Positions 1-50,619 of a stretch of DNA of 50,619 nucleotides are shown in pieces. The notes below the pieces were generated by a model. That model was not told where the DNA came from and did no database searches. It was given only the letters and a program-made list of their open reading frames with translations. The translations under genes were made by a program, and so were the position numbers. Origin of the DNA: a virus; IMG/VR virus record IMGVR_UViG_3300017613_001069, positions 1 through 50,619 of that record, one strand, 5' to 3'. The stretch's first letter is position 1. Every line of letters begins with the position of its first letter.

Positions 1-1
1 A

Positions 2-409
2 GCCTGTTTTGTCTTCCGTATGAAGACGGCAGGCAAAGACGGATATGAAGACACCAGTACAGAAGCCCGATTCAACGGATTTCATGGGAGCTTGCCATCG
101 GGTTTTAAAAGGGCTCATTTTTCGTTCCTGTGGTACTACAAGAAAGAAGGTAACATCAACGCATTGAAACAGTTAACCCGGGTAGGGGATGAGGTCCGTT
201 TCAGGGTTTCAGATAATCGGAACGGATATTTGAAGGAAGCCCGTGTTGACGCATCAAACATGGAAAATCCACATTATCACAGCAATTATGAAGGTCTTCA
301 TAATGATACTCTTTGGGTAGACGTATTGCGGGACGGTAAGCCTGTTATAGTTCATTTTGAGCTTGCCCATTCAATCGGACCCAGCAATTCAGCAAGAGCG
401 CTACAATGA
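2..409 (+). CDS. Hypothetical protein, probably 5' truncated by the window edge
   Basis: The frame is open to the left edge, and the first ATG (position 20) has no ribosome site before it, so the true start is probably outside the window. About 129 residues follow that ATG. The protein looks globular and beta-rich, with many aromatic residues in the first half and a run of charged beta-like segments after it. I see no known motif. Its TGA overlaps the ATG of the next gene (ATGA, 406-409), so the two are translationally coupled. Function unknown. Confidence 0.6.
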   Translation, partial: ACFVFRMKTAGKDGYEDTSTEARFNGFHGSLPSGFKRAHFSFLWYYKKEGNINALKQLTRVGDEVRFRVSDNRNGYLKEARVDASNMENPHYHSNYEGLHNDTLWVDVLRDGKPVIVHFELAHSIGPSNSARALQ

Positions 410-504
410 CCCAGATCGACAAGCTATTAACCTGGACCCTACAAGACACATGGGGCTTGATATTAGCCCTATGTGCTCTTGTGTTGTATTTGTTGACCAT
501 ATAG
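406..504 (+). CDS. 32-aa single-span membrane peptide
   Basis: The peptide starts MTQIDKLLTWTLQDTW and continues into a hydrophobic stretch (about residues 17-32, rich in Leu, Ala, Val and Ile) that runs to the C-terminus. This predicts a small inner-membrane peptide with an amphipathic N-terminus. The start ATG overlaps the stop of the preceding gene (ATGA), which is the main evidence that it is translated, as no strong ribosome site is visible. Small phage membrane peptides can be holin-like, superinfection-exclusion or host-takeover factors; nothing here chooses between these. Confidence 0.5.
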   Translation: MTQIDKLLTWTLQDTWGLILALCALVLYLLTI

Positions 505-516
505 AGAGGAGGAGAG

Positions 517-720
517 ATGGATACGAAAGAGCGAAGCAAGATGAGAAAACTACAGAACGAATTCTTGAATCATCCAAGGGTTAAAAAATACCAAGCCCTC
601 TATGGTGAAGACAGCCAAGTTTTTGCTGGAAGCTTGACAGGTCCAACATTCAAGGATTTAAGAGATTTGCTTTTTCCAGACTATAAACATAGCATGGAAA
701 ACATTTTATGTGATATTTGA
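517..720 (+). CDS. Hypothetical protein, 67 aa
   Basis: A strong ribosome site (GGAGGA) lies just before the ATG. The N-terminal third is charged and probably helical (KERSKMRKLQNEFLNH). The remainder contains a GSLTGPTF turn and an aromatic, charged C-terminus. No family is recognised. It is one member of the early-type run in which nearly every gene has its own GGGAGGAG-like site and is separated from its neighbour by about 10-30 bases. Confidence 0.7.
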   Translation: MDTKERSKMRKLQNEFLNHPRVKKYQALYGEDSQVFAGSLTGPTFKDLRDLLFPDYKHSMENILCDI

Positions 721-745
721 GGCATAACATAAGGAGGAGGAAATC

Positions 746-982
746 ATGAGTATGAGAGAGTGGATTGACGAAAACACATATTATGATGTTGCTGGCCGGT
801 ATGATACGGAGTGTTTCCGCTGCGGGTATCCATTTGATCAAGGGGATCGGATTTTATTGGATGAGAACCTTGAACTGATATTTTGCGATAGTAAATGCCG
901 GGATACCTATGTTGCTTGTTATACGGCTCGCCCTCTTGCGTCAGATAGAACTATAGTAACGCACCCCGATTTCAACGATTAA
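746..982 (+). CDS. Small Cys-rich putative zinc-binding protein, 78 aa
   Basis: Two cysteine pairs, CFRC (C23, C26) and CDSKC (C47, C51), flank a short beta-like linker. This spacing is expected for a treble-clef or zinc-ribbon fold binding one metal ion. The rest is acidic. An AAGGAGGAGG ribosome site precedes the ATG; a second in-frame ATG lies two codons later. A metal-binding adaptor role in nucleic-acid or protein contact is plausible but not shown. Confidence 0.7.
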   Translation: MSMREWIDENTYYDVAGRYDTECFRCGYPFDQGDRILLDENLELIFCDSKCRDTYVACYTARPLASDRTIVTHPDFND

Positions 983-998
983 CAAGGGAGGAGAACTA

Positions 999-1229
999 AT
1001 GTACTGGGATAGATTTGATATTATCATGGCGCATTATGTGTTTTATGCCAACTGGCATTCTGGGCAATGGAGCGAGCATTATGCAAGGTTATGCAGGATC
1101 GGAAAGTATTTTACCCCGGCACCGATGGGGATTGATCTTAACAGCGAGGAAAACGAGAACGCCAGAGAGATTTATATATCATTATGTGACAAGCACGGTT
1201 TTGAGGTACCTAGTCAGATCAGGTTATGA
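999..1229 (+). CDS. Hypothetical protein, 76 aa
   Basis: An AAGGGAGGAG site precedes the ATG. The protein is rich in Tyr, Trp and His (MYWDRFDIIMAHYVFYANWH at the start) and has an acidic, probably helical C-terminal half. There is no signal peptide or clear membrane span. An overlapping frame starting at 1015 is a shadow without a ribosome site. No family recognised. Confidence 0.65.
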   Translation: MYWDRFDIIMAHYVFYANWHSGQWSEHYARLCRIGKYFTPAPMGIDLNSEENENAREIYISLCDKHGFEVPSQIRL

Positions 1230-1241
1230 AGGGAGGAGATA

Positions 1242-1517
1242 ATGACATTTGTTACAAAACGTTTACCAGAGATCATTGAGAGTTACGGATTTATTCAATC
1301 TTCGGACGTTCCCCACCTTAAAGAGCTTAACAGGCTTTTGCCTATGCTGGTCCGTTGTGGAGGTGGGCGGTTTAGCTGTCCGGTGCAAGACGTGGAACAT
1401 TTCGTGGAGGTGGTAGACGCCTCCCGTGATGATTATGTTAGAGACGTATCAATTACAGCCGACGGAATGAAACGCCTGAAAATGAAGTATAACGTACCCT
1501 CTATTATACCAAGATGA
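1242..1517 (+). CDS. Hypothetical protein, 91 aa
   Basis: It is preceded by GAAGGGAGGAG and an ATG. The sequence looks like a compact alpha/beta domain with a helical start (LPEIIESYGF), a Leu-rich helix and a GGGRFSCP turn. The C-terminal part (ITADGMKRLKMKYNVPS) is basic and could be a winged-helix-like segment, but this is only an impression. It lies in the early-type small-gene operon. Confidence 0.65.
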   Translation: MTFVTKRLPEIIESYGFIQSSDVPHLKELNRLLPMLVRCGGGRFSCPVQDVEHFVEVVDASRDDYVRDVSITADGMKRLKMKYNVPSIIPR

Positions 1518-1548
1518 TCAGATATAACTATGAAGGGAGGAAATCAAA

Positions 1549-2094
1549 ATGGGTGAATATGCAGTATATAACGGCGAGCGGATCAAAATAGGCACGTGTG
1601 AATCGATGTATTATATCAGATATGAAGATCGTAACAAGGTGAAACCTGAACCTCACAGCCTGAATCCTAACAACCAGCTAGATCTTTTCTGGCGTCTCCC
1701 TTGGATGGACGAGGATCAGTTAGGCCCTGGCGGGTATGAATACCCATGCCCTGGATTACGACTTATCGGCTTCGAAGATCCCGGCACACTAGACAATCCT
1801 GGCAACTTTCAGTTGAAGCATGAGAACGGGCTTTTACTCAATGTGGCCTGTTATCATGGCCAGCAGCTCCCCGAGGGTTCGAAAGACATTAAACCTCATT
1901 GGAACGGCAAAGACCCCTATGTATTTGAGCTGATTTATGTCAAGAACACTAAAGAGGGCGTGTTGCCGATTGTACATTGCAAGTATTGTAGCCAGATGTG
2001 GCGTTATACATGGGAAGAGGTCACCCCATTTATTAAAGATGAGGTGATGAAGAGAAGGCTTTTAACCTATGCCAACGGGAAGGAGGAGAGATGA
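1549..2094 (+). CDS. Hypothetical protein with a CxxC pair, 181 aa
   Basis: This is the largest unrecognised protein of the left block, started by an ATG after GAAGGGAGG. A Pro/Gly-rich middle (GGYEYPCPG) is followed by a C-terminal segment with HCKYC (H143, C144, C147) and WRYTWEE. The single CxxC with a nearby His could bind metal, alone or in a dimer. Its TGA overlaps the next ATG (2091-2094), so the downstream 58-aa gene is coupled to it. Function unknown. Confidence 0.75.
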   Translation: MGEYAVYNGERIKIGTCESMYYIRYEDRNKVKPEPHSLNPNNQLDLFWRLPWMDEDQLGPGGYEYPCPGLRLIGFEDPGTLDNPGNFQLKHENGLLLNVACYHGQQLPEGSKDIKPHWNGKDPYVFELIYVKNTKEGVLPIVHCKYCSQMWRYTWEEVTPFIKDEVMKRRLLTYANGKEER

Positions 2095-2267
2095 AGACAG
2101 TATTAATTTTAGGAAACATTGTTGACGGAATATCTATCTATGGGCCGTTCCCGGAGGATCTAGATGTATCTTATTACGCCCAAGAGTATTTCAAAGATGA
2201 GGAGTGGGTGGTAGCTAAACTTAATCCAGTAAATGAATCATGGTGGATAGAACCCAAGGGAGAGTAA
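2091..2267 (+). CDS. Hypothetical protein, 58 aa, coupled to the upstream gene
   Basis: The ATG overlaps the previous stop (ATGA), and GGAGGAG lies just upstream inside the preceding gene. The protein has a short hydrophobic strand at the N-terminus (KTVLILGNIVDG) followed by an acidic aromatic body that ends WWIEPKGE. This looks like a small folded domain with a beta start. No known family. The ribosome site and the overlap are the support. Confidence 0.6.
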   Translation: MKTVLILGNIVDGISIYGPFPEDLDVSYYAQEYFKDEEWVVAKLNPVNESWWIEPKGE

Positions 2268-2270
2268 CCC

Positions 2271-2363
2271 ATGGCAGACGATAAATGGAGCGATATGATC
2301 CAGCAGTTGGATGAGGTGATTGGCGATATTCAGGAAGCTAAAGACATGAAAAGAATTGTATAA
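2271..2363 (+). CDS. Very small acidic helical protein, 30 aa
   Basis: It is a short frame starting MADDKWSDMIQQLDEVIGDI and ending MKRIV, with the periodicity of one amphipathic helix. A weak GGGAGAG site lies nine bases upstream and the gene begins three bases after the previous stop. Its size means coding cannot be proved from sequence alone, but position and spacing fit the operon. Confidence 0.4.
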   Translation: MADDKWSDMIQQLDEVIGDIQEAKDMKRIV

Positions 2364-2387
2364 AAAATTAGGCATAAAGGAGAACCC

Positions 2388-2639
2388 ATGAAACCAAAAT
2401 ACGCATGGTGCATAACGCATAATCATCTGAAAGATGAGGACTGCGAGATCATCGGGCCGGAGAAAGCTCCAGCAAGGCTGCTGAGCATGGTAGGAAAACG
2501 ATTCAAACTTTACGACGAGGAAGGAGAGCTCTATTTCAGTGGATCGCTACACGGGCAATATACGGGTCATGAGCCTATAGACGATTTTGGTCAGCCGCAA
2601 TATGGTTGTACTGAGATCCGTTTTGATGATGAGATCTAA
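2388..2639 (+). CDS. Hypothetical protein, 83 aa
   Basis: AAAGGAG precedes the ATG. Residues 30-60 (LLSMVGKRFKLYDEEGELYFSG) resemble a small beta-barrel or beta-meander, and the C-terminus is acidic. It contains Cys8, Cys19 and Cys74 without a clear metal-site spacing. No recognised family. It is the last gene before the PC4-like gene. Confidence 0.65.
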   Translation: MKPKYAWCITHNHLKDEDCEIIGPEKAPARLLSMVGKRFKLYDEEGELYFSGSLHGQYTGHEPIDDFGQPQYGCTEIRFDDEI

Positions 2640-2662
2640 AAACCATTTAAAGGAGGAAACAG

Positions 2663-2866
2663 ATGCAGGACATAAAGAAGGGTGACAAAGGAGAAGTTAT
2701 CAGAGTTAGAGCGAAAGATTTCAAGGGAAAGAACTACTTGGATATTCGAGTTTTCTATCAGGACAAAGAAGGTGAGATGCAACCTACCAAGAAGGGTATT
2801 TCAATATCTCTTGATATTGCGGAAGCGGTGATTGCAGCGGCCTTGAAAGAGATCGGGAACAAATAA
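2663..2866 (+). CDS. PC4/p15-like single-stranded DNA-binding protein
   Basis: The whole 67-aa protein fits the PC4 (transcriptional coactivator p15) fold: a basic beta strand, then FKGKNYLDIRVFY, a charged turn, KKGISISLDIAEAV and a C-terminal helix. In the PC4 family the basic beta sheet binds single-stranded DNA as a dimer, and the helix packs the dimer. Bacterial and phage members are thought to act at melted promoters or in replication. The start follows AAAGGAGG. It stands alone between unknown early genes, so whether it serves transcription or replication cannot be told. Confidence 0.8.
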   Translation: MQDIKKGDKGEVIRVRAKDFKGKNYLDIRVFYQDKEGEMQPTKKGISISLDIAEAVIAAALKEIGNK

Positions 2867-2878
2867 GTAGAAGCATAG

Positions 2879-2900
2879 GGGGAGCCCTTCGGGGCTCTCC
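2879..2900 (+). other. UUCG tetraloop hairpin between genes
   Basis: A nine-base-pair stem closes a TTCG loop (GGGGAGCCC pairing with GGGCTCTCC, with one wobble). UUCG loops with C-G closing pairs are exceptionally stable. The sequence after it is TTGTCAG, not a T run, so it is a poor terminator. It sits between the PC4-like gene and the ribosome site of the next gene, and could stabilise or process the messenger RNA. Confidence 0.6.
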
Positions 2901-2921
2901 TTGTCAGAAAGGAGGAACGCG

Positions 2922-3290
2922 ATGACCTTTGAATTTAACTCGGAATCAACAAAATCAGGGGAGCGCAGCATTTGCGAGATATGTGCTTATTCTTTTTTAA
3001 ATCAAGAATATAAGGGTCTTGACGGAGTGTGTCAAAGAAACCCAGAAATAGGAGAACTTATTAGTAACCGTGAGTCTTGCGCTTATTTTCAACAGGAGGA
3101 AAAGGACACTATTGTTTGTTTGCTTGCAACAGAAGCAAAATATTTAAACGAAGATGATTATAATTGCAAATTAGTAAAAAGCCTAAGGGAACAGCTCAAG
3201 AAAACAAAAAAGCAGTCAGTAGAAAGATACCATGAGATTAAGAAACTGAAAAAACAATTAAAGGAGGCGAAAAATGAACAGAAAAAATGA
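2922..3290 (+). CDS. Cys-rich protein with C-terminal coiled coil, 122 aa
   Basis: I chose the ATG at 2922 because AAAGGAGGAACGCG stands directly before it; a TTG seven codons upstream lies before that site. Residues 18-53 hold CEIC, C37 and C53, a plausible four-Cys zinc site. Residues 80-122 are Lys/Glu/Gln-rich with heptad-like Leu spacing, so a coiled coil is likely. Its 3' end overlaps the start of a 26-aa membrane-peptide gene. Function unknown; a small DNA- or protein-binding adaptor is one possibility. Confidence 0.65.
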   Translation: MTFEFNSESTKSGERSICEICAYSFLNQEYKGLDGVCQRNPEIGELISNRESCAYFQQEEKDTIVCLLATEAKYLNEDDYNCKLVKSLREQLKKTKKQSVERYHEIKKLKKQLKEAKNEQKK

Positions 3291-3354
3291 GGAACCTCTC
3301 TGGTTAGTGATCTTGGTTTTGATGTTGATCCTGGTGCTTGCTATTTGGCTGTAG
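3274..3354 (+). CDS. 26-aa single-span membrane peptide
   Basis: An excellent ribosome site (AAAGGAGGCGAAAAATG) precedes an ATG inside the 3' end of the upstream gene. The product is a polar start (MNRKNEEP) followed by an unbroken hydrophobic helix to the C-terminus (residues 9-26). This is a minimal inner-membrane peptide with N-in orientation expected from the basic residues. It is too short for routine gene calling; the ribosome site is the strongest reason to accept it. Confidence 0.6.
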   Translation: MNRKNEEPLWLVILVLMLILVLAIWL

Positions 3355-3371
3355 AAAGGAGGAGAAATAAA

Positions 3372-3740
3372 ATGGCAAGAGATTTAGGAACATATCATCT
3401 TAGAGTAGAACTTGAAGATGGTAGTGGATGGATACAGCAATGGAATACAGGTTCTCGTTATACTGAAGGGAAAGGCGGAGAAAGCCCTTTAACTGCATGT
3501 TATATTAAACCCACCTATGAAGACGAAAAAGATCTGTTTCATTCTATGGTTTATATGTACGTGAGCGGAAATTATTCATGTGACTGCAACAAGAAGATTT
3601 TTCAGGCTCGGGCCTATCAGAAACCAGAACCAGAAGACCCATCATGTGGAGAATCGATGAAACTAAAACGACTAACAGCTATAACACCGTCAGGAATAGA
3701 AATTATAATTCATCCTGAGGATCAAAGGGAGGACTCATGA
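3372..3740 (+). CDS. Hypothetical protein, 122 aa
   Basis: The start at 3372 is set by AAAGGAGGAGAAATAAA; an upstream in-frame TTG lies before that site. The protein begins MARDLGTYHLRVELEDGSG, a beta-hairpin-like start. It has a central Tyr-rich part with CDCNKK (C75, C77) and ends with a beta-rich segment. Its TGA overlaps the ATG of the recombinase gene (3737-3740), so the two are coupled. No family recognised. Confidence 0.65.
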   Translation: MARDLGTYHLRVELEDGSGWIQQWNTGSRYTEGKGGESPLTACYIKPTYEDEKDLFHSMVYMYVSGNYSCDCNKKIFQARAYQKPEPEDPSCGESMKLKRLTAITPSGIEIIIHPEDQREDS

Positions 3741-4405
3741 AATGCATCATCTACACCCGATACTCACCACAACGAAAAGGGGATGAAAAACAAAGCTGCG
3801 AGGTCCAGACAGCATATTGTGAGGAGCTTGCTGCAAAGAAGGGGTGGAAGATCGGCGGCATCTATGAAGACAAAGAGAAGTCTGGCCAGGACGACACGCG
3901 ACCTGGGTTATGGACAGCAATTCAGGTTTTAGAAAAAGGAGATGTGCTCCTTGTCTGGAAGCTTGATCGGCTAGCAAGAAGCGTTTATCTGATGGAGCGA
4001 ATCAGGCATGATGTTGAAGCGCATGGTGCTCAAATCGTAGCGGTCAAGGGTGATGTGGAAGGTAACACGCCGGAAGCTATTATGGTCCGTCAGATCCTGT
4101 CCGCTGTTGCCGAGTATGAAAGGAAGATAATCAGTCAGCGAACCAGCGCTGCTATGATTTATCACATGAAGAACGGAAAACGTATCTCCAGTAAACCGCC
4201 ATATGGCTACCGTTTTATTGGTGACACAATGGAAGCGGTAGAAAAAGAACAGAAAGCAATCTATCTTGTCAGCACGCTCCGCAAGGAGAATAAGGATGTA
4301 CTGGCTATTGTCAGGGCGATGAACGCCAGTGAGCACAGGACTAGGACGGGTCGGCAATGGATGAGGAGGGATGTGGAGAATATTATTTCTATCTTGAAGG
4401 AGTAG
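3737..4405 (+). CDS. Small serine recombinase (resolvase/invertase family)
   Basis: The N-terminal 140 residues are a resolvase domain. YTRYS carries the nucleophile Ser10, RPG (R56) and WKLDRLARS (74-82) are the conserved arginine/aspartate motifs, and the long helix (about 118-140, VAEYERKIISQR) is present. A short C-terminal part (about 145-222) resembles a recombinase DNA-binding region followed by a helix-turn-helix. At 222 residues it is far shorter than large serine integrases, so it is probably a resolvase, invertase or small transposase-like enzyme. It breaks and rejoins DNA via a phosphoserine link. It is coupled by ATGA overlap to the gene before it. No clear attachment site was seen beside it. 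Confidence 0.9.
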   Translation: MKCIIYTRYSPQRKGDEKQSCEVQTAYCEELAAKKGWKIGGIYEDKEKSGQDDTRPGLWTAIQVLEKGDVLLVWKLDRLARSVYLMERIRHDVEAHGAQIVAVKGDVEGNTPEAIMVRQILSAVAEYERKIISQRTSAAMIYHMKNGKRISSKPPYGYRFIGDTMEAVEKEQKAIYLVSTLRKENKDVLAIVRAMNASEHRTRTGRQWMRRDVENIISILKE

Positions 4406-4410
4406 AGCTA

Positions 4411-4866
4411 ATGAGCGAGCGAATGGATTTTTTTGTACCCATGAAACCGCCCAGAACTACGCATCAACAAAAAGAAGTCAAGTGAATAAAAGGTAAACCG
4501 ATTCTGTATGAACCGGCACGTCTTATAGAAGCTAGATGGAAGCTCCTGGCACATCTTGGAAAACATCGACCTAAAAAGAAACTGAACGGTCCGCTTCAGG
4601 TGGTGGTGAAGTGGCTGTTTCCAACCAGAAAAAAGAAAGATCACGGTCAGTACAAGATAACCAGGCCGGATACACATAACCTGAACAAGCTATTATTTGA
4701 TGTTATGACAGATTTAAAGTTCTGGTCTGACGATGCCCAGGTGGTGAGTGAAATAATAGAGAAGTTCTGGACCTGCGGGGTACCGGGGATCTGGATCGCT
4801 ATCAGGCCAGCGAATCAGGCGGCTGTGGTGCCTGAACAGTGTTTGAGTCATCGGGAGGATTGCTGA
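4411..4866 (+). pseudogene. RusA-like Holliday-junction resolvase with an in-frame TGA
   Basis: From the ATG at 4411 (AAGGAG site upstream) the frame reads MSERMDFFVPMKPPRTTHQQ, stops at a TGA (codon 25, 4483-4485), then continues for about 125 residues. These include the RusA core RPDTHNLNKLLFDVMTD and FWSDDAQV, where Asp residues bind magnesium for cleavage of four-way junctions. The parts on both sides belong together: a GKP-x-x-Y segment follows the stop at the expected distance and nothing is missing or shifted. TGA is a normal stop elsewhere in this genome. The gene is therefore a recent nonsense mutant, a read-through gene or a sequencing error. The 3' end overlaps the convergent gene by 65 bases. 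Confidence 0.75.
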
Positions 4867-5125
4867 TACGAGATAGTATCCACAACCTGGCTCTTTGGGG
4901 AACTTCCTTGACATCAATTTTTACTAGATTCATATCATCCGGAGAGCTTTTGGGTTTACTACGGTTGTTCATGACGGAAGACGTGATGATGCGTATTTGT
5001 CCGCTTTCAAAATCTCGATAGATCACCTTGCCATAAATATCAAACCCGATACCAGCCATTTTTACCCAGTCACCAGGTATAATATTATGTTTCGTGGATA
5101 TGGACATTTCTTGTTTATCGGACAT
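4802..5125 (-). CDS. Hypothetical protein, 107 aa, last gene of the leftward operon
   Basis: The ATG follows CCTGGAGGACTAAGA, a good ribosome site. Residues 15-55 (IIPGDWVKMAGIGFDIYG, then a run of alternating hydrophobic residues) look like a small SH3- or KOW-type beta barrel; the C-terminal third is Pro/Ser-rich and probably disordered. The last 65 bases overlap the convergent RusA-like gene. Immediately upstream lies an inverted-repeat RNA element whose pyrimidine loop can pair with this ribosome site, so translation may be controlled. Confidence 0.65.
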   Translation of the reverse strand: MSDKQEMSISTKHNIIPGDWVKMAGIGFDIYGKVIYRDFESGQIRIITSSVMNNRSKPKSSPDDMNLVKIDVKEVPQRARLWILSRISNPPDDSNTVQAPQPPDSLA

Positions 5126-5145
5126 TCTTAGTCCTCCAGGAAAAG

Positions 5146-5245
5146 ATAGAGACAGGGGGCAGAGGTACTAAGAAAGGAGGAGGAAAGCTAGTACTCTCTT
5201 GCAGCATGACACAGGCGCAGCTACTATCAAACCCCCTATCTCTAT
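5146..5245 (-). ncRNA. Candidate structured RNA with anti-Shine-Dalgarno loop
   Basis: Read on the - strand, 5232-5245 pairs with 5146-5159 over 14 consecutive pairs; the one non-Watson-Crick position is a G-U wobble in this sense and a C-A mismatch in the other. Inside are two hairpins. GUAGC/GCUGC is about 5 bp. A second stem (5162-5170 with 5189-5198) has an 18-base loop containing CCUCCUCCUUUCU, which resembles the 16S rRNA 3' tail. The outer helix covers the stop codon of the upstream gene, and the downstream gene's GGAGGA site follows it. I infer a cis-acting leader or a small RNA. On the + strand, T-rich sequence after the repeat would instead suggest a long-loop terminator for the RusA operon. 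Confidence 0.45.
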
Positions 5246-5619
5246 TTGTTTTTCAGCTCACTTTTAATGACACGGATGTCGGCAGATATATCAAACATTT
5301 GTTCACTGGTTTCTTTATGAATAGTCTGATTAGCAACTTCGGATGCTTTAACACTATTCCATAGAAAACCAGAAACAACAATCATCGACGTAAGAATACC
5401 ACCAACAACCCACATAAAAAGTTTAACTGATGTTTTTGATTTCACAACCTCGTTAATCCTCTCATGTAACTTACCATGGGCATCTTCTCGCGCTGCTTCG
5501 TATTCCTCAAATCGGTGTCGTAAGCAACCCAGTTCTTGGTACGAGCTCCCGGTATCGCTTACTATCCCAGAATGCGCTGTACAATCTTTGCAAGGAATCC
5601 CATGCCCACTATTAGTCAT
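5242..5619 (-). CDS. Small membrane protein with coiled coil (holin/XhlA-like topology)
   Basis: I placed the start at the ATG (5619), seven bases after AGGAG; a GTG one codon upstream is less well spaced. The 125-aa protein has a Cys-containing N-terminus (CKDC, C10 and C13), a charged helical region (about 35-62), one membrane helix (about 66-88) and a charged tail. This resembles phage haemolysin XhlA-type or holin-accessory proteins, but the order of parts is common and lysis function is not proved. It follows a small lipoprotein gene. No endolysin was recognised nearby. Confidence 0.65.
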   Translation of the reverse strand: MTNSGHGIPCKDCTAHSGIVSDTGSSYQELGCLRHRFEEYEAAREDAHGKLHERINEVVKSKTSVKLFMWVVGGILTSMIVVSGFLWNSVKASEVANQTIHKETSEQMFDISADIRVIKSELKNK

Positions 5620-5629
5620 CACCCTACTC

Positions 5630-5911
5630 CTACTTACTTACCTTTTTCTTTCCGTTCCGTTTCTTTACAACCTCGACGGCTTTATTACCTCCAAAGATCA
5701 GCCCAAAGAGCGACACTATAGAGAGAGCAAAATATTCAAGTCCTTTTTTGATCGGCTCTTCTACTGCTGAGGCTCCAGGTACAGTGTCAGCGATTGCATC
5801 TGCCACGGTCGCGGCAATAAGTGACGCTGCTTCTTCTGATGTTCCAGGTTGACCAAGCATCCCACACGAAACGATTCCAAAAAGTAAGAAAATCAACAAT
5901 ATGCTTCTCAT
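5630..5911 (-). CDS. Small lipoprotein with a second membrane segment
   Basis: I chose the ATG at 5911 (GAGGA eight bases upstream) over a TTG five codons earlier. The 93-aa product starts with a lipoprotein signal, MRSILLIFLLFGIVSC, with the lipidated Cys at 16. It has an Ala/Asp/Glu-rich linker, a hydrophobic helix at about 58-76 and a Lys-rich C-terminus. A lipid anchor plus a second span next to a membrane protein recalls phage lysis accessory proteins, but no spanin-like architecture is clear. Confidence 0.65.
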   Translation of the reverse strand: MRSILLIFLLFGIVSCGMLGQPGTSEEAASLIAATVADAIADTVPGASAVEEPIKKGLEYFALSIVSLFGLIFGGNKAVEVVKKRNGKKKVSK

Positions 5912-6006
5912 CGTTACTGTCCTCAAAATGAACTATGAAAACGATTTGCCCCCAAAGACCTCCTCTCATGAGGGTTATATTAAAAAAAGTTTCAAATAAG
6001 GCAACA

Positions 6007-8301
6007 TTAATAGAGTGATTCTTGACTAGGCGGGTCTTCATCAGATTCCATCTTGACTATAAACCCTTTTCTTATTCCGTACTTAGGATGTTGGGCGATC
6101 CGGTTACGGATAGTTCTTATGGTGCATCCAAGAGATTCAGCCACTTCCTCTACCCTGACAAGCTCTCCAGGCTTTGCGTTTATAGCGACCTCGAGCTCTT
6201 CTTGTCGTTCCTGGTTACGTTCCGTTCTGTATTCTCGGCGCCTGCGTTTCCGTTCTTCAGGTGGGAGAGGCTTCCTCATCCATGGAGGATCTTCTCCTTC
6301 AGCTTTTGCCCCGTCCAGGAGAGCGTGAGAATCGAGCACATGGGTAGGATACTGGAAAAACATGGTCTTGGTAGGGGTTGGAGGAAATTCACGCATAGTG
6401 GCCTCTATACGCCATCCTGTGGTAGTCTGGGCTTCTTGCCGGGCCTGGATCCGTACGTCAACCAGCTCCTCCCGGTCAACCTGTCCTTCACCCCATGAAA
6501 AGAGCTTATCGGCTACCTCAAGATCCTCATCATCCATGAGTCTATGCCAGCCATCTTGTAGGCATTTATTTAGATGTGTTCTCATGGCATCACATTCCCA
6601 TCGGTTCACGATGTCTGGCCGGCGATCCTCGTCGATCTCCAGCTCGATCAGATCTATTATGGTATCGGGATCCCGGCTGAATACCCCTGACCCAGAAGCC
6701 CGATCCTGAGACTGTTTTTGCCCCTGCATACCCTTTGAGTGATGATGGCAGAATATTGTAGCCGCATTAAGTTGCGTACATATTTTATCAAACTCGTTAC
6801 AGAAGGTTGCCATCTCCGTAGCGCTGTTTTCGTCGCCTGTTAAAACTTTATAAACAGGGTCAATTATAATAGCTCGATAAGATTTCTTTTGTGCCCTGCG
6901 GATCAACTTAGGAGTCAGCTTGTTCATTTTGGTGGCATGACCGCGAAGGTTCCAAAGATCGATCATTCCTGGAGTCTTGCCGCCCAGGCTTCGATAAGTA
7001 GCCCAAAAACGATGTTTACAGGACAGGCCATCTAGCTCGAGGTTTATATAAAGTACGCGACCAGGCTTGGTTTTCCAGCCGAGCCAGGAGCCTCCTTCTG
7101 CGATAGCTATAGCAAGCTGGATCAGGGCGAAGCTCTTGTAGGCTTTACTGGGACCGGACAACAGCATCTTATGTCCTTCCCTGAGAAGCCCTTCTATCAA
7201 TGCAGGAGCGACCTTAGGCTCCTGGTCATCTATCACCAGATCTTCGATGTCTGGCAGCTCATCATTCAGATCAACAACCCATTCTTCCCATTCCAGCCAG
7301 GACCGTTTTCCAAAGTTCGTAGCGATCAGCCATTGTTTCTTACCTTTCCGCATGATTCCAGGCATCCTGGAAAGCCGGGAAGGGTTACGGTTTTGCCGAT
7401 CAAGTCTTAGACCATTCTTGCCACATACTTCATACAGGAAGTCTACCCGTTTACGGTATTGATCCATGGTGTCCGCATCGATACGAACGATAGCGTGGAC
7501 TGATTTACCTCCGCTATGAACTGCGGCAGCGATAGGAAGTTCCAATTTTCTAAGAAGAGTATATTGTTGCGAGGTGGGGATCTCGTCACATTCAACGAGA
7601 GCAAAACGGTATGAAACTATGTTGGCATCCCTAACTCCCTTGCCGTCTACCGGGTTAAACCGGATCCAGGCACCCACTTCTTCGGTGGTATCACCAATGA
7701 CGGATCCAATATCTCCATTACATTTGTTAAGAAGATGAATAAGTTGACCGGCAGTTCGATCAAAACTTCCACGTTTAGGCAAATGTCGTTCTGCTTCCTG
7801 GTTGTACCAGGAATTAGTAACGTACCCCACATGCTCTTCAGCTTCGAATAGAACCGCCAGATATTGAATGAGATCTTGTATCGGCTTCCAGTTATCACCA
7901 GGCTCCTGGATCTCTTCCACTTCAACCCAATGATGATCAACCACTTTGTATTCATCATTTTGAGGTTTGGATCCATCGCCTTCATCTGGCTGGTAGACGG
8001 TCTCATTCCAGTCAAGAGAACGACCGGGATTAAGATCTTTAGGGGGAATCCAACCTTGATCTTTCGCCAGGGAGACAAGAGTTGCTATCGTTTTGGGATT
8101 AGAAGACCCATGAAACGTATCCCATTTTCTATCACATTCACCGTTAATGTATCTGTTTGGATCACGGCGGCTCCAGGCTTCCCATTCACTTGATGTTGAT
8201 CCCTCCTGTTTTAACGCCATCCCAACCGCAAGCCAATCGTCGTATGAAAGCAGGGCTGGGTCAATATGCTGTATTATTTCTACAGGGCTAGTGTTGACCA
8301 T
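6007..8301 (-). CDS. Primase-helicase fusion (PriCT/primase plus RepA-type ATPase)
   Basis: Three parts are visible in 764 residues. Residues 1-95 resemble the PriCT-2 domain (HIDPALLSYDDWLAVGMALK). Residues about 210-330 carry ALVECDEIP and SGGKSVHAIVRID, typical of phage primase-like modules. Residues about 370-590 form a RepA/AAA_25 RecA-fold ATPase with Walker A GPSKAYKS (about 380), Walker B AIIIDPVYKV (about 478) and CHHHSKG. The C-terminus has a helix-turn-helix (VEEVAESLGCTIRTIRNRI). I infer origin unwinding and primer synthesis. The start overlaps the helicase gene upstream by 22 bases. Confidence 0.85.
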   Translation of the reverse strand: MVNTSPVEIIQHIDPALLSYDDWLAVGMALKQEGSTSSEWEAWSRRDPNRYINGECDRKWDTFHGSSNPKTIATLVSLAKDQGWIPPKDLNPGRSLDWNETVYQPDEGDGSKPQNDEYKVVDHHWVEVEEIQEPGDNWKPIQDLIQYLAVLFEAEEHVGYVTNSWYNQEAERHLPKRGSFDRTAGQLIHLLNKCNGDIGSVIGDTTEEVGAWIRFNPVDGKGVRDANIVSYRFALVECDEIPTSQQYTLLRKLELPIAAAVHSGGKSVHAIVRIDADTMDQYRKRVDFLYEVCGKNGLRLDRQNRNPSRLSRMPGIMRKGKKQWLIATNFGKRSWLEWEEWVVDLNDELPDIEDLVIDDQEPKVAPALIEGLLREGHKMLLSGPSKAYKSFALIQLAIAIAEGGSWLGWKTKPGRVLYINLELDGLSCKHRFWATYRSLGGKTPGMIDLWNLRGHATKMNKLTPKLIRRAQKKSYRAIIIDPVYKVLTGDENSATEMATFCNEFDKICTQLNAATIFCHHHSKGMQGQKQSQDRASGSGVFSRDPDTIIDLIELEIDEDRRPDIVNRWECDAMRTHLNKCLQDGWHRLMDDEDLEVADKLFSWGEGQVDREELVDVRIQARQEAQTTTGWRIEATMREFPPTPTKTMFFQYPTHVLDSHALLDGAKAEGEDPPWMRKPLPPEERKRRRREYRTERNQERQEELEVAINAKPGELVRVEEVAESLGCTIRTIRNRIAQHPKYGIRKGFIVKMESDEDPPSQESLY

Positions 8302-9908
8302 TCATTATCCCCCTCATGTTGAGCCACTGTTTCAGGTTCGTATTGCGAAGGGATGACACCTTGCGGGACTCGCCAACGGCACGCCTGGATACGACTTATC
8401 ATCTTGGAAGCCTCATATTTCGACCAGGTTCCAACATGAAGAAATCCGTAGCGCTCAAGTACCCGAATTTGTTTCGGCGTGGCAAGACCCTTACGGCGTC
8501 TATTATCGAGGTGTTCAATGATTCTATTAGCTTTTCCAGCGCTTTTAATTTCGTCGGGGAAAATTCCACTGTTTTCAAGACGCACTTTTTGTTCGTCATT
8601 AGGAGACTCCATTTCCCATCCGAAAGACGGCGTATAACCAGCAAGATCTTCTGCCTGAATACTCATCTCGAACTGGAGGGGATCAACCAGCTTGCGTTTT
8701 CGTTTCCGCATCGCTTCAAGATGTTTTGCTAGGGCTTCTTCTCGTTTTGAGATAGCATCTCCCTCAGCCTTCTCTTGAGCTTCCTCGAGGTCAAATTCGT
8801 CTCCAGCTTCCTCCTCCATATTTTTGGTCATCTGTCTAGCCACTTCGTCTGATTCACATAGAAGATGAGCAGGACGAGCCATCTCATGTCTTTCAGACAA
8901 CCAAAGAAAATCCAGAAGAAGAAGATTAGCTTTCCCAGGATGGATCCGAGTTCCACGTCCAACCATCTGAGCATAGAAAGGTCTTATCTTTGTAGGACGA
9001 AGACACACGATACAATCTACCGGGGGACAATCCCATCCCTCGTTAAGCAACAATGAGTTGCATAGGACCTCATATACGCCTTCTGTAAAATCTCGAAGAA
9101 TTTCAGATCGATCTATACTTTTGCCATTAATTTCTTTGGCTCTTACACCGCGTGACTGAAGGATATTCTGCATTTTTACGCTGGTAGCAATCAAGGGTAA
9201 GAACACAACAGTCTTGCGATCTTTGCAGTATTCCGTCATCTCGTCAGCGATCTGTTCCAGGTAGGGTTCTATGGCATGACCGAGGGCCTTGGTCTGGAAG
9301 TCACCTCCCTGGATCTTTATCCCGGTAAGATCGATCTCGAGAGGGATCGTAGCAGCTCGGATTGGGCAGAGATATTTTTCATGGATAGCTTTCGGCAGAG
9401 AATATTCATATGCTAAGTTTTCAAAATATTCGCCCAGTTCCCTTTTATCACCACGATCTGCGGTAGCAGTAACCCCCAGTACCTTGGCTTGATCAAAATG
9501 ACCAAGAATCCGTTGATATGAATCTGCCAGAACATGATGAGCTTCATCGACAATAATAATGTCGTAGTAGTCCCGAGAAAACTTTTCTAAACGGTCAGGA
9601 CGCATCAGCGACTGAACACTCCCGACTGTTATTCTGAACCATGAATCCTGAGCAGTAGAATCAGCCTTTTCTAACGCGCAACCAAGACCCGTGGCCTGAG
9701 CCATCTTATCAGCCGCCTGTTCAAGTAACTCACCACGATGAGCTAGTATCAGACAACGTTTGTTTTTAGCAACTTGGTCTTGTAGAAGCTTGCAAAAAAC
9801 TATTGTTTTTCCCGTCCCTGTGGGCAAAACTAACAGTGTTTTATCATATGTTTCCCAAGACTTTTCGATCGCCTCCTTTGCCTCTATTTGGTACGGCCTG
9901 AGTTCCAC
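8280..9908 (-). CDS. SF2 DEAD/DEAH-box helicase
   Basis: It starts with GTG after AAAGGAGG. A complete superfamily-2 set is seen in 542 residues: Q-like RPYQ, motif I PTGTGKT (GTGKT 31-35), motif II DEAH (121-124), motif III TATA (148-151) and motif VI QMVGRGTR (about 318-325). The enzyme moves on nucleic acid using ATP. Related phage helicases act in replication restart or recombination. After the two RecA-like lobes (about 1-365) there is a charged coiled-coil stretch and a C-terminal domain with TPKQIRVLERYGF. It is encoded between the SSB-like gene and the primase-helicase. Confidence 0.92.
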   Translation of the reverse strand: MELRPYQIEAKEAIEKSWETYDKTLLVLPTGTGKTIVFCKLLQDQVAKNKRCLILAHRGELLEQAADKMAQATGLGCALEKADSTAQDSWFRITVGSVQSLMRPDRLEKFSRDYYDIIIVDEAHHVLADSYQRILGHFDQAKVLGVTATADRGDKRELGEYFENLAYEYSLPKAIHEKYLCPIRAATIPLEIDLTGIKIQGGDFQTKALGHAIEPYLEQIADEMTEYCKDRKTVVFLPLIATSVKMQNILQSRGVRAKEINGKSIDRSEILRDFTEGVYEVLCNSLLLNEGWDCPPVDCIVCLRPTKIRPFYAQMVGRGTRIHPGKANLLLLDFLWLSERHEMARPAHLLCESDEVARQMTKNMEEEAGDEFDLEEAQEKAEGDAISKREEALAKHLEAMRKRKRKLVDPLQFEMSIQAEDLAGYTPSFGWEMESPNDEQKVRLENSGIFPDEIKSAGKANRIIEHLDNRRRKGLATPKQIRVLERYGFLHVGTWSKYEASKMISRIQACRWRVPQGVIPSQYEPETVAQHEGDNEWSTLAL

Positions 9909-9919
9909 GAAAACCTCCT

Positions 9920-10435
9920 TTAGAACGGTGCATCATCAGAAACAGGCATTGCAGGTTTGGCAGGCTGCGCTGATTGTGCTGGCTGGGCAACCTGGGCAGG
10001 TGTCCGAGTAGGTTGTTCTTCAGGATCAATAAACTTTTTTATGTCCTGATAATCTCTACCTTCGAATACTCGCTTGCCTAGCTTCGCAAATCCAGTTCGT
10101 CCTTCAGCAGCAGCCCAGTTTAATTCTAAATCGTCTCCATGTTTCCGAAGACCAACACCACGAAAAAACTGGGACAAAAGACCAATTATGGTTTCTTTTG
10201 TATGCAGGAACAGCTTATGTTTCACAATTGTTGTTCCCAGTTGAGGACCACCATTAAATTCAATGTTAGCCGTCATCATGTTACAAGGCGGAAGCTTATC
10301 GCTTCCAGTATGACGACCTCGTTCAAAATTCAAAACTGTAAACGGATAAATACCGTCTGGGAAAACAACAAAACCTCCTTCTGATGGAGCGGTGATTCTT
10401 TCATCCCAGCCAAGTTCTCTTCCTTCACCTGTCAT
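9920..10435 (-). CDS. SSB-like single-stranded DNA-binding protein (DUF669-like)
   Basis: Residues 1-140 resemble the DUF669 family of phage replication proteins (GWDERI, GIYPFTVLNFERGRHTG, LSQFFRGVGLRKHG). Such proteins are usually encoded beside Sak4-type ATPases, as here. The last 30 residues are a Pro/Ala/Gln linker and an acidic hydrophobic tip, SDDAPF (166-171), like the SSB C-terminal tip that recruits partner enzymes. I infer that it coats single-stranded DNA in replication and recombination. The ATG overlaps the stop of the Sak4-like gene (ATGA). Confidence 0.75.
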   Translation of the reverse strand: MTGEGRELGWDERITAPSEGGFVVFPDGIYPFTVLNFERGRHTGSDKLPPCNMMTANIEFNGGPQLGTTIVKHKLFLHTKETIIGLLSQFFRGVGLRKHGDDLELNWAAAEGRTGFAKLGKRVFEGRDYQDIKKFIDPEEQPTRTPAQVAQPAQSAQPAKPAMPVSDDAPF

Positions 10436-11511
10436 GACGGATCCTCCTCAGTTAAATTGTTTATAGCGGTCTGCAACTTTTCCCAGGCACCCACCAGAAC
10501 ACCACCGATAAACTCAGAATCATAATTGGTGATGGGTGTGTCTAATGGATAATAACCTTTTTTGGCTACTGCACGGCGAATGTCCTTTTCAGTAACATCG
10601 TTGGCTTCCATTAATTGAACAAGTTCAGGGGGAAGAGATGGAGTTGTTGGTATTGAGATAGGCGCAGGAACTTCCTGCTGTATTGGTCCTAGTTCTGCTG
10701 CCAATTTTGGTACATCTTTACTGGGAGAGGGTTCAGGCGGTGTTACTGATGGAGCAGCAGGCCCTTTCTCGGGATAAAATATATTATACAGTTCAATAGG
10801 AAGGTGATGTGTGTTTTCCTTCGCAAGCGCAATTTCATCAGGCAGGTCATGCCTGTTCTTAGCATCCCAGCATGGGTGATGAGTTGTACGAATTACACGA
10901 GCGCCCCCAACTCCCTTTTTGACCTTTGTTTTTTCAGCCGCAACTACCAACGTTTTGTAACCGGCAAATAAGAGCATATCGCTCCACTCCTTCAGTTTTG
11001 CAGATGTTTTTTTCTGGAGCTTCATTTCCCATCTGTCAAAAGCGCCAACCTCTTCAGGCTGTTCGAATTTCCTCATGGCTGCATGAGCCAGAATAATGAT
11101 ATGAATGCCTAACCCCATACAGATCTCTGTCATGGAATCCAGCATTTTGGCCCATTTTTCTTCTAGCAGGTTATAAGATCGGCCATAGTCTTCAGCGCCA
11201 CCTAAACTGCCGAGGTTGTTTTGATTACAAACCTCAATAATTGCAAGACGTTCGGCCCAGTCAGCAGTATCAACAACAAGTGTTTGGTATCCTTGGGGAT
11301 CAAGCCGGAAATCAGTTATGATTTGCCGAACCATTTCAAACGAAGCTGGCTTTGGTGTCCGAGCAACATCCAGTTGATCAGTTCCCTGTTCTACATCAAT
11401 AAAGATGGGATTTGGAAACAATGATGCCAGGGTAGATTTCCCGATACCTTCAGGACCATAAATAGTGACTCGTTGAGCACGATTCACGACCCCTTTTGTG
11501 ATTTGTAACAT
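10432..11511 (-). CDS. Sak4-like RecA-fold recombination ATPase
   Basis: Residues 1-230 form a compact RecA-fold ATPase of the phage AAA_24/Sak4 type: Walker A GPEGIGKST (19-27), IFIDVEQGTDQL, Walker B LVVDTADW (D81) and a later IIILAHAA strand. Sak4 proteins are single-strand annealing partners acting with an SSB, and the SSB-like gene follows directly. Residues about 235-359 are a Pro-rich linker and a C-terminal domain (VTEKDIRRAVAKKGYYP and FIGGVLVGAW). The start is an ATG after AAAGGAGGAAACG. Confidence 0.85.
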   Translation of the reverse strand: MLQITKGVVNRAQRVTIYGPEGIGKSTLASLFPNPIFIDVEQGTDQLDVARTPKPASFEMVRQIITDFRLDPQGYQTLVVDTADWAERLAIIEVCNQNNLGSLGGAEDYGRSYNLLEEKWAKMLDSMTEICMGLGIHIIILAHAAMRKFEQPEEVGAFDRWEMKLQKKTSAKLKEWSDMLLFAGYKTLVVAAEKTKVKKGVGGARVIRTTHHPCWDAKNRHDLPDEIALAKENTHHLPIELYNIFYPEKGPAAPSVTPPEPSPSKDVPKLAAELGPIQQEVPAPISIPTTPSLPPELVQLMEANDVTEKDIRRAVAKKGYYPLDTPITNYDSEFIGGVLVGAWEKLQTAINNLTEEDPS

Positions 11512-11525
11512 CGTTTCCTCCTTTT

Positions 11526-11816
11526 TTAAATAAACGATTTTTCTTTAAGATGATTTAAATACGCAAGTAAATCGCGAGCTTCATGAACCTTAAGAAATAC
11601 TGATTGTCCGTGCCGGTTAATTCTGAAAAATATAACGCCATTGTCGTGACATTCCCACGACCCGTGTACCATAGAAGTTTCCCCAGGGTGAAACTTTGGC
11701 ACAGTTTTTAAAAACTGTGTTACCCCATCATCTTTTTGTTTGTTTTCTTTTATTCTTTCTTTAAGAGTTTCTTGCACATCAGCGATGTTTTTGTTTACAA
11801 ATTCGATATTAGACAT
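11526..11816 (-). CDS. Hypothetical protein, 96 aa
   Basis: I took the ATG at 11816, preceded by GAAAGGAGGAGGCAA; the longer frame begins inside the ATPase gene. The N-terminal part is helical and charged (NIADVQETLKERIKENKQ). The second half is beta-rich (SMVHGSWECHDNGVIFFRI) and ends in a Leu-rich helix. No family recognised. It lies between two recombination ATPase genes, so it may be an accessory factor of that set. Confidence 0.7.
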   Translation of the reverse strand: MSNIEFVNKNIADVQETLKERIKENKQKDDGVTQFLKTVPKFHPGETSMVHGSWECHDNGVIFFRINRHGQSVFLKVHEARDLLAYLNHLKEKSFI

Positions 11817-11829
11817 TTGCCTCCTCCTT

Positions 11830-13122
11830 TCAAAATTCACCACGAACAAACGTTTTCTTGTCTCCCTCGACAGAAAAACCGTCCTCAATAATGATGGAAC
11901 ATTCATCCCCCTGGCTTACCCGAGTTGCAATGGCCTGTAATCCTTTCTTTTCAAGCCATTGACCAAACTCATGAAGCGTTTGTAAATCATACGCTTCTGA
12001 TTTATCAATCAGGACAAACCCACAGTTAGGATTTTCCTCGCCTACAATTGCCACAGCAACACGAAGCTGCTCAGATCCTCCCATACAATCCCAAGCCTTA
12101 CCGTTATAGGTTAGCTCGCCATTTTCTATCGAGAGTTCAGGAAGAGGAAGTTTAGCTTCTTTGAGAAGCTCCATTTTATCTTCACGGATCTTGTCGATCT
12201 TTTGTGTCATCTCATCATATTTGTCTGTATGTTCTTGAGCTTCTTCGTTGGCGTTTTCCTTGTCCATGTTGGCCCGCACCTGAACGTTGATAGCGTCAAT
12301 CTCGTTAAGTTTTGCTTCGATCTCGGCAGTTGATTCGTCCTCTAATTCTTGTGCTGTTTTTCGAGCTGTTTGCAATTCCTGAGTTACAATCAACAGGTTC
12401 CCTTGTGCAATAGCTAACTCTTTTGCTAATTTATTAACTTCAGAAGACAAGTTTTTAAATTGATCTTCTAGCTTGTCTGCATTATTCCGCAGTCGCTGAT
12501 TCTCACCATTTCTGGCAAGAATCTCCTGTTGTTCATGAATCAACTCAGAAGCAGTTATAGGCGTATCAGGAGCATCAGGATAGGTGATTAGTTCGTCAGC
12601 ATATTTCTTTTTCTGATCAGCAATACGACCAAAAACAAGACGCTCGTTATAGTATTTTTCTTCTTCGCTTTCTAATTTCTTCAGCTTATCCCCTAACTCT
12701 TTTCTGCTTTTAAGAAGTATTTCTGTTCGTTCTTTACCTCTGGCATTTAAAAAACTAGGGAGATCAAGAGCAAATTGAGGTATGAATTCTTTAAGCAATG
12801 CCTGTCCAGCGAGATTGCCTTCTGGGTCTATAACCTTGAGCGCAGCATTCTTGCCCTTGCGTTCTGCTATAAGCCCGTTAGAAAGTTTTACTTTAATTTG
12901 AGGATCTGCGAGAGAATCGTCTCTTTTCAAGTTTGTAGGTCTATACTTTTCTCCACCGAGAACAAAAGCGACTGAATCCAATGTGGTAGTTTTTCCCTGG
13001 AGGTTTCGACCTCCAATCACCGTAAGCGCTCGACCATCACATTCCATCTTGAATGCTTTGATACGCTTGACATTCTCGATCTCAAGCGTGTCGATATAGA
13101 CGGGATCATTGTTATCAGGCAT
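11830..13122 (-). CDS. SbcC/Rad50-like (AAA_23) ATPase
   Basis: The protein has the split ABC-ATPase layout of SMC-type enzymes in 430 residues. The N-terminal lobe carries Walker A GGRNLQGKTT (37-46). A coiled-coil middle runs from about 150 to 320. The C-terminal lobe has the signature-like MGGSEQLRVAVAI and Walker B region FVLIDKSEAYD. The usual Asp-Glu of Walker B is Asp-Lys here. SbcC/Rad50 proteins tether and open DNA ends with an SbcD/Mre11 nuclease; no such nuclease is recognisable nearby. The ATG overlaps the end of the preceding gene by eight bases. Confidence 0.85.
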   Translation of the reverse strand: MPDNNDPVYIDTLEIENVKRIKAFKMECDGRALTVIGGRNLQGKTTTLDSVAFVLGGEKYRPTNLKRDDSLADPQIKVKLSNGLIAERKGKNAALKVIDPEGNLAGQALLKEFIPQFALDLPSFLNARGKERTEILLKSRKELGDKLKKLESEEEKYYNERLVFGRIADQKKKYADELITYPDAPDTPITASELIHEQQEILARNGENQRLRNNADKLEDQFKNLSSEVNKLAKELAIAQGNLLIVTQELQTARKTAQELEDESTAEIEAKLNEIDAINVQVRANMDKENANEEAQEHTDKYDEMTQKIDKIREDKMELLKEAKLPLPELSIENGELTYNGKAWDCMGGSEQLRVAVAIVGEENPNCGFVLIDKSEAYDLQTLHEFGQWLEKKGLQAIATRVSQGDECSIIIEDGFSVEGDKKTFVRGEF

Positions 13123-13285
13123 AATCTTCCTCCTTATATTTATCAGGCAGGTAGTTGAGTATGGCCTCCTCGATCAGATACCTTTTAGGAATTCGAGTAA
13201 GTGCCTTGATGCGATCTACCACTTCAGCCGCAGCTTCCGTTAATTCGGCAGAACGCGGGGGGATCGGCTCTGTATTTTTGCTCAA
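13115..13285 (-). CDS. Small ribbon-helix-helix-like protein, first gene of the replication operon
   Basis: The best start is a TTG at 13285 with AAAGGAGGAATCAA before it, giving 56 residues. A longer frame (to 13363) would run through the promoter. The C-terminal half, RIPKRYLIEEAILNYL, fits the helix-helix part of a ribbon-helix-helix or CopG-type DNA binder, with a strand-like segment and a helix before it. As the first gene behind the promoter it may autoregulate, possibly through the palindrome that overlaps the -35 box. Confidence 0.65.
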   Translation of the reverse strand: MSKNTEPIPPRSAELTEAAAEVVDRIKALTRIPKRYLIEEAILNYLPDKYKEEDYA

Positions 13286-13334
13286 TTGATTCCTCCTTTC
13301 TGCAATGAAGGGGCCGCCACAGACAAGAAAATAA

Positions 13335-13363
13335 AGACTATCCGAGCACAAAACTACTGTCAA
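13335..13363 (-). promoter_or_regulatory. Sigma70-type promoter for the leftward replication operon
   Basis: Read on the - strand there is a perfect -35 TTGACA (13363-13358), 17 bases of spacer and TAGTCT (13340-13335), which matches four of six -10 positions. Transcription would begin near 13328, giving a leader of about 40 bases before the TTG start at 13285. It lies in the only intergenic gap between the virion block and the replication block. I see no comparable promoter elsewhere on this strand. Confidence 0.7.
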
Positions 13364-13372
13364 GATAGTTTT
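13350..13372. promoter_or_regulatory. Palindrome over the -35 box, possible operator
   Basis: AAAACTA and TAGTTTT form inverted seven-base half-sites around a nine-base centre that contains most of the -35 hexamer. A dimeric repressor bound here would block the promoter. The ribbon-helix-helix protein encoded first in the operon is a candidate ligand. This is inference from position. Confidence 0.4.
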
Positions 13373-13405
13373 CTGGTGTTTTTTGGAGTTTTAAGCAATG
13401 GCAGG

Positions 13406-16400
13406 TTAAGGGGTTATGCCATAGATCTTTTTAAGTTCTGAAAGCCGCCTGGTATAAGTCTCTTTTGGTTGCCAAAGAGAACGTGAACGGTCCAGGGTTC
13501 CGCCGTGTTTTTCCTTATACTCCTTGACCAGTAACTGGCGAGCATCTTCATAGGATGGCATTAAGAAAAGCAGTCGATCTTGACGTGCTTTAAGTGTATC
13601 AATGAATTCCTGTTGAGCATTTTTGTAATTACCTGGCCGACCCTTGTAGTACCTTTTGTCTGGGGGAGCTTTAGTAGCAGAAGAAGCGACTCCATAAAGA
13701 TATGTTCTCGCATTCTTAGCAATGCTTGCAGGAGGATCCTTAACCAAGGACATGGGATCGTTAGCCACCTGCTTCATGGTTTCCCTAAAGCTCTTTGATT
13801 CTTTGCCAGCAGCTTCGGCTTCTTTAATGAGAGAACGCAGAGGAACATATGCAGCGTTATAAAATAAATTTAGCCTTTGATATTCAGCCTGTTCCTTCTG
13901 GGAAAGCTCGTCTCCAAGAGATTCGCGTCTCTGAAGGAAGTATCTTCTGGTTGTTGATTTCTGAGCATTCTTAGGAAGAGATAAACGTAACGCAGCAGAT
14001 TCTTGATCAGAATTTTCAATAGTAGCCCATTGCTCGTTTGTTAAACCACTATCGCTGATCCTAAGCAATCTGTTCATACCAGTTACAGCACCAACTGTTT
14101 TCATGATAGCTTCAGTTCCACCAGCAGTCCCCTGCTCGAAAGATTCGCCTAGTAATGGAGACATTGTATAATGTAACAAGGAACCTGGTATTCCGAACTT
14201 GTTAAGAGACCAGGCTATCATTTTGCGATCAGCGTACCAAGGATTCGCCTTGCGTGCTCTCCATTCTTTTCCAGGAACAATATTCTGGTTATAATGAGGA
14301 TCAACAGGATTAATCCCAGAGCCATATTGGATCCATTTATGTGCAATATCAAGAGGAGGTGACATGGAAGGAATAAGTTCTTCTTTGAAATCTGCAAAAA
14401 ATCCGCCCACCAGGTCACGATATGTTTCTCCTTCTTTTAGTTCTTTTCCAGCAGCCAGGCCAAGCGCGTCTGTAGCGTACCACCAGACACGGGAAACAAA
14501 CTTGCCCAGGTCATCTCGAGGTATAGTGCCGAAGATTGATTTGCCTTCATTATTAATGCCGAATGGAAATACATCATAATCAGTAAGAAAATATTTTGAA
14601 ATACGCCTATAAGTCTTGTCAACTTTGGTTGCAACTTTACCAGCAAGAGTATCGTCGTCTTCGTCGTCTACACCAAACATAGCTCTAATAGCAACGCCAA
14701 GAGCTCCATATGCTCCCAACTTGGCAATACTGGTTGGCAGAATGATGTTTACTAGCTGTCTCCACCACCAGCCTGAAGCCGTTTCTGGGCTTGTAGCGAG
14801 ACCAATGTCGGCTGACATGCCATTCCACCGTACCCTCGAATACATAAGTACCGGATTGGTTATCACTGTAGCCAAGCCACGCTGTTTGTAATCAGGAGTT
14901 CCTACATATTTTCTGACCCGATAAGCAACCTCCTGAGCAGGAAGCCCCTTTTTCTTGAGCAGTTTATAGCCAGCAATTTTTGTTGCGGTTTCTTGTACCT
15001 GCCCAGTAGCCTCAAGCAATGCCAGGAACCTACCTATGACAGGAATCCTTTGAAGCTTAGGTTTTTCGTCCGGTCGCAAACCATGCGTTTTAAAAAGCCG
15101 ATCTGTATCTTCTCCTATCCCCTCGGCAGCAACATGAGTATAGGGAATGTCCAAGGCATGACTATCATACATCTCTTGAATAATGGCATCGTCTATACCC
15201 TTTGCCCTACGTATTGCTGTAGGAATTGTTTTTGTCCACTCAATCATCAACTCTTTCAGGCTGATCTTGCTTGTGGCACCAAGATTCACCCAGGTACGTC
15301 TCAGGTCTCGGAAAGGATTTGCCATCAAAAAACCAGGGTTGTAGGTCACGAATAAAGGATGAAAAATCTTATATGCAAAATTGTTAAGCGCAGCTACCTT
15401 TGCCAGACCACCGACATCATGTATGAGAAATGATTTAGAAATCTCCTTTGAAACTTCATAATATGTAATTTTCCCATCTACCAGTTCCATGATATGACCG
15501 TTGCCCTTTTTAGGAGGCTTCTTTGGCTTTCGGTCTTTTGTTAGATCTACCTTTTCAATTTCAGAAGAAAACTCCTTTTCCAAAAACACCCTTGATTTGT
15601 TCTTGGCCCTATTTAACTGTATCAATCTATTAAGACGCACCACTTTAAGGACTGTTGCTTCAAAGGGGTTTTGAACGTCAGAAAAGGTGCCTATCTGTTT
15701 CATAACGCCTGTAGCAATAACATCAGGATCATCAATGTAGTGTGTTACCCGAAAAGCCGCATAATTGTCTTTGTTTGGCTCAATATGTTCATCAAATATC
15801 TTTTTGTTATAAACCCCTTCGGCAACAGCTTTCTCTGTTACTTCGAATACAAGGTTATGAAATTTTTGAGCATAGTCCTCGAGCTTCTTATAACGATTAT
15901 ATCCAATTCGTCTTTTTATTTCATCAAGCTGCGACGTTGATGGTGTTGCCGTAAAGGCTCCTGGATTTGCAATATCAAATCTTTCGTTAGCAACCCGCCA
16001 GTGAAAAAGAAATTCACCTAGGGTAAAATGAGCTTCATTTCTTGCTTGTTCGGCTGTGATACCTGGCCCAGACATCATCTCAATCGCTGGTTGATATACC
16101 TGTTCATCTATATTCCTTAAAAAATTATGATTAGGGGAATCAATAGTATATAGCTCGTCAAGGGCATACCTGGCAGCCTCTGCATCATTTTCAAATTCAC
16201 CCTTGATAGGCTTTCTACCAATCTTTTTGAAAATAGGATGTGGAGAGGTAAGGATATACTGTCCTATAAAATCAGTAAGACCGGACCAGGCTGATTGTTT
16301 CCTCTGTTCAGCCGCCATTCTAAGGTGGCGAATATGATCCTCAGTATTAGCAAACATATCGCGTAGAGTATTAGTCCTGGATATTGCCAGATCCTCACCA

Positions 16401-19400
16401 ATACCATTCAACATAAGCTGGAGTTCGGAGTATGCCTGTAAAGCTTCAGGTTTTTTGTTTAGGTTGTTAAGAAGTAGATTATAAAAGGTAGGGGCTCTCT
16501 GTTCCAGATCCCCAGGCGAGTTCAGCCACACAGATAAGGCTTCAGCATAAAGTTCCCGCGAGGATTCACGATATTTTACGTAGGATTCCCGTCCACCAGC
16601 ATAATCACCGCTCCACCATTTAGTGAGATCCAATAACTCGTCTCTCAACACCTTGATGGAAACCAACTCGCGGGCCTTGTATATTTTTTCTCTTTCTTTC
16701 TGTAGTTCTTCTTTAGTGGCTTCTTTGCCAAGCCGTTCTCTGGCCAGTTTTGAAATACGCGCCATTTCTTGCTTGCCGATTTCCGGCATTACAGTCTTTA
16801 AGAAACCTCTTAGTGAGTGTAACCGTCCATGAAGGTTACCCCGTCTCAAGGTATTATCAGGCACAAAATCAATAAGGTGTCCGATTTCATGAGCCAGTGT
16901 CTGAGCAAGAGCCTCTTCAGTTTTTGCGGTCCCTGGATCAATCAGAATAGCAAGAGGACCAATACCCTCCATACCCTTGAACATACCCGCAGACTTAGGA
17001 AGCCTTTTTATTCTGGGAGATACACCAAGAAGCTGCTTTGCAAGCTGGTAAAGCTCGGGGGTCTCGACCGGCCTCAACATATGCTCTACGGCACCGACAG
17101 GCTTGCCTGGCTTGGGTTCTATGGTAGGACGCTCTGTTGGCTTAGATGCAGCTCCCGTTGGTGCAGTCGGCCTTACTGGCGCCTCCTCTTCGGGCATATC
17201 TATAGCCGCTAAAAATGATTTATCGCCAGCTTCGTTTTGAAAAACAAGTGTTTGTATATCCCCGACCTCGCCAGTATATATCTTTACTGTTTTCCCTGTT
17301 TTAGCTTGATGAGATAAAATATCATTCAGGAAAAGGGCACTATAATAACCAATCAGCTCTGAGCCTTCTTGCACGTTGGCTTCACTAAAATTGCCCGCAT
17401 CACTATGAGCAGTAAAGCCTAGTGTCTTGTCTGGGTTCAACGATACAGCTACCGTGCGTGCTGCTGCGCTTCCCCTGGTACGATCTTTCTTTTTTTCACC
17501 CGTGAGTTCTGGAAATATAGATGCCGAAATCCTCACATTTTTAACTAAATTACTTGCCGATTCTTCTCCTATATAATTTGGAAGCTTTGATATAATTTTT
17601 TTGTAATCTATATATTCCAGTTCCACTGGCTTTGAGTTTTCATCGTAAACGCCATCTTTTAAATTGGTTTTGAGGTTTTCTATATTAAAGATATGCAAAT
17701 AGCTGCCATTTGTTGCTACTATGTTATTGCCATCTTTCAGGAAAACTGTACTTATATCTATGTTGTCCTGCATAAAAACAACTTTTAAAATTGATTTTAT
17801 GCGACCCGCTACGCCTTTGGGCTTTGAAAGGCTTATTCTCGGAACGGCAGATCGGGGATAAGTTGCTGTTATTTTTTTTCGTATTGTTTTGTCGGGAATT
17901 TTCGCCATCTCCGCAGCACGCCTTGCCATTTCAGCTTCTTGCCCCGGCACCACCCAAAGTGTAACATTTTTAAGATTCCTATAAGACGATGTATCGAATG
18001 GCACTAAACCAGATTTAACTACTTCTTCGGAAATAGGCTCAACTGCTTCCCCTTCTTTCTTAGGCTCAGGCTTCGGTACACTTGGTTCAGGAGGACTGGG
18101 CGCTTTAACTTTTTCTTTTGGCTTTTCAACTTTTACTCCCTTTTCGGAAGGTTCTTTTCCTTGATCAACTTGATGTTTGGTTATTAACTTTGAATAGCTT
18201 GCGAGAATAGTGTCGTCTGCTAGGGCGATAATAGCTTCAAACGCTTTTTGCCTGGTACTAAAAGAATCCGTAGTGCCAGGGACTTCCGGATTTTTGCGCC
18301 AAAATCTCCACTGGCCCATTGAAAGTTTATCAATCTTATAATTGTCTTCTACATAACGTTTCTGAGATGTTTTTCCTAAATATCGTTTGAACAAGTCAGG
18401 AAGTTCCCTTTTGACTTGTTGCGCCTGCTCGACGCGATCAGGATCCCACTTCCCCTTATCAGTAACCTCTTCTGTCTCAACAGGTACTCTGGGTGAAGGT
18501 TTTGCTGGCTCTCGCCTTTCAGGTTTGAGACCTTTAATCTTTTCTGGTTCAGCAGGAGTCCTGGGAGGTGGAGGTTCCCGTCTTACTTCGGGTTTAGGAG
18601 TTGGTTCTGGTAATAACTCACCAGGAAGAAGAGCCCCAGGCAGAGTTTCTTCAGGAAGGATTTCTGGAGGAAGAACTTCACCTGGTAAAGCTTCTCCGGG
18701 AAGGACTTCTTGTGGAATAATTTCACCAGGCAAGAGTTCTTCTGGAAAAGTTACTTCGGTTTCTGGTGGAGCTACTACGGGTTCAGAAGGCACTCCAGGT
18801 TTTGCTTCTGTTTCTGATAATACTTTTAGTAAGCCACGAATTTCACCAGCCACCTGTTTCCTGATAGGACCACCACGTTTAGGAAAACCAGCTTTAGTCC
18901 ATTGAGTTCGAGACGGCGATGTATGTTCTGCCAATTCACGCGCAGCTTCTAAATTTTCAGGAGATTCAACTATCCATTCTGCAAGTCCTATTTTCGTTAA
19001 AGCTCTTTCTTCAAGAAGCTCTTTCCCAAGGGCTTCATTAAAATTCTTGCCTCTAGCAGCTTTATCCATTGCTCGCAATGAAGCTTCTTCGCCTAACCCA
19101 TGTTGTCTGCCCAAGCTTTTTGCATATTTCTCGCGGTTTTTTATAGCTTCCTGATTCGCCACACTAGACACAGAACTGATTGCACCTGTTGCTAATGTAG
19201 TCTGAGTAAGAGTATCAATGAATATCCTGCCTGCCTGTTCCAAAGACCATTCAGTTGGATCTATCCCATAGAACTTATCGCTCAAAGCTTGAGAATATTC
19301 AGTAAGCATCTCTTCGGGAATTTCCCAGCCGGTAGCTCGAGCACCTTGTTTTAACGCCCCTTTCCATCCAGCTCGAGTGATTCCCCTTCTAAAAATCGAT

Positions 19401-20047
19401 TCAAGACCACCCTTGCCAGCCACCTGAAACACAGAAGCAAATAACGCCTCGAGACCAGCCTGAATTCCTACATACTCATGAAGCTGACCGCCTATAAGCC
19501 CTGCATCTCTCGCCTCTGTGATTGCTCGATTACCAACAGCAAGAGATGGAAGACCAATTGCACCATATGGACCTGCAACCAACCCTCCAGGAACTGCCAA
19601 AGCAACAGAACGAACAGCACCACGAACACCGCGTTGCAAGAAATCTGGAACCTTATCAGCGGTATCTGCTAAAGCATAAGCTTCTTCCCGTTCTTGTGCT
19701 TCTCGCACCATTGTATCGGCTGATTTAGTGCCAGGTCCACCAGCAACCCGTTGCAAGAGCGCACCAAGTTCTTCAACGCCTTGTTTCAAGCCTGCTGGCA
19801 CATCCCTAAGGATAGGAACACCTTCTTGAATTTGACGAGCTTTAAGACCAACTCGTTTTAACCTTGTTTTTTCTTCCTTGTGTTCTTTCTGAACACTAGG
19901 GAGCAAGGAATTAAATTTATCTATAAAACTCTGTTTCTCTTCTCTGGTCCAAGGCTTACCAAGAACTACCACGGCAGGATCCGTCATCCCTAGCCTAACA
20001 GCCTCTTTTACATAAGATTCTGAAGGATCTCTATAAGAACGTACCAT
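13406..20047 (-). CDS. Giant polyvalent internal virion protein, 2213 aa
   Basis: This is a multi-domain protein of the polyvalent type, thought to be carried in the capsid and injected with the DNA. Residues about 130-330 are Ala/Gly-rich helices. Residues 430-485 are a degenerate LPGE/LPPE repeat, and 630-680 a second Pro/Lys linker. Residues about 745-950 resemble a sliding clamp, ending NDILSHQ...AAIDMP. Residues 1000-1200 hold a zincin with HEIGH at 1053-1057 and a later RELYAEALSVWL. Residues about 1560-1640 hold YNPGFLMANPFRDLRR, as in large polyvalent-protein associated domains. A hydrophobic stretch lies at about 1755-1790. It is encoded last in the virion block, where podoviruses often keep ejection proteins. 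Confidence 0.8.
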   Translation of the reverse strand: MVRSYRDPSESYVKEAVRLGMTDPAVVVLGKPWTREEKQSFIDKFNSLLPSVQKEHKEEKTRLKRVGLKARQIQEGVPILRDVPAGLKQGVEELGALLQRVAGGPGTKSADTMVREAQEREEAYALADTADKVPDFLQRGVRGAVRSVALAVPGGLVAGPYGAIGLPSLAVGNRAITEARDAGLIGGQLHEYVGIQAGLEALFASVFQVAGKGGLESIFRRGITRAGWKGALKQGARATGWEIPEEMLTEYSQALSDKFYGIDPTEWSLEQAGRIFIDTLTQTTLATGAISSVSSVANQEAIKNREKYAKSLGRQHGLGEEASLRAMDKAARGKNFNEALGKELLEERALTKIGLAEWIVESPENLEAARELAEHTSPSRTQWTKAGFPKRGGPIRKQVAGEIRGLLKVLSETEAKPGVPSEPVVAPPETEVTFPEELLPGEIIPQEVLPGEALPGEVLPPEILPEETLPGALLPGELLPEPTPKPEVRREPPPPRTPAEPEKIKGLKPERREPAKPSPRVPVETEEVTDKGKWDPDRVEQAQQVKRELPDLFKRYLGKTSQKRYVEDNYKIDKLSMGQWRFWRKNPEVPGTTDSFSTRQKAFEAIIALADDTILASYSKLITKHQVDQGKEPSEKGVKVEKPKEKVKAPSPPEPSVPKPEPKKEGEAVEPISEEVVKSGLVPFDTSSYRNLKNVTLWVVPGQEAEMARRAAEMAKIPDKTIRKKITATYPRSAVPRISLSKPKGVAGRIKSILKVVFMQDNIDISTVFLKDGNNIVATNGSYLHIFNIENLKTNLKDGVYDENSKPVELEYIDYKKIISKLPNYIGEESASNLVKNVRISASIFPELTGEKKKDRTRGSAAARTVAVSLNPDKTLGFTAHSDAGNFSEANVQEGSELIGYYSALFLNDILSHQAKTGKTVKIYTGEVGDIQTLVFQNEAGDKSFLAAIDMPEEEAPVRPTAPTGAASKPTERPTIEPKPGKPVGAVEHMLRPVETPELYQLAKQLLGVSPRIKRLPKSAGMFKGMEGIGPLAILIDPGTAKTEEALAQTLAHEIGHLIDFVPDNTLRRGNLHGRLHSLRGFLKTVMPEIGKQEMARISKLARERLGKEATKEELQKEREKIYKARELVSIKVLRDELLDLTKWWSGDYAGGRESYVKYRESSRELYAEALSVWLNSPGDLEQRAPTFYNLLLNNLNKKPEALQAYSELQLMLNGIGEDLAISRTNTLRDMFANTEDHIRHLRMAAEQRKQSAWSGLTDFIGQYILTSPHPIFKKIGRKPIKGEFENDAEAARYALDELYTIDSPNHNFLRNIDEQVYQPAIEMMSGPGITAEQARNEAHFTLGEFLFHWRVANERFDIANPGAFTATPSTSQLDEIKRRIGYNRYKKLEDYAQKFHNLVFEVTEKAVAEGVYNKKIFDEHIEPNKDNYAAFRVTHYIDDPDVIATGVMKQIGTFSDVQNPFEATVLKVVRLNRLIQLNRAKNKSRVFLEKEFSSEIEKVDLTKDRKPKKPPKKGNGHIMELVDGKITYYEVSKEISKSFLIHDVGGLAKVAALNNFAYKIFHPLFVTYNPGFLMANPFRDLRRTWVNLGATSKISLKELMIEWTKTIPTAIRRAKGIDDAIIQEMYDSHALDIPYTHVAAEGIGEDTDRLFKTHGLRPDEKPKLQRIPVIGRFLALLEATGQVQETATKIAGYKLLKKKGLPAQEVAYRVRKYVGTPDYKQRGLATVITNPVLMYSRVRWNGMSADIGLATSPETASGWWWRQLVNIILPTSIAKLGAYGALGVAIRAMFGVDDEDDDTLAGKVATKVDKTYRRISKYFLTDYDVFPFGINNEGKSIFGTIPRDDLGKFVSRVWWYATDALGLAAGKELKEGETYRDLVGGFFADFKEELIPSMSPPLDIAHKWIQYGSGINPVDPHYNQNIVPGKEWRARKANPWYADRKMIAWSLNKFGIPGSLLHYTMSPLLGESFEQGTAGGTEAIMKTVGAVTGMNRLLRISDSGLTNEQWATIENSDQESAALRLSLPKNAQKSTTRRYFLQRRESLGDELSQKEQAEYQRLNLFYNAAYVPLRSLIKEAEAAGKESKSFRETMKQVANDPMSLVKDPPASIAKNARTYLYGVASSATKAPPDKRYYKGRPGNYKNAQQEFIDTLKARQDRLLFLMPSYEDARQLLVKEYKEKHGGTLDRSRSLWQPKETYTRRLSELKKIYGITP

Positions 20048-20048
20048 G

Positions 20049-21134
20049 TTATTGCCTTATTAGAGCGGCATTTCTCATGATTTCATCAGCATCAAGATCT
20101 GCTATAAGAGTGTCACGCTTCTCCATCAATTTTCCTAATTTGTCTTCATATTTTTTGATGGTTTCTAATATTTTCTTTTCCTCTGTGTTCCAGCGATTGA
20201 TCTTGCTGCCTCTTTTATCAACACCCATCCCACCGCCAACATTACTACCAGGCTTCGCTTCTGCTGGCCTTTTCTTCCGGTGTTCTTCTAACCGAATCTG
20301 CTCTGCTCTTAAATTAGCTTCAGTAACCGGAATGTTATCAGATTTGTCTGGATCAGTACGAGTAGTAGCAAACCCATAAGTTCTTATCTCCTGTCCTAAT
20401 TCTGGCGGAGCAACAGTAAGTTTCTCTAATTCAACCTGAGTGCCTTGTGTTTTTTTATCAACCTCAGTCTTAGGAGCTTCTAATTGTGGAGCTTCTTCTT
20501 GAACTTCAAGCTGACCAGCAGCAGCAGGGGCGGGCTGTCGCCTGCCTATTTTGCGTATTTCCTCAAGAATTTTATTAGCCTTTTTAGAATCTACTATGCC
20601 AGTGTCTTTATTCATTGCCAAATTTATTGCCGTTTTTATCAGTTCTGACTCTTTTAACCCACCACCAAATTCTTGTATTTTGCCAGTATTCCGATCAATA
20701 TAATAATGACTACCTGTACCTTCATGATACTGAATCATCTCATTAATATCGGTTGGTATCTCTTTTCGTTTCGGTAATGGCCGGATCCCTGCCTGGCGTT
20801 CCTCGATTCGTCTACGAGCTTCCCATCGATCTTTAGGAGTAAGAGTCTCATCCTGTTCAATCATATACATAGCCTGGCGCAACTTGGCTTCATCGGCTCG
20901 CTGCTGAGATGTAAGCCTATAATCATACTCGAATGCCTGTCTCTCCATGGCTTGCAGATGCCCGGTTTCTGTCATCTCACGCTGAAATTCTTCTTTACGC
21001 CTTTGAGCTTCCTGTTGCTGGCTTGCTTGAAGAAATCCCTCTAAGGCTCTACGCGCAGCCTGTCCTTCGGCACCACCGTATCTGGCGTATATGGTCGAGC
21101 CTGGTCGCGCTCCATGTTTTACTTCAATCGCCAT
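20049..21134 (-). CDS. Coiled-coil putative internal virion protein, 361 aa
   Basis: The N-terminus (IEVKHGARPGSTIYARYGGA) is followed by a long Gln/Glu/Arg-rich helical region (about 25-120), a short folded part near YHEGTGSHYYIDRNTGKIQ and a Pro/Glu-rich linker. A second coiled coil lies near the end (about 305-355). Long helical proteins next to a giant ejection protein are typical of podovirus internal core proteins; the assignment rests on that context. Its stop lies just outside the next gene's start. Confidence 0.65.
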   Translation of the reverse strand: MAIEVKHGARPGSTIYARYGGAEGQAARRALEGFLQASQQQEAQRRKEEFQREMTETGHLQAMERQAFEYDYRLTSQQRADEAKLRQAMYMIEQDETLTPKDRWEARRRIEERQAGIRPLPKRKEIPTDINEMIQYHEGTGSHYYIDRNTGKIQEFGGGLKESELIKTAINLAMNKDTGIVDSKKANKILEEIRKIGRRQPAPAAAGQLEVQEEAPQLEAPKTEVDKKTQGTQVELEKLTVAPPELGQEIRTYGFATTRTDPDKSDNIPVTEANLRAEQIRLEEHRKKRPAEAKPGSNVGGGMGVDKRGSKINRWNTEEKKILETIKKYEDKLGKLMEKRDTLIADLDADEIMRNAALIRQ

Positions 21135-21146
21135 TTTAAGCGTCTC

Positions 21147-22607
21147 CTATGCATTCGGGTCGTAACCATCGCCCGCGTGATACTTGTCTGAATACACAAA
21201 TATTCCATCAATATATTTACCATGTCCCGATTCACCACTTGGCGGCTCGGGAATGTCAGACGACCAGACTTTTACCTGTTCTATATAATTTTCACCATCA
21301 CCATCTATATATTTAGGCAGGCAAGAAAAACCACCACGAAAACCAAACATACCAGCATCAATACTATATAAGGCTTCACCAGAAAATATTAACTGACCAT
21401 TTACTCGCATAGAAACATAACCAGAGCGTATTTCAAAATAATATGTATTAAGCCCAAATTGTAAACCATATGGACCACCGTCTGAATATACCCATTCAGT
21501 TCTTTCAACAACACACATGCTACCAATCGAATGGGTACCTCCACTACAGGTATCTCCAGAATCATCTGGTGCATATACTTGGTTAAATTCAGTATAATCA
21601 AAATCTTCCAATACGGTTCTTACAGAACCATAATTGTTGGCGATAATTTTTATTTTAGCAAATTGAGCAGCATCCTGTGAATGTGGGGGAAGTGTTTCTT
21701 TACAAGTATAAATTCCACCGTGTGTACAATTCCCAGAATAAACTCCATTCATCTCTGCGGTATCGCCTGGATGTGTCATTTCATTAGACCGAGCTAAAAT
21801 GATAGAAATTCTAGTGCCGCTATCTTGAAACTCTGGAGAGACCTGAGTTACTAGTTCAAAAAAATTACTATATAAAAGATTTTCGTTAGATTCTGCATTT
21901 GTGCTAGCGTTAAAAAGAAATTTGTCCCATATAGACAGGTTGCCAACAATTCTTATGTTATGATCTCCGCTAGACAAAACAGCATTATAAAGAACGTCTG
22001 CAAGAATCGTTTGTGGGTCTGGAGTATAACGAGTCATTTGAATATATCTATTCTCCGCATCAGGATCTATATATGTAGTAGTAATCCAAGACGGATTTCT
22101 ACTTGCATATGCCCTAGAATGTAGACTCCCTCCAAATAAGCTGTAACCAGCCGACCCTGTGCCTGCTTCAAATGCATGTTGATCTCGAATAGCCCATTTT
22201 GATGGATTCAACCAAAGTGATCCAAGAGTATCAGAATCATCACGATCAAAATTATCGACAAGAAAGTCTACGGTTGGCGGTCCCGTTTCTCCGCCAGGCA
22301 AAATCCACCATTTATTATCAACCTTGAAGGCGAACGTTAAGGTTTCTTCAGGAACATCATCTATTGCGGGCGTACCAAACACAAAACGATGAGCCTTGAT
22401 TTCCTCACCGGATTTATCATTCCTTATATCTACTACAGCACATACATAAATGTTATTGCTTCCGTCAACTTTCCTTAATACAAGCACTTTTAAAATATCT
22501 GGATCTTCGGCTAGTGGAAGATATTTACCAGTTCTAGGATCAAAGGGGGTTTGTGGCACCCCGAACGGGCGTGATTTTGTAAACTTCGGTATTTTCGAAT
22601 GGGTCAT
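21147..22607 (-). CDS. Virion protein with lectin-like (concanavalin A-type) domain
   Basis: In 486 residues, about 110-430 begin VDNFDRDDSDTLGSLWLNP, the usual opening of laminin-G/concanavalin-like domains in phage structural proteins, and continue as beta-rich repeats with paired Cys (CTHGGIYTC, CSGGTHSIGSMC). The first 100 residues (KYLPLAEDPDILKVLVLRKV) are a separate beta domain. I infer a tail or fibre protein that contacts glycans. The ATG overlaps the preceding stop (22604-22607). Confidence 0.65.
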   Translation of the reverse strand: MTHSKIPKFTKSRPFGVPQTPFDPRTGKYLPLAEDPDILKVLVLRKVDGSNNIYVCAVVDIRNDKSGEEIKAHRFVFGTPAIDDVPEETLTFAFKVDNKWWILPGGETGPPTVDFLVDNFDRDDSDTLGSLWLNPSKWAIRDQHAFEAGTGSAGYSLFGGSLHSRAYASRNPSWITTTYIDPDAENRYIQMTRYTPDPQTILADVLYNAVLSSGDHNIRIVGNLSIWDKFLFNASTNAESNENLLYSNFFELVTQVSPEFQDSGTRISIILARSNEMTHPGDTAEMNGVYSGNCTHGGIYTCKETLPPHSQDAAQFAKIKIIANNYGSVRTVLEDFDYTEFNQVYAPDDSGDTCSGGTHSIGSMCVVERTEWVYSDGGPYGLQFGLNTYYFEIRSGYVSMRVNGQLIFSGEALYSIDAGMFGFRGGFSCLPKYIDGDGENYIEQVKVWSSDIPEPPSGESGHGKYIDGIFVYSDKYHAGDGYDPNA

Positions 22608-23521
22608 GGTGTTACACTAGTTACCGCAGTTCCGGCACCCAGTTCTGCCGCTGCGTTTCCAATAGCAGTAAGATCAGGATAGGAATCCGTACGGCGTTCC
22701 ATAAAATTACAAAGTGTTGTAATAATCTTTTCGCGCATATCTTCTCTGGACATAGCATGCTTCTGTACCGTAGTAAATAGACGATCTCTAGCTGCAAGAA
22801 TTCCAGTACGCATCTGTACCTTTGCAGCATACAGGCGCTCTTCAAGTCCTATTTGCTGAACAATCAGCTTGTCATTATGATCGTTTAAAGCCACCGCTCG
22901 TTCACGTTCGACGCCTGCCGAAACAGAAGCCCAAATTGTTGTATTATTCATACCACGATCAATGAGATCATTCTGCGCTTTTGAAGATTCAGTGTTGAAT
23001 TGTGTATTGATTCTTGTTACCTGGCTGGTTCCCCAAGCATCAAGATCTCCATCCAATTCGGTATCGTGCGAAGTCCAGTCTGCTGTTATTGCGGTTAGCA
23101 GGGTCTCAATCAGAGCTTCATACGTTGTGTCTTGGTTATCTAATAAAACAAGCTCATCCTGCATCTTATCAGCAACAACATTATATAATGTCACAATCTC
23201 GTCATATCTAGAATCGTTTAGGGTTCGGCCTTCGTTATAGGCGTTAGTATAATCTGTGGTCATCGCGGCTAATACTTTTTCGCCACTAATAACACGACGA
23301 GTTAACCACCATGTAAAATATTGATCATCGTCACCTACATTATGAATACGTATTTGCCAGACTATCCAGCCCTGAGCCAATAACCATACAAGCTGGTTGT
23401 CTCTCTGCGTTTCTGTATGAATAACTATATAAACATTCTCATACCATTGAGTAGCATCACGTGGTGTTATATCAACAGGGTCAGTGTCTGTGATGTAGTC
23501 AAGAGGTATAATTTTATCCAT
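22604..23521 (-). CDS. Hypothetical virion-region protein, 305 aa
   Basis: The first 85 residues are beta-rich with many Trp (QDNQ, VWLLAQGWIVWQIRIH). The rest is mainly helical with an acidic bias (DTELDGDLDAW, ERERAVALNDHNDK) and ends Ala/Thr-rich. The order beta head then long helices resembles some tail or fibre connector proteins, but I cannot name a family. It is coupled to the following lectin-like gene by an ATGA overlap. Confidence 0.6.
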   Translation of the reverse strand: MDKIIPLDYITDTDPVDITPRDATQWYENVYIVIHTETQRDNQLVWLLAQGWIVWQIRIHNVGDDDQYFTWWLTRRVISGEKVLAAMTTDYTNAYNEGRTLNDSRYDEIVTLYNVVADKMQDELVLLDNQDTTYEALIETLLTAITADWTSHDTELDGDLDAWGTSQVTRINTQFNTESSKAQNDLIDRGMNNTTIWASVSAGVERERAVALNDHNDKLIVQQIGLEERLYAAKVQMRTGILAARDRLFTTVQKHAMSREDMREKIITTLCNFMERRTDSYPDLTAIGNAAAELGAGTAVTSVTP

Positions 23522-23538
23522 TTTTTATGTTTCCTATT

Positions 23539-25302
23539 TTATGCCCAGCCAGCATCAGCCTGGTCCATTTGGTACTGAATCAAAACGCCGAAAACACGCG
23601 CATCAACATCCATAGCAGTTCCGCCACCATCATAATCATAATCCCGAGATAGCTTAAAATGGATCATGTCGTTGAGAGCTGGAGTGCCACTAGCAGTCAA
23701 AGCCGTACTTGAATCTGTGATATGAAGATCGTCATCTGAAATAAGCTGATCTGTAACGGTAGCTTCTGAACCAACGGCAGCATCAAGTGCATCATCATCA
23801 CCGCGCGCCCCTGCTTTCATATAAAATTCTACGTATTCGGCAGGGTTAGCGTCGGCATGTCCGTTCGTCCAATAAATCTTAAATTGCAATGTCCCAAGAT
23901 CCCACGAACCCGGCATTACCAAATCAAACTCAGCGCTTTCATCTGCTGCTGCACCAGCAAACAACATGACATAATGATTCATGTCATTTGTAGCATACTC
24001 ATGAGTTTCGGTATCACAACCAGCCGTTGTGCTTGGAGTCATGTCCTTTGCAGGTACCCAGATCAAGCCGTATCTGTTAGTAGTTTCAAGATATGTCTTG
24101 ATTCGGCTAATTTCACTTTTACGATTTGTTCCATCTGCACCATTATCTACAAGAATTAAATCCCCATCATCCAAGGCTTCGTCAATATCAGATCCACCAT
24201 CAAGATCTATGTCGGTTATATCCCCATCCCAGCCACCGCCAGAATCGACATAGGCTTTTACAGATTGCTGAGTAGGGACTTTAGTGTCAGAATCAGAAAC
24301 TAAGGTATCTTCGTCAATTACCCAGCCAGTATCCATAGTAGCAATAGAATTTACATCTGTAATAGTCAGTAACTTAGTAAGAATCCATGTCCATATGCGA
24401 GAAAACGCACTTTTGTGTTGATTTGTATCAGAAACGTCGTATACCAAAATATGATCACCATCTGCCAAGGCATCCCCAATATCATCCTCATCATCAATGA
24501 TCTCATCCATCTGATCACGAATGGCCTTGGTAGAAGCAAGCGACGTATCAACGCCAGCATCAAAATTGCCAGTTGTAAGAGTAAGGCCATCTTTTAAATC
24601 ATCGTTTGTCGCTGTCCATTGTGGGATGTTGTCTTCTGTAGTGCTACCAGGGCCTGTGACAGAATTGCCCAGATAGTTCTTAATTTGTAAAAGAGTTAGT
24701 TCTTTTGCAACACCGCCTTTTATACTGTATAAAATATCAGCATCAGCTCCCCCAGCAGAAGCGTCCAGTCCAGTTACATGAGCAACTAGTCCAGAATAAA
24801 CTTCGTCTATAACATCCTGCAAAGTTATGTATTTTCCCGTCGAACCTTGAGTCACAAGCATATAATCAGTCGTAGCAATGGCACCAGAACCATCAGCAAG
24901 ATCGGAAATATCAAGGATGTCGCCTTCTATTGCACCACGAACGTATTCAGCAAGAACTGATAGAAGAACTGTCTTCTCAACGCCGCCATCATCTTTTAAG
25001 GCCATTTCATCAGCATCAACAGGCGAAGCTTCTTTTGCCTTCCCCCAGACTGTATCAATGGCGTGCTGTGCTACCAAATCAATATCAACGACATGCAAAC
25101 CAGTATCGGTATTATCAAGAATATAAATTTTGTCATTACCATCAACTACAGCAGGATCTGTTACTGCTTTAATCTGATCAATGACGTAATCCTTGATATT
25201 TGCACCAGTGACGCTTTTTGCAACTAAGCTATCCGACACAGCAAAAAGTTCAGTGCCATCAGCGGAACCTTTCGCAGCGACATCAGATATTTTAACTCCC
25301 AT
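23539..25302 (-). CDS. Repeat-containing tail fibre protein, 587 aa
   Basis: Seven imperfect copies of a 25-30-residue motif of the type LxxxDxxxxKxxxLxxIxxYV can be aligned at about residues 18-42, 58-82, 99-122, 147-170, 190-212, 282-306 and 380-406 (for example YMLVTQGSTGKYITLQDVID). Such repeats are common in the N-terminal, virion-attached part of phage fibres. The C-terminal 180 residues (from about 410) form a beta-sandwich-like domain that could be receptor-binding. The protein is strongly acidic and has no signal peptide. Confidence 0.75.
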   Translation of the reverse strand: MGVKISDVAAKGSADGTELFAVSDSLVAKSVTGANIKDYVIDQIKAVTDPAVVDGNDKIYILDNTDTGLHVVDIDLVAQHAIDTVWGKAKEASPVDADEMALKDDGGVEKTVLLSVLAEYVRGAIEGDILDISDLADGSGAIATTDYMLVTQGSTGKYITLQDVIDEVYSGLVAHVTGLDASAGGADADILYSIKGGVAKELTLLQIKNYLGNSVTGPGSTTEDNIPQWTATNDDLKDGLTLTTGNFDAGVDTSLASTKAIRDQMDEIIDDEDDIGDALADGDHILVYDVSDTNQHKSAFSRIWTWILTKLLTITDVNSIATMDTGWVIDEDTLVSDSDTKVPTQQSVKAYVDSGGGWDGDITDIDLDGGSDIDEALDDGDLILVDNGADGTNRKSEISRIKTYLETTNRYGLIWVPAKDMTPSTTAGCDTETHEYATNDMNHYVMLFAGAAADESAEFDLVMPGSWDLGTLQFKIYWTNGHADANPAEYVEFYMKAGARGDDDALDAAVGSEATVTDQLISDDDLHITDSSTALTASGTPALNDMIHFKLSRDYDYDGGGTAMDVDARVFGVLIQYQMDQADAGWA

Positions 25303-25314
25303 CGTCTACTCCTA

Positions 25315-26919
25315 TCAGTTTCTTATTTTGCCAAGCCGCATTGTAGTTGCAACTACCGACTCATATGCCCATTGTCCCGTTGACGAAAGCAATATCGCGC
25401 ACCATGGGCCACGGACCCTTGGCCTTCTATTAGTATTTGTTCCACCAGTCCAAGAACCAACCGCTTTCACCGCAGCAAGCAGGGTACCTGCCACAATAGC
25501 ATCCATCGCGGCCACAGCCTCGTCTGCCACATCTTCTGCATTTTTACCTGCAAAAACACGCCAGGTCGCTGTACCTGAAAGAGATCCCTGAAGCTCAGTA
25601 AGCATAGCATCTACTGTATCGTTGCCTGCCATACGGAATGGTCCAAGAATAACATGGTTTTCAATGTCCGAACCATCGTCATCTGTAACATCATTATCAT
25701 AATTTCTCAGATAACCATCATCACACCCAAGAATTACCAGGGGGAGCGCATCTTCCGTATAGTGAGTGGCGATAGCATCAGGCTGATGCGTAGTTTGAAG
25801 CAATATCGGCCAGATTGCCTTACTCTCCACATCAAGCCACCAGTGCGTACCGTCACCAGCCGCTGGTTTTAGATATAGATGAAAACCCCTATATATGGCA
25901 TCATAAGCCATTGAGATCGTAATTGTGTCTGGATCTATCTCACGGAGTTGTTCTGGAACCCGTTCTTCACTGAACCGTGTTGGATATGACGAACTCCCGA
26001 TTGGCCATAGATATACCCCATCTTTACTTAGAAAGGCCAGAAGCCCCTCTGGAGACTTTGCCCAGGCGTTTCGAGCCATAATACCTATTGTATCACTTAT
26101 GCTTGTTAGAGCCCCGGTAGAGGGATCTCCTTGCATGACATGAAGGCTTGAGGTGGTTCCAATAACCAGAAATCGATCAAGATGCGGAATTATACCTTTT
26201 ATGACCCCAGATAACCCACCTGCCACGGCAGCCTGACCAGCAATAGCTCGAGCCTGATCAGTCATCTCGTCCGCCAGGCTCCAGTCTGTGGGATCTCCCA
26301 TACGAGAGGCGTACCAAATATGATCTTCACCACCCAGGATGATACGGTCCCGATATGCGGCCACAATGGGCTGGTCAGTGGGTATGGTGCCAGCAGAAGC
26401 TACAATGGTCTCAACAATTCCCGTTAATGGATCATACCTCTTTAATACCGAATCGGCGATATACAACTTGTTCCCATACATCGCCATACTGAATCCTGAT
26501 GCTTCCGTACCAGGAACACTCGAAGATACCGTAGAATCAAAATCAATGGTCTGCCCATCTTCCCAGAAGATTTCAACGCCATCTTCCCAAAGAAGAACAG
26601 AAGTCACGGTAGAAACAGTTCCATCATTCTCAACGATAGAAAGTGTACCATCATCAATAACATATATATGGTTCTGATGTGCTCCTGCAGCATCTATAAA
26701 CCGAGCTGAATATATCCCTGTAATCGTTCCAGAAAACTGGTTAGCATTAAATTTTTCAAGACCAGGCCGTGTTCCTCCACGTTCCCGGTTTTCTACTTGT
26801 CCTTCGCCCCAGATATTATAGGACCAGGGCGTAGTAAAAGGGCGTTGTGTATCCCGGTAACTTAACCGCCGAGATACACCGCCCTTCGGAAATTTTAACG
26901 ATAGAGCCCGTTTTGCCAT
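25315..26919 (-). CDS. Beta-propeller tail protein (tail tubular B / P22 gp10-like)
   Basis: In 534 residues, the N-terminus (FPKGGVSRRLSYRDTQRPF, then GGTRPGLEKF) is typical of podovirus tail-hub proteins. It is followed by repeated beta blades with IYVIDDGTLSIV, LYIADSVLKRYDP, RIILGGEDHIWYASRMGDP, and LVIGTTSSLHVMQGDPS. Family members form the tail nozzle or stabilising ring below the adaptor. It lies near the adaptor and capsid genes, as expected. Confidence 0.75.
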   Translation of the reverse strand: MAKRALSLKFPKGGVSRRLSYRDTQRPFTTPWSYNIWGEGQVENRERGGTRPGLEKFNANQFSGTITGIYSARFIDAAGAHQNHIYVIDDGTLSIVENDGTVSTVTSVLLWEDGVEIFWEDGQTIDFDSTVSSSVPGTEASGFSMAMYGNKLYIADSVLKRYDPLTGIVETIVASAGTIPTDQPIVAAYRDRIILGGEDHIWYASRMGDPTDWSLADEMTDQARAIAGQAAVAGGLSGVIKGIIPHLDRFLVIGTTSSLHVMQGDPSTGALTSISDTIGIMARNAWAKSPEGLLAFLSKDGVYLWPIGSSSYPTRFSEERVPEQLREIDPDTITISMAYDAIYRGFHLYLKPAAGDGTHWWLDVESKAIWPILLQTTHQPDAIATHYTEDALPLVILGCDDGYLRNYDNDVTDDDGSDIENHVILGPFRMAGNDTVDAMLTELQGSLSGTATWRVFAGKNAEDVADEAVAAMDAIVAGTLLAAVKAVGSWTGGTNTNRRPRVRGPWCAILLSSTGQWAYESVVATTMRLGKIRN

Positions 26920-26934
26920 GAGCCAGGCTCCTTA

Positions 26935-27831
26935 TTAAGCACCCCATAACTCAATTACAAATCTACCCGCCGTATAATCTGCATCAGTCGCGCCAACAGC
27001 AACAAGATATAGGTACTCGTTTGCAGCAGGCCACGCAATCAAATAGTCATCTTCCTCGGCAGCCCAAGCGCCATGATTCCATAGTTGTGTCTCTGTTAGA
27101 CCAGCAATGGCATCATCCTCCACTCCCGTACCTTCGGTAGCAGAATAAAGATCAATGTCTGTATCGCCTCCTGCCGGTGTCTCATGACAATGTACCCTAC
27201 CAGCAATAATAGTTCCGTTCACCGCAGCCGTAATTTGACCGATGTAGCAGGGATTTGCTGTACCATCTACGCCAATAATATCACCAGCGCCGGTACTATG
27301 CAGATCAGTAAGGTCTATTAAAATAGTGGTTTTATAAAGTGTGCCAGCTTTCTCTACTGAAATGACGCAAATGGTGCTTCCTCCACCGCTGATGCCCGTC
27401 CCAGGGGTGACAGGAACGAGAATAGCGCCTGCGGAAAGAATAGTACCATCAAGCTGATTCAACTCAGCCGCAGATGCTGTAACCTCAACAGTGGATCCAG
27501 TTGCACCAAGATTCAGCGAAGCTGTATGTACCACATCCTGATGTTTCTCGGCATCTACAATAACAGCTTGTCCGCTGCCTACTGTGCCAGCAGTAACACT
27601 GAGAACAGTCAACGCAGAGAACAAGCTAAAATGACATGAAGTTGAACTTCCTTCATTGATATAGATCCCAGAACTTGTTACGCCATCAGTATGATCGAAA
27701 AGACATCCCATGGCATACCCGGCGGTATCATCTGTTGGTACGGTTGTACCGGCCACATGAAGAAGTCCATCCGGGAATCCGTCTGGCGGAAAAATTCTCA
27801 GAAGATCTGCAATTTGATATAATTGGCTCAA
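26935..27831 (-). CDS. Virion-region paralogue A, two-module protein (298 aa)
   Basis: Module 1 (about 1-75) has the shared pattern AGYAMGCLFDHTDG...YINEGSSTSCHF. An insert of about 70 residues (STVEVTASAAELNQLDGTI) is absent from its neighbour. Module 2 (about 145-298) has DIIGVDGT, IGQITAAVNGTIIAG and TGVEDDAIAGLTETQL and ends VIELWGA. It is the longest of three tandem paralogues. These look like beta-rich capsid-surface or head-fibre components, by position and composition only. Its stop and the upstream gene's ATG are nearly adjacent. Confidence 0.65.
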   Translation of the reverse strand: MSQLYQIADLLRIFPPDGFPDGLLHVAGTTVPTDDTAGYAMGCLFDHTDGVTSSGIYINEGSSTSCHFSLFSALTVLSVTAGTVGSGQAVIVDAEKHQDVVHTASLNLGATGSTVEVTASAAELNQLDGTILSAGAILVPVTPGTGISGGGSTICVISVEKAGTLYKTTILIDLTDLHSTGAGDIIGVDGTANPCYIGQITAAVNGTIIAGRVHCHETPAGGDTDIDLYSATEGTGVEDDAIAGLTETQLWNHGAWAAEEDDYLIAWPAANEYLYLVAVGATDADYTAGRFVIELWGA

Positions 27832-28536
27832 TTATGTACCCCATAGTTCGATCAAAAAGATCCCCGCCGTATAATCTGCATCAGTCGTATCGCCTGCAAC
27901 CAGGTACAAATACTCATCGGCTGCTGGCAGGGCATCCAACATATCTACGTCCTCAGCAGTCCAATCACCGTGATTGATGAGCTTCGTTTCATCTAAACCA
28001 GAAATAGCGTCATCTTCCACTCCTGTCCCCTCAACAGCCGAATAGAGATCAATATCAGGATCTCCAGACGCTGGAGTTTCGAAGCAGGTAATTTTCCCAG
28101 CAATGATAGTACCATTTACCGCAGCCGTAATCTGGCCAATATGACAAGCAAGGGCCGTACCATCAAGGCCAATTATGTCGTCCCCGGCGGTACTACGAAG
28201 ACCTGTTATATCAAGCAGAAAAGTTGTCTTATATGTAGGGCCAGTTCTCTCCACACCAACGTTGCAGACGGTAGCTGGGCCTCCTCCAGTGATACCAGTA
28301 CCAATCGTTACACTAGTAATAGGCGATACTGGTTTAAAGGCACAGGAGGTTGCAGATCCCTCGTTCACATAAAACGCAGTACCACCACCACCATCAATAT
28401 GCTGAAAAATACATCCAACGGCATATCCAGCTACTGCATCTGACGGGACAGTAATGCCACTTACTTGAGCAAGACCTCTTAACGATGCAGTTGGAGGACC
28501 ATCCTCTATAAGATCTAAGATTTGTTCTAACGCCAT
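27832..28536 (-). CDS. Virion-region paralogue B, two-module protein (234 aa)
   Basis: Module 1 (AGYAVGCIFQHIDG, YVNEGSATSCAF) is followed after a short link by module 2, which closely matches paralogue A (DIIGLDGTALACHIGQ, AAVNGTIIAGKITC, GTGVEDDAISGLDETKL, LIELWGT). It ends within one base of the next gene, and paralogue A has an extra insert between the modules. This is a clear tandem duplication. Function is unknown; a virion surface role is inferred. Confidence 0.65.
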   Translation of the reverse strand: MALEQILDLIEDGPPTASLRGLAQVSGITVPSDAVAGYAVGCIFQHIDGGGGTAFYVNEGSATSCAFKPVSPITSVTIGTGITGGGPATVCNVGVERTGPTYKTTFLLDITGLRSTAGDDIIGLDGTALACHIGQITAAVNGTIIAGKITCFETPASGDPDIDLYSAVEGTGVEDDAISGLDETKLINHGDWTAEDVDMLDALPAADEYLYLVAGDTTDADYTAGIFLIELWGT

Positions 28537-28551
28537 CGATTTTCTCCTGCT

Positions 28552-28776
28552 TTATGCAGCCGCAACGGTAATAAGGTTAAAATCACAGGCAGTTACAGTG
28601 CCTTCGTTCACATAAAGGGCAGAACCATCTGTACCATCAGTATGTATAAAAATACATCCTGGTTGATACCCTGCATCTCCATCCGTTGGCAGGGTAGGGC
28701 CGCTTGCAATCAAAAAGCCCGTTACTTCACCTGTCGGGGGACGGATCTTTAAAAGATCACAAATTCTTTCAAGCAT
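28552..28776 (-). CDS. Virion-region paralogue C, single-module protein (74 aa)
   Basis: The whole protein is module 1 alone: AGYQPGCIFIHTDGTDG and YVNEGTVTACDF line up with the first 70 residues of the two genes downstream. It therefore defines the module as an independent unit. It could be the ancestral form or a truncated copy. The ATG follows a GGAG-like site. Confidence 0.65.
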   Translation of the reverse strand: MLERICDLLKIRPPTGEVTGFLIASGPTLPTDGDAGYQPGCIFIHTDGTDGSALYVNEGTVTACDFNLITVAAA

Positions 28777-28800
28777 CGCTATTTCTCCTATATTAGATAA

Positions 28801-29574
28801 CTACCATGTATTTCCGTCATATGTCACTTCTCCCTGCCGAATATCACGTGCATAAGGGAGAGTACTTGAATCAGGACCAGCCATAGGACCAAAATATTGA
28901 GCTCCGCTTTTTCGATCCTGAGCAATTGCAGCAGCCAATTGTCTCATAAAAGCTTCCCAGTGTACGCCGCGTTCATCGTTTGCTCTTTGTTCAGCAACAG
29001 AAAGACAACTTACTGTCACCAGGTCACTATGCTTCATACCACCAAGAGGGTATAGATAAGTATCATCCAAGGCTCCTTGATACGCTTCATACTGATAAGT
29101 GATGGTATATACAGCATCAGGAATCGGCCACCATTCTATCTCTTTACGCTGTCCTTCAGAACCGTCACTTGTCTTATCACGTACTGTAGCAAATAAGGGA
29201 GTTCCTGTTTCATCTGATTCAGAATTCAACCGTCGCATTTGCGGACGACTTACAAGTGTGATCGGAGAAGAATACACGTCAGGCTCATGATGCATTGGTC
29301 CCAATATACGTCCAACTGGATCCGGCAGCGTATTGGTTCCAACATCTGCGGTCGTATCAATAGTTGTCTTTGGCGTAAGAAAAGACCAGGTATATCCAGC
29401 TTCAACATCCTCAACTGCTGGAGGATAATAAAACTGCCTCACGCCAGCCTGTACGTAGCCTTCGATCTCGGCATCCTGATCAGCAGTCCAATCGTCTGAA
29501 CCACCAAAACCAAGATAAAAACCTATAGCGGCCTTCAATTTATCAAAAGTTATAGATAGTGTTGATTCGGCCAT
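28801..29574 (-). CDS. Putative head-tail adaptor protein, 257 aa
   Basis: A helical N-terminus (LSITFDKLKAAIGFYLGFG, WTADQDAEIEGYVQAGVRQFY) leads to a beta-rich part (EIEWWPIPDAVYTITYQYEAY) and a second helical region with SVAEQRANDERGVHWEAFMRQLAAAI. This matches the pattern of podovirus adaptor proteins (gp4/tail tubular A-like) that join portal to nozzle. It lies between the capsid genes and the propeller protein, supporting the call. Sequence alone is not decisive. Confidence 0.6.
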   Translation of the reverse strand: MAESTLSITFDKLKAAIGFYLGFGGSDDWTADQDAEIEGYVQAGVRQFYYPPAVEDVEAGYTWSFLTPKTTIDTTADVGTNTLPDPVGRILGPMHHEPDVYSSPITLVSRPQMRRLNSESDETGTPLFATVRDKTSDGSEGQRKEIEWWPIPDAVYTITYQYEAYQGALDDTYLYPLGGMKHSDLVTVSCLSVAEQRANDERGVHWEAFMRQLAAAIAQDRKSGAQYFGPMAGPDSSTLPYARDIRQGEVTYDGNTW

Positions 29575-29575
29575 T

Positions 29576-29818
29576 TTAGTATTCCTTGTCTACAATTCCC
29601 GCAAGAAAAAGCACCATCACGATGCCTTCAGGAGACAACGGACCAGGATGCAGTTTATCTTTTCGACGTTTGAACGCCTGGTAAGTTGCTATCAAAGAAT
29701 CTGGCAGCCTGCCTTTGTATCCAAGCGCCTCAAATTTTTCTATCGCCATGTCTTCAATACGATCTTCATGGATAGGTAAAGGTTTTTGAACAGGTTCTTT
29801 TTCTTTTTTAGCCGCCAT
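29576..29818 (-). CDS. Hypothetical virion-region protein, 80 aa
   Basis: It has a Lys/Glu/Pro-rich start (AAKKEKEPVQKPLPIHEDR) and a helical body with GRLPDSLIATYQAFKRRKDK and a short hydrophobic stretch near the end (GIVMVLFLAGIVDKEY). The AAAAAGGAG site precedes the ATG. Small proteins at this place can be assembly or joining factors. The upstream GAAA-loop hairpin may govern its expression. Confidence 0.6.
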   Translation of the reverse strand: MAAKKEKEPVQKPLPIHEDRIEDMAIEKFEALGYKGRLPDSLIATYQAFKRRKDKLHPGPLSPEGIVMVLFLAGIVDKEY

Positions 29819-29841
29819 AAAGACAACTCCTTTTTAAGATC

Positions 29842-29872
29842 AGGGCAAGAGCCCTTTCGGGCTCCTATCCCT
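29842..29872 (-). other. GAAA-loop hairpin, possible weak terminator or processing site
   Basis: A six-base-pair GC-rich stem (GAGCCC/GGGCTC) closes a GAAA tetraloop on the - strand, with an outer AGGG/CCCT pairing. Downstream on the - strand there is no U run, whereas on the + strand a T5 tract follows. It separates the decoration and capsid genes from the adaptor group, a usual place for attenuation or RNase processing. Confidence 0.5.
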
Positions 29873-29881
29873 AATTTTTGT

Positions 29882-30946
29882 TTATGCTTGGGTGGCACCG
29901 CCCGTCAAGCCAATTACCGACCAAAGCCCATACCACTGAATGAAAATTGCGTCTCCCGCAACATCAATGCCTGTAGTATCAGCCCAGGCGCTTCCGTCCA
30001 ACTGTAATCCATCGGTAGCAGGATCAATTGTTACATCAGCGTCAGTCAATGCACCTAGCAACCAGAAACCCTTTTTCTCACCCCATCTCGTACCATCAGC
30101 CGGAATAATATCGATAGCACCAGTAAGGGTGATTCCCCCTGGAATGTAAGTGATTCCACCAGTCATATGAGCTTGGTCAGCGTTCCCTCCATCGATGATA
30201 TTAATGTACTCAGCTCCACCAGACTCTTCACCTGTCATCAGGTCAGCCTGACATGTAGGACTAGTGGCATAGATGTAGCCTATACAATCCATAGCACCTG
30301 CTGCTGTTGCAGCATGAGCCGTAGAAGTTAGAACCAAAGTTGTAGCATCTGTTATTGATGCAATAGTATAAGTGCCACCAACAATATATATTGCAGCATC
30401 CTCAGCCACGCCAGCAAGCAGAACCACTTTATATCCAGCCAGAACACCTGTAGTGCTTGCTACAGTTAGCGTTATACCATCAGCCGCGAGTGACCATGCT
30501 GTACCAATCAAATCAGTTTCGAGTATGCCTGCCGCCACTGTTTGCCGTGGTATAGCCGATCCACGACCAGGGAAGCCCTGGCTAACAAAACGACCGGCAC
30601 CCGATCCACCACCAACCTGAAAGGTCAACATGCCGGTGTTAATGACGGTATTTGACCCGAGAGCAATGTTGATTCCTTTACTGCCGGGAACATTAATTTC
30701 GATGAGCTGCCCAGTAGACCGAGCTTTGTAGTCTCGAGCAGCAACACCGGCAAAATCCGTGTTATTGCTCGTACTAGGACGCTCTACACGATTCGCCCTT
30801 GCAGGGGTACGAGTAGCTGCCGTCCCGTAGTCAGTATTGTAGCACACGCCTTCACCTTCAAAGAGAGCATCGGTACCCTCATACCAAACCCATTCTACAA
30901 TGGGATTGGGAGAAGCTTGCGGTGCATTCACGCTATGATCAGTCAT
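29882..30946 (-). CDS. Capsid decoration-like protein, larger paralogue (354 aa)
   Basis: Residues 1-105 share with the upstream gene the order EWVWYxGxDAL, YxxDYGTA, RxNRVE, FAGVxxRDxxAR, GQxIEIxxPGSxG. This recalls DUF2190-like capsid decoration proteins. The remaining 250 residues are Ala/Thr/Gly-rich beta sequence (TLTVASTTGVLAGYKVVLL, TYTIASITDATTLVLTSTAH) and end in FIQWYGLWSVIGL. It lies beside the major capsid gene, supporting a capsid-surface role. Confidence 0.6.
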   Translation of the reverse strand: MTDHSVNAPQASPNPIVEWVWYEGTDALFEGEGVCYNTDYGTAATRTPARANRVERPSTSNNTDFAGVAARDYKARSTGQLIEINVPGSKGINIALGSNTVINTGMLTFQVGGGSGAGRFVSQGFPGRGSAIPRQTVAAGILETDLIGTAWSLAADGITLTVASTTGVLAGYKVVLLAGVAEDAAIYIVGGTYTIASITDATTLVLTSTAHAATAAGAMDCIGYIYATSPTCQADLMTGEESGGAEYINIIDGGNADQAHMTGGITYIPGGITLTGAIDIIPADGTRWGEKKGFWLLGALTDADVTIDPATDGLQLDGSAWADTTGIDVAGDAIFIQWYGLWSVIGLTGGATQA

Positions 30947-30986
30947 AATTTAGTATCCTTTCTTTGACACAAATGAATGTGCCAAT

Positions 30987-31454
30987 TTACGTTCCTAACC
31001 AGTAAAAATCTCCCACATAAAGATTGCACAAACACCTGCCGCCTGCCGTAGCTTGTGTTTGTATAGCAGCAGCTCCTGCCCGCCCAAACCCTGGACCTTC
31101 TTTCCAAGTGCCATCATTAGGATTCGGATTCAAAAAAGAAGCATTAATTACTGTTACGGCATCGGATTTAAGCTGAACAATTACACCGCGAGAACCAGGA
31201 GCAGCAATTTCAATAAATTGTCCCCCAGATCTTGCGTTGTGATCTCTAAGCGATACTCCAGCAAAAAAAAGATTTACAAATGTAGCGCCAGGTTTTTCAA
31301 CTCGATTTACACGCTGAGGATCAGCCTCAGATGCAGTACCATAATCAATGTCATAAAACAGTGCAATCCCCCGAAGGAGAGCATCGCTGCCCCCATACCA
31401 TACCCATTCCTTTATTATCTTGCCTTCTGATAACGGGCTATTCAAACTCTCCAT
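30987..31454 (-). CDS. Capsid decoration-like protein, smaller paralogue (155 aa)
   Basis: It shares the N-terminal domain of the next gene (KEWVWYGGSDAL, YDIDYGTA, RVNRVEKP, FAGVSLRDHNAR, GQFIEIAAPGSRG) and ends in a short Gly/Pro-rich region with CLCNLYVGDFYW. It is encoded directly after the major capsid gene, where small decoration or joining proteins are often found. The pair is a tandem duplication with a gained C-terminal half in the larger copy. Confidence 0.6.
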   Translation of the reverse strand: MESLNSPLSEGKIIKEWVWYGGSDALLRGIALFYDIDYGTASEADPQRVNRVEKPGATFVNLFFAGVSLRDHNARSGGQFIEIAAPGSRGVIVQLKSDAVTVINASFLNPNPNDGTWKEGPGFGRAGAAAIQTQATAGGRCLCNLYVGDFYWLGT

Positions 31455-31475
31455 GTTTTTTTGCCCTTTCTTGGT

Positions 31476-32525
31476 TTACACGGTCGAATCATAAAACACA
31501 CTCTGCCGACGTCTATCGGTACAAACCGCGTTTAAGGTTGCATCAAGATCAACACGGCGAACGAGGTGCTTGCCTGGAACCATATAAGGTGCGCCCATGT
31601 TATTTTCCCAGCCAGCCATAACTCCAACAGCAAGCCACTTCCAATCCAGCATGTAGATCGGGTTTGATGTATCGCTGGTATCAAGATACGGCGCGTAGGT
31701 CAAAGGTGTTCCCTTGAACACGGACTTCCCATCCTTGCTGGCAACATCGTTCCCAAGATTCATGTTCTGATCTTCAAGAATTTCCTCAATAAGTCCAATC
31801 ACCGTATTACCAGTATAGATTCCGTTGCCCATTTTCATGTTAGGCGTTGAATGAGATACAGGAGACCGAAACCGGGTTTGCCGGTGCGCCTGGCGCATCT
31901 TGCGGATCAAATCAGTTTTGCTAATTCCCGCTGCTCCAGCATAAGCTCCGGTAAAATTGCTCCATCGAGAATATGTAGATGCACTAATTCCACCAGGACC
32001 AGAAGTAAATCCTGTTGCGTTTCCGCCGTTAAAGCCTGTAGTTGCATTTTTTACAACCCAGTAAAGAATACCATAAGGCGTTTTCAGATCATCAGAGTCA
32101 GCCGGTTTGCTCCAAAGTATCTCTTCCAGATACTCATAAAATGAAACCATCATCGCAACATATTTGGTCTTGATGAGGTTAACAATAGCTGTTCCGCCAC
32201 GCTGAAATGCCTTCTCACGCAGATCAAACAAGTAGTGCGAGTTGACATGACGTGGCGGCACCTCGCCCTTAACCATCGTATCGTGCAAGCTGGAACCATC
32301 CTGTTCGTATAGTCCTACAGCTCTGGTACTGTGATTGTGGTCCATCTGGACCTCAAATTCCCAGTTTTCACCACCTTCAAAAACTTTCTTGCGGCCTCCC
32401 CACATCTCGCGAGCTGCTACATGGTCCATGATGTCAGTCTGCATGTCCACGAAAGCCCCTCGTCTGATCATCTTGTTTTGTGTAAGAAGTACCGCATCAG
32501 CAATTTCACTGAATGCCAGTCCCAT
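31476..32525 (-). CDS. Major capsid protein (HK97-fold type)
   Basis: The 349-aa sequence has the expected features: an alpha-helical start (SEIADAVLLTQNKMIRRGAF), a charged beta region (ENWEFEVQMDHNHSTRAVG), a long helix with LIKTKYVAMMVSFYEYLEE, and a C-terminal part (YMLDWKWLAVGVMAGWENN) that fits an A-domain core. Genes for a putative scaffold upstream and decoration proteins downstream support the call. No protease gene was seen between scaffold and capsid. Confidence 0.75.
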   Translation of the reverse strand: MGLAFSEIADAVLLTQNKMIRRGAFVDMQTDIMDHVAAREMWGGRKKVFEGGENWEFEVQMDHNHSTRAVGLYEQDGSSLHDTMVKGEVPPRHVNSHYLFDLREKAFQRGGTAIVNLIKTKYVAMMVSFYEYLEEILWSKPADSDDLKTPYGILYWVVKNATTGFNGGNATGFTSGPGGISASTYSRWSNFTGAYAGAAGISKTDLIRKMRQAHRQTRFRSPVSHSTPNMKMGNGIYTGNTVIGLIEEILEDQNMNLGNDVASKDGKSVFKGTPLTYAPYLDTSDTSNPIYMLDWKWLAVGVMAGWENNMGAPYMVPGKHLVRRVDLDATLNAVCTDRRRQSVFYDSTV

Positions 32526-32547
32526 AATTTATCTGCCTTTCTGGAGT

Positions 32548-33444
32548 TTATTTCTTTTCGAAAAACTCCTTATCTACTTCGTAGGCAATCTCTTCAAGAG
32601 GATCACCCTTTGGTTTTACAGCAGGGCTTACAGGGCGTGCGGTCTGCAACTCAGCTCGCTTTCTCAGCTTTTTGCTTTTTTCAGCATTCTCTGTAGCTTT
32701 GATGTCATCTCCCAGTACAAGCTTTGTTGCCTGCTGAAATACATCGGTGTCATCAATCTCTTGCCCTTTTGCAGCATATCCAGCCTTGAGAACATCAAAT
32801 TGCTCGTTTAGTTCTGTTTGCTTGGCCGAATCTATATTTTTCACTTTCAACGATTCAACCTGTTTATTAAACCATGACTTCTCATTACCGGATGAAAGCT
32901 GCTTGATTGTTTCACCCTGCTCTTTAATTACAGATTTCAGTGCCTTGAACCCAGCAACAAGATTATCGTCGTATACTTCTGGATCCAGGTCTGGAATCCC
33001 CGCTATTGGGTCATCTTCCGTTTCTGTGACCCCATCACTAACCTGGCTTGTTTTCTCAAGAAGCTGTATCTGCCTGGCCAGGGCTTCTTCATCCTGGTCA
33101 GCAATAATTTTTGCATCCTTGAGACTCATACCCGAACGCACAGCACGGGTAAGCAATTCGTCGGCCTGCTCTTCTGCCTCGGAGGTATCTTCCTCTCCTT
33201 CAGGCTCGTCAGGGGATTCCTCTCCCTGCGGTTCATCATCCGACTCTTCGCTCTCTTTATCATCCTGGTCGGCGGTATCTTCTTCACCTTCCTTGGATGT
33301 TTCTTCGACCGGAGCTTTTTCTTCGGTCTCTTTTTCTTCGTCTTTTTCCGGCATCTCCTGCTCAACCGCCTTATCAATTTCAGCAGTTAATTCCTCAGAG
33401 ACAGGCCCATCGGCCTTTGCTTCTTCTGTAGCTGCCCGTGCCAT
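32548..33444 (-). CDS. Capsid scaffolding protein
   Basis: In 298 residues, about 20-95 are almost wholly acidic (runs of Glu, Asp and Ser). The middle is helical (DELLTRAVRSGMSLKDAKII; GFKALKSVIKEQGETIKQL), and the C-terminus is basic then mixed (SKKLRKRAELQTARP). An acidic, disordered N-terminus and coiled-coil centre just upstream of the major capsid gene fit a scaffold that directs shell assembly and is later lost. Reverse-strand frames over it are shadows of its codon bias. Confidence 0.75.
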   Translation of the reverse strand: MARAATEEAKADGPVSEELTAEIDKAVEQEMPEKDEEKETEEKAPVEETSKEGEEDTADQDDKESEESDDEPQGEESPDEPEGEEDTSEAEEQADELLTRAVRSGMSLKDAKIIADQDEEALARQIQLLEKTSQVSDGVTETEDDPIAGIPDLDPEVYDDNLVAGFKALKSVIKEQGETIKQLSSGNEKSWFNKQVESLKVKNIDSAKQTELNEQFDVLKAGYAAKGQEIDDTDVFQQATKLVLGDDIKATENAEKSKKLRKRAELQTARPVSPAVKPKGDPLEEIAYEVDKEFFEKK

Positions 33445-33460
33445 AATTCACTCCTTTCAA

Positions 33461-33796
33461 TCAACTGTATCCAGCTTTATCTATCAGGCCACGGGCTTTA
33501 AGCGCCTTTCGACGATGCACATGGCTCGTATAAACCGGATCTCCATCCGGCGTTACTTCTGTTGGCACTCCCCTTTCAGTCAAATAATCACGAAGTTTCC
33601 CTGCATCCTCAGCATTTACTCCCGAAGCATAACATTCAATAGGCCACCCACTCGTAGCGGGAACCCCGACATGTTCTGCCCTGAAACATCGTTTTGCCTT
33701 AGCGCCTTCTACTATAACTGAAGAAGGAGCTTTACCTGCATCGAACGTTCGTTCAACAATCACACCTGTTTTTGTTTCATAACAAAAGATTGGCAC
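33461..33796 (-). CDS. Hypothetical protein, 111 aa (FmdB-like start)
   Basis: It opens MPIFCYETKTGVIVERTF, which recalls the FmdB/zinc-ribbon type start found in many phages, but the usual CxxC pairs are missing. The rest is helical with a basic C-terminus (SHVHRRKALKARGL). It starts with GTG and overlaps the preceding stop (TAGTG). In related phages such genes often lie just before scaffold genes, as here. Confidence 0.6.
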   Translation of the reverse strand: MPIFCYETKTGVIVERTFDAGKAPSSVIVEGAKAKRCFRAEHVGVPATSGWPIECYASGVNAEDAGKLRDYLTERGVPTEVTPDGDPVYTSHVHRRKALKARGLIDKAGYS

Positions 33797-34104
33797 TATT
33801 CGGTTCCCCTACCAAGAACAATTAAACAGTCACCAGCAGCGCCTGTCATAACCACATGAACACCTGTTGCAAATTCTGCACCGATCTCAAAAGTTCTTGT
33901 AGCGTCCGCTTGATCAGTGCCAGGATCAGCATATAAGGTAGAAGTAATGGGGGGATCTGTAGCCGCTGTACCATCATAACATATCGCACGCATTCCATCA
34001 GCATGATCAGTAAAAAGAAGAACTCTTTTAAGAAATCCAGGACCAGTATGTGCCTGTCCAGTAGCGTCTAGATGCATAGTATTAATATTTTTGGTAACCG
34101 TCAT
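33796..34104 (-). CDS. Small virion-region protein, 102 aa
   Basis: It is a beta-rich protein with an N-terminal part (MHLDATGQAHTGPGFLKRVL) and a C-terminal block that ends GDCLIVLGRGTE. The pattern is that of small head or fibre-associated beta-sandwich proteins, without a recognisable family. Neighbours are a large fibre-like gene upstream and an FmdB-like gene downstream. Confidence 0.55.
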   Translation of the reverse strand: MTVTKNINTMHLDATGQAHTGPGFLKRVLLFTDHADGMRAICYDGTAATDPPITSTLYADPGTDQADATRTFEIGAEFATGVHVVMTGAAGDCLIVLGRGTE

Positions 34105-34116
34105 AGTTTACTCCCA

Positions 34117-36033
34117 TCACTCCGGTGTTAAATCACCCAACCTTGCATTAGCTTGGTCGGGTACAGTATATTTCTTATAGAGCCCAATCTCTTTAATTTC
34201 TACAGTAACGATGGCTCCCTTTACAATATCCCAGTAAAGTAATCCTGTTCCAGAATCATAAGTACCTGGCACCTTCTGAGTTTCGTATGCACCAGCACCG
34301 TCGTCATAGGGCCTATCAGTTATTGCACAATATGAAGTGACCGAAGATAATGCATCACCGTCTTGGTCTACACAATATTCATACATGCGACATGCGTCAG
34401 CAGACGGAGGCGATCCCACAGATACTTGTGTCCCATTATATGTTGCTGTCTCAGGAGATTCATCCACCACAAGAGTTTCTGGAACCGTAAAGGTAAATCC
34501 AATTCGAGACAATAAAATCTTGTATGTACCGTCGTCAAGGGCAAAGGTTGCCTCCCCATTTGTGTCTGACGTGCCAGTAGCTATCAAAACCGTTGAATCT
34601 GAATTCATTACCGATATTTTTACATCAGGAATAGGAACAGGACCAACCGCTACCTCAATCGTTAAGTCAACTTGATTAGCGCCACTGCCACTTCCTCCCG
34701 TGATCCATGCGACATCGCCACGATCCCTTATGGCTTCAAGCGAGTCTGTTCCGGTTGCAAAGGTAGCACCAGCCATGTCTGCCAATTCAGCAATGATTGT
34801 GTCTTGTTTTGCTTCTGTAGCGTCGCCACCGGAACCGGAAGGGGCCTCTTCCAGAGCGTTAGCGTTAAATCTTTGTGTCCCAGCATCATCTTCTGTTAAA
34901 TCGGCGAACATAGATCCAGCGGTAGGTTGTCCGGTTAGAGCCAAAGTCATTAGTTCATTTAAGCGATAAGTTTCGACCGCTGTATCACATTCAGCATTCA
35001 CCTCAGCCTTCATACCCGCCGACATCCCACCAAGATTGTTTAGTCCCACTCCCGCTACGCCGACAGTCACCATCAAAGAATCAAGTTTCGTTTCAGTAGC
35101 ATCTACATTTGTTTCGCTTGCCGGGTCCGCCGGAAGGTTATCCGTTTTCGTTTGTATGGCGCTAACCCCGGTATCTATATCAGTCAGGGCTCCAGCATTG
35201 GGAATAACATCAGTCACAAGTTTTACCGCAACTAACCAGCCAGCCATAATTGTTACACTGTTCGCCACAGCAGCTAAGTCCCCATCTACAACAGCAATTT
35301 CGTCAGAAAGATCTTCAAGCGTATCTCCATCTGCTCCCGTTCTTGCAATCTGTGATGCACCAGAGTCTATTTGAACAACAGGAAACGCTGTCAATTCATC
35401 ATATTTTCCAGATGTGATTGCATTGTCTGCAAGATTCATTTCTGCGCCTGTATCAGCCTTTGCATCAAGCTGATCACTTAGGGTTTCTAAAGTATCTCCA
35501 TCTGCTCCTACTCTAGCGATTTGGGTTGCACCAGAATCATCTGATTTGACTGGAAATGCAGTAGACTCGTCATATTTGGCTGAAGTGATAGCGTCATCTG
35601 CCAGACCTACCAATTCGCCATCTAAGGTAGCATTTACATCTGCGCCTGTAAAAGTAAACGTAGCATCAAGCGCCGCCTGACATGCTTCTTGTTCTGTATC
35701 AAATAGTTCGACCTCTATATAAGCCGGATCAATAGCGGATCCATTGATACAAAGCTGAACTCTATCAACCCCAGCGGCAAAGGCTACATCCTGCCAATCG
35801 GCACGATAAAGACCTGGACAATTTGTTGCGTCAACTTCAATCATTTCATTGTCAGCATGCGCATCAGTCACAGCACCATGTGCAGTAGCATCGACTTTTA
35901 CGGCAGCAGCCTGATCTCTAACATATGTCATATCAAGATCTGTTATCGTCAAGCCTGTTTCTGGAACGCCGGTAGATGGATCAATTAATTTAAAATATGT
36001 TATTACATCTGTTGTGCCAGATTCTACCCTCAT
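34117..36033 (-). CDS. Fibre-like virion protein with internal repeat and Ig-like domain, 638 aa
   Basis: Residues 1-115 form a beta domain (FKLIDPSTGVPETGLTITDL). Two copies of a 45-residue repeat follow (about 144-190 and 201-247: DAITSxKYDExTAFPV, SQIARxGADGDTLExLSD). A helical middle reaches about 440. Residues 465-550 resemble a carboxypeptidase-regulatory or Ig-like domain (VPIPDVKISVMNSDS, GEATFALDDGTYKILLSR). The order of parts is typical of head fibres or tail appendages. The ATG overlaps the stop of the beta-helix gene (ATGA). Confidence 0.6.
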   Translation of the reverse strand: MRVESGTTDVITYFKLIDPSTGVPETGLTITDLDMTYVRDQAAAVKVDATAHGAVTDAHADNEMIEVDATNCPGLYRADWQDVAFAAGVDRVQLCINGSAIDPAYIEVELFDTEQEACQAALDATFTFTGADVNATLDGELVGLADDAITSAKYDESTAFPVKSDDSGATQIARVGADGDTLETLSDQLDAKADTGAEMNLADNAITSGKYDELTAFPVVQIDSGASQIARTGADGDTLEDLSDEIAVVDGDLAAVANSVTIMAGWLVAVKLVTDVIPNAGALTDIDTGVSAIQTKTDNLPADPASETNVDATETKLDSLMVTVGVAGVGLNNLGGMSAGMKAEVNAECDTAVETYRLNELMTLALTGQPTAGSMFADLTEDDAGTQRFNANALEEAPSGSGGDATEAKQDTIIAELADMAGATFATGTDSLEAIRDRGDVAWITGGSGSGANQVDLTIEVAVGPVPIPDVKISVMNSDSTVLIATGTSDTNGEATFALDDGTYKILLSRIGFTFTVPETLVVDESPETATYNGTQVSVGSPPSADACRMYEYCVDQDGDALSSVTSYCAITDRPYDDGAGAYETQKVPGTYDSGTGLLYWDIVKGAIVTVEIKEIGLYKKYTVPDQANARLGDLTPE

Positions 36034-37445
36034 AGTTTATTACCTCGCTTGTTCGATGATAACAACCCACCAGAACCACCACCCGTACACTCCTGCTGCA
36101 TTGCACCAAGATCTGTATATGAAGATCCACCAGTAGGTGGGTTATTTCCAGCACCAGCATTGTAATCAGTCCAAAATGTAAACGCCCATGCGCCATCATA
36201 TCCAGCCGCGAGGGCCTCGCTGCCCGACTTTAATGTATAGTCTCTCGTGGCCGATGCAGTAAACGGATCCGATGAACCGGCTATATCATTAGGGCCAGCA
36301 ACGTAATTGTTCCTGTCCGTGTCGTTGCTATAGAATAAATTGAAATCTGTAAACTTTGAATAAACTGCGTCCCCTGATTTTGCACCTGATATTCCAATTT
36401 CACAATCGAAAAGAATAGTATTCATCATTATTGTGGCGATATCTTGATTATTTTCTCTTATTCCTCGATTAACACCTGTTGTTTGATTATCCTTGTCTAT
36501 GGAAACGTTAAGATATGTAGAACCGTAAGTATATGTATCTGATATAACAGCATCATATCCATCCCCATTATTGTATATAATACTACCGAAAAGCGGAATT
36601 GGAAAGCCTCCTTCTATTCCATCTTGCGAATTACCACGAGAAATGAGACCGATTCCATGATAATAATTATTCGCCCTGAAACCATTAGTCCCGTTATTTT
36701 CAGCAAGGCAATTTACAAAACTATTCCATCCATTAACATCAACACCGTTGCCGTCATTATTATCAAACATGCAATTATAAAACCAGCTCTTATTTTTACC
36801 GTATGCCTCAACACCATCCGCGCTCGCCCCGGTAAACCTAAAATTTCTGAAATGGTGATACATGTCTGCGCCAGGGGCATTCATTAATAGACAATTTGTT
36901 AGCGTACCTGCGTCTGCATCAAAAGTGACAATACCACCGTCGCCCACGGTTGTGTGATAACCCTCAAAGTGCCGCTGATCATTTGCATTAGCGTTTTCAT
37001 CCGCTTCAATAATCGCACCAGAAGCCCCATCTTGGTAGGTATAGTCCCCTGATGCTTTAATATAAATTCTATCTGCGTTCGACATCGAATCATACGCATG
37101 AAACGGATCTTTCCAAGGACCATTATGAGTGCCTACAGAAGTTGCTTCTGTGGTTCCATCGCACCCAAAATCACAAAGTACGTTGGTCTCATCTGTGCCA
37201 TCTGTGGGATCAGCAGTCAATGTGATTGAATTATCACCCACCCTGCTTGCTATCGTATAATATGCAATAACGGCATGTCCACCATCGCCTGTGTCTGCTA
37301 CCCGGAACTGGTCCCCAGCGTGATAAACATAATTCGCAAACGAACCTGCCTTAGTTACCGTCTTCGTGGCGCTTGTAAGGTCATACCCCGCAACCGCTGC
37401 TACCCGATTGTTTCCAGTAACCACATTTAAATAATAATCAGCCAT
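36030..37445 (-). CDS. Right-handed beta-helix virion protein, 471 aa
   Basis: After an N-terminal beta domain (TKAGSFANYVYHAGDQFRVA) the sequence from about residue 95 consists of short turns rich in Asn, Asp and Gly (FYNCMFDNNDGNGVD, FVNCLAENNGTNGFRANN, GLISRGNSQDGIEGG), the usual look of a pectate-lyase-like parallel beta helix. Phage proteins of this fold are often spikes that bind or cut surface sugars. There is no signal peptide, unlike the two beta-helix proteins near the right edge. TAATG joins it to the preceding gene. Confidence 0.7.
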   Translation of the reverse strand: MADYYLNVVTGNNRVAAVAGYDLTSATKTVTKAGSFANYVYHAGDQFRVADTGDGGHAVIAYYTIASRVGDNSITLTADPTDGTDETNVLCDFGCDGTTEATSVGTHNGPWKDPFHAYDSMSNADRIYIKASGDYTYQDGASGAIIEADENANANDQRHFEGYHTTVGDGGIVTFDADAGTLTNCLLMNAPGADMYHHFRNFRFTGASADGVEAYGKNKSWFYNCMFDNNDGNGVDVNGWNSFVNCLAENNGTNGFRANNYYHGIGLISRGNSQDGIEGGFPIPLFGSIIYNNGDGYDAVISDTYTYGSTYLNVSIDKDNQTTGVNRGIRENNQDIATIMMNTILFDCEIGISGAKSGDAVYSKFTDFNLFYSNDTDRNNYVAGPNDIAGSSDPFTASATRDYTLKSGSEALAAGYDGAWAFTFWTDYNAGAGNNPPTGGSSYTDLGAMQQECTGGGSGGLLSSNKRGNKL

Positions 37446-37846
37446 TATTCTATCCTTGGTGGATCGGTCATCATCTCTCTCGGAATAGGAAGATATTGAA
37501 TTTTATTGTTATGATCATATTTTCCATAAAGAACGTTCACGTATTCTTTCACGCCACCCATTAGCTTAGCATTTACTGTGATCAAACTGGTAGTTTTCAC
37601 AACACCTCTTTCTATAACCTTCTGGGTGCAACGACCTTCTTTAATACTACCAGGCGGAAGTTCACAATTATTAAGGTTGCAATCAGCAAATATTCTTGAA
37701 GTGTTATCTAACGGAAAAATACGAACCCCAATCTTTTTACCACCACTCTCGGCTGGCTGAGGCTGCGAGAAGTTACAGTGCTCATACCGAACATCAATAA
37801 CATCTGGGGTCAACTTACCCGAGTAATTTTGGTGCCTGACTGTCAT
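37445..37846 (-). CDS. Pentapeptide-like hypothetical protein, 133 aa
   Basis: The start is the ATG at 37846 behind CTATAGGAGG. The middle has FADCNLNNCELPPGS, a short pentapeptide-repeat-like stretch; such segments occur in small phage proteins near portal genes. The C-terminal half is basic and beta-like (VVKTTSLITVNAKLMGG). Function is unknown. It overlaps the neighbouring gene by about 30 bases. Confidence 0.6.
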   Translation of the reverse strand: MTVRHQNYSGKLTPDVIDVRYEHCNFSQPQPAESGGKKIGVRIFPLDNTSRIFADCNLNNCELPPGSIKEGRCTQKVIERGVVKTTSLITVNAKLMGGVKEYVNVLYGKYDHNNKIQYLPIPREMMTDPPRIE

Positions 37847-38060
37847 CAAGCAACCTCCTATAGTCCGAAATGTTGTCTTCTATGTAAGCACACATGACAA
37901 ATATTTCCTGGAACAGGTCGTCTTCCTTGATCCATTTCAATCGAACCGGATCTTCCTTACGCATTTTTTTCAACATCTCAACTCGCGGCGCAATTGTTTG
38001 AAGTATAGTAGTAATACTAGTCTTCATCTGAGGACTGACGATATAAGATAGATCACCCAT
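37815..38060 (-). CDS. Hypothetical protein, 81 aa
   Basis: The protein is mostly helical with a charged middle (RVEMLKKMRKEDPVRLKWIKE). It starts with an ATG after a weak AGGA site and ends inside the next gene. Small helical proteins between portal and structural genes can be joining or assembly factors; nothing specific identifies it. Confidence 0.6.
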   Translation of the reverse strand: MGDLSYIVSPQMKTSITTILQTIAPRVEMLKKMRKEDPVRLKWIKEDDLFQEIFVMCAYIEDNISDYRRLLDDSQAPKLLG

Positions 38061-38075
38061 TTTAATAGTTTCCTA

Positions 38076-39809
38076 TCACTCGACTCTTCTTCCGACGGCC
38101 TCCCTTTCGGCCTTTTGTGGATTTCCACCCATAAGAAGCTGTGACATGGTTGCATTTCTGCCCGATCTGGTCGCGCCTGGTCGATTTATACGTTCATAGG
38201 TTCTCTTCGTTTCAGGAGGCTTGAAAGATGGTGTTGCGTTTCCCTGAACTGGCTGTTCCTCAGTAACCTGATCCTGAAACTTTACCAGCTCAGAAACAAC
38301 AGGCAAGTTACTCAGCTCTGCTATCTGATCAAGCAGAACCTTTACATCAAATATCCCCCCCTGCTGCTGGATCAGTGGCATCAATGGAACTATATATCTT
38401 TCAACCACTGTGCCAAGCTTCTGTAGCTGAATCGATGGTGAATTGTCCTGCATCGAATACACATCAATATCAAAGTTGTAGTCGAGGAAATCGCCTTCCC
38501 GAGTTTCATCGGACCATTCCCGCCTCAAGTAGATGTCCGTGTCTCCAATACGCTTCTCAACAACACGCTGGCGAACTGGATCGGTCCACTCATACCAGGC
38601 CAGAGCTTTAAAAATACTCTTAGCAAACTTGATGGTTAGCTGAGTCATGTCCTGAGCTCTGGCACCAGCAGCCTCACTCATCAGCCGATCCTGACCAACA
38701 GTCTCGCTACCAGGCCCAAGCCCACCCAACATATTAAGGTTGCCAGCAAAATAATCAAATTGATCCATAACTTGGAGATAAAACGCCAGGGTCGCCTGAT
38801 CAATACCGCCTACGGTGATCTGTTCAGGTTTCTGGCCGGAATATCGGATCCCATCACCATCAGCAGCATTCTTGAGCTGGTTTACATCTTCATCGTTCCC
38901 GCCAGCAAAAGCTGCCACGGTCTTCTTTGCGTCGGCCTGGTTGCCAAGCTTACGGAATATGGCGTTACCCAGTTCATGAAGATCCATCCAGAGCGCTATG
39001 GGAGGGAGAGGCATGATGTTGCCCGGTACGTCAGAAAACCCAAGTTTATGATAAGGGCCATTTTCTGGACCGTCCCAGTTTACGACCCTGTACCGAACAC
39101 CATTTTGAACGCCATAAGTCACTAGCTGGCCCGACGTATGAAGATAAACATCACGTAACCAGACCTTCTCCTTGTAGAGATCCGCGCCCTCATCAGAACT
39201 GACGCTCTCTGCACGTTCTTCTCCCTGGTCTCCAGTGATGGTATGCTTGTCTGGTTCTATACTATTTCTGTTAAACATCTTGCGTGCTGTATCGACCATC
39301 ACCCAGTAGTCATTCCCTTCGAACTGGATTGATTGCCTGCTCTTGGCTGACATATCAATAAAGTAGTCGTCCAGGGTCACAATGTCCGCATAAGCCTCTC
39401 CTACATCATGACCGAGGACAGCTACTCCGGACGAGGCAATCCCCACCTTGACAACTCCGAACGAAAACATAGCTTCCAACACAGCCCGACGAAGGGTGCC
39501 ACCAAGATCAATTTCCTCTGGGATCTGATTTAGAGCAAGTTCTGTGGTCTTTGCGTAAGGCTTGAGCGATGGAATTGTTGTTGTAACAAGAGCTTGAGGC
39601 GCATTTGCCGCCAATAATCGGATATAAATAGTAGTTGCAAGTTCAAGGAAGTTGGTTGGTACTCGTTTCTGAGCACCATGACGAGCATAATGTTGCCCGA
39701 CGAATTGCCGTACAGATTCAACCCGGTTGTTTCTTGGGATTTCTAACTGAGTTATAGACCAGTCTACTGCTGTTTTTAACTGTTTGAAGTCAACCCGCAA
39801 TGGTGCCAT
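38076..39809 (-). CDS. Portal protein
   Basis: The length (577 aa) and sequence fit podovirus-type portals. There is a helical N-terminal domain (FLELATTIYIRLLAANAPQ), a beta-rich wing (YFIDMSAKSRQSIQFEGNDYW) and a stem and crown region with NMLGGLGPGSETVGQDRLMSE. The C-terminus is Pro/Arg-rich and disordered. The portal forms the dodecameric ring for DNA entry. I use the ATG at 39809 because it overlaps the terminase stop (TAATG); a GTG nine bases upstream is the alternative. Confidence 0.85.
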   Translation of the reverse strand: MAPLRVDFKQLKTAVDWSITQLEIPRNNRVESVRQFVGQHYARHGAQKRVPTNFLELATTIYIRLLAANAPQALVTTTIPSLKPYAKTTELALNQIPEEIDLGGTLRRAVLEAMFSFGVVKVGIASSGVAVLGHDVGEAYADIVTLDDYFIDMSAKSRQSIQFEGNDYWVMVDTARKMFNRNSIEPDKHTITGDQGEERAESVSSDEGADLYKEKVWLRDVYLHTSGQLVTYGVQNGVRYRVVNWDGPENGPYHKLGFSDVPGNIMPLPPIALWMDLHELGNAIFRKLGNQADAKKTVAAFAGGNDEDVNQLKNAADGDGIRYSGQKPEQITVGGIDQATLAFYLQVMDQFDYFAGNLNMLGGLGPGSETVGQDRLMSEAAGARAQDMTQLTIKFAKSIFKALAWYEWTDPVRQRVVEKRIGDTDIYLRREWSDETREGDFLDYNFDIDVYSMQDNSPSIQLQKLGTVVERYIVPLMPLIQQQGGIFDVKVLLDQIAELSNLPVVSELVKFQDQVTEEQPVQGNATPSFKPPETKRTYERINRPGATRSGRNATMSQLLMGGNPQKAEREAVGRRVE

Positions 39810-41725
39810 TATTTCCACCCCGCTCCCACAAGTTCTCTGTTGGGATCCTGCCCAGCGTCCTGAATTCTCTTCTGTTCTCTTCGCCAGGCTAAACTACCCA
39901 TTGGAATTTCGGGTTTCTCGAGCTTTGGCATGATTTCACGCTCCATTAACCCATGATTTGCAAGAGCATCAGCAATTGTCTCATCACCGTGAGCCAGTCT
40001 GGCTCCCGATGGATCTTGCGAGCTTGCCGCGTCAGAATGTACCACAAGCCCGCCAGGTTGCACAATAAATTGTAAACACTCTTTTAATCCCGTTCTAGAA
40101 CGATTGATAAAATTCCCGTCTCCTAACGCATCCCTATAATTTTCTAAAACATGTGTTCTGGCTTCTGGATTCAGATAATATCCCGGCTCATCAGTAAGCT
40201 TCTTGCCAATCTTTTTTTCGTATCGACGATAATAGACATTGCCATAACTCTTTGCCATCACCCGCATAGTAAATGTTCTGCCCGTTGGTCCGCTCGCGTC
40301 CCAGACCAAGAAAGCACCATTAAAAAACTTCGCCATAGCAATAACAACATCAGCGAATGGGTTTGGCCTAATATGTGGATTTCTGTAAACTGCTACCTTT
40401 TCAGCGGTAGAAACATCCACAACCGTGGCCACCGAATTACTGGCTCCAGTACCGGCAGATACATCAACTCCTATCACGAATTTCCGATCGAAGGGAATCT
40501 TGTCCCGTCCATCAAGAGTCATCCATAACTGAAGCGGGCCTTGGGATTCTTCCGCAAACCGTTTAGGCTCAAGCGTTTCTGGTTCGAATGTCACCTTACC
40601 GATCGTTAAAGGTGGTCTGGCGTGCTTCTTCATGAGAAGATCGATCGTCTCAGGATCAAAGAACTGATAATCCGAACCTAGGAAATCAATCTCCAGCTCC
40701 TGAGCAATCTCCATTTCTGAGACACATCTGGCACATTGATTATCAAACCAGGGAGAACGCAGGTTCCATCTGCCCACCCTAATGAATGGATAATCGTCAG
40801 GAAACATAACTTCCTTGGCCAAACCCTCTCCCTTGCGCTGAACACGAACCTTACCCCTGAAGTCGTCAAGTAGTTCGACCTCGCCGTCTGTAACGGTATA
40901 CAGGCCCCTATTATAGATAGGATGATGCCGCCAGTGCAGTTTTAGCTGTCTGGCCGCAGTATCATGAACGACCTCATAGAAGGCGTTTGCAGCTCCCTGA
41001 GGCGTTGAGTTGAAACCTCTACAATTGGTGGTGTCTCTGGTCGCTCTGAGAACCCTGAACCCATCATTCAACTCAAACGCAGCATGCTCATCAATAAACA
41101 TCGCTGTCCGCCGATCACCCCGTCCTGCATCCCCCGTGGTGGATTCTCCATCGATGACTGAATCTGTATCGGCATTCCCCAGATGAAGCGACTTACGATT
41201 TGGGTCTTTGTTGAGTAGATCTCGATTTATCGGAAGCAACCATCTCGGTTGATACTTATGCAAAAAATCTATCTTCCAGAACAGACTCTTTGGGTTATTT
41301 GTATCATCAACATACTTCTCGTTCCTCGAAATAAGCAAAAAACTCAGATTGTTACGGAAGTGCCAGAACCACTCAAAGACCGTGAGCCCCATCCAGGAGG
41401 CTCCCATGGCTCGAGATTTAGGAATTGCAAAGTCTTCACCAACCTGAACACAGTCAACAATATTCAGCATGGTTTCGTCTTGAAATGAATATGTGATGAA
41501 AGGAACGACAGGGTTTTCTAGGCGGGGATCGTATGTCCAGCAAAATACATTAATATAAAATAATATGTCTTCCGAACACATGCGCCACAACTCTTTAGCT
41601 TTTCCTTGATCAGAAGCAGCAAGTTGTAACACACTTTTACGAAAATGTAGGTTTTCAGATAACTCCTTTGGCACCAAATAATAATACGGACACTTAACTG
41701 ATCCTATCTGAGTAAGTCTTTCCAT
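39809..41725 (-). CDS. Terminase large subunit
   Basis: The protein is the 638-aa DNA packaging motor and nuclease. ATPase motifs are Walker A PKSRAMGAS (102-110) and Walker B MFIDEH (D212, E213). The nuclease motifs are GVDVSAGTG (D421), LVWDASGPTG (D476) and GDETIADAL (D581, D586), which place metal-binding acids in an RNase H-like domain. The two-domain order and motifs are complete. It cuts concatemers and translocates DNA through the portal encoded next. TGATG overlap links it to the 27-aa basic peptide before it. Confidence 0.95.
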   Translation of the reverse strand: MERLTQIGSVKCPYYYLVPKELSENLHFRKSVLQLAASDQGKAKELWRMCSEDILFYINVFCWTYDPRLENPVVPFITYSFQDETMLNIVDCVQVGEDFAIPKSRAMGASWMGLTVFEWFWHFRNNLSFLLISRNEKYVDDTNNPKSLFWKIDFLHKYQPRWLLPINRDLLNKDPNRKSLHLGNADTDSVIDGESTTGDAGRGDRRTAMFIDEHAAFELNDGFRVLRATRDTTNCRGFNSTPQGAANAFYEVVHDTAARQLKLHWRHHPIYNRGLYTVTDGEVELLDDFRGKVRVQRKGEGLAKEVMFPDDYPFIRVGRWNLRSPWFDNQCARCVSEMEIAQELEIDFLGSDYQFFDPETIDLLMKKHARPPLTIGKVTFEPETLEPKRFAEESQGPLQLWMTLDGRDKIPFDRKFVIGVDVSAGTGASNSVATVVDVSTAEKVAVYRNPHIRPNPFADVVIAMAKFFNGAFLVWDASGPTGRTFTMRVMAKSYGNVYYRRYEKKIGKKLTDEPGYYLNPEARTHVLENYRDALGDGNFINRSRTGLKECLQFIVQPGGLVVHSDAASSQDPSGARLAHGDETIADALANHGLMEREIMPKLEKPEIPMGSLAWRREQKRIQDAGQDPNRELVGAGWK

Positions 41726-41808
41726 CAGCCTTTCTTTTTGCCTTTCTTGCCTCCTTTACGTCCCGGTCCACGTTTTTTACTTCTGTTTCCTTTGCCTTTA
41801 CATGGCAT
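41725..41808 (-). CDS. 27-aa highly basic peptide before the large terminase
   Basis: The peptide begins MPCKGKGNRSKKRGPGRKGG and continues with a Lys/Gly tail; 13 of its 27 residues are Lys or Arg. A GGGAG site stands seven bases before the ATG, and its TGA overlaps the terminase ATG (TGATG). It is not a shadow of either neighbour: it occupies the gap between them. Such a peptide would bind nucleic acid or acidic protein. Packaging or start-site coupling is inferred from position. Confidence 0.6.
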   Translation of the reverse strand: MPCKGKGNRSKKRGPGRKGGKKGKKKG

Positions 41809-41820
41809 TGCGACTCTCCC

Positions 41821-42504
41821 TTAAAACTCACCCTTCTTCCATTCAGGTACCACAAGTTCCGACTCTTCATCTTTTTCCTCCTTTTCAACTACCTCTTCCT
41901 CCTTGGGTTCCTCCTTGGCCTCTCTCCCGAACCGTAACAGATCTTCTATAACCTCCTTCGCCCTACCCTCATCAGGCAGGTCAGAACGATCCTCCTCCAT
42001 CTGAGTTCTTGATGGTAGCAGCTTGGGAAAGGTCTGTTTCCAGAAATCACTCTGTGCAATCCCACTTTTACGACATTGAACCAGCAAACCCCATGCAGCA
42101 GCGCTCGGACAGTCTTTCGGCTGCGGATCCGCGATCTCCATGTTAGACGCAACCCAGCGGATCACTTCTACCTCACTAGCTCGTTTTTCCTCAAAATCTT
42201 CAGCTTTAACCACCGGCAACTTCGGCAGATCACCAACATGACCTTTTACCTTAGTCTCTGATGGATGCTCGTTTACCGTATACCCCCGGCTCCCCTTGGG
42301 TTTAGCTTTCGTGTTTGGCTTGGCTCTTGTCTTTCGATAGCGAGCTGCTTCTGGAGGATTATCAAAAAACTTGTCCAGCGCTTTCTGTTGAGCTTCAATG
42401 CCAACCATCCCGCCTTCTTTTAGCTCTTCCCTGTATCTTATAAACTCCCCCCATCTCCCCTCTTTTAACAACTGTTCTTTCAACTCAGGTGATGTCTTCG
42501 GCAT
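41821..42504 (-). CDS. Candidate terminase small subunit, 227 aa
   Basis: The protein is encoded just before the large terminase, with only the 27-aa gene between. It has a helical N-terminal third (LKEQLLKEGRWGEFIRYREEL), a basic linker (RYRKTRAKPNTKAKPKGSRG), a second helical part (EVEVIRWVASNMEIADPQ, AAAWGLLVQCRKSG) and a strongly acidic tail. Helical, oligomer-forming and charged ends are usual for small terminase subunits, which choose the packaging site. The evidence is context plus composition. Confidence 0.55.
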   Translation of the reverse strand: MPKTSPELKEQLLKEGRWGEFIRYREELKEGGMVGIEAQQKALDKFFDNPPEAARYRKTRAKPNTKAKPKGSRGYTVNEHPSETKVKGHVGDLPKLPVVKAEDFEEKRASEVEVIRWVASNMEIADPQPKDCPSAAAWGLLVQCRKSGIAQSDFWKQTFPKLLPSRTQMEEDRSDLPDEGRAKEVIEDLLRFGREAKEEPKEEEVVEKEEKDEESELVVPEWKKGEF

Positions 42505-42517
42505 TGAAAATCCCCTG

Positions 42518-42790
42518 CTATTTTAAACATTTCTTTTTTCTCTGACACAAATAGATTAAGGTAACCCCAATACCTACAATTCCTAACGTAAACGGTTCTG
42601 GCACCGGATCTTGATCGTCAGGACCAGAATCTTCAAGGTTCACCCAATCATCTTCATCATCATATATTTGGTCTTGAGGGTTATACGGCAAGATCACCGG
42701 CTGATCTTCTTTCACTATCGAAGAAGTGTCTTTACTGCAAGCAAATATGACTACAAGACAAGCAAGATATGCAATTACATTTCTAGTCAT
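42518..42790 (-). CDS. Lipobox and PEP-CTERM-like surface protein, 90 aa
   Basis: Residues 1-18 are a lipoprotein signal (MTRNVIAYLACLVVIFAC; lipidated Cys18). The middle is very acidic (EDDWVNLEDSGPDDQDP). The last 28 residues read VPEP at 63-66, F-T, a hydrophobic helix of about 15 residues and a basic cluster (QRKKK). That is the layout of the PEP-CTERM sorting signal (Pro-Glu-Pro, transmembrane helix, Arg/Lys tail) which exosortase recognises in some Gram-negative hosts. I infer export and anchoring at the host surface. A weak ribosome site and a terminator-like stem lie upstream. Confidence 0.65.
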   Translation of the reverse strand: MTRNVIAYLACLVVIFACSKDTSSIVKEDQPVILPYNPQDQIYDDEDDWVNLEDSGPDDQDPVPEPFTLGIVGIGVTLIYLCQRKKKCLK

Positions 42791-42808
42791 TAGTCACCAG
42801 CTTCTCTT

Positions 42809-42891
42809 AAAAAAAGCCAGCCGCAGGACAGAGCCGGGAAAAGCATTAAAGGTATGATGTGAAAAAGAAGAATATACCGTCCTGCGACTGG
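42809..42891 (-). terminator. Long-loop stem with U tract (candidate terminator)
   Basis: On the - strand 42891-42877 pairs with 42831-42817 over 15 bases, including two G-U wobbles, across a loop of 45 bases. C then seven T follows (42816-42809). The stem and U tract fit a rho-independent terminator; the long loop is unusual. The wobbles exist only in the - sense. It lies between the 53-aa membrane-peptide gene and the PEP-CTERM-like gene, whose ribosome site it nearly touches, so it may instead control that gene. Confidence 0.5.
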
Positions 42892-42913
42892 TTGCCATCT
42901 CTAGCTCCAAGAT

Positions 42914-43075
42914 CTACGTCTTGTTCGAATTTTCTCTTAACTTTCTCAAAGTCTGTATGTGGTGACGTAATCGATTCATCTCCCTCGCCCACATAAAAAT
43001 ACCCCAAATCAAAATGATAAGTATCAGCAAGAAAGGGATTAATATCCATGCTACGAGATACAGAGAAACAGTCAC
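42914..43075 (-). CDS. 53-aa membrane peptide
   Basis: The frame starts at GTG (43075) after GAGGGGGGTTGTTG; two in-frame TTG codons just upstream are alternatives. About residues 3-30 are very hydrophobic (YLVAWILIPFLLILIILIWG), followed by a basic, helical tail (REMNRLRHHIQTLRKLREN). This is a single-span protein with a cytoplasmic coiled tail. An overlapping frame with an ATG at 43049 has less protein-like composition and I reject it. Function unknown; holin-like size. Confidence 0.55.
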   Translation of the reverse strand: MTVSLYLVAWILIPFLLILIILIWGIFMWAREMNRLRHHIQTLRKLRENSNKT

Positions 43076-43091
43076 CAACAACCCCCCTCTT

Positions 43092-45449
43092 CTAATCCGT
43101 TATCCTCAAAGAAATTGGATTACTCACCAACTTGTGCGGTCCCAAGATGCCATACGCCAGATACAAATGTTTACCCTTGACCAGATTCGCCACATCACCA
43201 GGGACCGTCACCTGTGCCGTAGCACCATCGGCACTCAATACCCCGCTAAACCCACTAAACCAGGGGGAATGAGATTGTAGCGAAAGATTAGTCACCGCAT
43301 CCTTGGCAATAGGAAGTGATGGACCGTTCCAGTTCATCGGCGGACACGTCCCCGTCAAAGAAGCCATCACCACATACTTCGAACCCGCATACTGAGCACC
43401 AGGTCGTATATATAAAGTAATATTGTTCTCCCCCTTGCTGGCAGAAATTATGTAGTCGCTGGCTGCCAGTAGACCTTCCAGCCGAGGCAGAACCGCCCAC
43501 TTGGGATCCTGGTTAAGTTCAGGTCTTGCAAGCAGCCGAGGAGTTAGGGTATTCCAGGCAGATACACCATTCTGCTGGTGATAACAGGCAGCAAGAGCAG
43601 GCAAGGTAAGATAACAATACCCGTGTTCAGGATCTCCAAGCCGTCCCTCAAAATCAGCTTTGAAGTTGTACCCGCTCTCAAACCCATTCATAAGATCAGG
43701 CCAGAACTGGAAATAATGGCCCGCCTCCGCAGTCACGGGGATTCTATACACTCCCATGATATGAGGATCACATTCTGGATGCGTAGCTATCCCGGTAAAA
43801 TGTTCCGCGAACCATTTTACAAGCGCATCTACCGGATACCCAAGCTCCTTGGCACGCCATAAACCGCTCATAGCAACACATTCCATCCAAGGGCTCATTG
43901 CCTTGTCGGTCTCGTCAGGATCTACGGGCGACTCAGGTCCACCACCACCGTCTTTGCGCCAGTGATGCAACGGAGGAACTCCTAATCCGTTATACTCAGC
44001 ATTGATACAGCTCTTGGCCCAGTTATAAAGACTGGTTACAGATTCATAAGTCATCGGGATGTCTCTGATACCTTCCCAGACAGAGATTGCGTCTCTTACC
44101 AGGTCGTGCAGGTACGTCTTCATCGGATCCTCGTCCGGAGTGATCCAGGCTGCCTGAACTCGGTTCCTAAAATCCCAGCCGTCTCCTCGAGGTTCGCCGT
44201 GAATACCACCCTCCTTCCCGCTAGGGCCTCTGCCCCAAGGAACACCAGCACGATAGAAGAACGCGCTATACGCCGACAAGAACTGTATCTCCTCCAGATA
44301 GAAATAATCGCCTGTCAAAACATATTGAGGAAATCCGATGTCCGGCTGATGTGCGCTCTCGACTTCCCAGCCCGTGTCCGCTACAGGCCCGGTAGGAACA
44401 ATAAGATCCGCATCCACCGTACCATGTTCACGCTGTTTCTCGACGCTGATCGGACATATCCAAAGACATAATGAAGGCCGATCCTCAAGTTTCAACATGT
44501 CTCCGTCTTGTTTTCTCAGATGGTACGGCCAGTTAGCAGCAAGATCCGCTTGACCAAGAGACACCTCCTCCATCTTCCGGTCGAACGTGTAAAGCCATTT
44601 GTTCGACCATTCAGGCATAAGACCAATATCAGGACGCCCACCTGAGTTGCCCATCGGAGGTGTCCATAAACCACGCTTTCCAAGCAGCTTGTTTGATCCA
44701 GACCAGTCTGAATACATCTTGTTCACGGCACTGACAGGGACGGTCTTGCTCAGGTCATAGTTGGGGAACACTTTGGTAGAAACTAGATAAGGCAGGTTGT
44801 GATCTATCTTGAGCTTGTTCCATTCCCCGGCAGATACGAACGTCCATCTCGCACCGGCCTGGTGCATGAACCCGTCCTGCCGGTACACCTCAGACCCGTT
44901 AACGTCCAACGATAGATCATACGTCTGATCCTTGAAGTTGTTCACATTAGCTGATTCACCAATGAACCGTACCTTTGAGTAGTTTCTGAAATGACTTATA
45001 TGAAATATAGGACGTACAGCGTCCACATCCTCGGCACCATCATGACCAGCTAATATCACCGTCGTGCACAACGGACCGTTCAGCCATCTATCAACAACGC
45101 GAATACCAGCGTCCGTAACACAAACCTCCGTGTCGCCAATAGTAATGGATGGAGTTACCCGGTCCAAAATTGTGGCCAAAGATGCACCACCACCATGGAA
45201 AACATCAGCATCTTCAAAGTGATACGTCTTCGTCTCACCCGACGCAAAATCGTCTTCAAACGTGATGATCGCATGTTTCACAGACCCGTCCCAGTACCGA
45301 CACTTGATGTCAGATTGAAAAGTCTGTGCTCCCACCACTACAGGATAATGCTGGATCTCTCCGTACCGGAACACCCGGCCGATCTGCACGGGAACCTGAC
45401 TCAGACCCTCAGATCCCTCATTGGTTACTGTTATTGTATTTTCAGTCAT
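43092..45449 (-). CDS. PcRGLX/YetA-like putative glycan lyase, 785 aa
   Basis: The first 85 residues (GLSQVPVQIGRVFRYGEI; DIKCRYWDGSVKHAIITF) resemble the RIFT-barrel start of the exo-rhamnogalacturonan lyase PcRGLX/YetA family. The middle (about 250-600) is mainly aromatic and helical with HGEPRGDGWDFRNRVQAAW and NAEYNGLGVPPLHHWR, compatible with an alpha/alpha barrel. The C-terminus (about 660-785) is beta-rich. I infer a polysaccharide-degrading enzyme or a virion-borne depolymerase. No signal peptide or catalytic residue can be assigned with confidence. Confidence 0.55.
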   Translation of the reverse strand: MTENTITVTNEGSEGLSQVPVQIGRVFRYGEIQHYPVVVGAQTFQSDIKCRYWDGSVKHAIITFEDDFASGETKTYHFEDADVFHGGGASLATILDRVTPSITIGDTEVCVTDAGIRVVDRWLNGPLCTTVILAGHDGAEDVDAVRPIFHISHFRNYSKVRFIGESANVNNFKDQTYDLSLDVNGSEVYRQDGFMHQAGARWTFVSAGEWNKLKIDHNLPYLVSTKVFPNYDLSKTVPVSAVNKMYSDWSGSNKLLGKRGLWTPPMGNSGGRPDIGLMPEWSNKWLYTFDRKMEEVSLGQADLAANWPYHLRKQDGDMLKLEDRPSLCLWICPISVEKQREHGTVDADLIVPTGPVADTGWEVESAHQPDIGFPQYVLTGDYFYLEEIQFLSAYSAFFYRAGVPWGRGPSGKEGGIHGEPRGDGWDFRNRVQAAWITPDEDPMKTYLHDLVRDAISVWEGIRDIPMTYESVTSLYNWAKSCINAEYNGLGVPPLHHWRKDGGGGPESPVDPDETDKAMSPWMECVAMSGLWRAKELGYPVDALVKWFAEHFTGIATHPECDPHIMGVYRIPVTAEAGHYFQFWPDLMNGFESGYNFKADFEGRLGDPEHGYCYLTLPALAACYHQQNGVSAWNTLTPRLLARPELNQDPKWAVLPRLEGLLAASDYIISASKGENNITLYIRPGAQYAGSKYVVMASLTGTCPPMNWNGPSLPIAKDAVTNLSLQSHSPWFSGFSGVLSADGATAQVTVPGDVANLVKGKHLYLAYGILGPHKLVSNPISLRITD

Positions 45450-45464
45450 CTTCGTCCTCCACGG

Positions 45465-46088
45465 TTATTCTCTTAACGAAAAATTGGATGGGCGGCCTAC
45501 TGGAATAAGTGTGAATATATTATCAGTGTATCGGGCAGGACCTACCGGACCCGCATGAGCACTCACCATGATGTTGCCCGTACTTCCCTCCACACAATAC
45601 GCCGTAGCCGTAAACCACTGATCCTGATCCTTCTGAATAATTCCAGCGGTAAACAAGTCTTTTAAGCCCACTTCCAATACATCACCTACATCAAAAGATA
45701 CCGCAGTTATATACTCGCCCGGATCAGGTAGATGGTCCCAGGCATAAACGTAGTATCCGTCTTCAAGACCATCGGGAGTAGGAGGCTCCCAGCTCAGGCG
45801 GCCTAGCTCCACCGTCATAATCTCAATATCAAATATGTAAGGAGATAATATCCACATTATAACCACATCATAATTGCCATAATTAGATGTCGTAAACGTG
45901 TGTGAAGTCGTGTCGGGAGGCATGACGCCTATAAGACTGTTGCCTTCAAAAATCGCAATGCTCGAAGGGTCGCCCATCACCTCCCAGGTAACCGTTATGG
46001 TCTGATCCACCTTGGTGTACTGAACGTTCTGGATCAAGTCCCAGGGGGTAAACAAAATAGAAACAAAAAACAAAATAGATAATGTCAT
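45465..46088 (-). CDS. Secreted FN3-like protein, 207 aa
   Basis: I chose the ATG at 46088: GGAGAAGAA precedes it, and it overlaps the stop of the upstream gene (ATGA). A longer frame begins out of context. The product has a signal peptide (MTLSILFFVSILFTPW) and then two beta-sandwich stretches. The second (about 100-190) has LSWEPPTPDGLEDGYYVY, like a fibronectin type III domain. It is probably exported by the host Sec pathway. No enzyme motif. Confidence 0.65.
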   Translation of the reverse strand: MTLSILFFVSILFTPWDLIQNVQYTKVDQTITVTWEVMGDPSSIAIFEGNSLIGVMPPDTTSHTFTTSNYGNYDVVIMWILSPYIFDIEIMTVELGRLSWEPPTPDGLEDGYYVYAWDHLPDPGEYITAVSFDVGDVLEVGLKDLFTAGIIQKDQDQWFTATAYCVEGSTGNIMVSAHAGPVGPARYTDNIFTLIPVGRPSNFSLRE

Positions 46089-46579
46089 TTCTTCTCCAAC
46101 TCTGCCAGCGCGGCATCCACGGCTTCGAGGGGGGTGCCGTACCGCTGGGGTTTTTTTGCCTCTATCCAACATTCCCAACTATCACCACGGCAATACAATT
46201 CAGGGTCTTCAGTCTTCTTCGCCAGCCGTATCAGCTTCGCGCTCAGGTCGTCAGACACTAGCCTCTCATTTTCTTGTTTTAATTTTGACATCGGATGTTT
46301 CGGACACCGCTCGATGTGTTCTTTTAAAACATCTGCCATAGACATAGGCGTATTTTCTTTTGGTCCGTATCTATGGCCGCAATAAACACAGTTTATGTAC
46401 ATACCAGACTGTAAGTCATCCACCCATCTTCTAAGTTCAGTTGTTTTATTCCCCCGCTCTTCCCGGTCACGGCGGATGGTGTCTTCGACAAGGTCTGTAA
46501 CCCATGTAGTCGATGTTGGTTCCGAACATTTAAATTCTGCTAGATACCGTTCCGCCGCCTGCCTGATGTCGTCCGTCAT
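46085..46579 (-). CDS. C2HC zinc-finger protein, 164 aa
   Basis: The start at 46579 follows GAAGGAGGAGTC. CVYCGHRYGP (C64, C67) with HIERC (H88, C92) gives a C2HC metal site, a pattern seen in small phage proteins. Flanking regions are helical and charged (LVEDTIRRDREERGNKTTEL; KLIRLAKKTEDPELYC). A DNA- or protein-binding role is inferred. It is coupled to the secreted FN3-like gene by ATGA and is probably cytoplasmic. Confidence 0.65.
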   Translation of the reverse strand: MTDDIRQAAERYLAEFKCSEPTSTTWVTDLVEDTIRRDREERGNKTTELRRWVDDLQSGMYINCVYCGHRYGPKENTPMSMADVLKEHIERCPKHPMSKLKQENERLVSDDLSAKLIRLAKKTEDPELYCRGDSWECWIEAKKPQRYGTPLEAVDAALAELEKK

Positions 46580-46604
46580 GACTCCTCCTTCACACATCAT
46601 AATA

Positions 46605-47852
46605 TCAACTGTCTCTCTCGTCAGCGCCTATGTCATTCGTTACATTATAAGGACGTGTATCACCCTCGAAATCTAAAAGGGTCGCCTCAGGAGCTGTATT
46701 CAAACCCGTATCCTTACAACCTGAATCCGTGCTAATGTGATAATCGTCAGCAGCAGCATCCTCAAAATCCGGATCTGTCTCTATGTTGTCTGTGCCTCCT
46801 GCCCAATCCTTAATCCACGTAACTCCGTTGTCAGTAATCCGAGCCGCTCCATCCTCGACACAACAATATTCAATCCATACGTTCGTGTCATAATCAGGAT
46901 GACCATACTGAAGATGCATATGCTCCGCAGGCTGAGGCGGACCCTGATCCCAGAATATATTGTTGTATAAATAAAGATAACTGTCGCTCGTAATAAGACC
47001 CGCGTTTCCCCTATAAACAAATGCATAATTACTAGCCGTCATATCCGCAAACGTGTTGCCGATTATATACGTGTGCTGGTGATGGTCTAACTCCACCTGC
47101 TTCATTTCATAAAACAAATTGTCCGTGATATACGCAACACCGCCAAAAGTACTATCATCATATTTCTTTATATAAAGATCACCAGCATCATACATGGTAT
47201 TATAATTAAAATGCACGTCGCCAAGTATATACACTGATGTATCATCTGTTCTGCCAATACGATCATTGTCGTATATCTCGTTGCCCTGGACCAAACAATC
47301 AAAACTGGTCTTTTGAAGAGACATCGCTGGATGATTGTCGTCGGCATAGTTATTATAAATTTTATTGTCCTTGATTATTAATGAAAGATAGCAATCCCAA
47401 CCCAGTGCATATATCCCTCCACCATAACAAAAAACATTGTTGTCAACTGTGTTTGTATGAATCCAACAGTCACTGATCTCGGGCTCCGAGTCATATATGT
47501 ATATGCCACCACCATAAGTGGTAAGACCCAAAACTATACCAGACCCGTTCGTTATCTGAAAACCCGACAAAACCGCATCGTTCGTTTCACCATTTACAAA
47601 CTTCACCACAGGCCCCGCCTCTCCTCCATCTATAACGCAACTGGCAGCACCGTTCTCGCTCTCTACCGTTATGTCTTTGCCTTTAAAATTTAAATTCTCC
47701 ACATACGTACCATCCGATACCGTGATCGTTTCACCGTCCCTAGAAGCGTTTATGGCAGCCTGAATTGATGAATAACCACGCGGCACCAAACGCTCAATCG
47801 CCTGGCCAGATGCAAATCCACAAAATAACAAAAACAACACTAATGTACGCAT
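46605..47852 (-). CDS. Secreted right-handed beta-helix protein, paralogue 1 (415 aa)
   Basis: Start chosen at the ATG of 47852 (AAGGAG eight bases upstream). A signal peptide (RTLVLFLLFCGFASGQA) is followed by a beta helix: SIQAAINASRDGETITV, NGSGIVLGLTTYGGGIYIY, ISDCWIHTNTVDNN, NKIYNNYADDN, YLYLYNNIFWDQG. It ends LDFEGDTRPYNVTNDIGADE. The order resembles bacterial secreted parallel beta-helix proteins more than phage spikes. The twin gene upstream is very similar. Carbohydrate binding or cleavage is the usual role of this fold, but no catalytic residue is assigned. Confidence 0.75.
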   Translation of the reverse strand: MRTLVLFLLFCGFASGQAIERLVPRGYSSIQAAINASRDGETITVSDGTYVENLNFKGKDITVESENGAASCVIDGGEAGPVVKFVNGETNDAVLSGFQITNGSGIVLGLTTYGGGIYIYDSEPEISDCWIHTNTVDNNVFCYGGGIYALGWDCYLSLIIKDNKIYNNYADDNHPAMSLQKTSFDCLVQGNEIYDNDRIGRTDDTSVYILGDVHFNYNTMYDAGDLYIKKYDDSTFGGVAYITDNLFYEMKQVELDHHQHTYIIGNTFADMTASNYAFVYRGNAGLITSDSYLYLYNNIFWDQGPPQPAEHMHLQYGHPDYDTNVWIEYCCVEDGAARITDNGVTWIKDWAGGTDNIETDPDFEDAAADDYHISTDSGCKDTGLNTAPEATLLDFEGDTRPYNVTNDIGADERDS

Positions 47853-47864
47853 CACCAAAACTCC

Positions 47865-49136
47865 TTAACTGTCTCTCTCATCAGCTCCGATGTCATAATC
47901 CACTTCAAAAGGCCGAGTATCGCCCTCGAAATCCAATGCAGTCGCCTCGGGTGCTGTGTTCAAGCCCCCGTTATTGCAATCTGATCCGTCCTGAATGTGA
48001 TAGTCGTCAGTGCCTGCATTCACAAACGTAGGGTCCGTCTCTATGTTGCCCGTACCCGTCGCCCAACTCTTCACCCAATTAACTCCATTGTCGTTTATCT
48101 GCGTAGCGCCGCCCTCTACACAACAATACTCGATCCATACGTCCGTGTCATGATCAGGATGACCATACTGTACCCTAATATGATACGTCGGAGTTGCCCC
48201 CTGATCCCAAAATATGTTGTTGTAAAGATAAAGATAACTGTCTCCCGTCGGTGTAGCCGCGTTACCCCTGTAAAAAAGCGTTGTCGGTATACTAGATTCC
48301 TGCGTAAAATCCGCAAATGTGTTGCCTATAATATACGTGTGATTGTGATGACTTACCTCCACCATACTTATCTCATAAAACAAGTTGTCCGTAATATACG
48401 CATGACCACCAAACTCATCCTCCTCATACTTTTTTATGTCTACATCATGGTCAGGGTGATCATAAACAACATTATAATTAAAGTGCACGTCACCATGAAT
48501 GGCTATCATAGTACTACCGCCACCCTCATTACCATAAATCTCGTTGCCCTGTACTAATGTGTCAAAACTGGTGTTCCTGAGAAACATCGCCGTTGCCCCG
48601 TCATCAGCATAATTGTCATAGATCTTGTTGTCCTTGATTATTAATGTGATCGGGTCGCCCGTGCTTGTTGCATATATACCACCAGCACCACACCTAACAT
48701 AGCCATCTACACTGTTCGTGTGAATCCAACAATCACTGATCTCCGGTTCTGAATTGTAAATATAAATCCCACCACCATAATTAGTATTACCATGTACCCT
48801 GCCAGATCCGTTCGTAATCTGAAATCCTGACAATACCGCGTCGTTTGTTTCACCATGCACAAACATCACCACAGGAGCACCCTGCATAGGAACACCCGAT
48901 CCATGTATAACACAATTCGCAGCCCCACCTGAACTCTGCACAGTAATGTCTTTACCCTTGAAATTGATGTGCTCAAAATACGTGCCGTTCCCTACCGTAA
49001 TCGTGTCTCCATCACTAGCACGGTCTATAGCCTTCTGTATCGAATAGGACGGGCTTATAACCACACGCTCAACCGCCTGACCGTATGATACAGAACCTAA
49101 TAAACCAGCTAAAAACAACGCTGCTAAAATACGCAT
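47865..49136 (-). CDS. Secreted right-handed beta-helix protein, paralogue 2 (423 aa)
   Basis: The start at 49136 follows GGGAGTTTTAGTG. The signal peptide is RILAALFLAGLLGSVSYGQA. The body matches paralogue 1 nearly block for block: EPEISDCWIHTN, GGGIYIYNS, NKIYDNYADDG, SYLYLYNNIFWDQG, YGHPDHDTDVWIEYCCVE and the end DIGADERDS. The middle differs more (GGSTMIAIHGDVHFNYN) and it is eight residues longer. Only twelve bases separate the two genes, so this is a tandem duplication. Its role is unknown. Confidence 0.75.
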   Translation of the reverse strand: MRILAALFLAGLLGSVSYGQAVERVVISPSYSIQKAIDRASDGDTITVGNGTYFEHINFKGKDITVQSSGGAANCVIHGSGVPMQGAPVVMFVHGETNDAVLSGFQITNGSGRVHGNTNYGGGIYIYNSEPEISDCWIHTNSVDGYVRCGAGGIYATSTGDPITLIIKDNKIYDNYADDGATAMFLRNTSFDTLVQGNEIYGNEGGGSTMIAIHGDVHFNYNVVYDHPDHDVDIKKYEEDEFGGHAYITDNLFYEISMVEVSHHNHTYIIGNTFADFTQESSIPTTLFYRGNAATPTGDSYLYLYNNIFWDQGATPTYHIRVQYGHPDHDTDVWIEYCCVEGGATQINDNGVNWVKSWATGTGNIETDPTFVNAGTDDYHIQDGSDCNNGGLNTAPEATALDFEGDTRPFEVDYDIGADERDS

Positions 49137-49149
49137 CACTAAAACTCCC

Positions 49150-49302
49150 TTATCTGGTAAGAAGAGGCTCAATCTGAAAAGATGCCGCCGTTACCACCGC
49201 TCCCATCGCTACCCAAGCTACAAACAACAACACCGCAGCTACTACCATAAAAAATACTATCCATGCTAATACCTGTCTAACACGATATAAATCTATCCGC
49301 AT
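49150..49302 (-). CDS. 50-aa single-span membrane peptide
   Basis: The ATG (49302) lies seven bases after AGGA. Residues about 11-40 are strongly hydrophobic (VLAWIVFFMVVAAVLLFVAW) with a basic N-terminus and a short polar C-terminus. It is a single-span, or perhaps hairpin, membrane peptide. The frame ends just inside the longest version of the next gene, whose real start is downstream. This is the first gene after a pair of terminator-like repeats. Confidence 0.55.
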   Translation of the reverse strand: MRIDLYRVRQVLAWIVFFMVVAAVLLFVAWVAMGAVVTAASFQIEPLLTR

Positions 49303-49317
49303 AATTAATTCCTAACT

Positions 49318-49403
49318 AAAAAAGACCGTGAGGGTTCAGTGTCAAAGAAATGCATACGCTGCGGACGGATTCACCATAAAACACCAAATACCCCCAGCGG
49401 TCC
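49318..49403 (-). terminator. Weak long-loop repeat with U6 tract
   Basis: On the - strand GACCG pairs with CGGTC (49402-49398 with 49328-49324), and after two mismatches further GGG-type pairs extend the stem. The loop is about 60-70 bases, and six T follow. The core stem is only five base pairs, so a terminator role is doubtful. It lies about 20 bases upstream of the 50-aa peptide gene. The loop holds only a 29-codon frame without a ribosome site. Confidence 0.25.
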
Positions 49404-49409
49404 ATATTT

Positions 49410-49502
49410 CTAAAAAAGAGCGAGCGGCCCACCACCAAACATTCTGACAAAACGGTTGTAGTCTGTATAAGGGGAATTATCTCCAAAGTCGCTTAAACTC
49501 AT
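49410..49502 (-). CDS. Possible 30-aa peptide gene inside a terminator loop
   Basis: The frame reads MSLSDFGDNSPYTDYNRFVR, then MFGGGPLALF and TAG. No ribosome site precedes the ATG, and the frame remains open upstream for about 17 codons without a start. The composition is more protein-like than the surrounding frames, and the last codons lie on the stem and U tract of the repeat. It may be a real short gene, a remnant or chance. Confidence 0.25.
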   Translation of the reverse strand: MSLSDFGDNSPYTDYNRFVRMFGGGPLALF

Positions 49503-49555
49503 AATATAAGGGTAATCAGCTAAAGAAACATTCCTGTTAAATAGGCCACTCGCTC
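49412..49555 (-). terminator. Long-loop inverted repeat with U6 tract
   Basis: Twelve base pairs (49555-49544 with 49429-49418) form a GC-rich stem, GAGCGAGUGGCC with GGCCGCUCGCUC, including one G-U wobble in the - sense. Six T (49417-49412) follow the 3' arm. The loop is 114 bases, far longer than usual. It lies between the regulator genes to its right and the secreted cassette to its left, and fits an operon border. Confidence 0.45.
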
Positions 49556-49560
49556 ATCAT

Positions 49561-49725
49561 TCAAAGCCTACGCCGTGCCTGTATCTTCACCTGACTCCGT
49601 AACACCTTTCTGATACGCTCAGCATCCGCCTTCTTGCCCAACAACTCCAAACATTCTATACTCACCATCAATGCACTCTCAAGCTTCCTGCTGATCCTTT
49701 TATACTCACTGTCCTTGGTAGTCAT
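49561..49725 (-). CDS. Small basic helical protein, 54 aa
   Basis: The frame starts MTTKDSEYKRISRKLESALM and has a helical body with ECLELLGKKADAERIRKVLR and a basic end (QARRRL). GGAGG lies nine bases before the ATG, within the end of the preceding gene, which it overlaps by 20 bases. It may be a helical nucleic-acid binder, but no family is recognised. Confidence 0.5.
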   Translation of the reverse strand: MTTKDSEYKRISRKLESALMVSIECLELLGKKADAERIRKVLRSQVKIQARRRL

Positions 49726-49897
49726 TCATCACCCCCTCCAATAACAAATGCCTGCACCAGTCCGATACCGTACTGTTACTCAAATCCGCCATCCTGAATA
49801 TTGCGTCCTTCTCGTCACTAGTCACCCGGATGTGTAAATACTCACACCTCAACTCCTCAGGTAACTTGGGGGGTCTGCCTCGTCTGCTTAATTTCAC
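49706..49897 (-). CDS. Ribbon-helix-helix-like regulator, 63 aa
   Basis: I chose the GTG at 49897 because it overlaps the stop of the preceding gene (GTGA); another GTG one codon upstream is possible. The product starts KLSRRGRPPKLPEE, an AT-hook-like basic arm, and continues YLHIRVTSDEKDAIFRMADL and SNSTVSDWCRHLLLEG. These match the strand-helix-helix order of CopG- or MobC-type ribbon-helix-helix proteins. It could regulate the nearby small genes. Confidence 0.65.
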   Translation of the reverse strand: MKLSRRGRPPKLPEELRCEYLHIRVTSDEKDAIFRMADLSNSTVSDWCRHLLLEGVMNDYQGQ

Positions 49898-50208
49898 CAC
49901 CTCCTCTCCGACCTGATAGGGTAACCAGCATATAAGAAAACGTCAATCGCTCCTGCACATCGTAAACATAACCAAATTTCCGGTAACGATGAATATGGAT
50001 TCGGATCAACAAATCGCTGGCGGTGATGATGCTTCGTTGTATAGTTACCATTCAAATCCAACATCTTGTCCACTGTATCTAATACCTCAAGATCATCAGG
50101 TACCTTCACATGACACTCACACTCTCGGTTCGAACAAAAATATCCCATCATATGCTCTCGCTGATCACTCAATTCACCCTCATCCGGTAACTCGGGAAAC
50201 TCATTCAA
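49894..50208 (-). CDS. Cys-rich zinc-ribbon-like protein, about 104 aa
   Basis: The frame is open to 50283, but the upstream part overlaps the preceding gene. I take the TTG at 50208, which overlaps that stop (TTGA); an ATG about 20 codons later is the other candidate. CSNRECEC (C25, C30, C32) and CLRC (C81, C84) suggest a metal site, with a His-rich segment between them. Unknown function. Confidence 0.5.
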   Translation of the reverse strand: MNEFPELPDEGELSDQREHMMGYFCSNRECECHVKVPDDLEVLDTVDKMLDLNGNYTTKHHHRQRFVDPNPYSSLPEIWLCLRCAGAIDVFLYAGYPIRSERRW

Positions 50209-50399
50209 TCTGTTAGTCCACAATATCCCAACCCAGTCTGGGTAGGAATCCAACAGGCACAGTCGCTGCCTAAACAACCACAAGCCTCCTCCGAACCATA
50301 ATTGTCTATGTGCCTGTTAGACGCACCATCTTCTATACTCTCCACCAATCGGACAAATGGACACCACTTCTCATGAGACTTGATGTCTTCTATCAACAT
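50205..50399 (-). CDS. Cys-rich small protein, 64 aa
   Basis: A GGAGGAG site stands before the ATG. KWCPFVRLVE, NRHIDNYGSEEACGCLGSDC and GYCGLTD make a Cys pattern (C13, C40, C42, C47, C49, C60) that I recognise from small phage proteins of unknown role; it may hold a metal ion or iron-sulphur site. The last base of the stop is followed by the next gene's likely start. Confidence 0.65.
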   Translation of the reverse strand: MLIEDIKSHEKWCPFVRLVESIEDGASNRHIDNYGSEEACGCLGSDCACWIPTQTGLGYCGLTD

Positions 50400-50402
50400 A
50401 AC

Positions 50403-50576
50403 CTACTCCTCCTCTCCAGAACCCTCTAATAACTCGTTCACTATATCAGCCTTCGCTATCTCTAATACACCAATAACCTCACAGGCTCTAAGCTGACCAC
50501 GATCTCGATACCCCTCTATAAGAACGTCAAGATCATTGATAAAATTGTCCAACAACGTACGCTTGCTTAATACCAT
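50403..50576 (-). CDS. Small acidic helical protein, 57 aa
   Basis: It starts MVLSKRTLLDNFINDLDVLI and ends in an acidic tail (EGSGEEE). The ribosome site upstream is weak (a GGGG run). The GGAGGAG for the next gene is inside its end. The protein seems to be one or two amphipathic helices. It overlaps the truncated frame at the edge by 44 bases. Confidence 0.5.
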   Translation of the reverse strand: MVLSKRTLLDNFINDLDVLIEGYRDRGQLRACEVIGVLEIAKADIVNELLEGSGEEE

Positions 50577-50619
50577 ATGCCATGCCCCATATATACCACA
50601 CCAGACCAGCTAAACAACA
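50533..50619 (-). CDS. 3' end of a possible membrane-protein gene, cut by the window edge
   Basis: The frame is open from the right edge and ends at TGA (50533). The 28 visible residues are hydrophobic at first (CCLAGLVWYIWGMAYGIKQ) and then polar. This could be the end of a small membrane peptide like those elsewhere in the genome. With so few residues the call is tentative. Confidence 0.35.
   Translation of the reverse strand, partial: CCLAGLVWYIWGMAYGIKQAYVVGQFYQ

Follow-up and report, generated by a model that had tools for sequence, protein, structure and literature searches.

What could a phage gain from a protein of only 90 residues that carries a lipoprotein signal at one end and, at the other, a tail resembling the sorting signal of the bacterial PEP-CTERM/exosortase system? 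This question is raised by P0001, an ORF confirmed at precisely the stated coordinates, 42518-42790 (minus strand), in a 50,619-base IMG/VR virus record, the whole of which was analysed and is called the window here. The explanation considered best, with a probability of roughly 0.58, is that P0001 is an accessory ('moron') protein acquired by the phage that would use the exosortase sorting route of the host. The product reads MTRNVIAYLACLVVIFAC SKDTSSIVKEDQPVILPYNPQDQIYDDEDDWVNLEDSGPDDQDP VPEPFTLGIVGIGVTLIYLCQRKKK CLK, and its parts are listed together with other features of the window in Table 1.

The codon usage of P0001 is gene-like. Its score (0.121) is within the range of the large genes of this phage, with 35% of true CDS segments below it. 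No control segment taken from a non-coding frame attains this value, and the antisense frames over the region, where a plus-strand ORF (42611-42793) overlaps, score below the sense frame. A possible Shine-Dalgarno sequence (AAGAGAAG) is located 10 bases 5' of the ATG. The 44 residues of the ectodomain comprise 14 D/E against 2 K/R, with 5 P and no Cys, which agrees with the very acidic product described in an earlier note on this DNA. No relatives of P0001 were found in IMG/VR or in 10 genomes of the Cerasicoccus family, and comparison with annotated phages gave chance-level matches only.

Table 1. Coordinates of P0001, its parts and other features of the window.
Feature	Coordinates	Strand	Description and basis
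ORF P0001	42518..42790	-	90 aa; lipobox signal, acidic ectodomain, PEP-CTERM tail; coding-like codon usage
P0001 residues 1-17	42740..42790	-	N-terminal signal MTRNVIAYLACLVVIFA; sequence and pattern match
P0001 Cys18	42737..42739	-	Predicted lipidated residue of VIFA-C, with Ser at +2; pattern match
P0001 residues 19-62	42605..42736	-	Acidic Pro-containing ectodomain; composition
P0001 residues 63-86	42533..42604	-	PEP-CTERM domain (VPEP, hydrophobic helix, QRKKK); TIGR02595, six-frame match at the same coordinates
Inverted repeat	42817..42891	-	CCAGUCGCAGGAC...GUCCUGCGGCUGG, 13-base arms, then U7 (42809-42815); directly upstream of P0001
Putative terminase small subunit	41821..42504	-	Downstream of P0001; position and weak similarity (28% identity) to the ORF preceding TerL in L098
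Terminase large subunit (TerL)	39809..41725	-	phrog_2, 1.3e-14; basis for kinship and host inference
Second two-anchor protein	5630..5926	-	98 aa; lipobox C21, C-terminal TM, basic tail, no PEP; pattern, no TIGR02595 match
Single-TM protein	5242..5622	-	126 aa; adjoins the 98-aa lipoprotein; sequence

Upstream of P0001, the inverted repeat and its U7 run are terminator- or attenuator-like, with an unexceptional folding energy (MFE -36 kcal/mol, z only -1.6); Rfam and tRNA scans gave no match, the repeat included. The product of the putative small-subunit gene downstream has no HMM match in Pfam, NCBIfam or PHROG. The block at 43.1-49.2 kb, upstream of P0001, holds further accessory-looking genes, including two tandem beta-helix paralogues with signal peptides on the minus strand (46605-47858, which has no IMG/VR relatives, and 47865-49172). 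The same block encodes a 785-aa protein (43092-45449, minus strand) with no match in Pfam, NCBIfam, PHROG or PDB and no IMG/VR relative. Elsewhere in the window, a 2213-aa ORF without family match (13406-20047, minus strand) contains a HEIGH zinc-metalloprotease-like motif.

At the N-terminus, with R3 in the n-region, the residues V14-I15-F16-A17-C18 fit the PROSITE-type lipobox pattern, so that the lipoprotein signal proposed earlier is borne out, although P0001 departs from the strict consensus [LVI][ASTVI][GAS]C by having F at -2. The co-occurrence of this signal with a PEP-CTERM tail is unusual, as had also been claimed, since at most one (L130) of 38 Cerasicoccus PEP-CTERM proteins checked, all of at least 180 aa, shows the lipobox pattern, and the early Cys of this protein may belong to an ordinary signal peptide. 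The pattern is likewise absent from all 19 IMG/VR PEP-CTERM proteins among the matches listed (for L168, by inspection). This rarity also counts against the exosortase-substrate reading, given that 37 of the 38 Cerasicoccus proteins are without a lipobox and a lipidated substrate would be atypical.

At the C-terminus, a VPEP motif is followed by a 16-residue hydrophobic stretch and the basic tail QRKKK, and just 4 residues lie beyond residue 86. Residues 63-86 cover all 24 positions of TIGR02595, and a six-frame search of the 50,619-base record with this model returned P0001 as its sole match (18 bits). The HMM search that the earlier note had suggested as a check came out divided: P0001 reaches 16.5 bits with TIGR02595, against an NCBIfam cut-off of 16, whereas Pfam PF07589 gives 14.9 bits, under its gathering cut-off of 20.7. 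Thus, P0001 is a borderline PEP-CTERM member under curated rules. The substrate reading is favoured by a TIGR02595 match above the cut-off, in register and close to the C-terminus of an ORF with gene-like codon usage, and it is weakened by a score barely above one threshold and under that of Pfam.

PEP-CTERM proteins have been described as carrying a signal peptide, few basic residues, no homologues and a motif near the C-terminus (Haft et al. 2006, PMC1569441), and P0001 agrees with all four traits. Like substrates of the PEP-CTERM/exosortase (EpsH) system (TIGR02595, PF07589, PF09721), it presents PEP, a hydrophobic helix and a basic tail near its C-terminus, preceded by an N-terminal export signal and a basic-poor ectodomain with little homology. 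Unlike the known members, it is phage-encoded, only 90 aa long and equipped with a lipobox-type signal, while its tail differs from known ones in having F instead of S/A/G after PEP, a KKK tail and a borderline HMM score.

Such a marginal score, together with the lack of conservation, would also suit a membrane protein whose PEP-CTERM-like tail, decayed or converged, is left unprocessed, and which would act as a two-anchor or inner-membrane protein, for example in superinfection exclusion. An acidic, P-rich segment makes a chance PEP more likely, at about 1% per candidate: when this segment was shuffled, PEP fell within its final 8 positions in 0.95% of trials, and VPEP in precisely the observed place in 0.014%. 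Moreover, PEP or PDP was absent from the TM junction in all 95 ORFs from related loci that have a C-terminal TM followed by a basic tail. The tail of P0001 exceeds chance, yet is borderline by HMM score; what the shuffles and controls reject is a chance origin of the features taken together, not of the HMM score by itself. An unprocessed tail is made unlikely by its proper register, its spacing and its placement at the C-terminus, as well as by the presence of related phage genes in exosortase-rich genomes.

Among 50 related phage records, none gave a TIGR02595 match at E<=0.1. All four bacterial genomes searched that carry related terminase genes gave PEP-CTERM matches, and therefore the search works. 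The lack of any homologue of P0001 and of a PEP-CTERM match in phages of the same TerL clade weakens the substrate reading. So does its failure to score with a profile built from Cerasicoccus tails (4.4 bits, no better than noise); this profile is too narrow and noisy, and the judgement therefore rests on TIGR02595 and the shuffles. Comparison of generic PEP-CTERM tails with annotated phage families and records (PHROGs, tblastn) gave nothing useful, short queries limiting the sensitivity.

The host type was approached through the kinship of the phage. Relatives of the window's TerL occur in 36 further virus loci and also in 14 loci of bacterial or archaeal genomes. Among the latter, two from Verrucomicrobiota rank highest (64%), and Planctomycetota come next at ~45%. 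In a quick TerL tree, the window falls within a 22-row clade that includes both Verrucomicrobiota rows, with the Planctomycetota rows outside. A locus of Cerasicoccus frondis shares with the window TerL (64%), portal (62%), capsid (69%) and a serine recombinase (46%), and also holds a terS-like ORF and further head and tail genes. By its gene content it appears to be a prophage-like region sharing the packaging/head module, and since it is read as a prophage with a serine recombinase, the phage of the window may be temperate. The C. frondis genome contains 6 exosortases and 53 PEP-CTERM matches, and an exosortase occurs in 22 of 35 sampled genomes of the Cerasicoccus order. Because related TerL and other phage genes sit in exosortase-bearing Verrucomicrobiota, kinship, and not direct linkage, points to a probable exosortase-bearing host of Verrucomicrobiota type and gives good support to the exosortase-bearing host anticipated in the earlier note. 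The exosortases and PEP-CTERM repertoire of a genome with a related phage module favour the substrate reading, and a host inferred from kinship only weakens it.

The combination of a lipobox and a C-terminal TM also defines the unimolecular spanins of the T1 gp11 type (PMC6139136), and P0001 has exactly this two-anchor layout in one small phage protein, a possibility that the earlier note leaves aside. As such a spanin, it would be held by the Cys18 lipid in the outer membrane and by its C-terminal TM in the inner one, fusing the membranes at lysis, and its PEP would be coincidental. Residues 19-66 contain no periplasmic Cys, as in known unimolecular spanins (0 of 58; PMC6139136). The position of the gene would also be suitable. 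In lambdoid phages the lysis cassette precedes terS, and P0001 immediately precedes the terminase genes, with a possible small TM ORF (42914-43081) upstream of it. However, this 55-aa ORF has poor codon support, and no endolysin was recognised near P0001 among the proteins scanned. The ORF overlaps a 67-aa one in a different frame (together 42846-43081, minus strand), and codon usage favours the 67-aa frame. Furthermore, the acidic ectodomain of P0001 is short, ~47 residues against 62, the shortest combined periplasmic length quoted for two-component spanins (PMC6139136), and PEP at the TM junction is unlikely by chance according to the shuffles.

The same genome also offers a separate two-anchor gene, the 98-aa protein at 5630-5926, which adjoins a TM gene and is the sole other small two-anchor ORF in the window. 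Without a PEP match, it is a better unimolecular spanin candidate than P0001, and the related phages L007, L064 and L073 likewise have two-anchor proteins, none with PEP. All this renders a spanin role for P0001 rather unlikely. The adjoining 126-aa protein has no family match above the cut-off in Pfam, NCBIfam or PHROG and is a possible holin; the two genes (5242-5926, minus strand) form a possible lysis pair downstream of a primase gene.

The exosortase-substrate reading of P0001 is further favoured by the fact that PEP-CTERM proteins recur elsewhere among virus records. In IMG/VR, two motif scans, sampling few exact peptide patterns and thus giving lower bounds, found them in at least 19 other records, all above the TIGR02595 cut-off, and at least 10 of these records show apparently true phage settings. 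The best case is a group of five near-identical loci (L170-L173 and L187, in records of 29.7-73.2 kb) that share one 114-aa protein (about 4743-5087), with the sequence MNKKLLFIFTMFVSGIFA...SYDWDDDDEDDDDDDDKYKRP...VPEPSTYALFAGMIGLGYAVYRRK, comprising a signal peptide, a poly-Asp tract and a PEP-CTERM tail. No terminase was found in records of this type. In one such record, many ORFs around the gene resemble glycosyltransferases by eye and one resembles a dUTPase, and a tyrosinase-domain protein is among the ORFs near it.

Other groups include PEP-CTERM proteins of about 209-223 aa (L175, L177, L184 and L185), a conserved pair in records with terminase (L174 and L178), a 95-aa protein apparently without signal peptide among structural genes of a record with terminase (L176:4797-5084) and a 231-aa protein between tail-fibre-like genes (L168). 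In the three records of the first group in which the next gene was inspected, the PEP-CTERM gene is directly followed by one for a secreted signal-peptide protein (L175:4485-5879, L177:139-1962, L184:4018-5847), possibly an outer-membrane barrel, Phe-terminal where the end is seen. The records outside these groups (L179-L183 and L186) may be host flanks; their PEP-CTERM proteins are long and host-like, in some cases close to a contig end, and were not counted as secure phage genes.

P0001 shares with all the persuasive groups a C-terminal tail above the TIGR02595 cut-off and with the L170 type its small size, its acidity (Asp-rich in that protein) and the order of signal, acidic tract and PEP-CTERM. 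Unlike P0001, the other virus proteins have no lipobox and end in the canonical VPEPST (GEPST in L168), and no homology to P0001 extends outside the tail. Thus, phages appear to borrow the bacterial PEP-CTERM surface-delivery route repeatedly, in unrelated phages.

If P0001 is indeed an exosortase substrate, it would be exported by Sec, cleaved by signal peptidase II and lipidated at Cys18, while the C-terminal helix would halt in the inner membrane with the basic tail in the cytoplasm. The host exosortase (EpsH/Xrt) would then cut at the PEP site, and the peptide set free, short, acidic and lipidated at its N-terminus, would pass to the outer membrane or the cell surface, where its display could alter the surface, e.g., in charge, polysaccharide attachment or receptor access. 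We infer each of these processing steps, and likewise which host is involved and what benefit results. A different use of the same signal would be as a decoy that occupies the host exosortase during infection and disturbs the sorting of host surface proteins. The shortness of P0001, with little beyond its two signals, is compatible with this, and so are the PEP-CTERM proteins that other viruses encode. Nevertheless, an intact acidic ectodomain and a lipobox would be superfluous in a decoy, and this use is considered very improbable.

No description of phage-encoded PEP-CTERM proteins or exosortase substrates was found in the literature searched, which covered few subscription journals or preprints. 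Among environmental Gram-negative bacteria, sorting by exosortases is common. It is tentatively proposed, at somewhat less than even odds, that phages of exosortase-bearing hosts constitute a class not recognised so far, in which exosortase substrates, often small and acidic, are encoded repeatedly as a means of remodelling the surface or outer membrane of the infected cell through the host's sorting system, P0001 being a double-tagged lipoprotein version. If true, P0001 would join an outer-membrane lipid anchor and exosortase processing in one 90-aa protein, and small acidic phage substrates would be minimal natural reporters of exosortase activity in Verrucomicrobiota. Moreover, the PEP-CTERM tag could help in assigning hosts to uncultured phages, and the hijacking of the exosortase route by phages would represent a defined way to change the host surface, its polysaccharide coat or phage entry.
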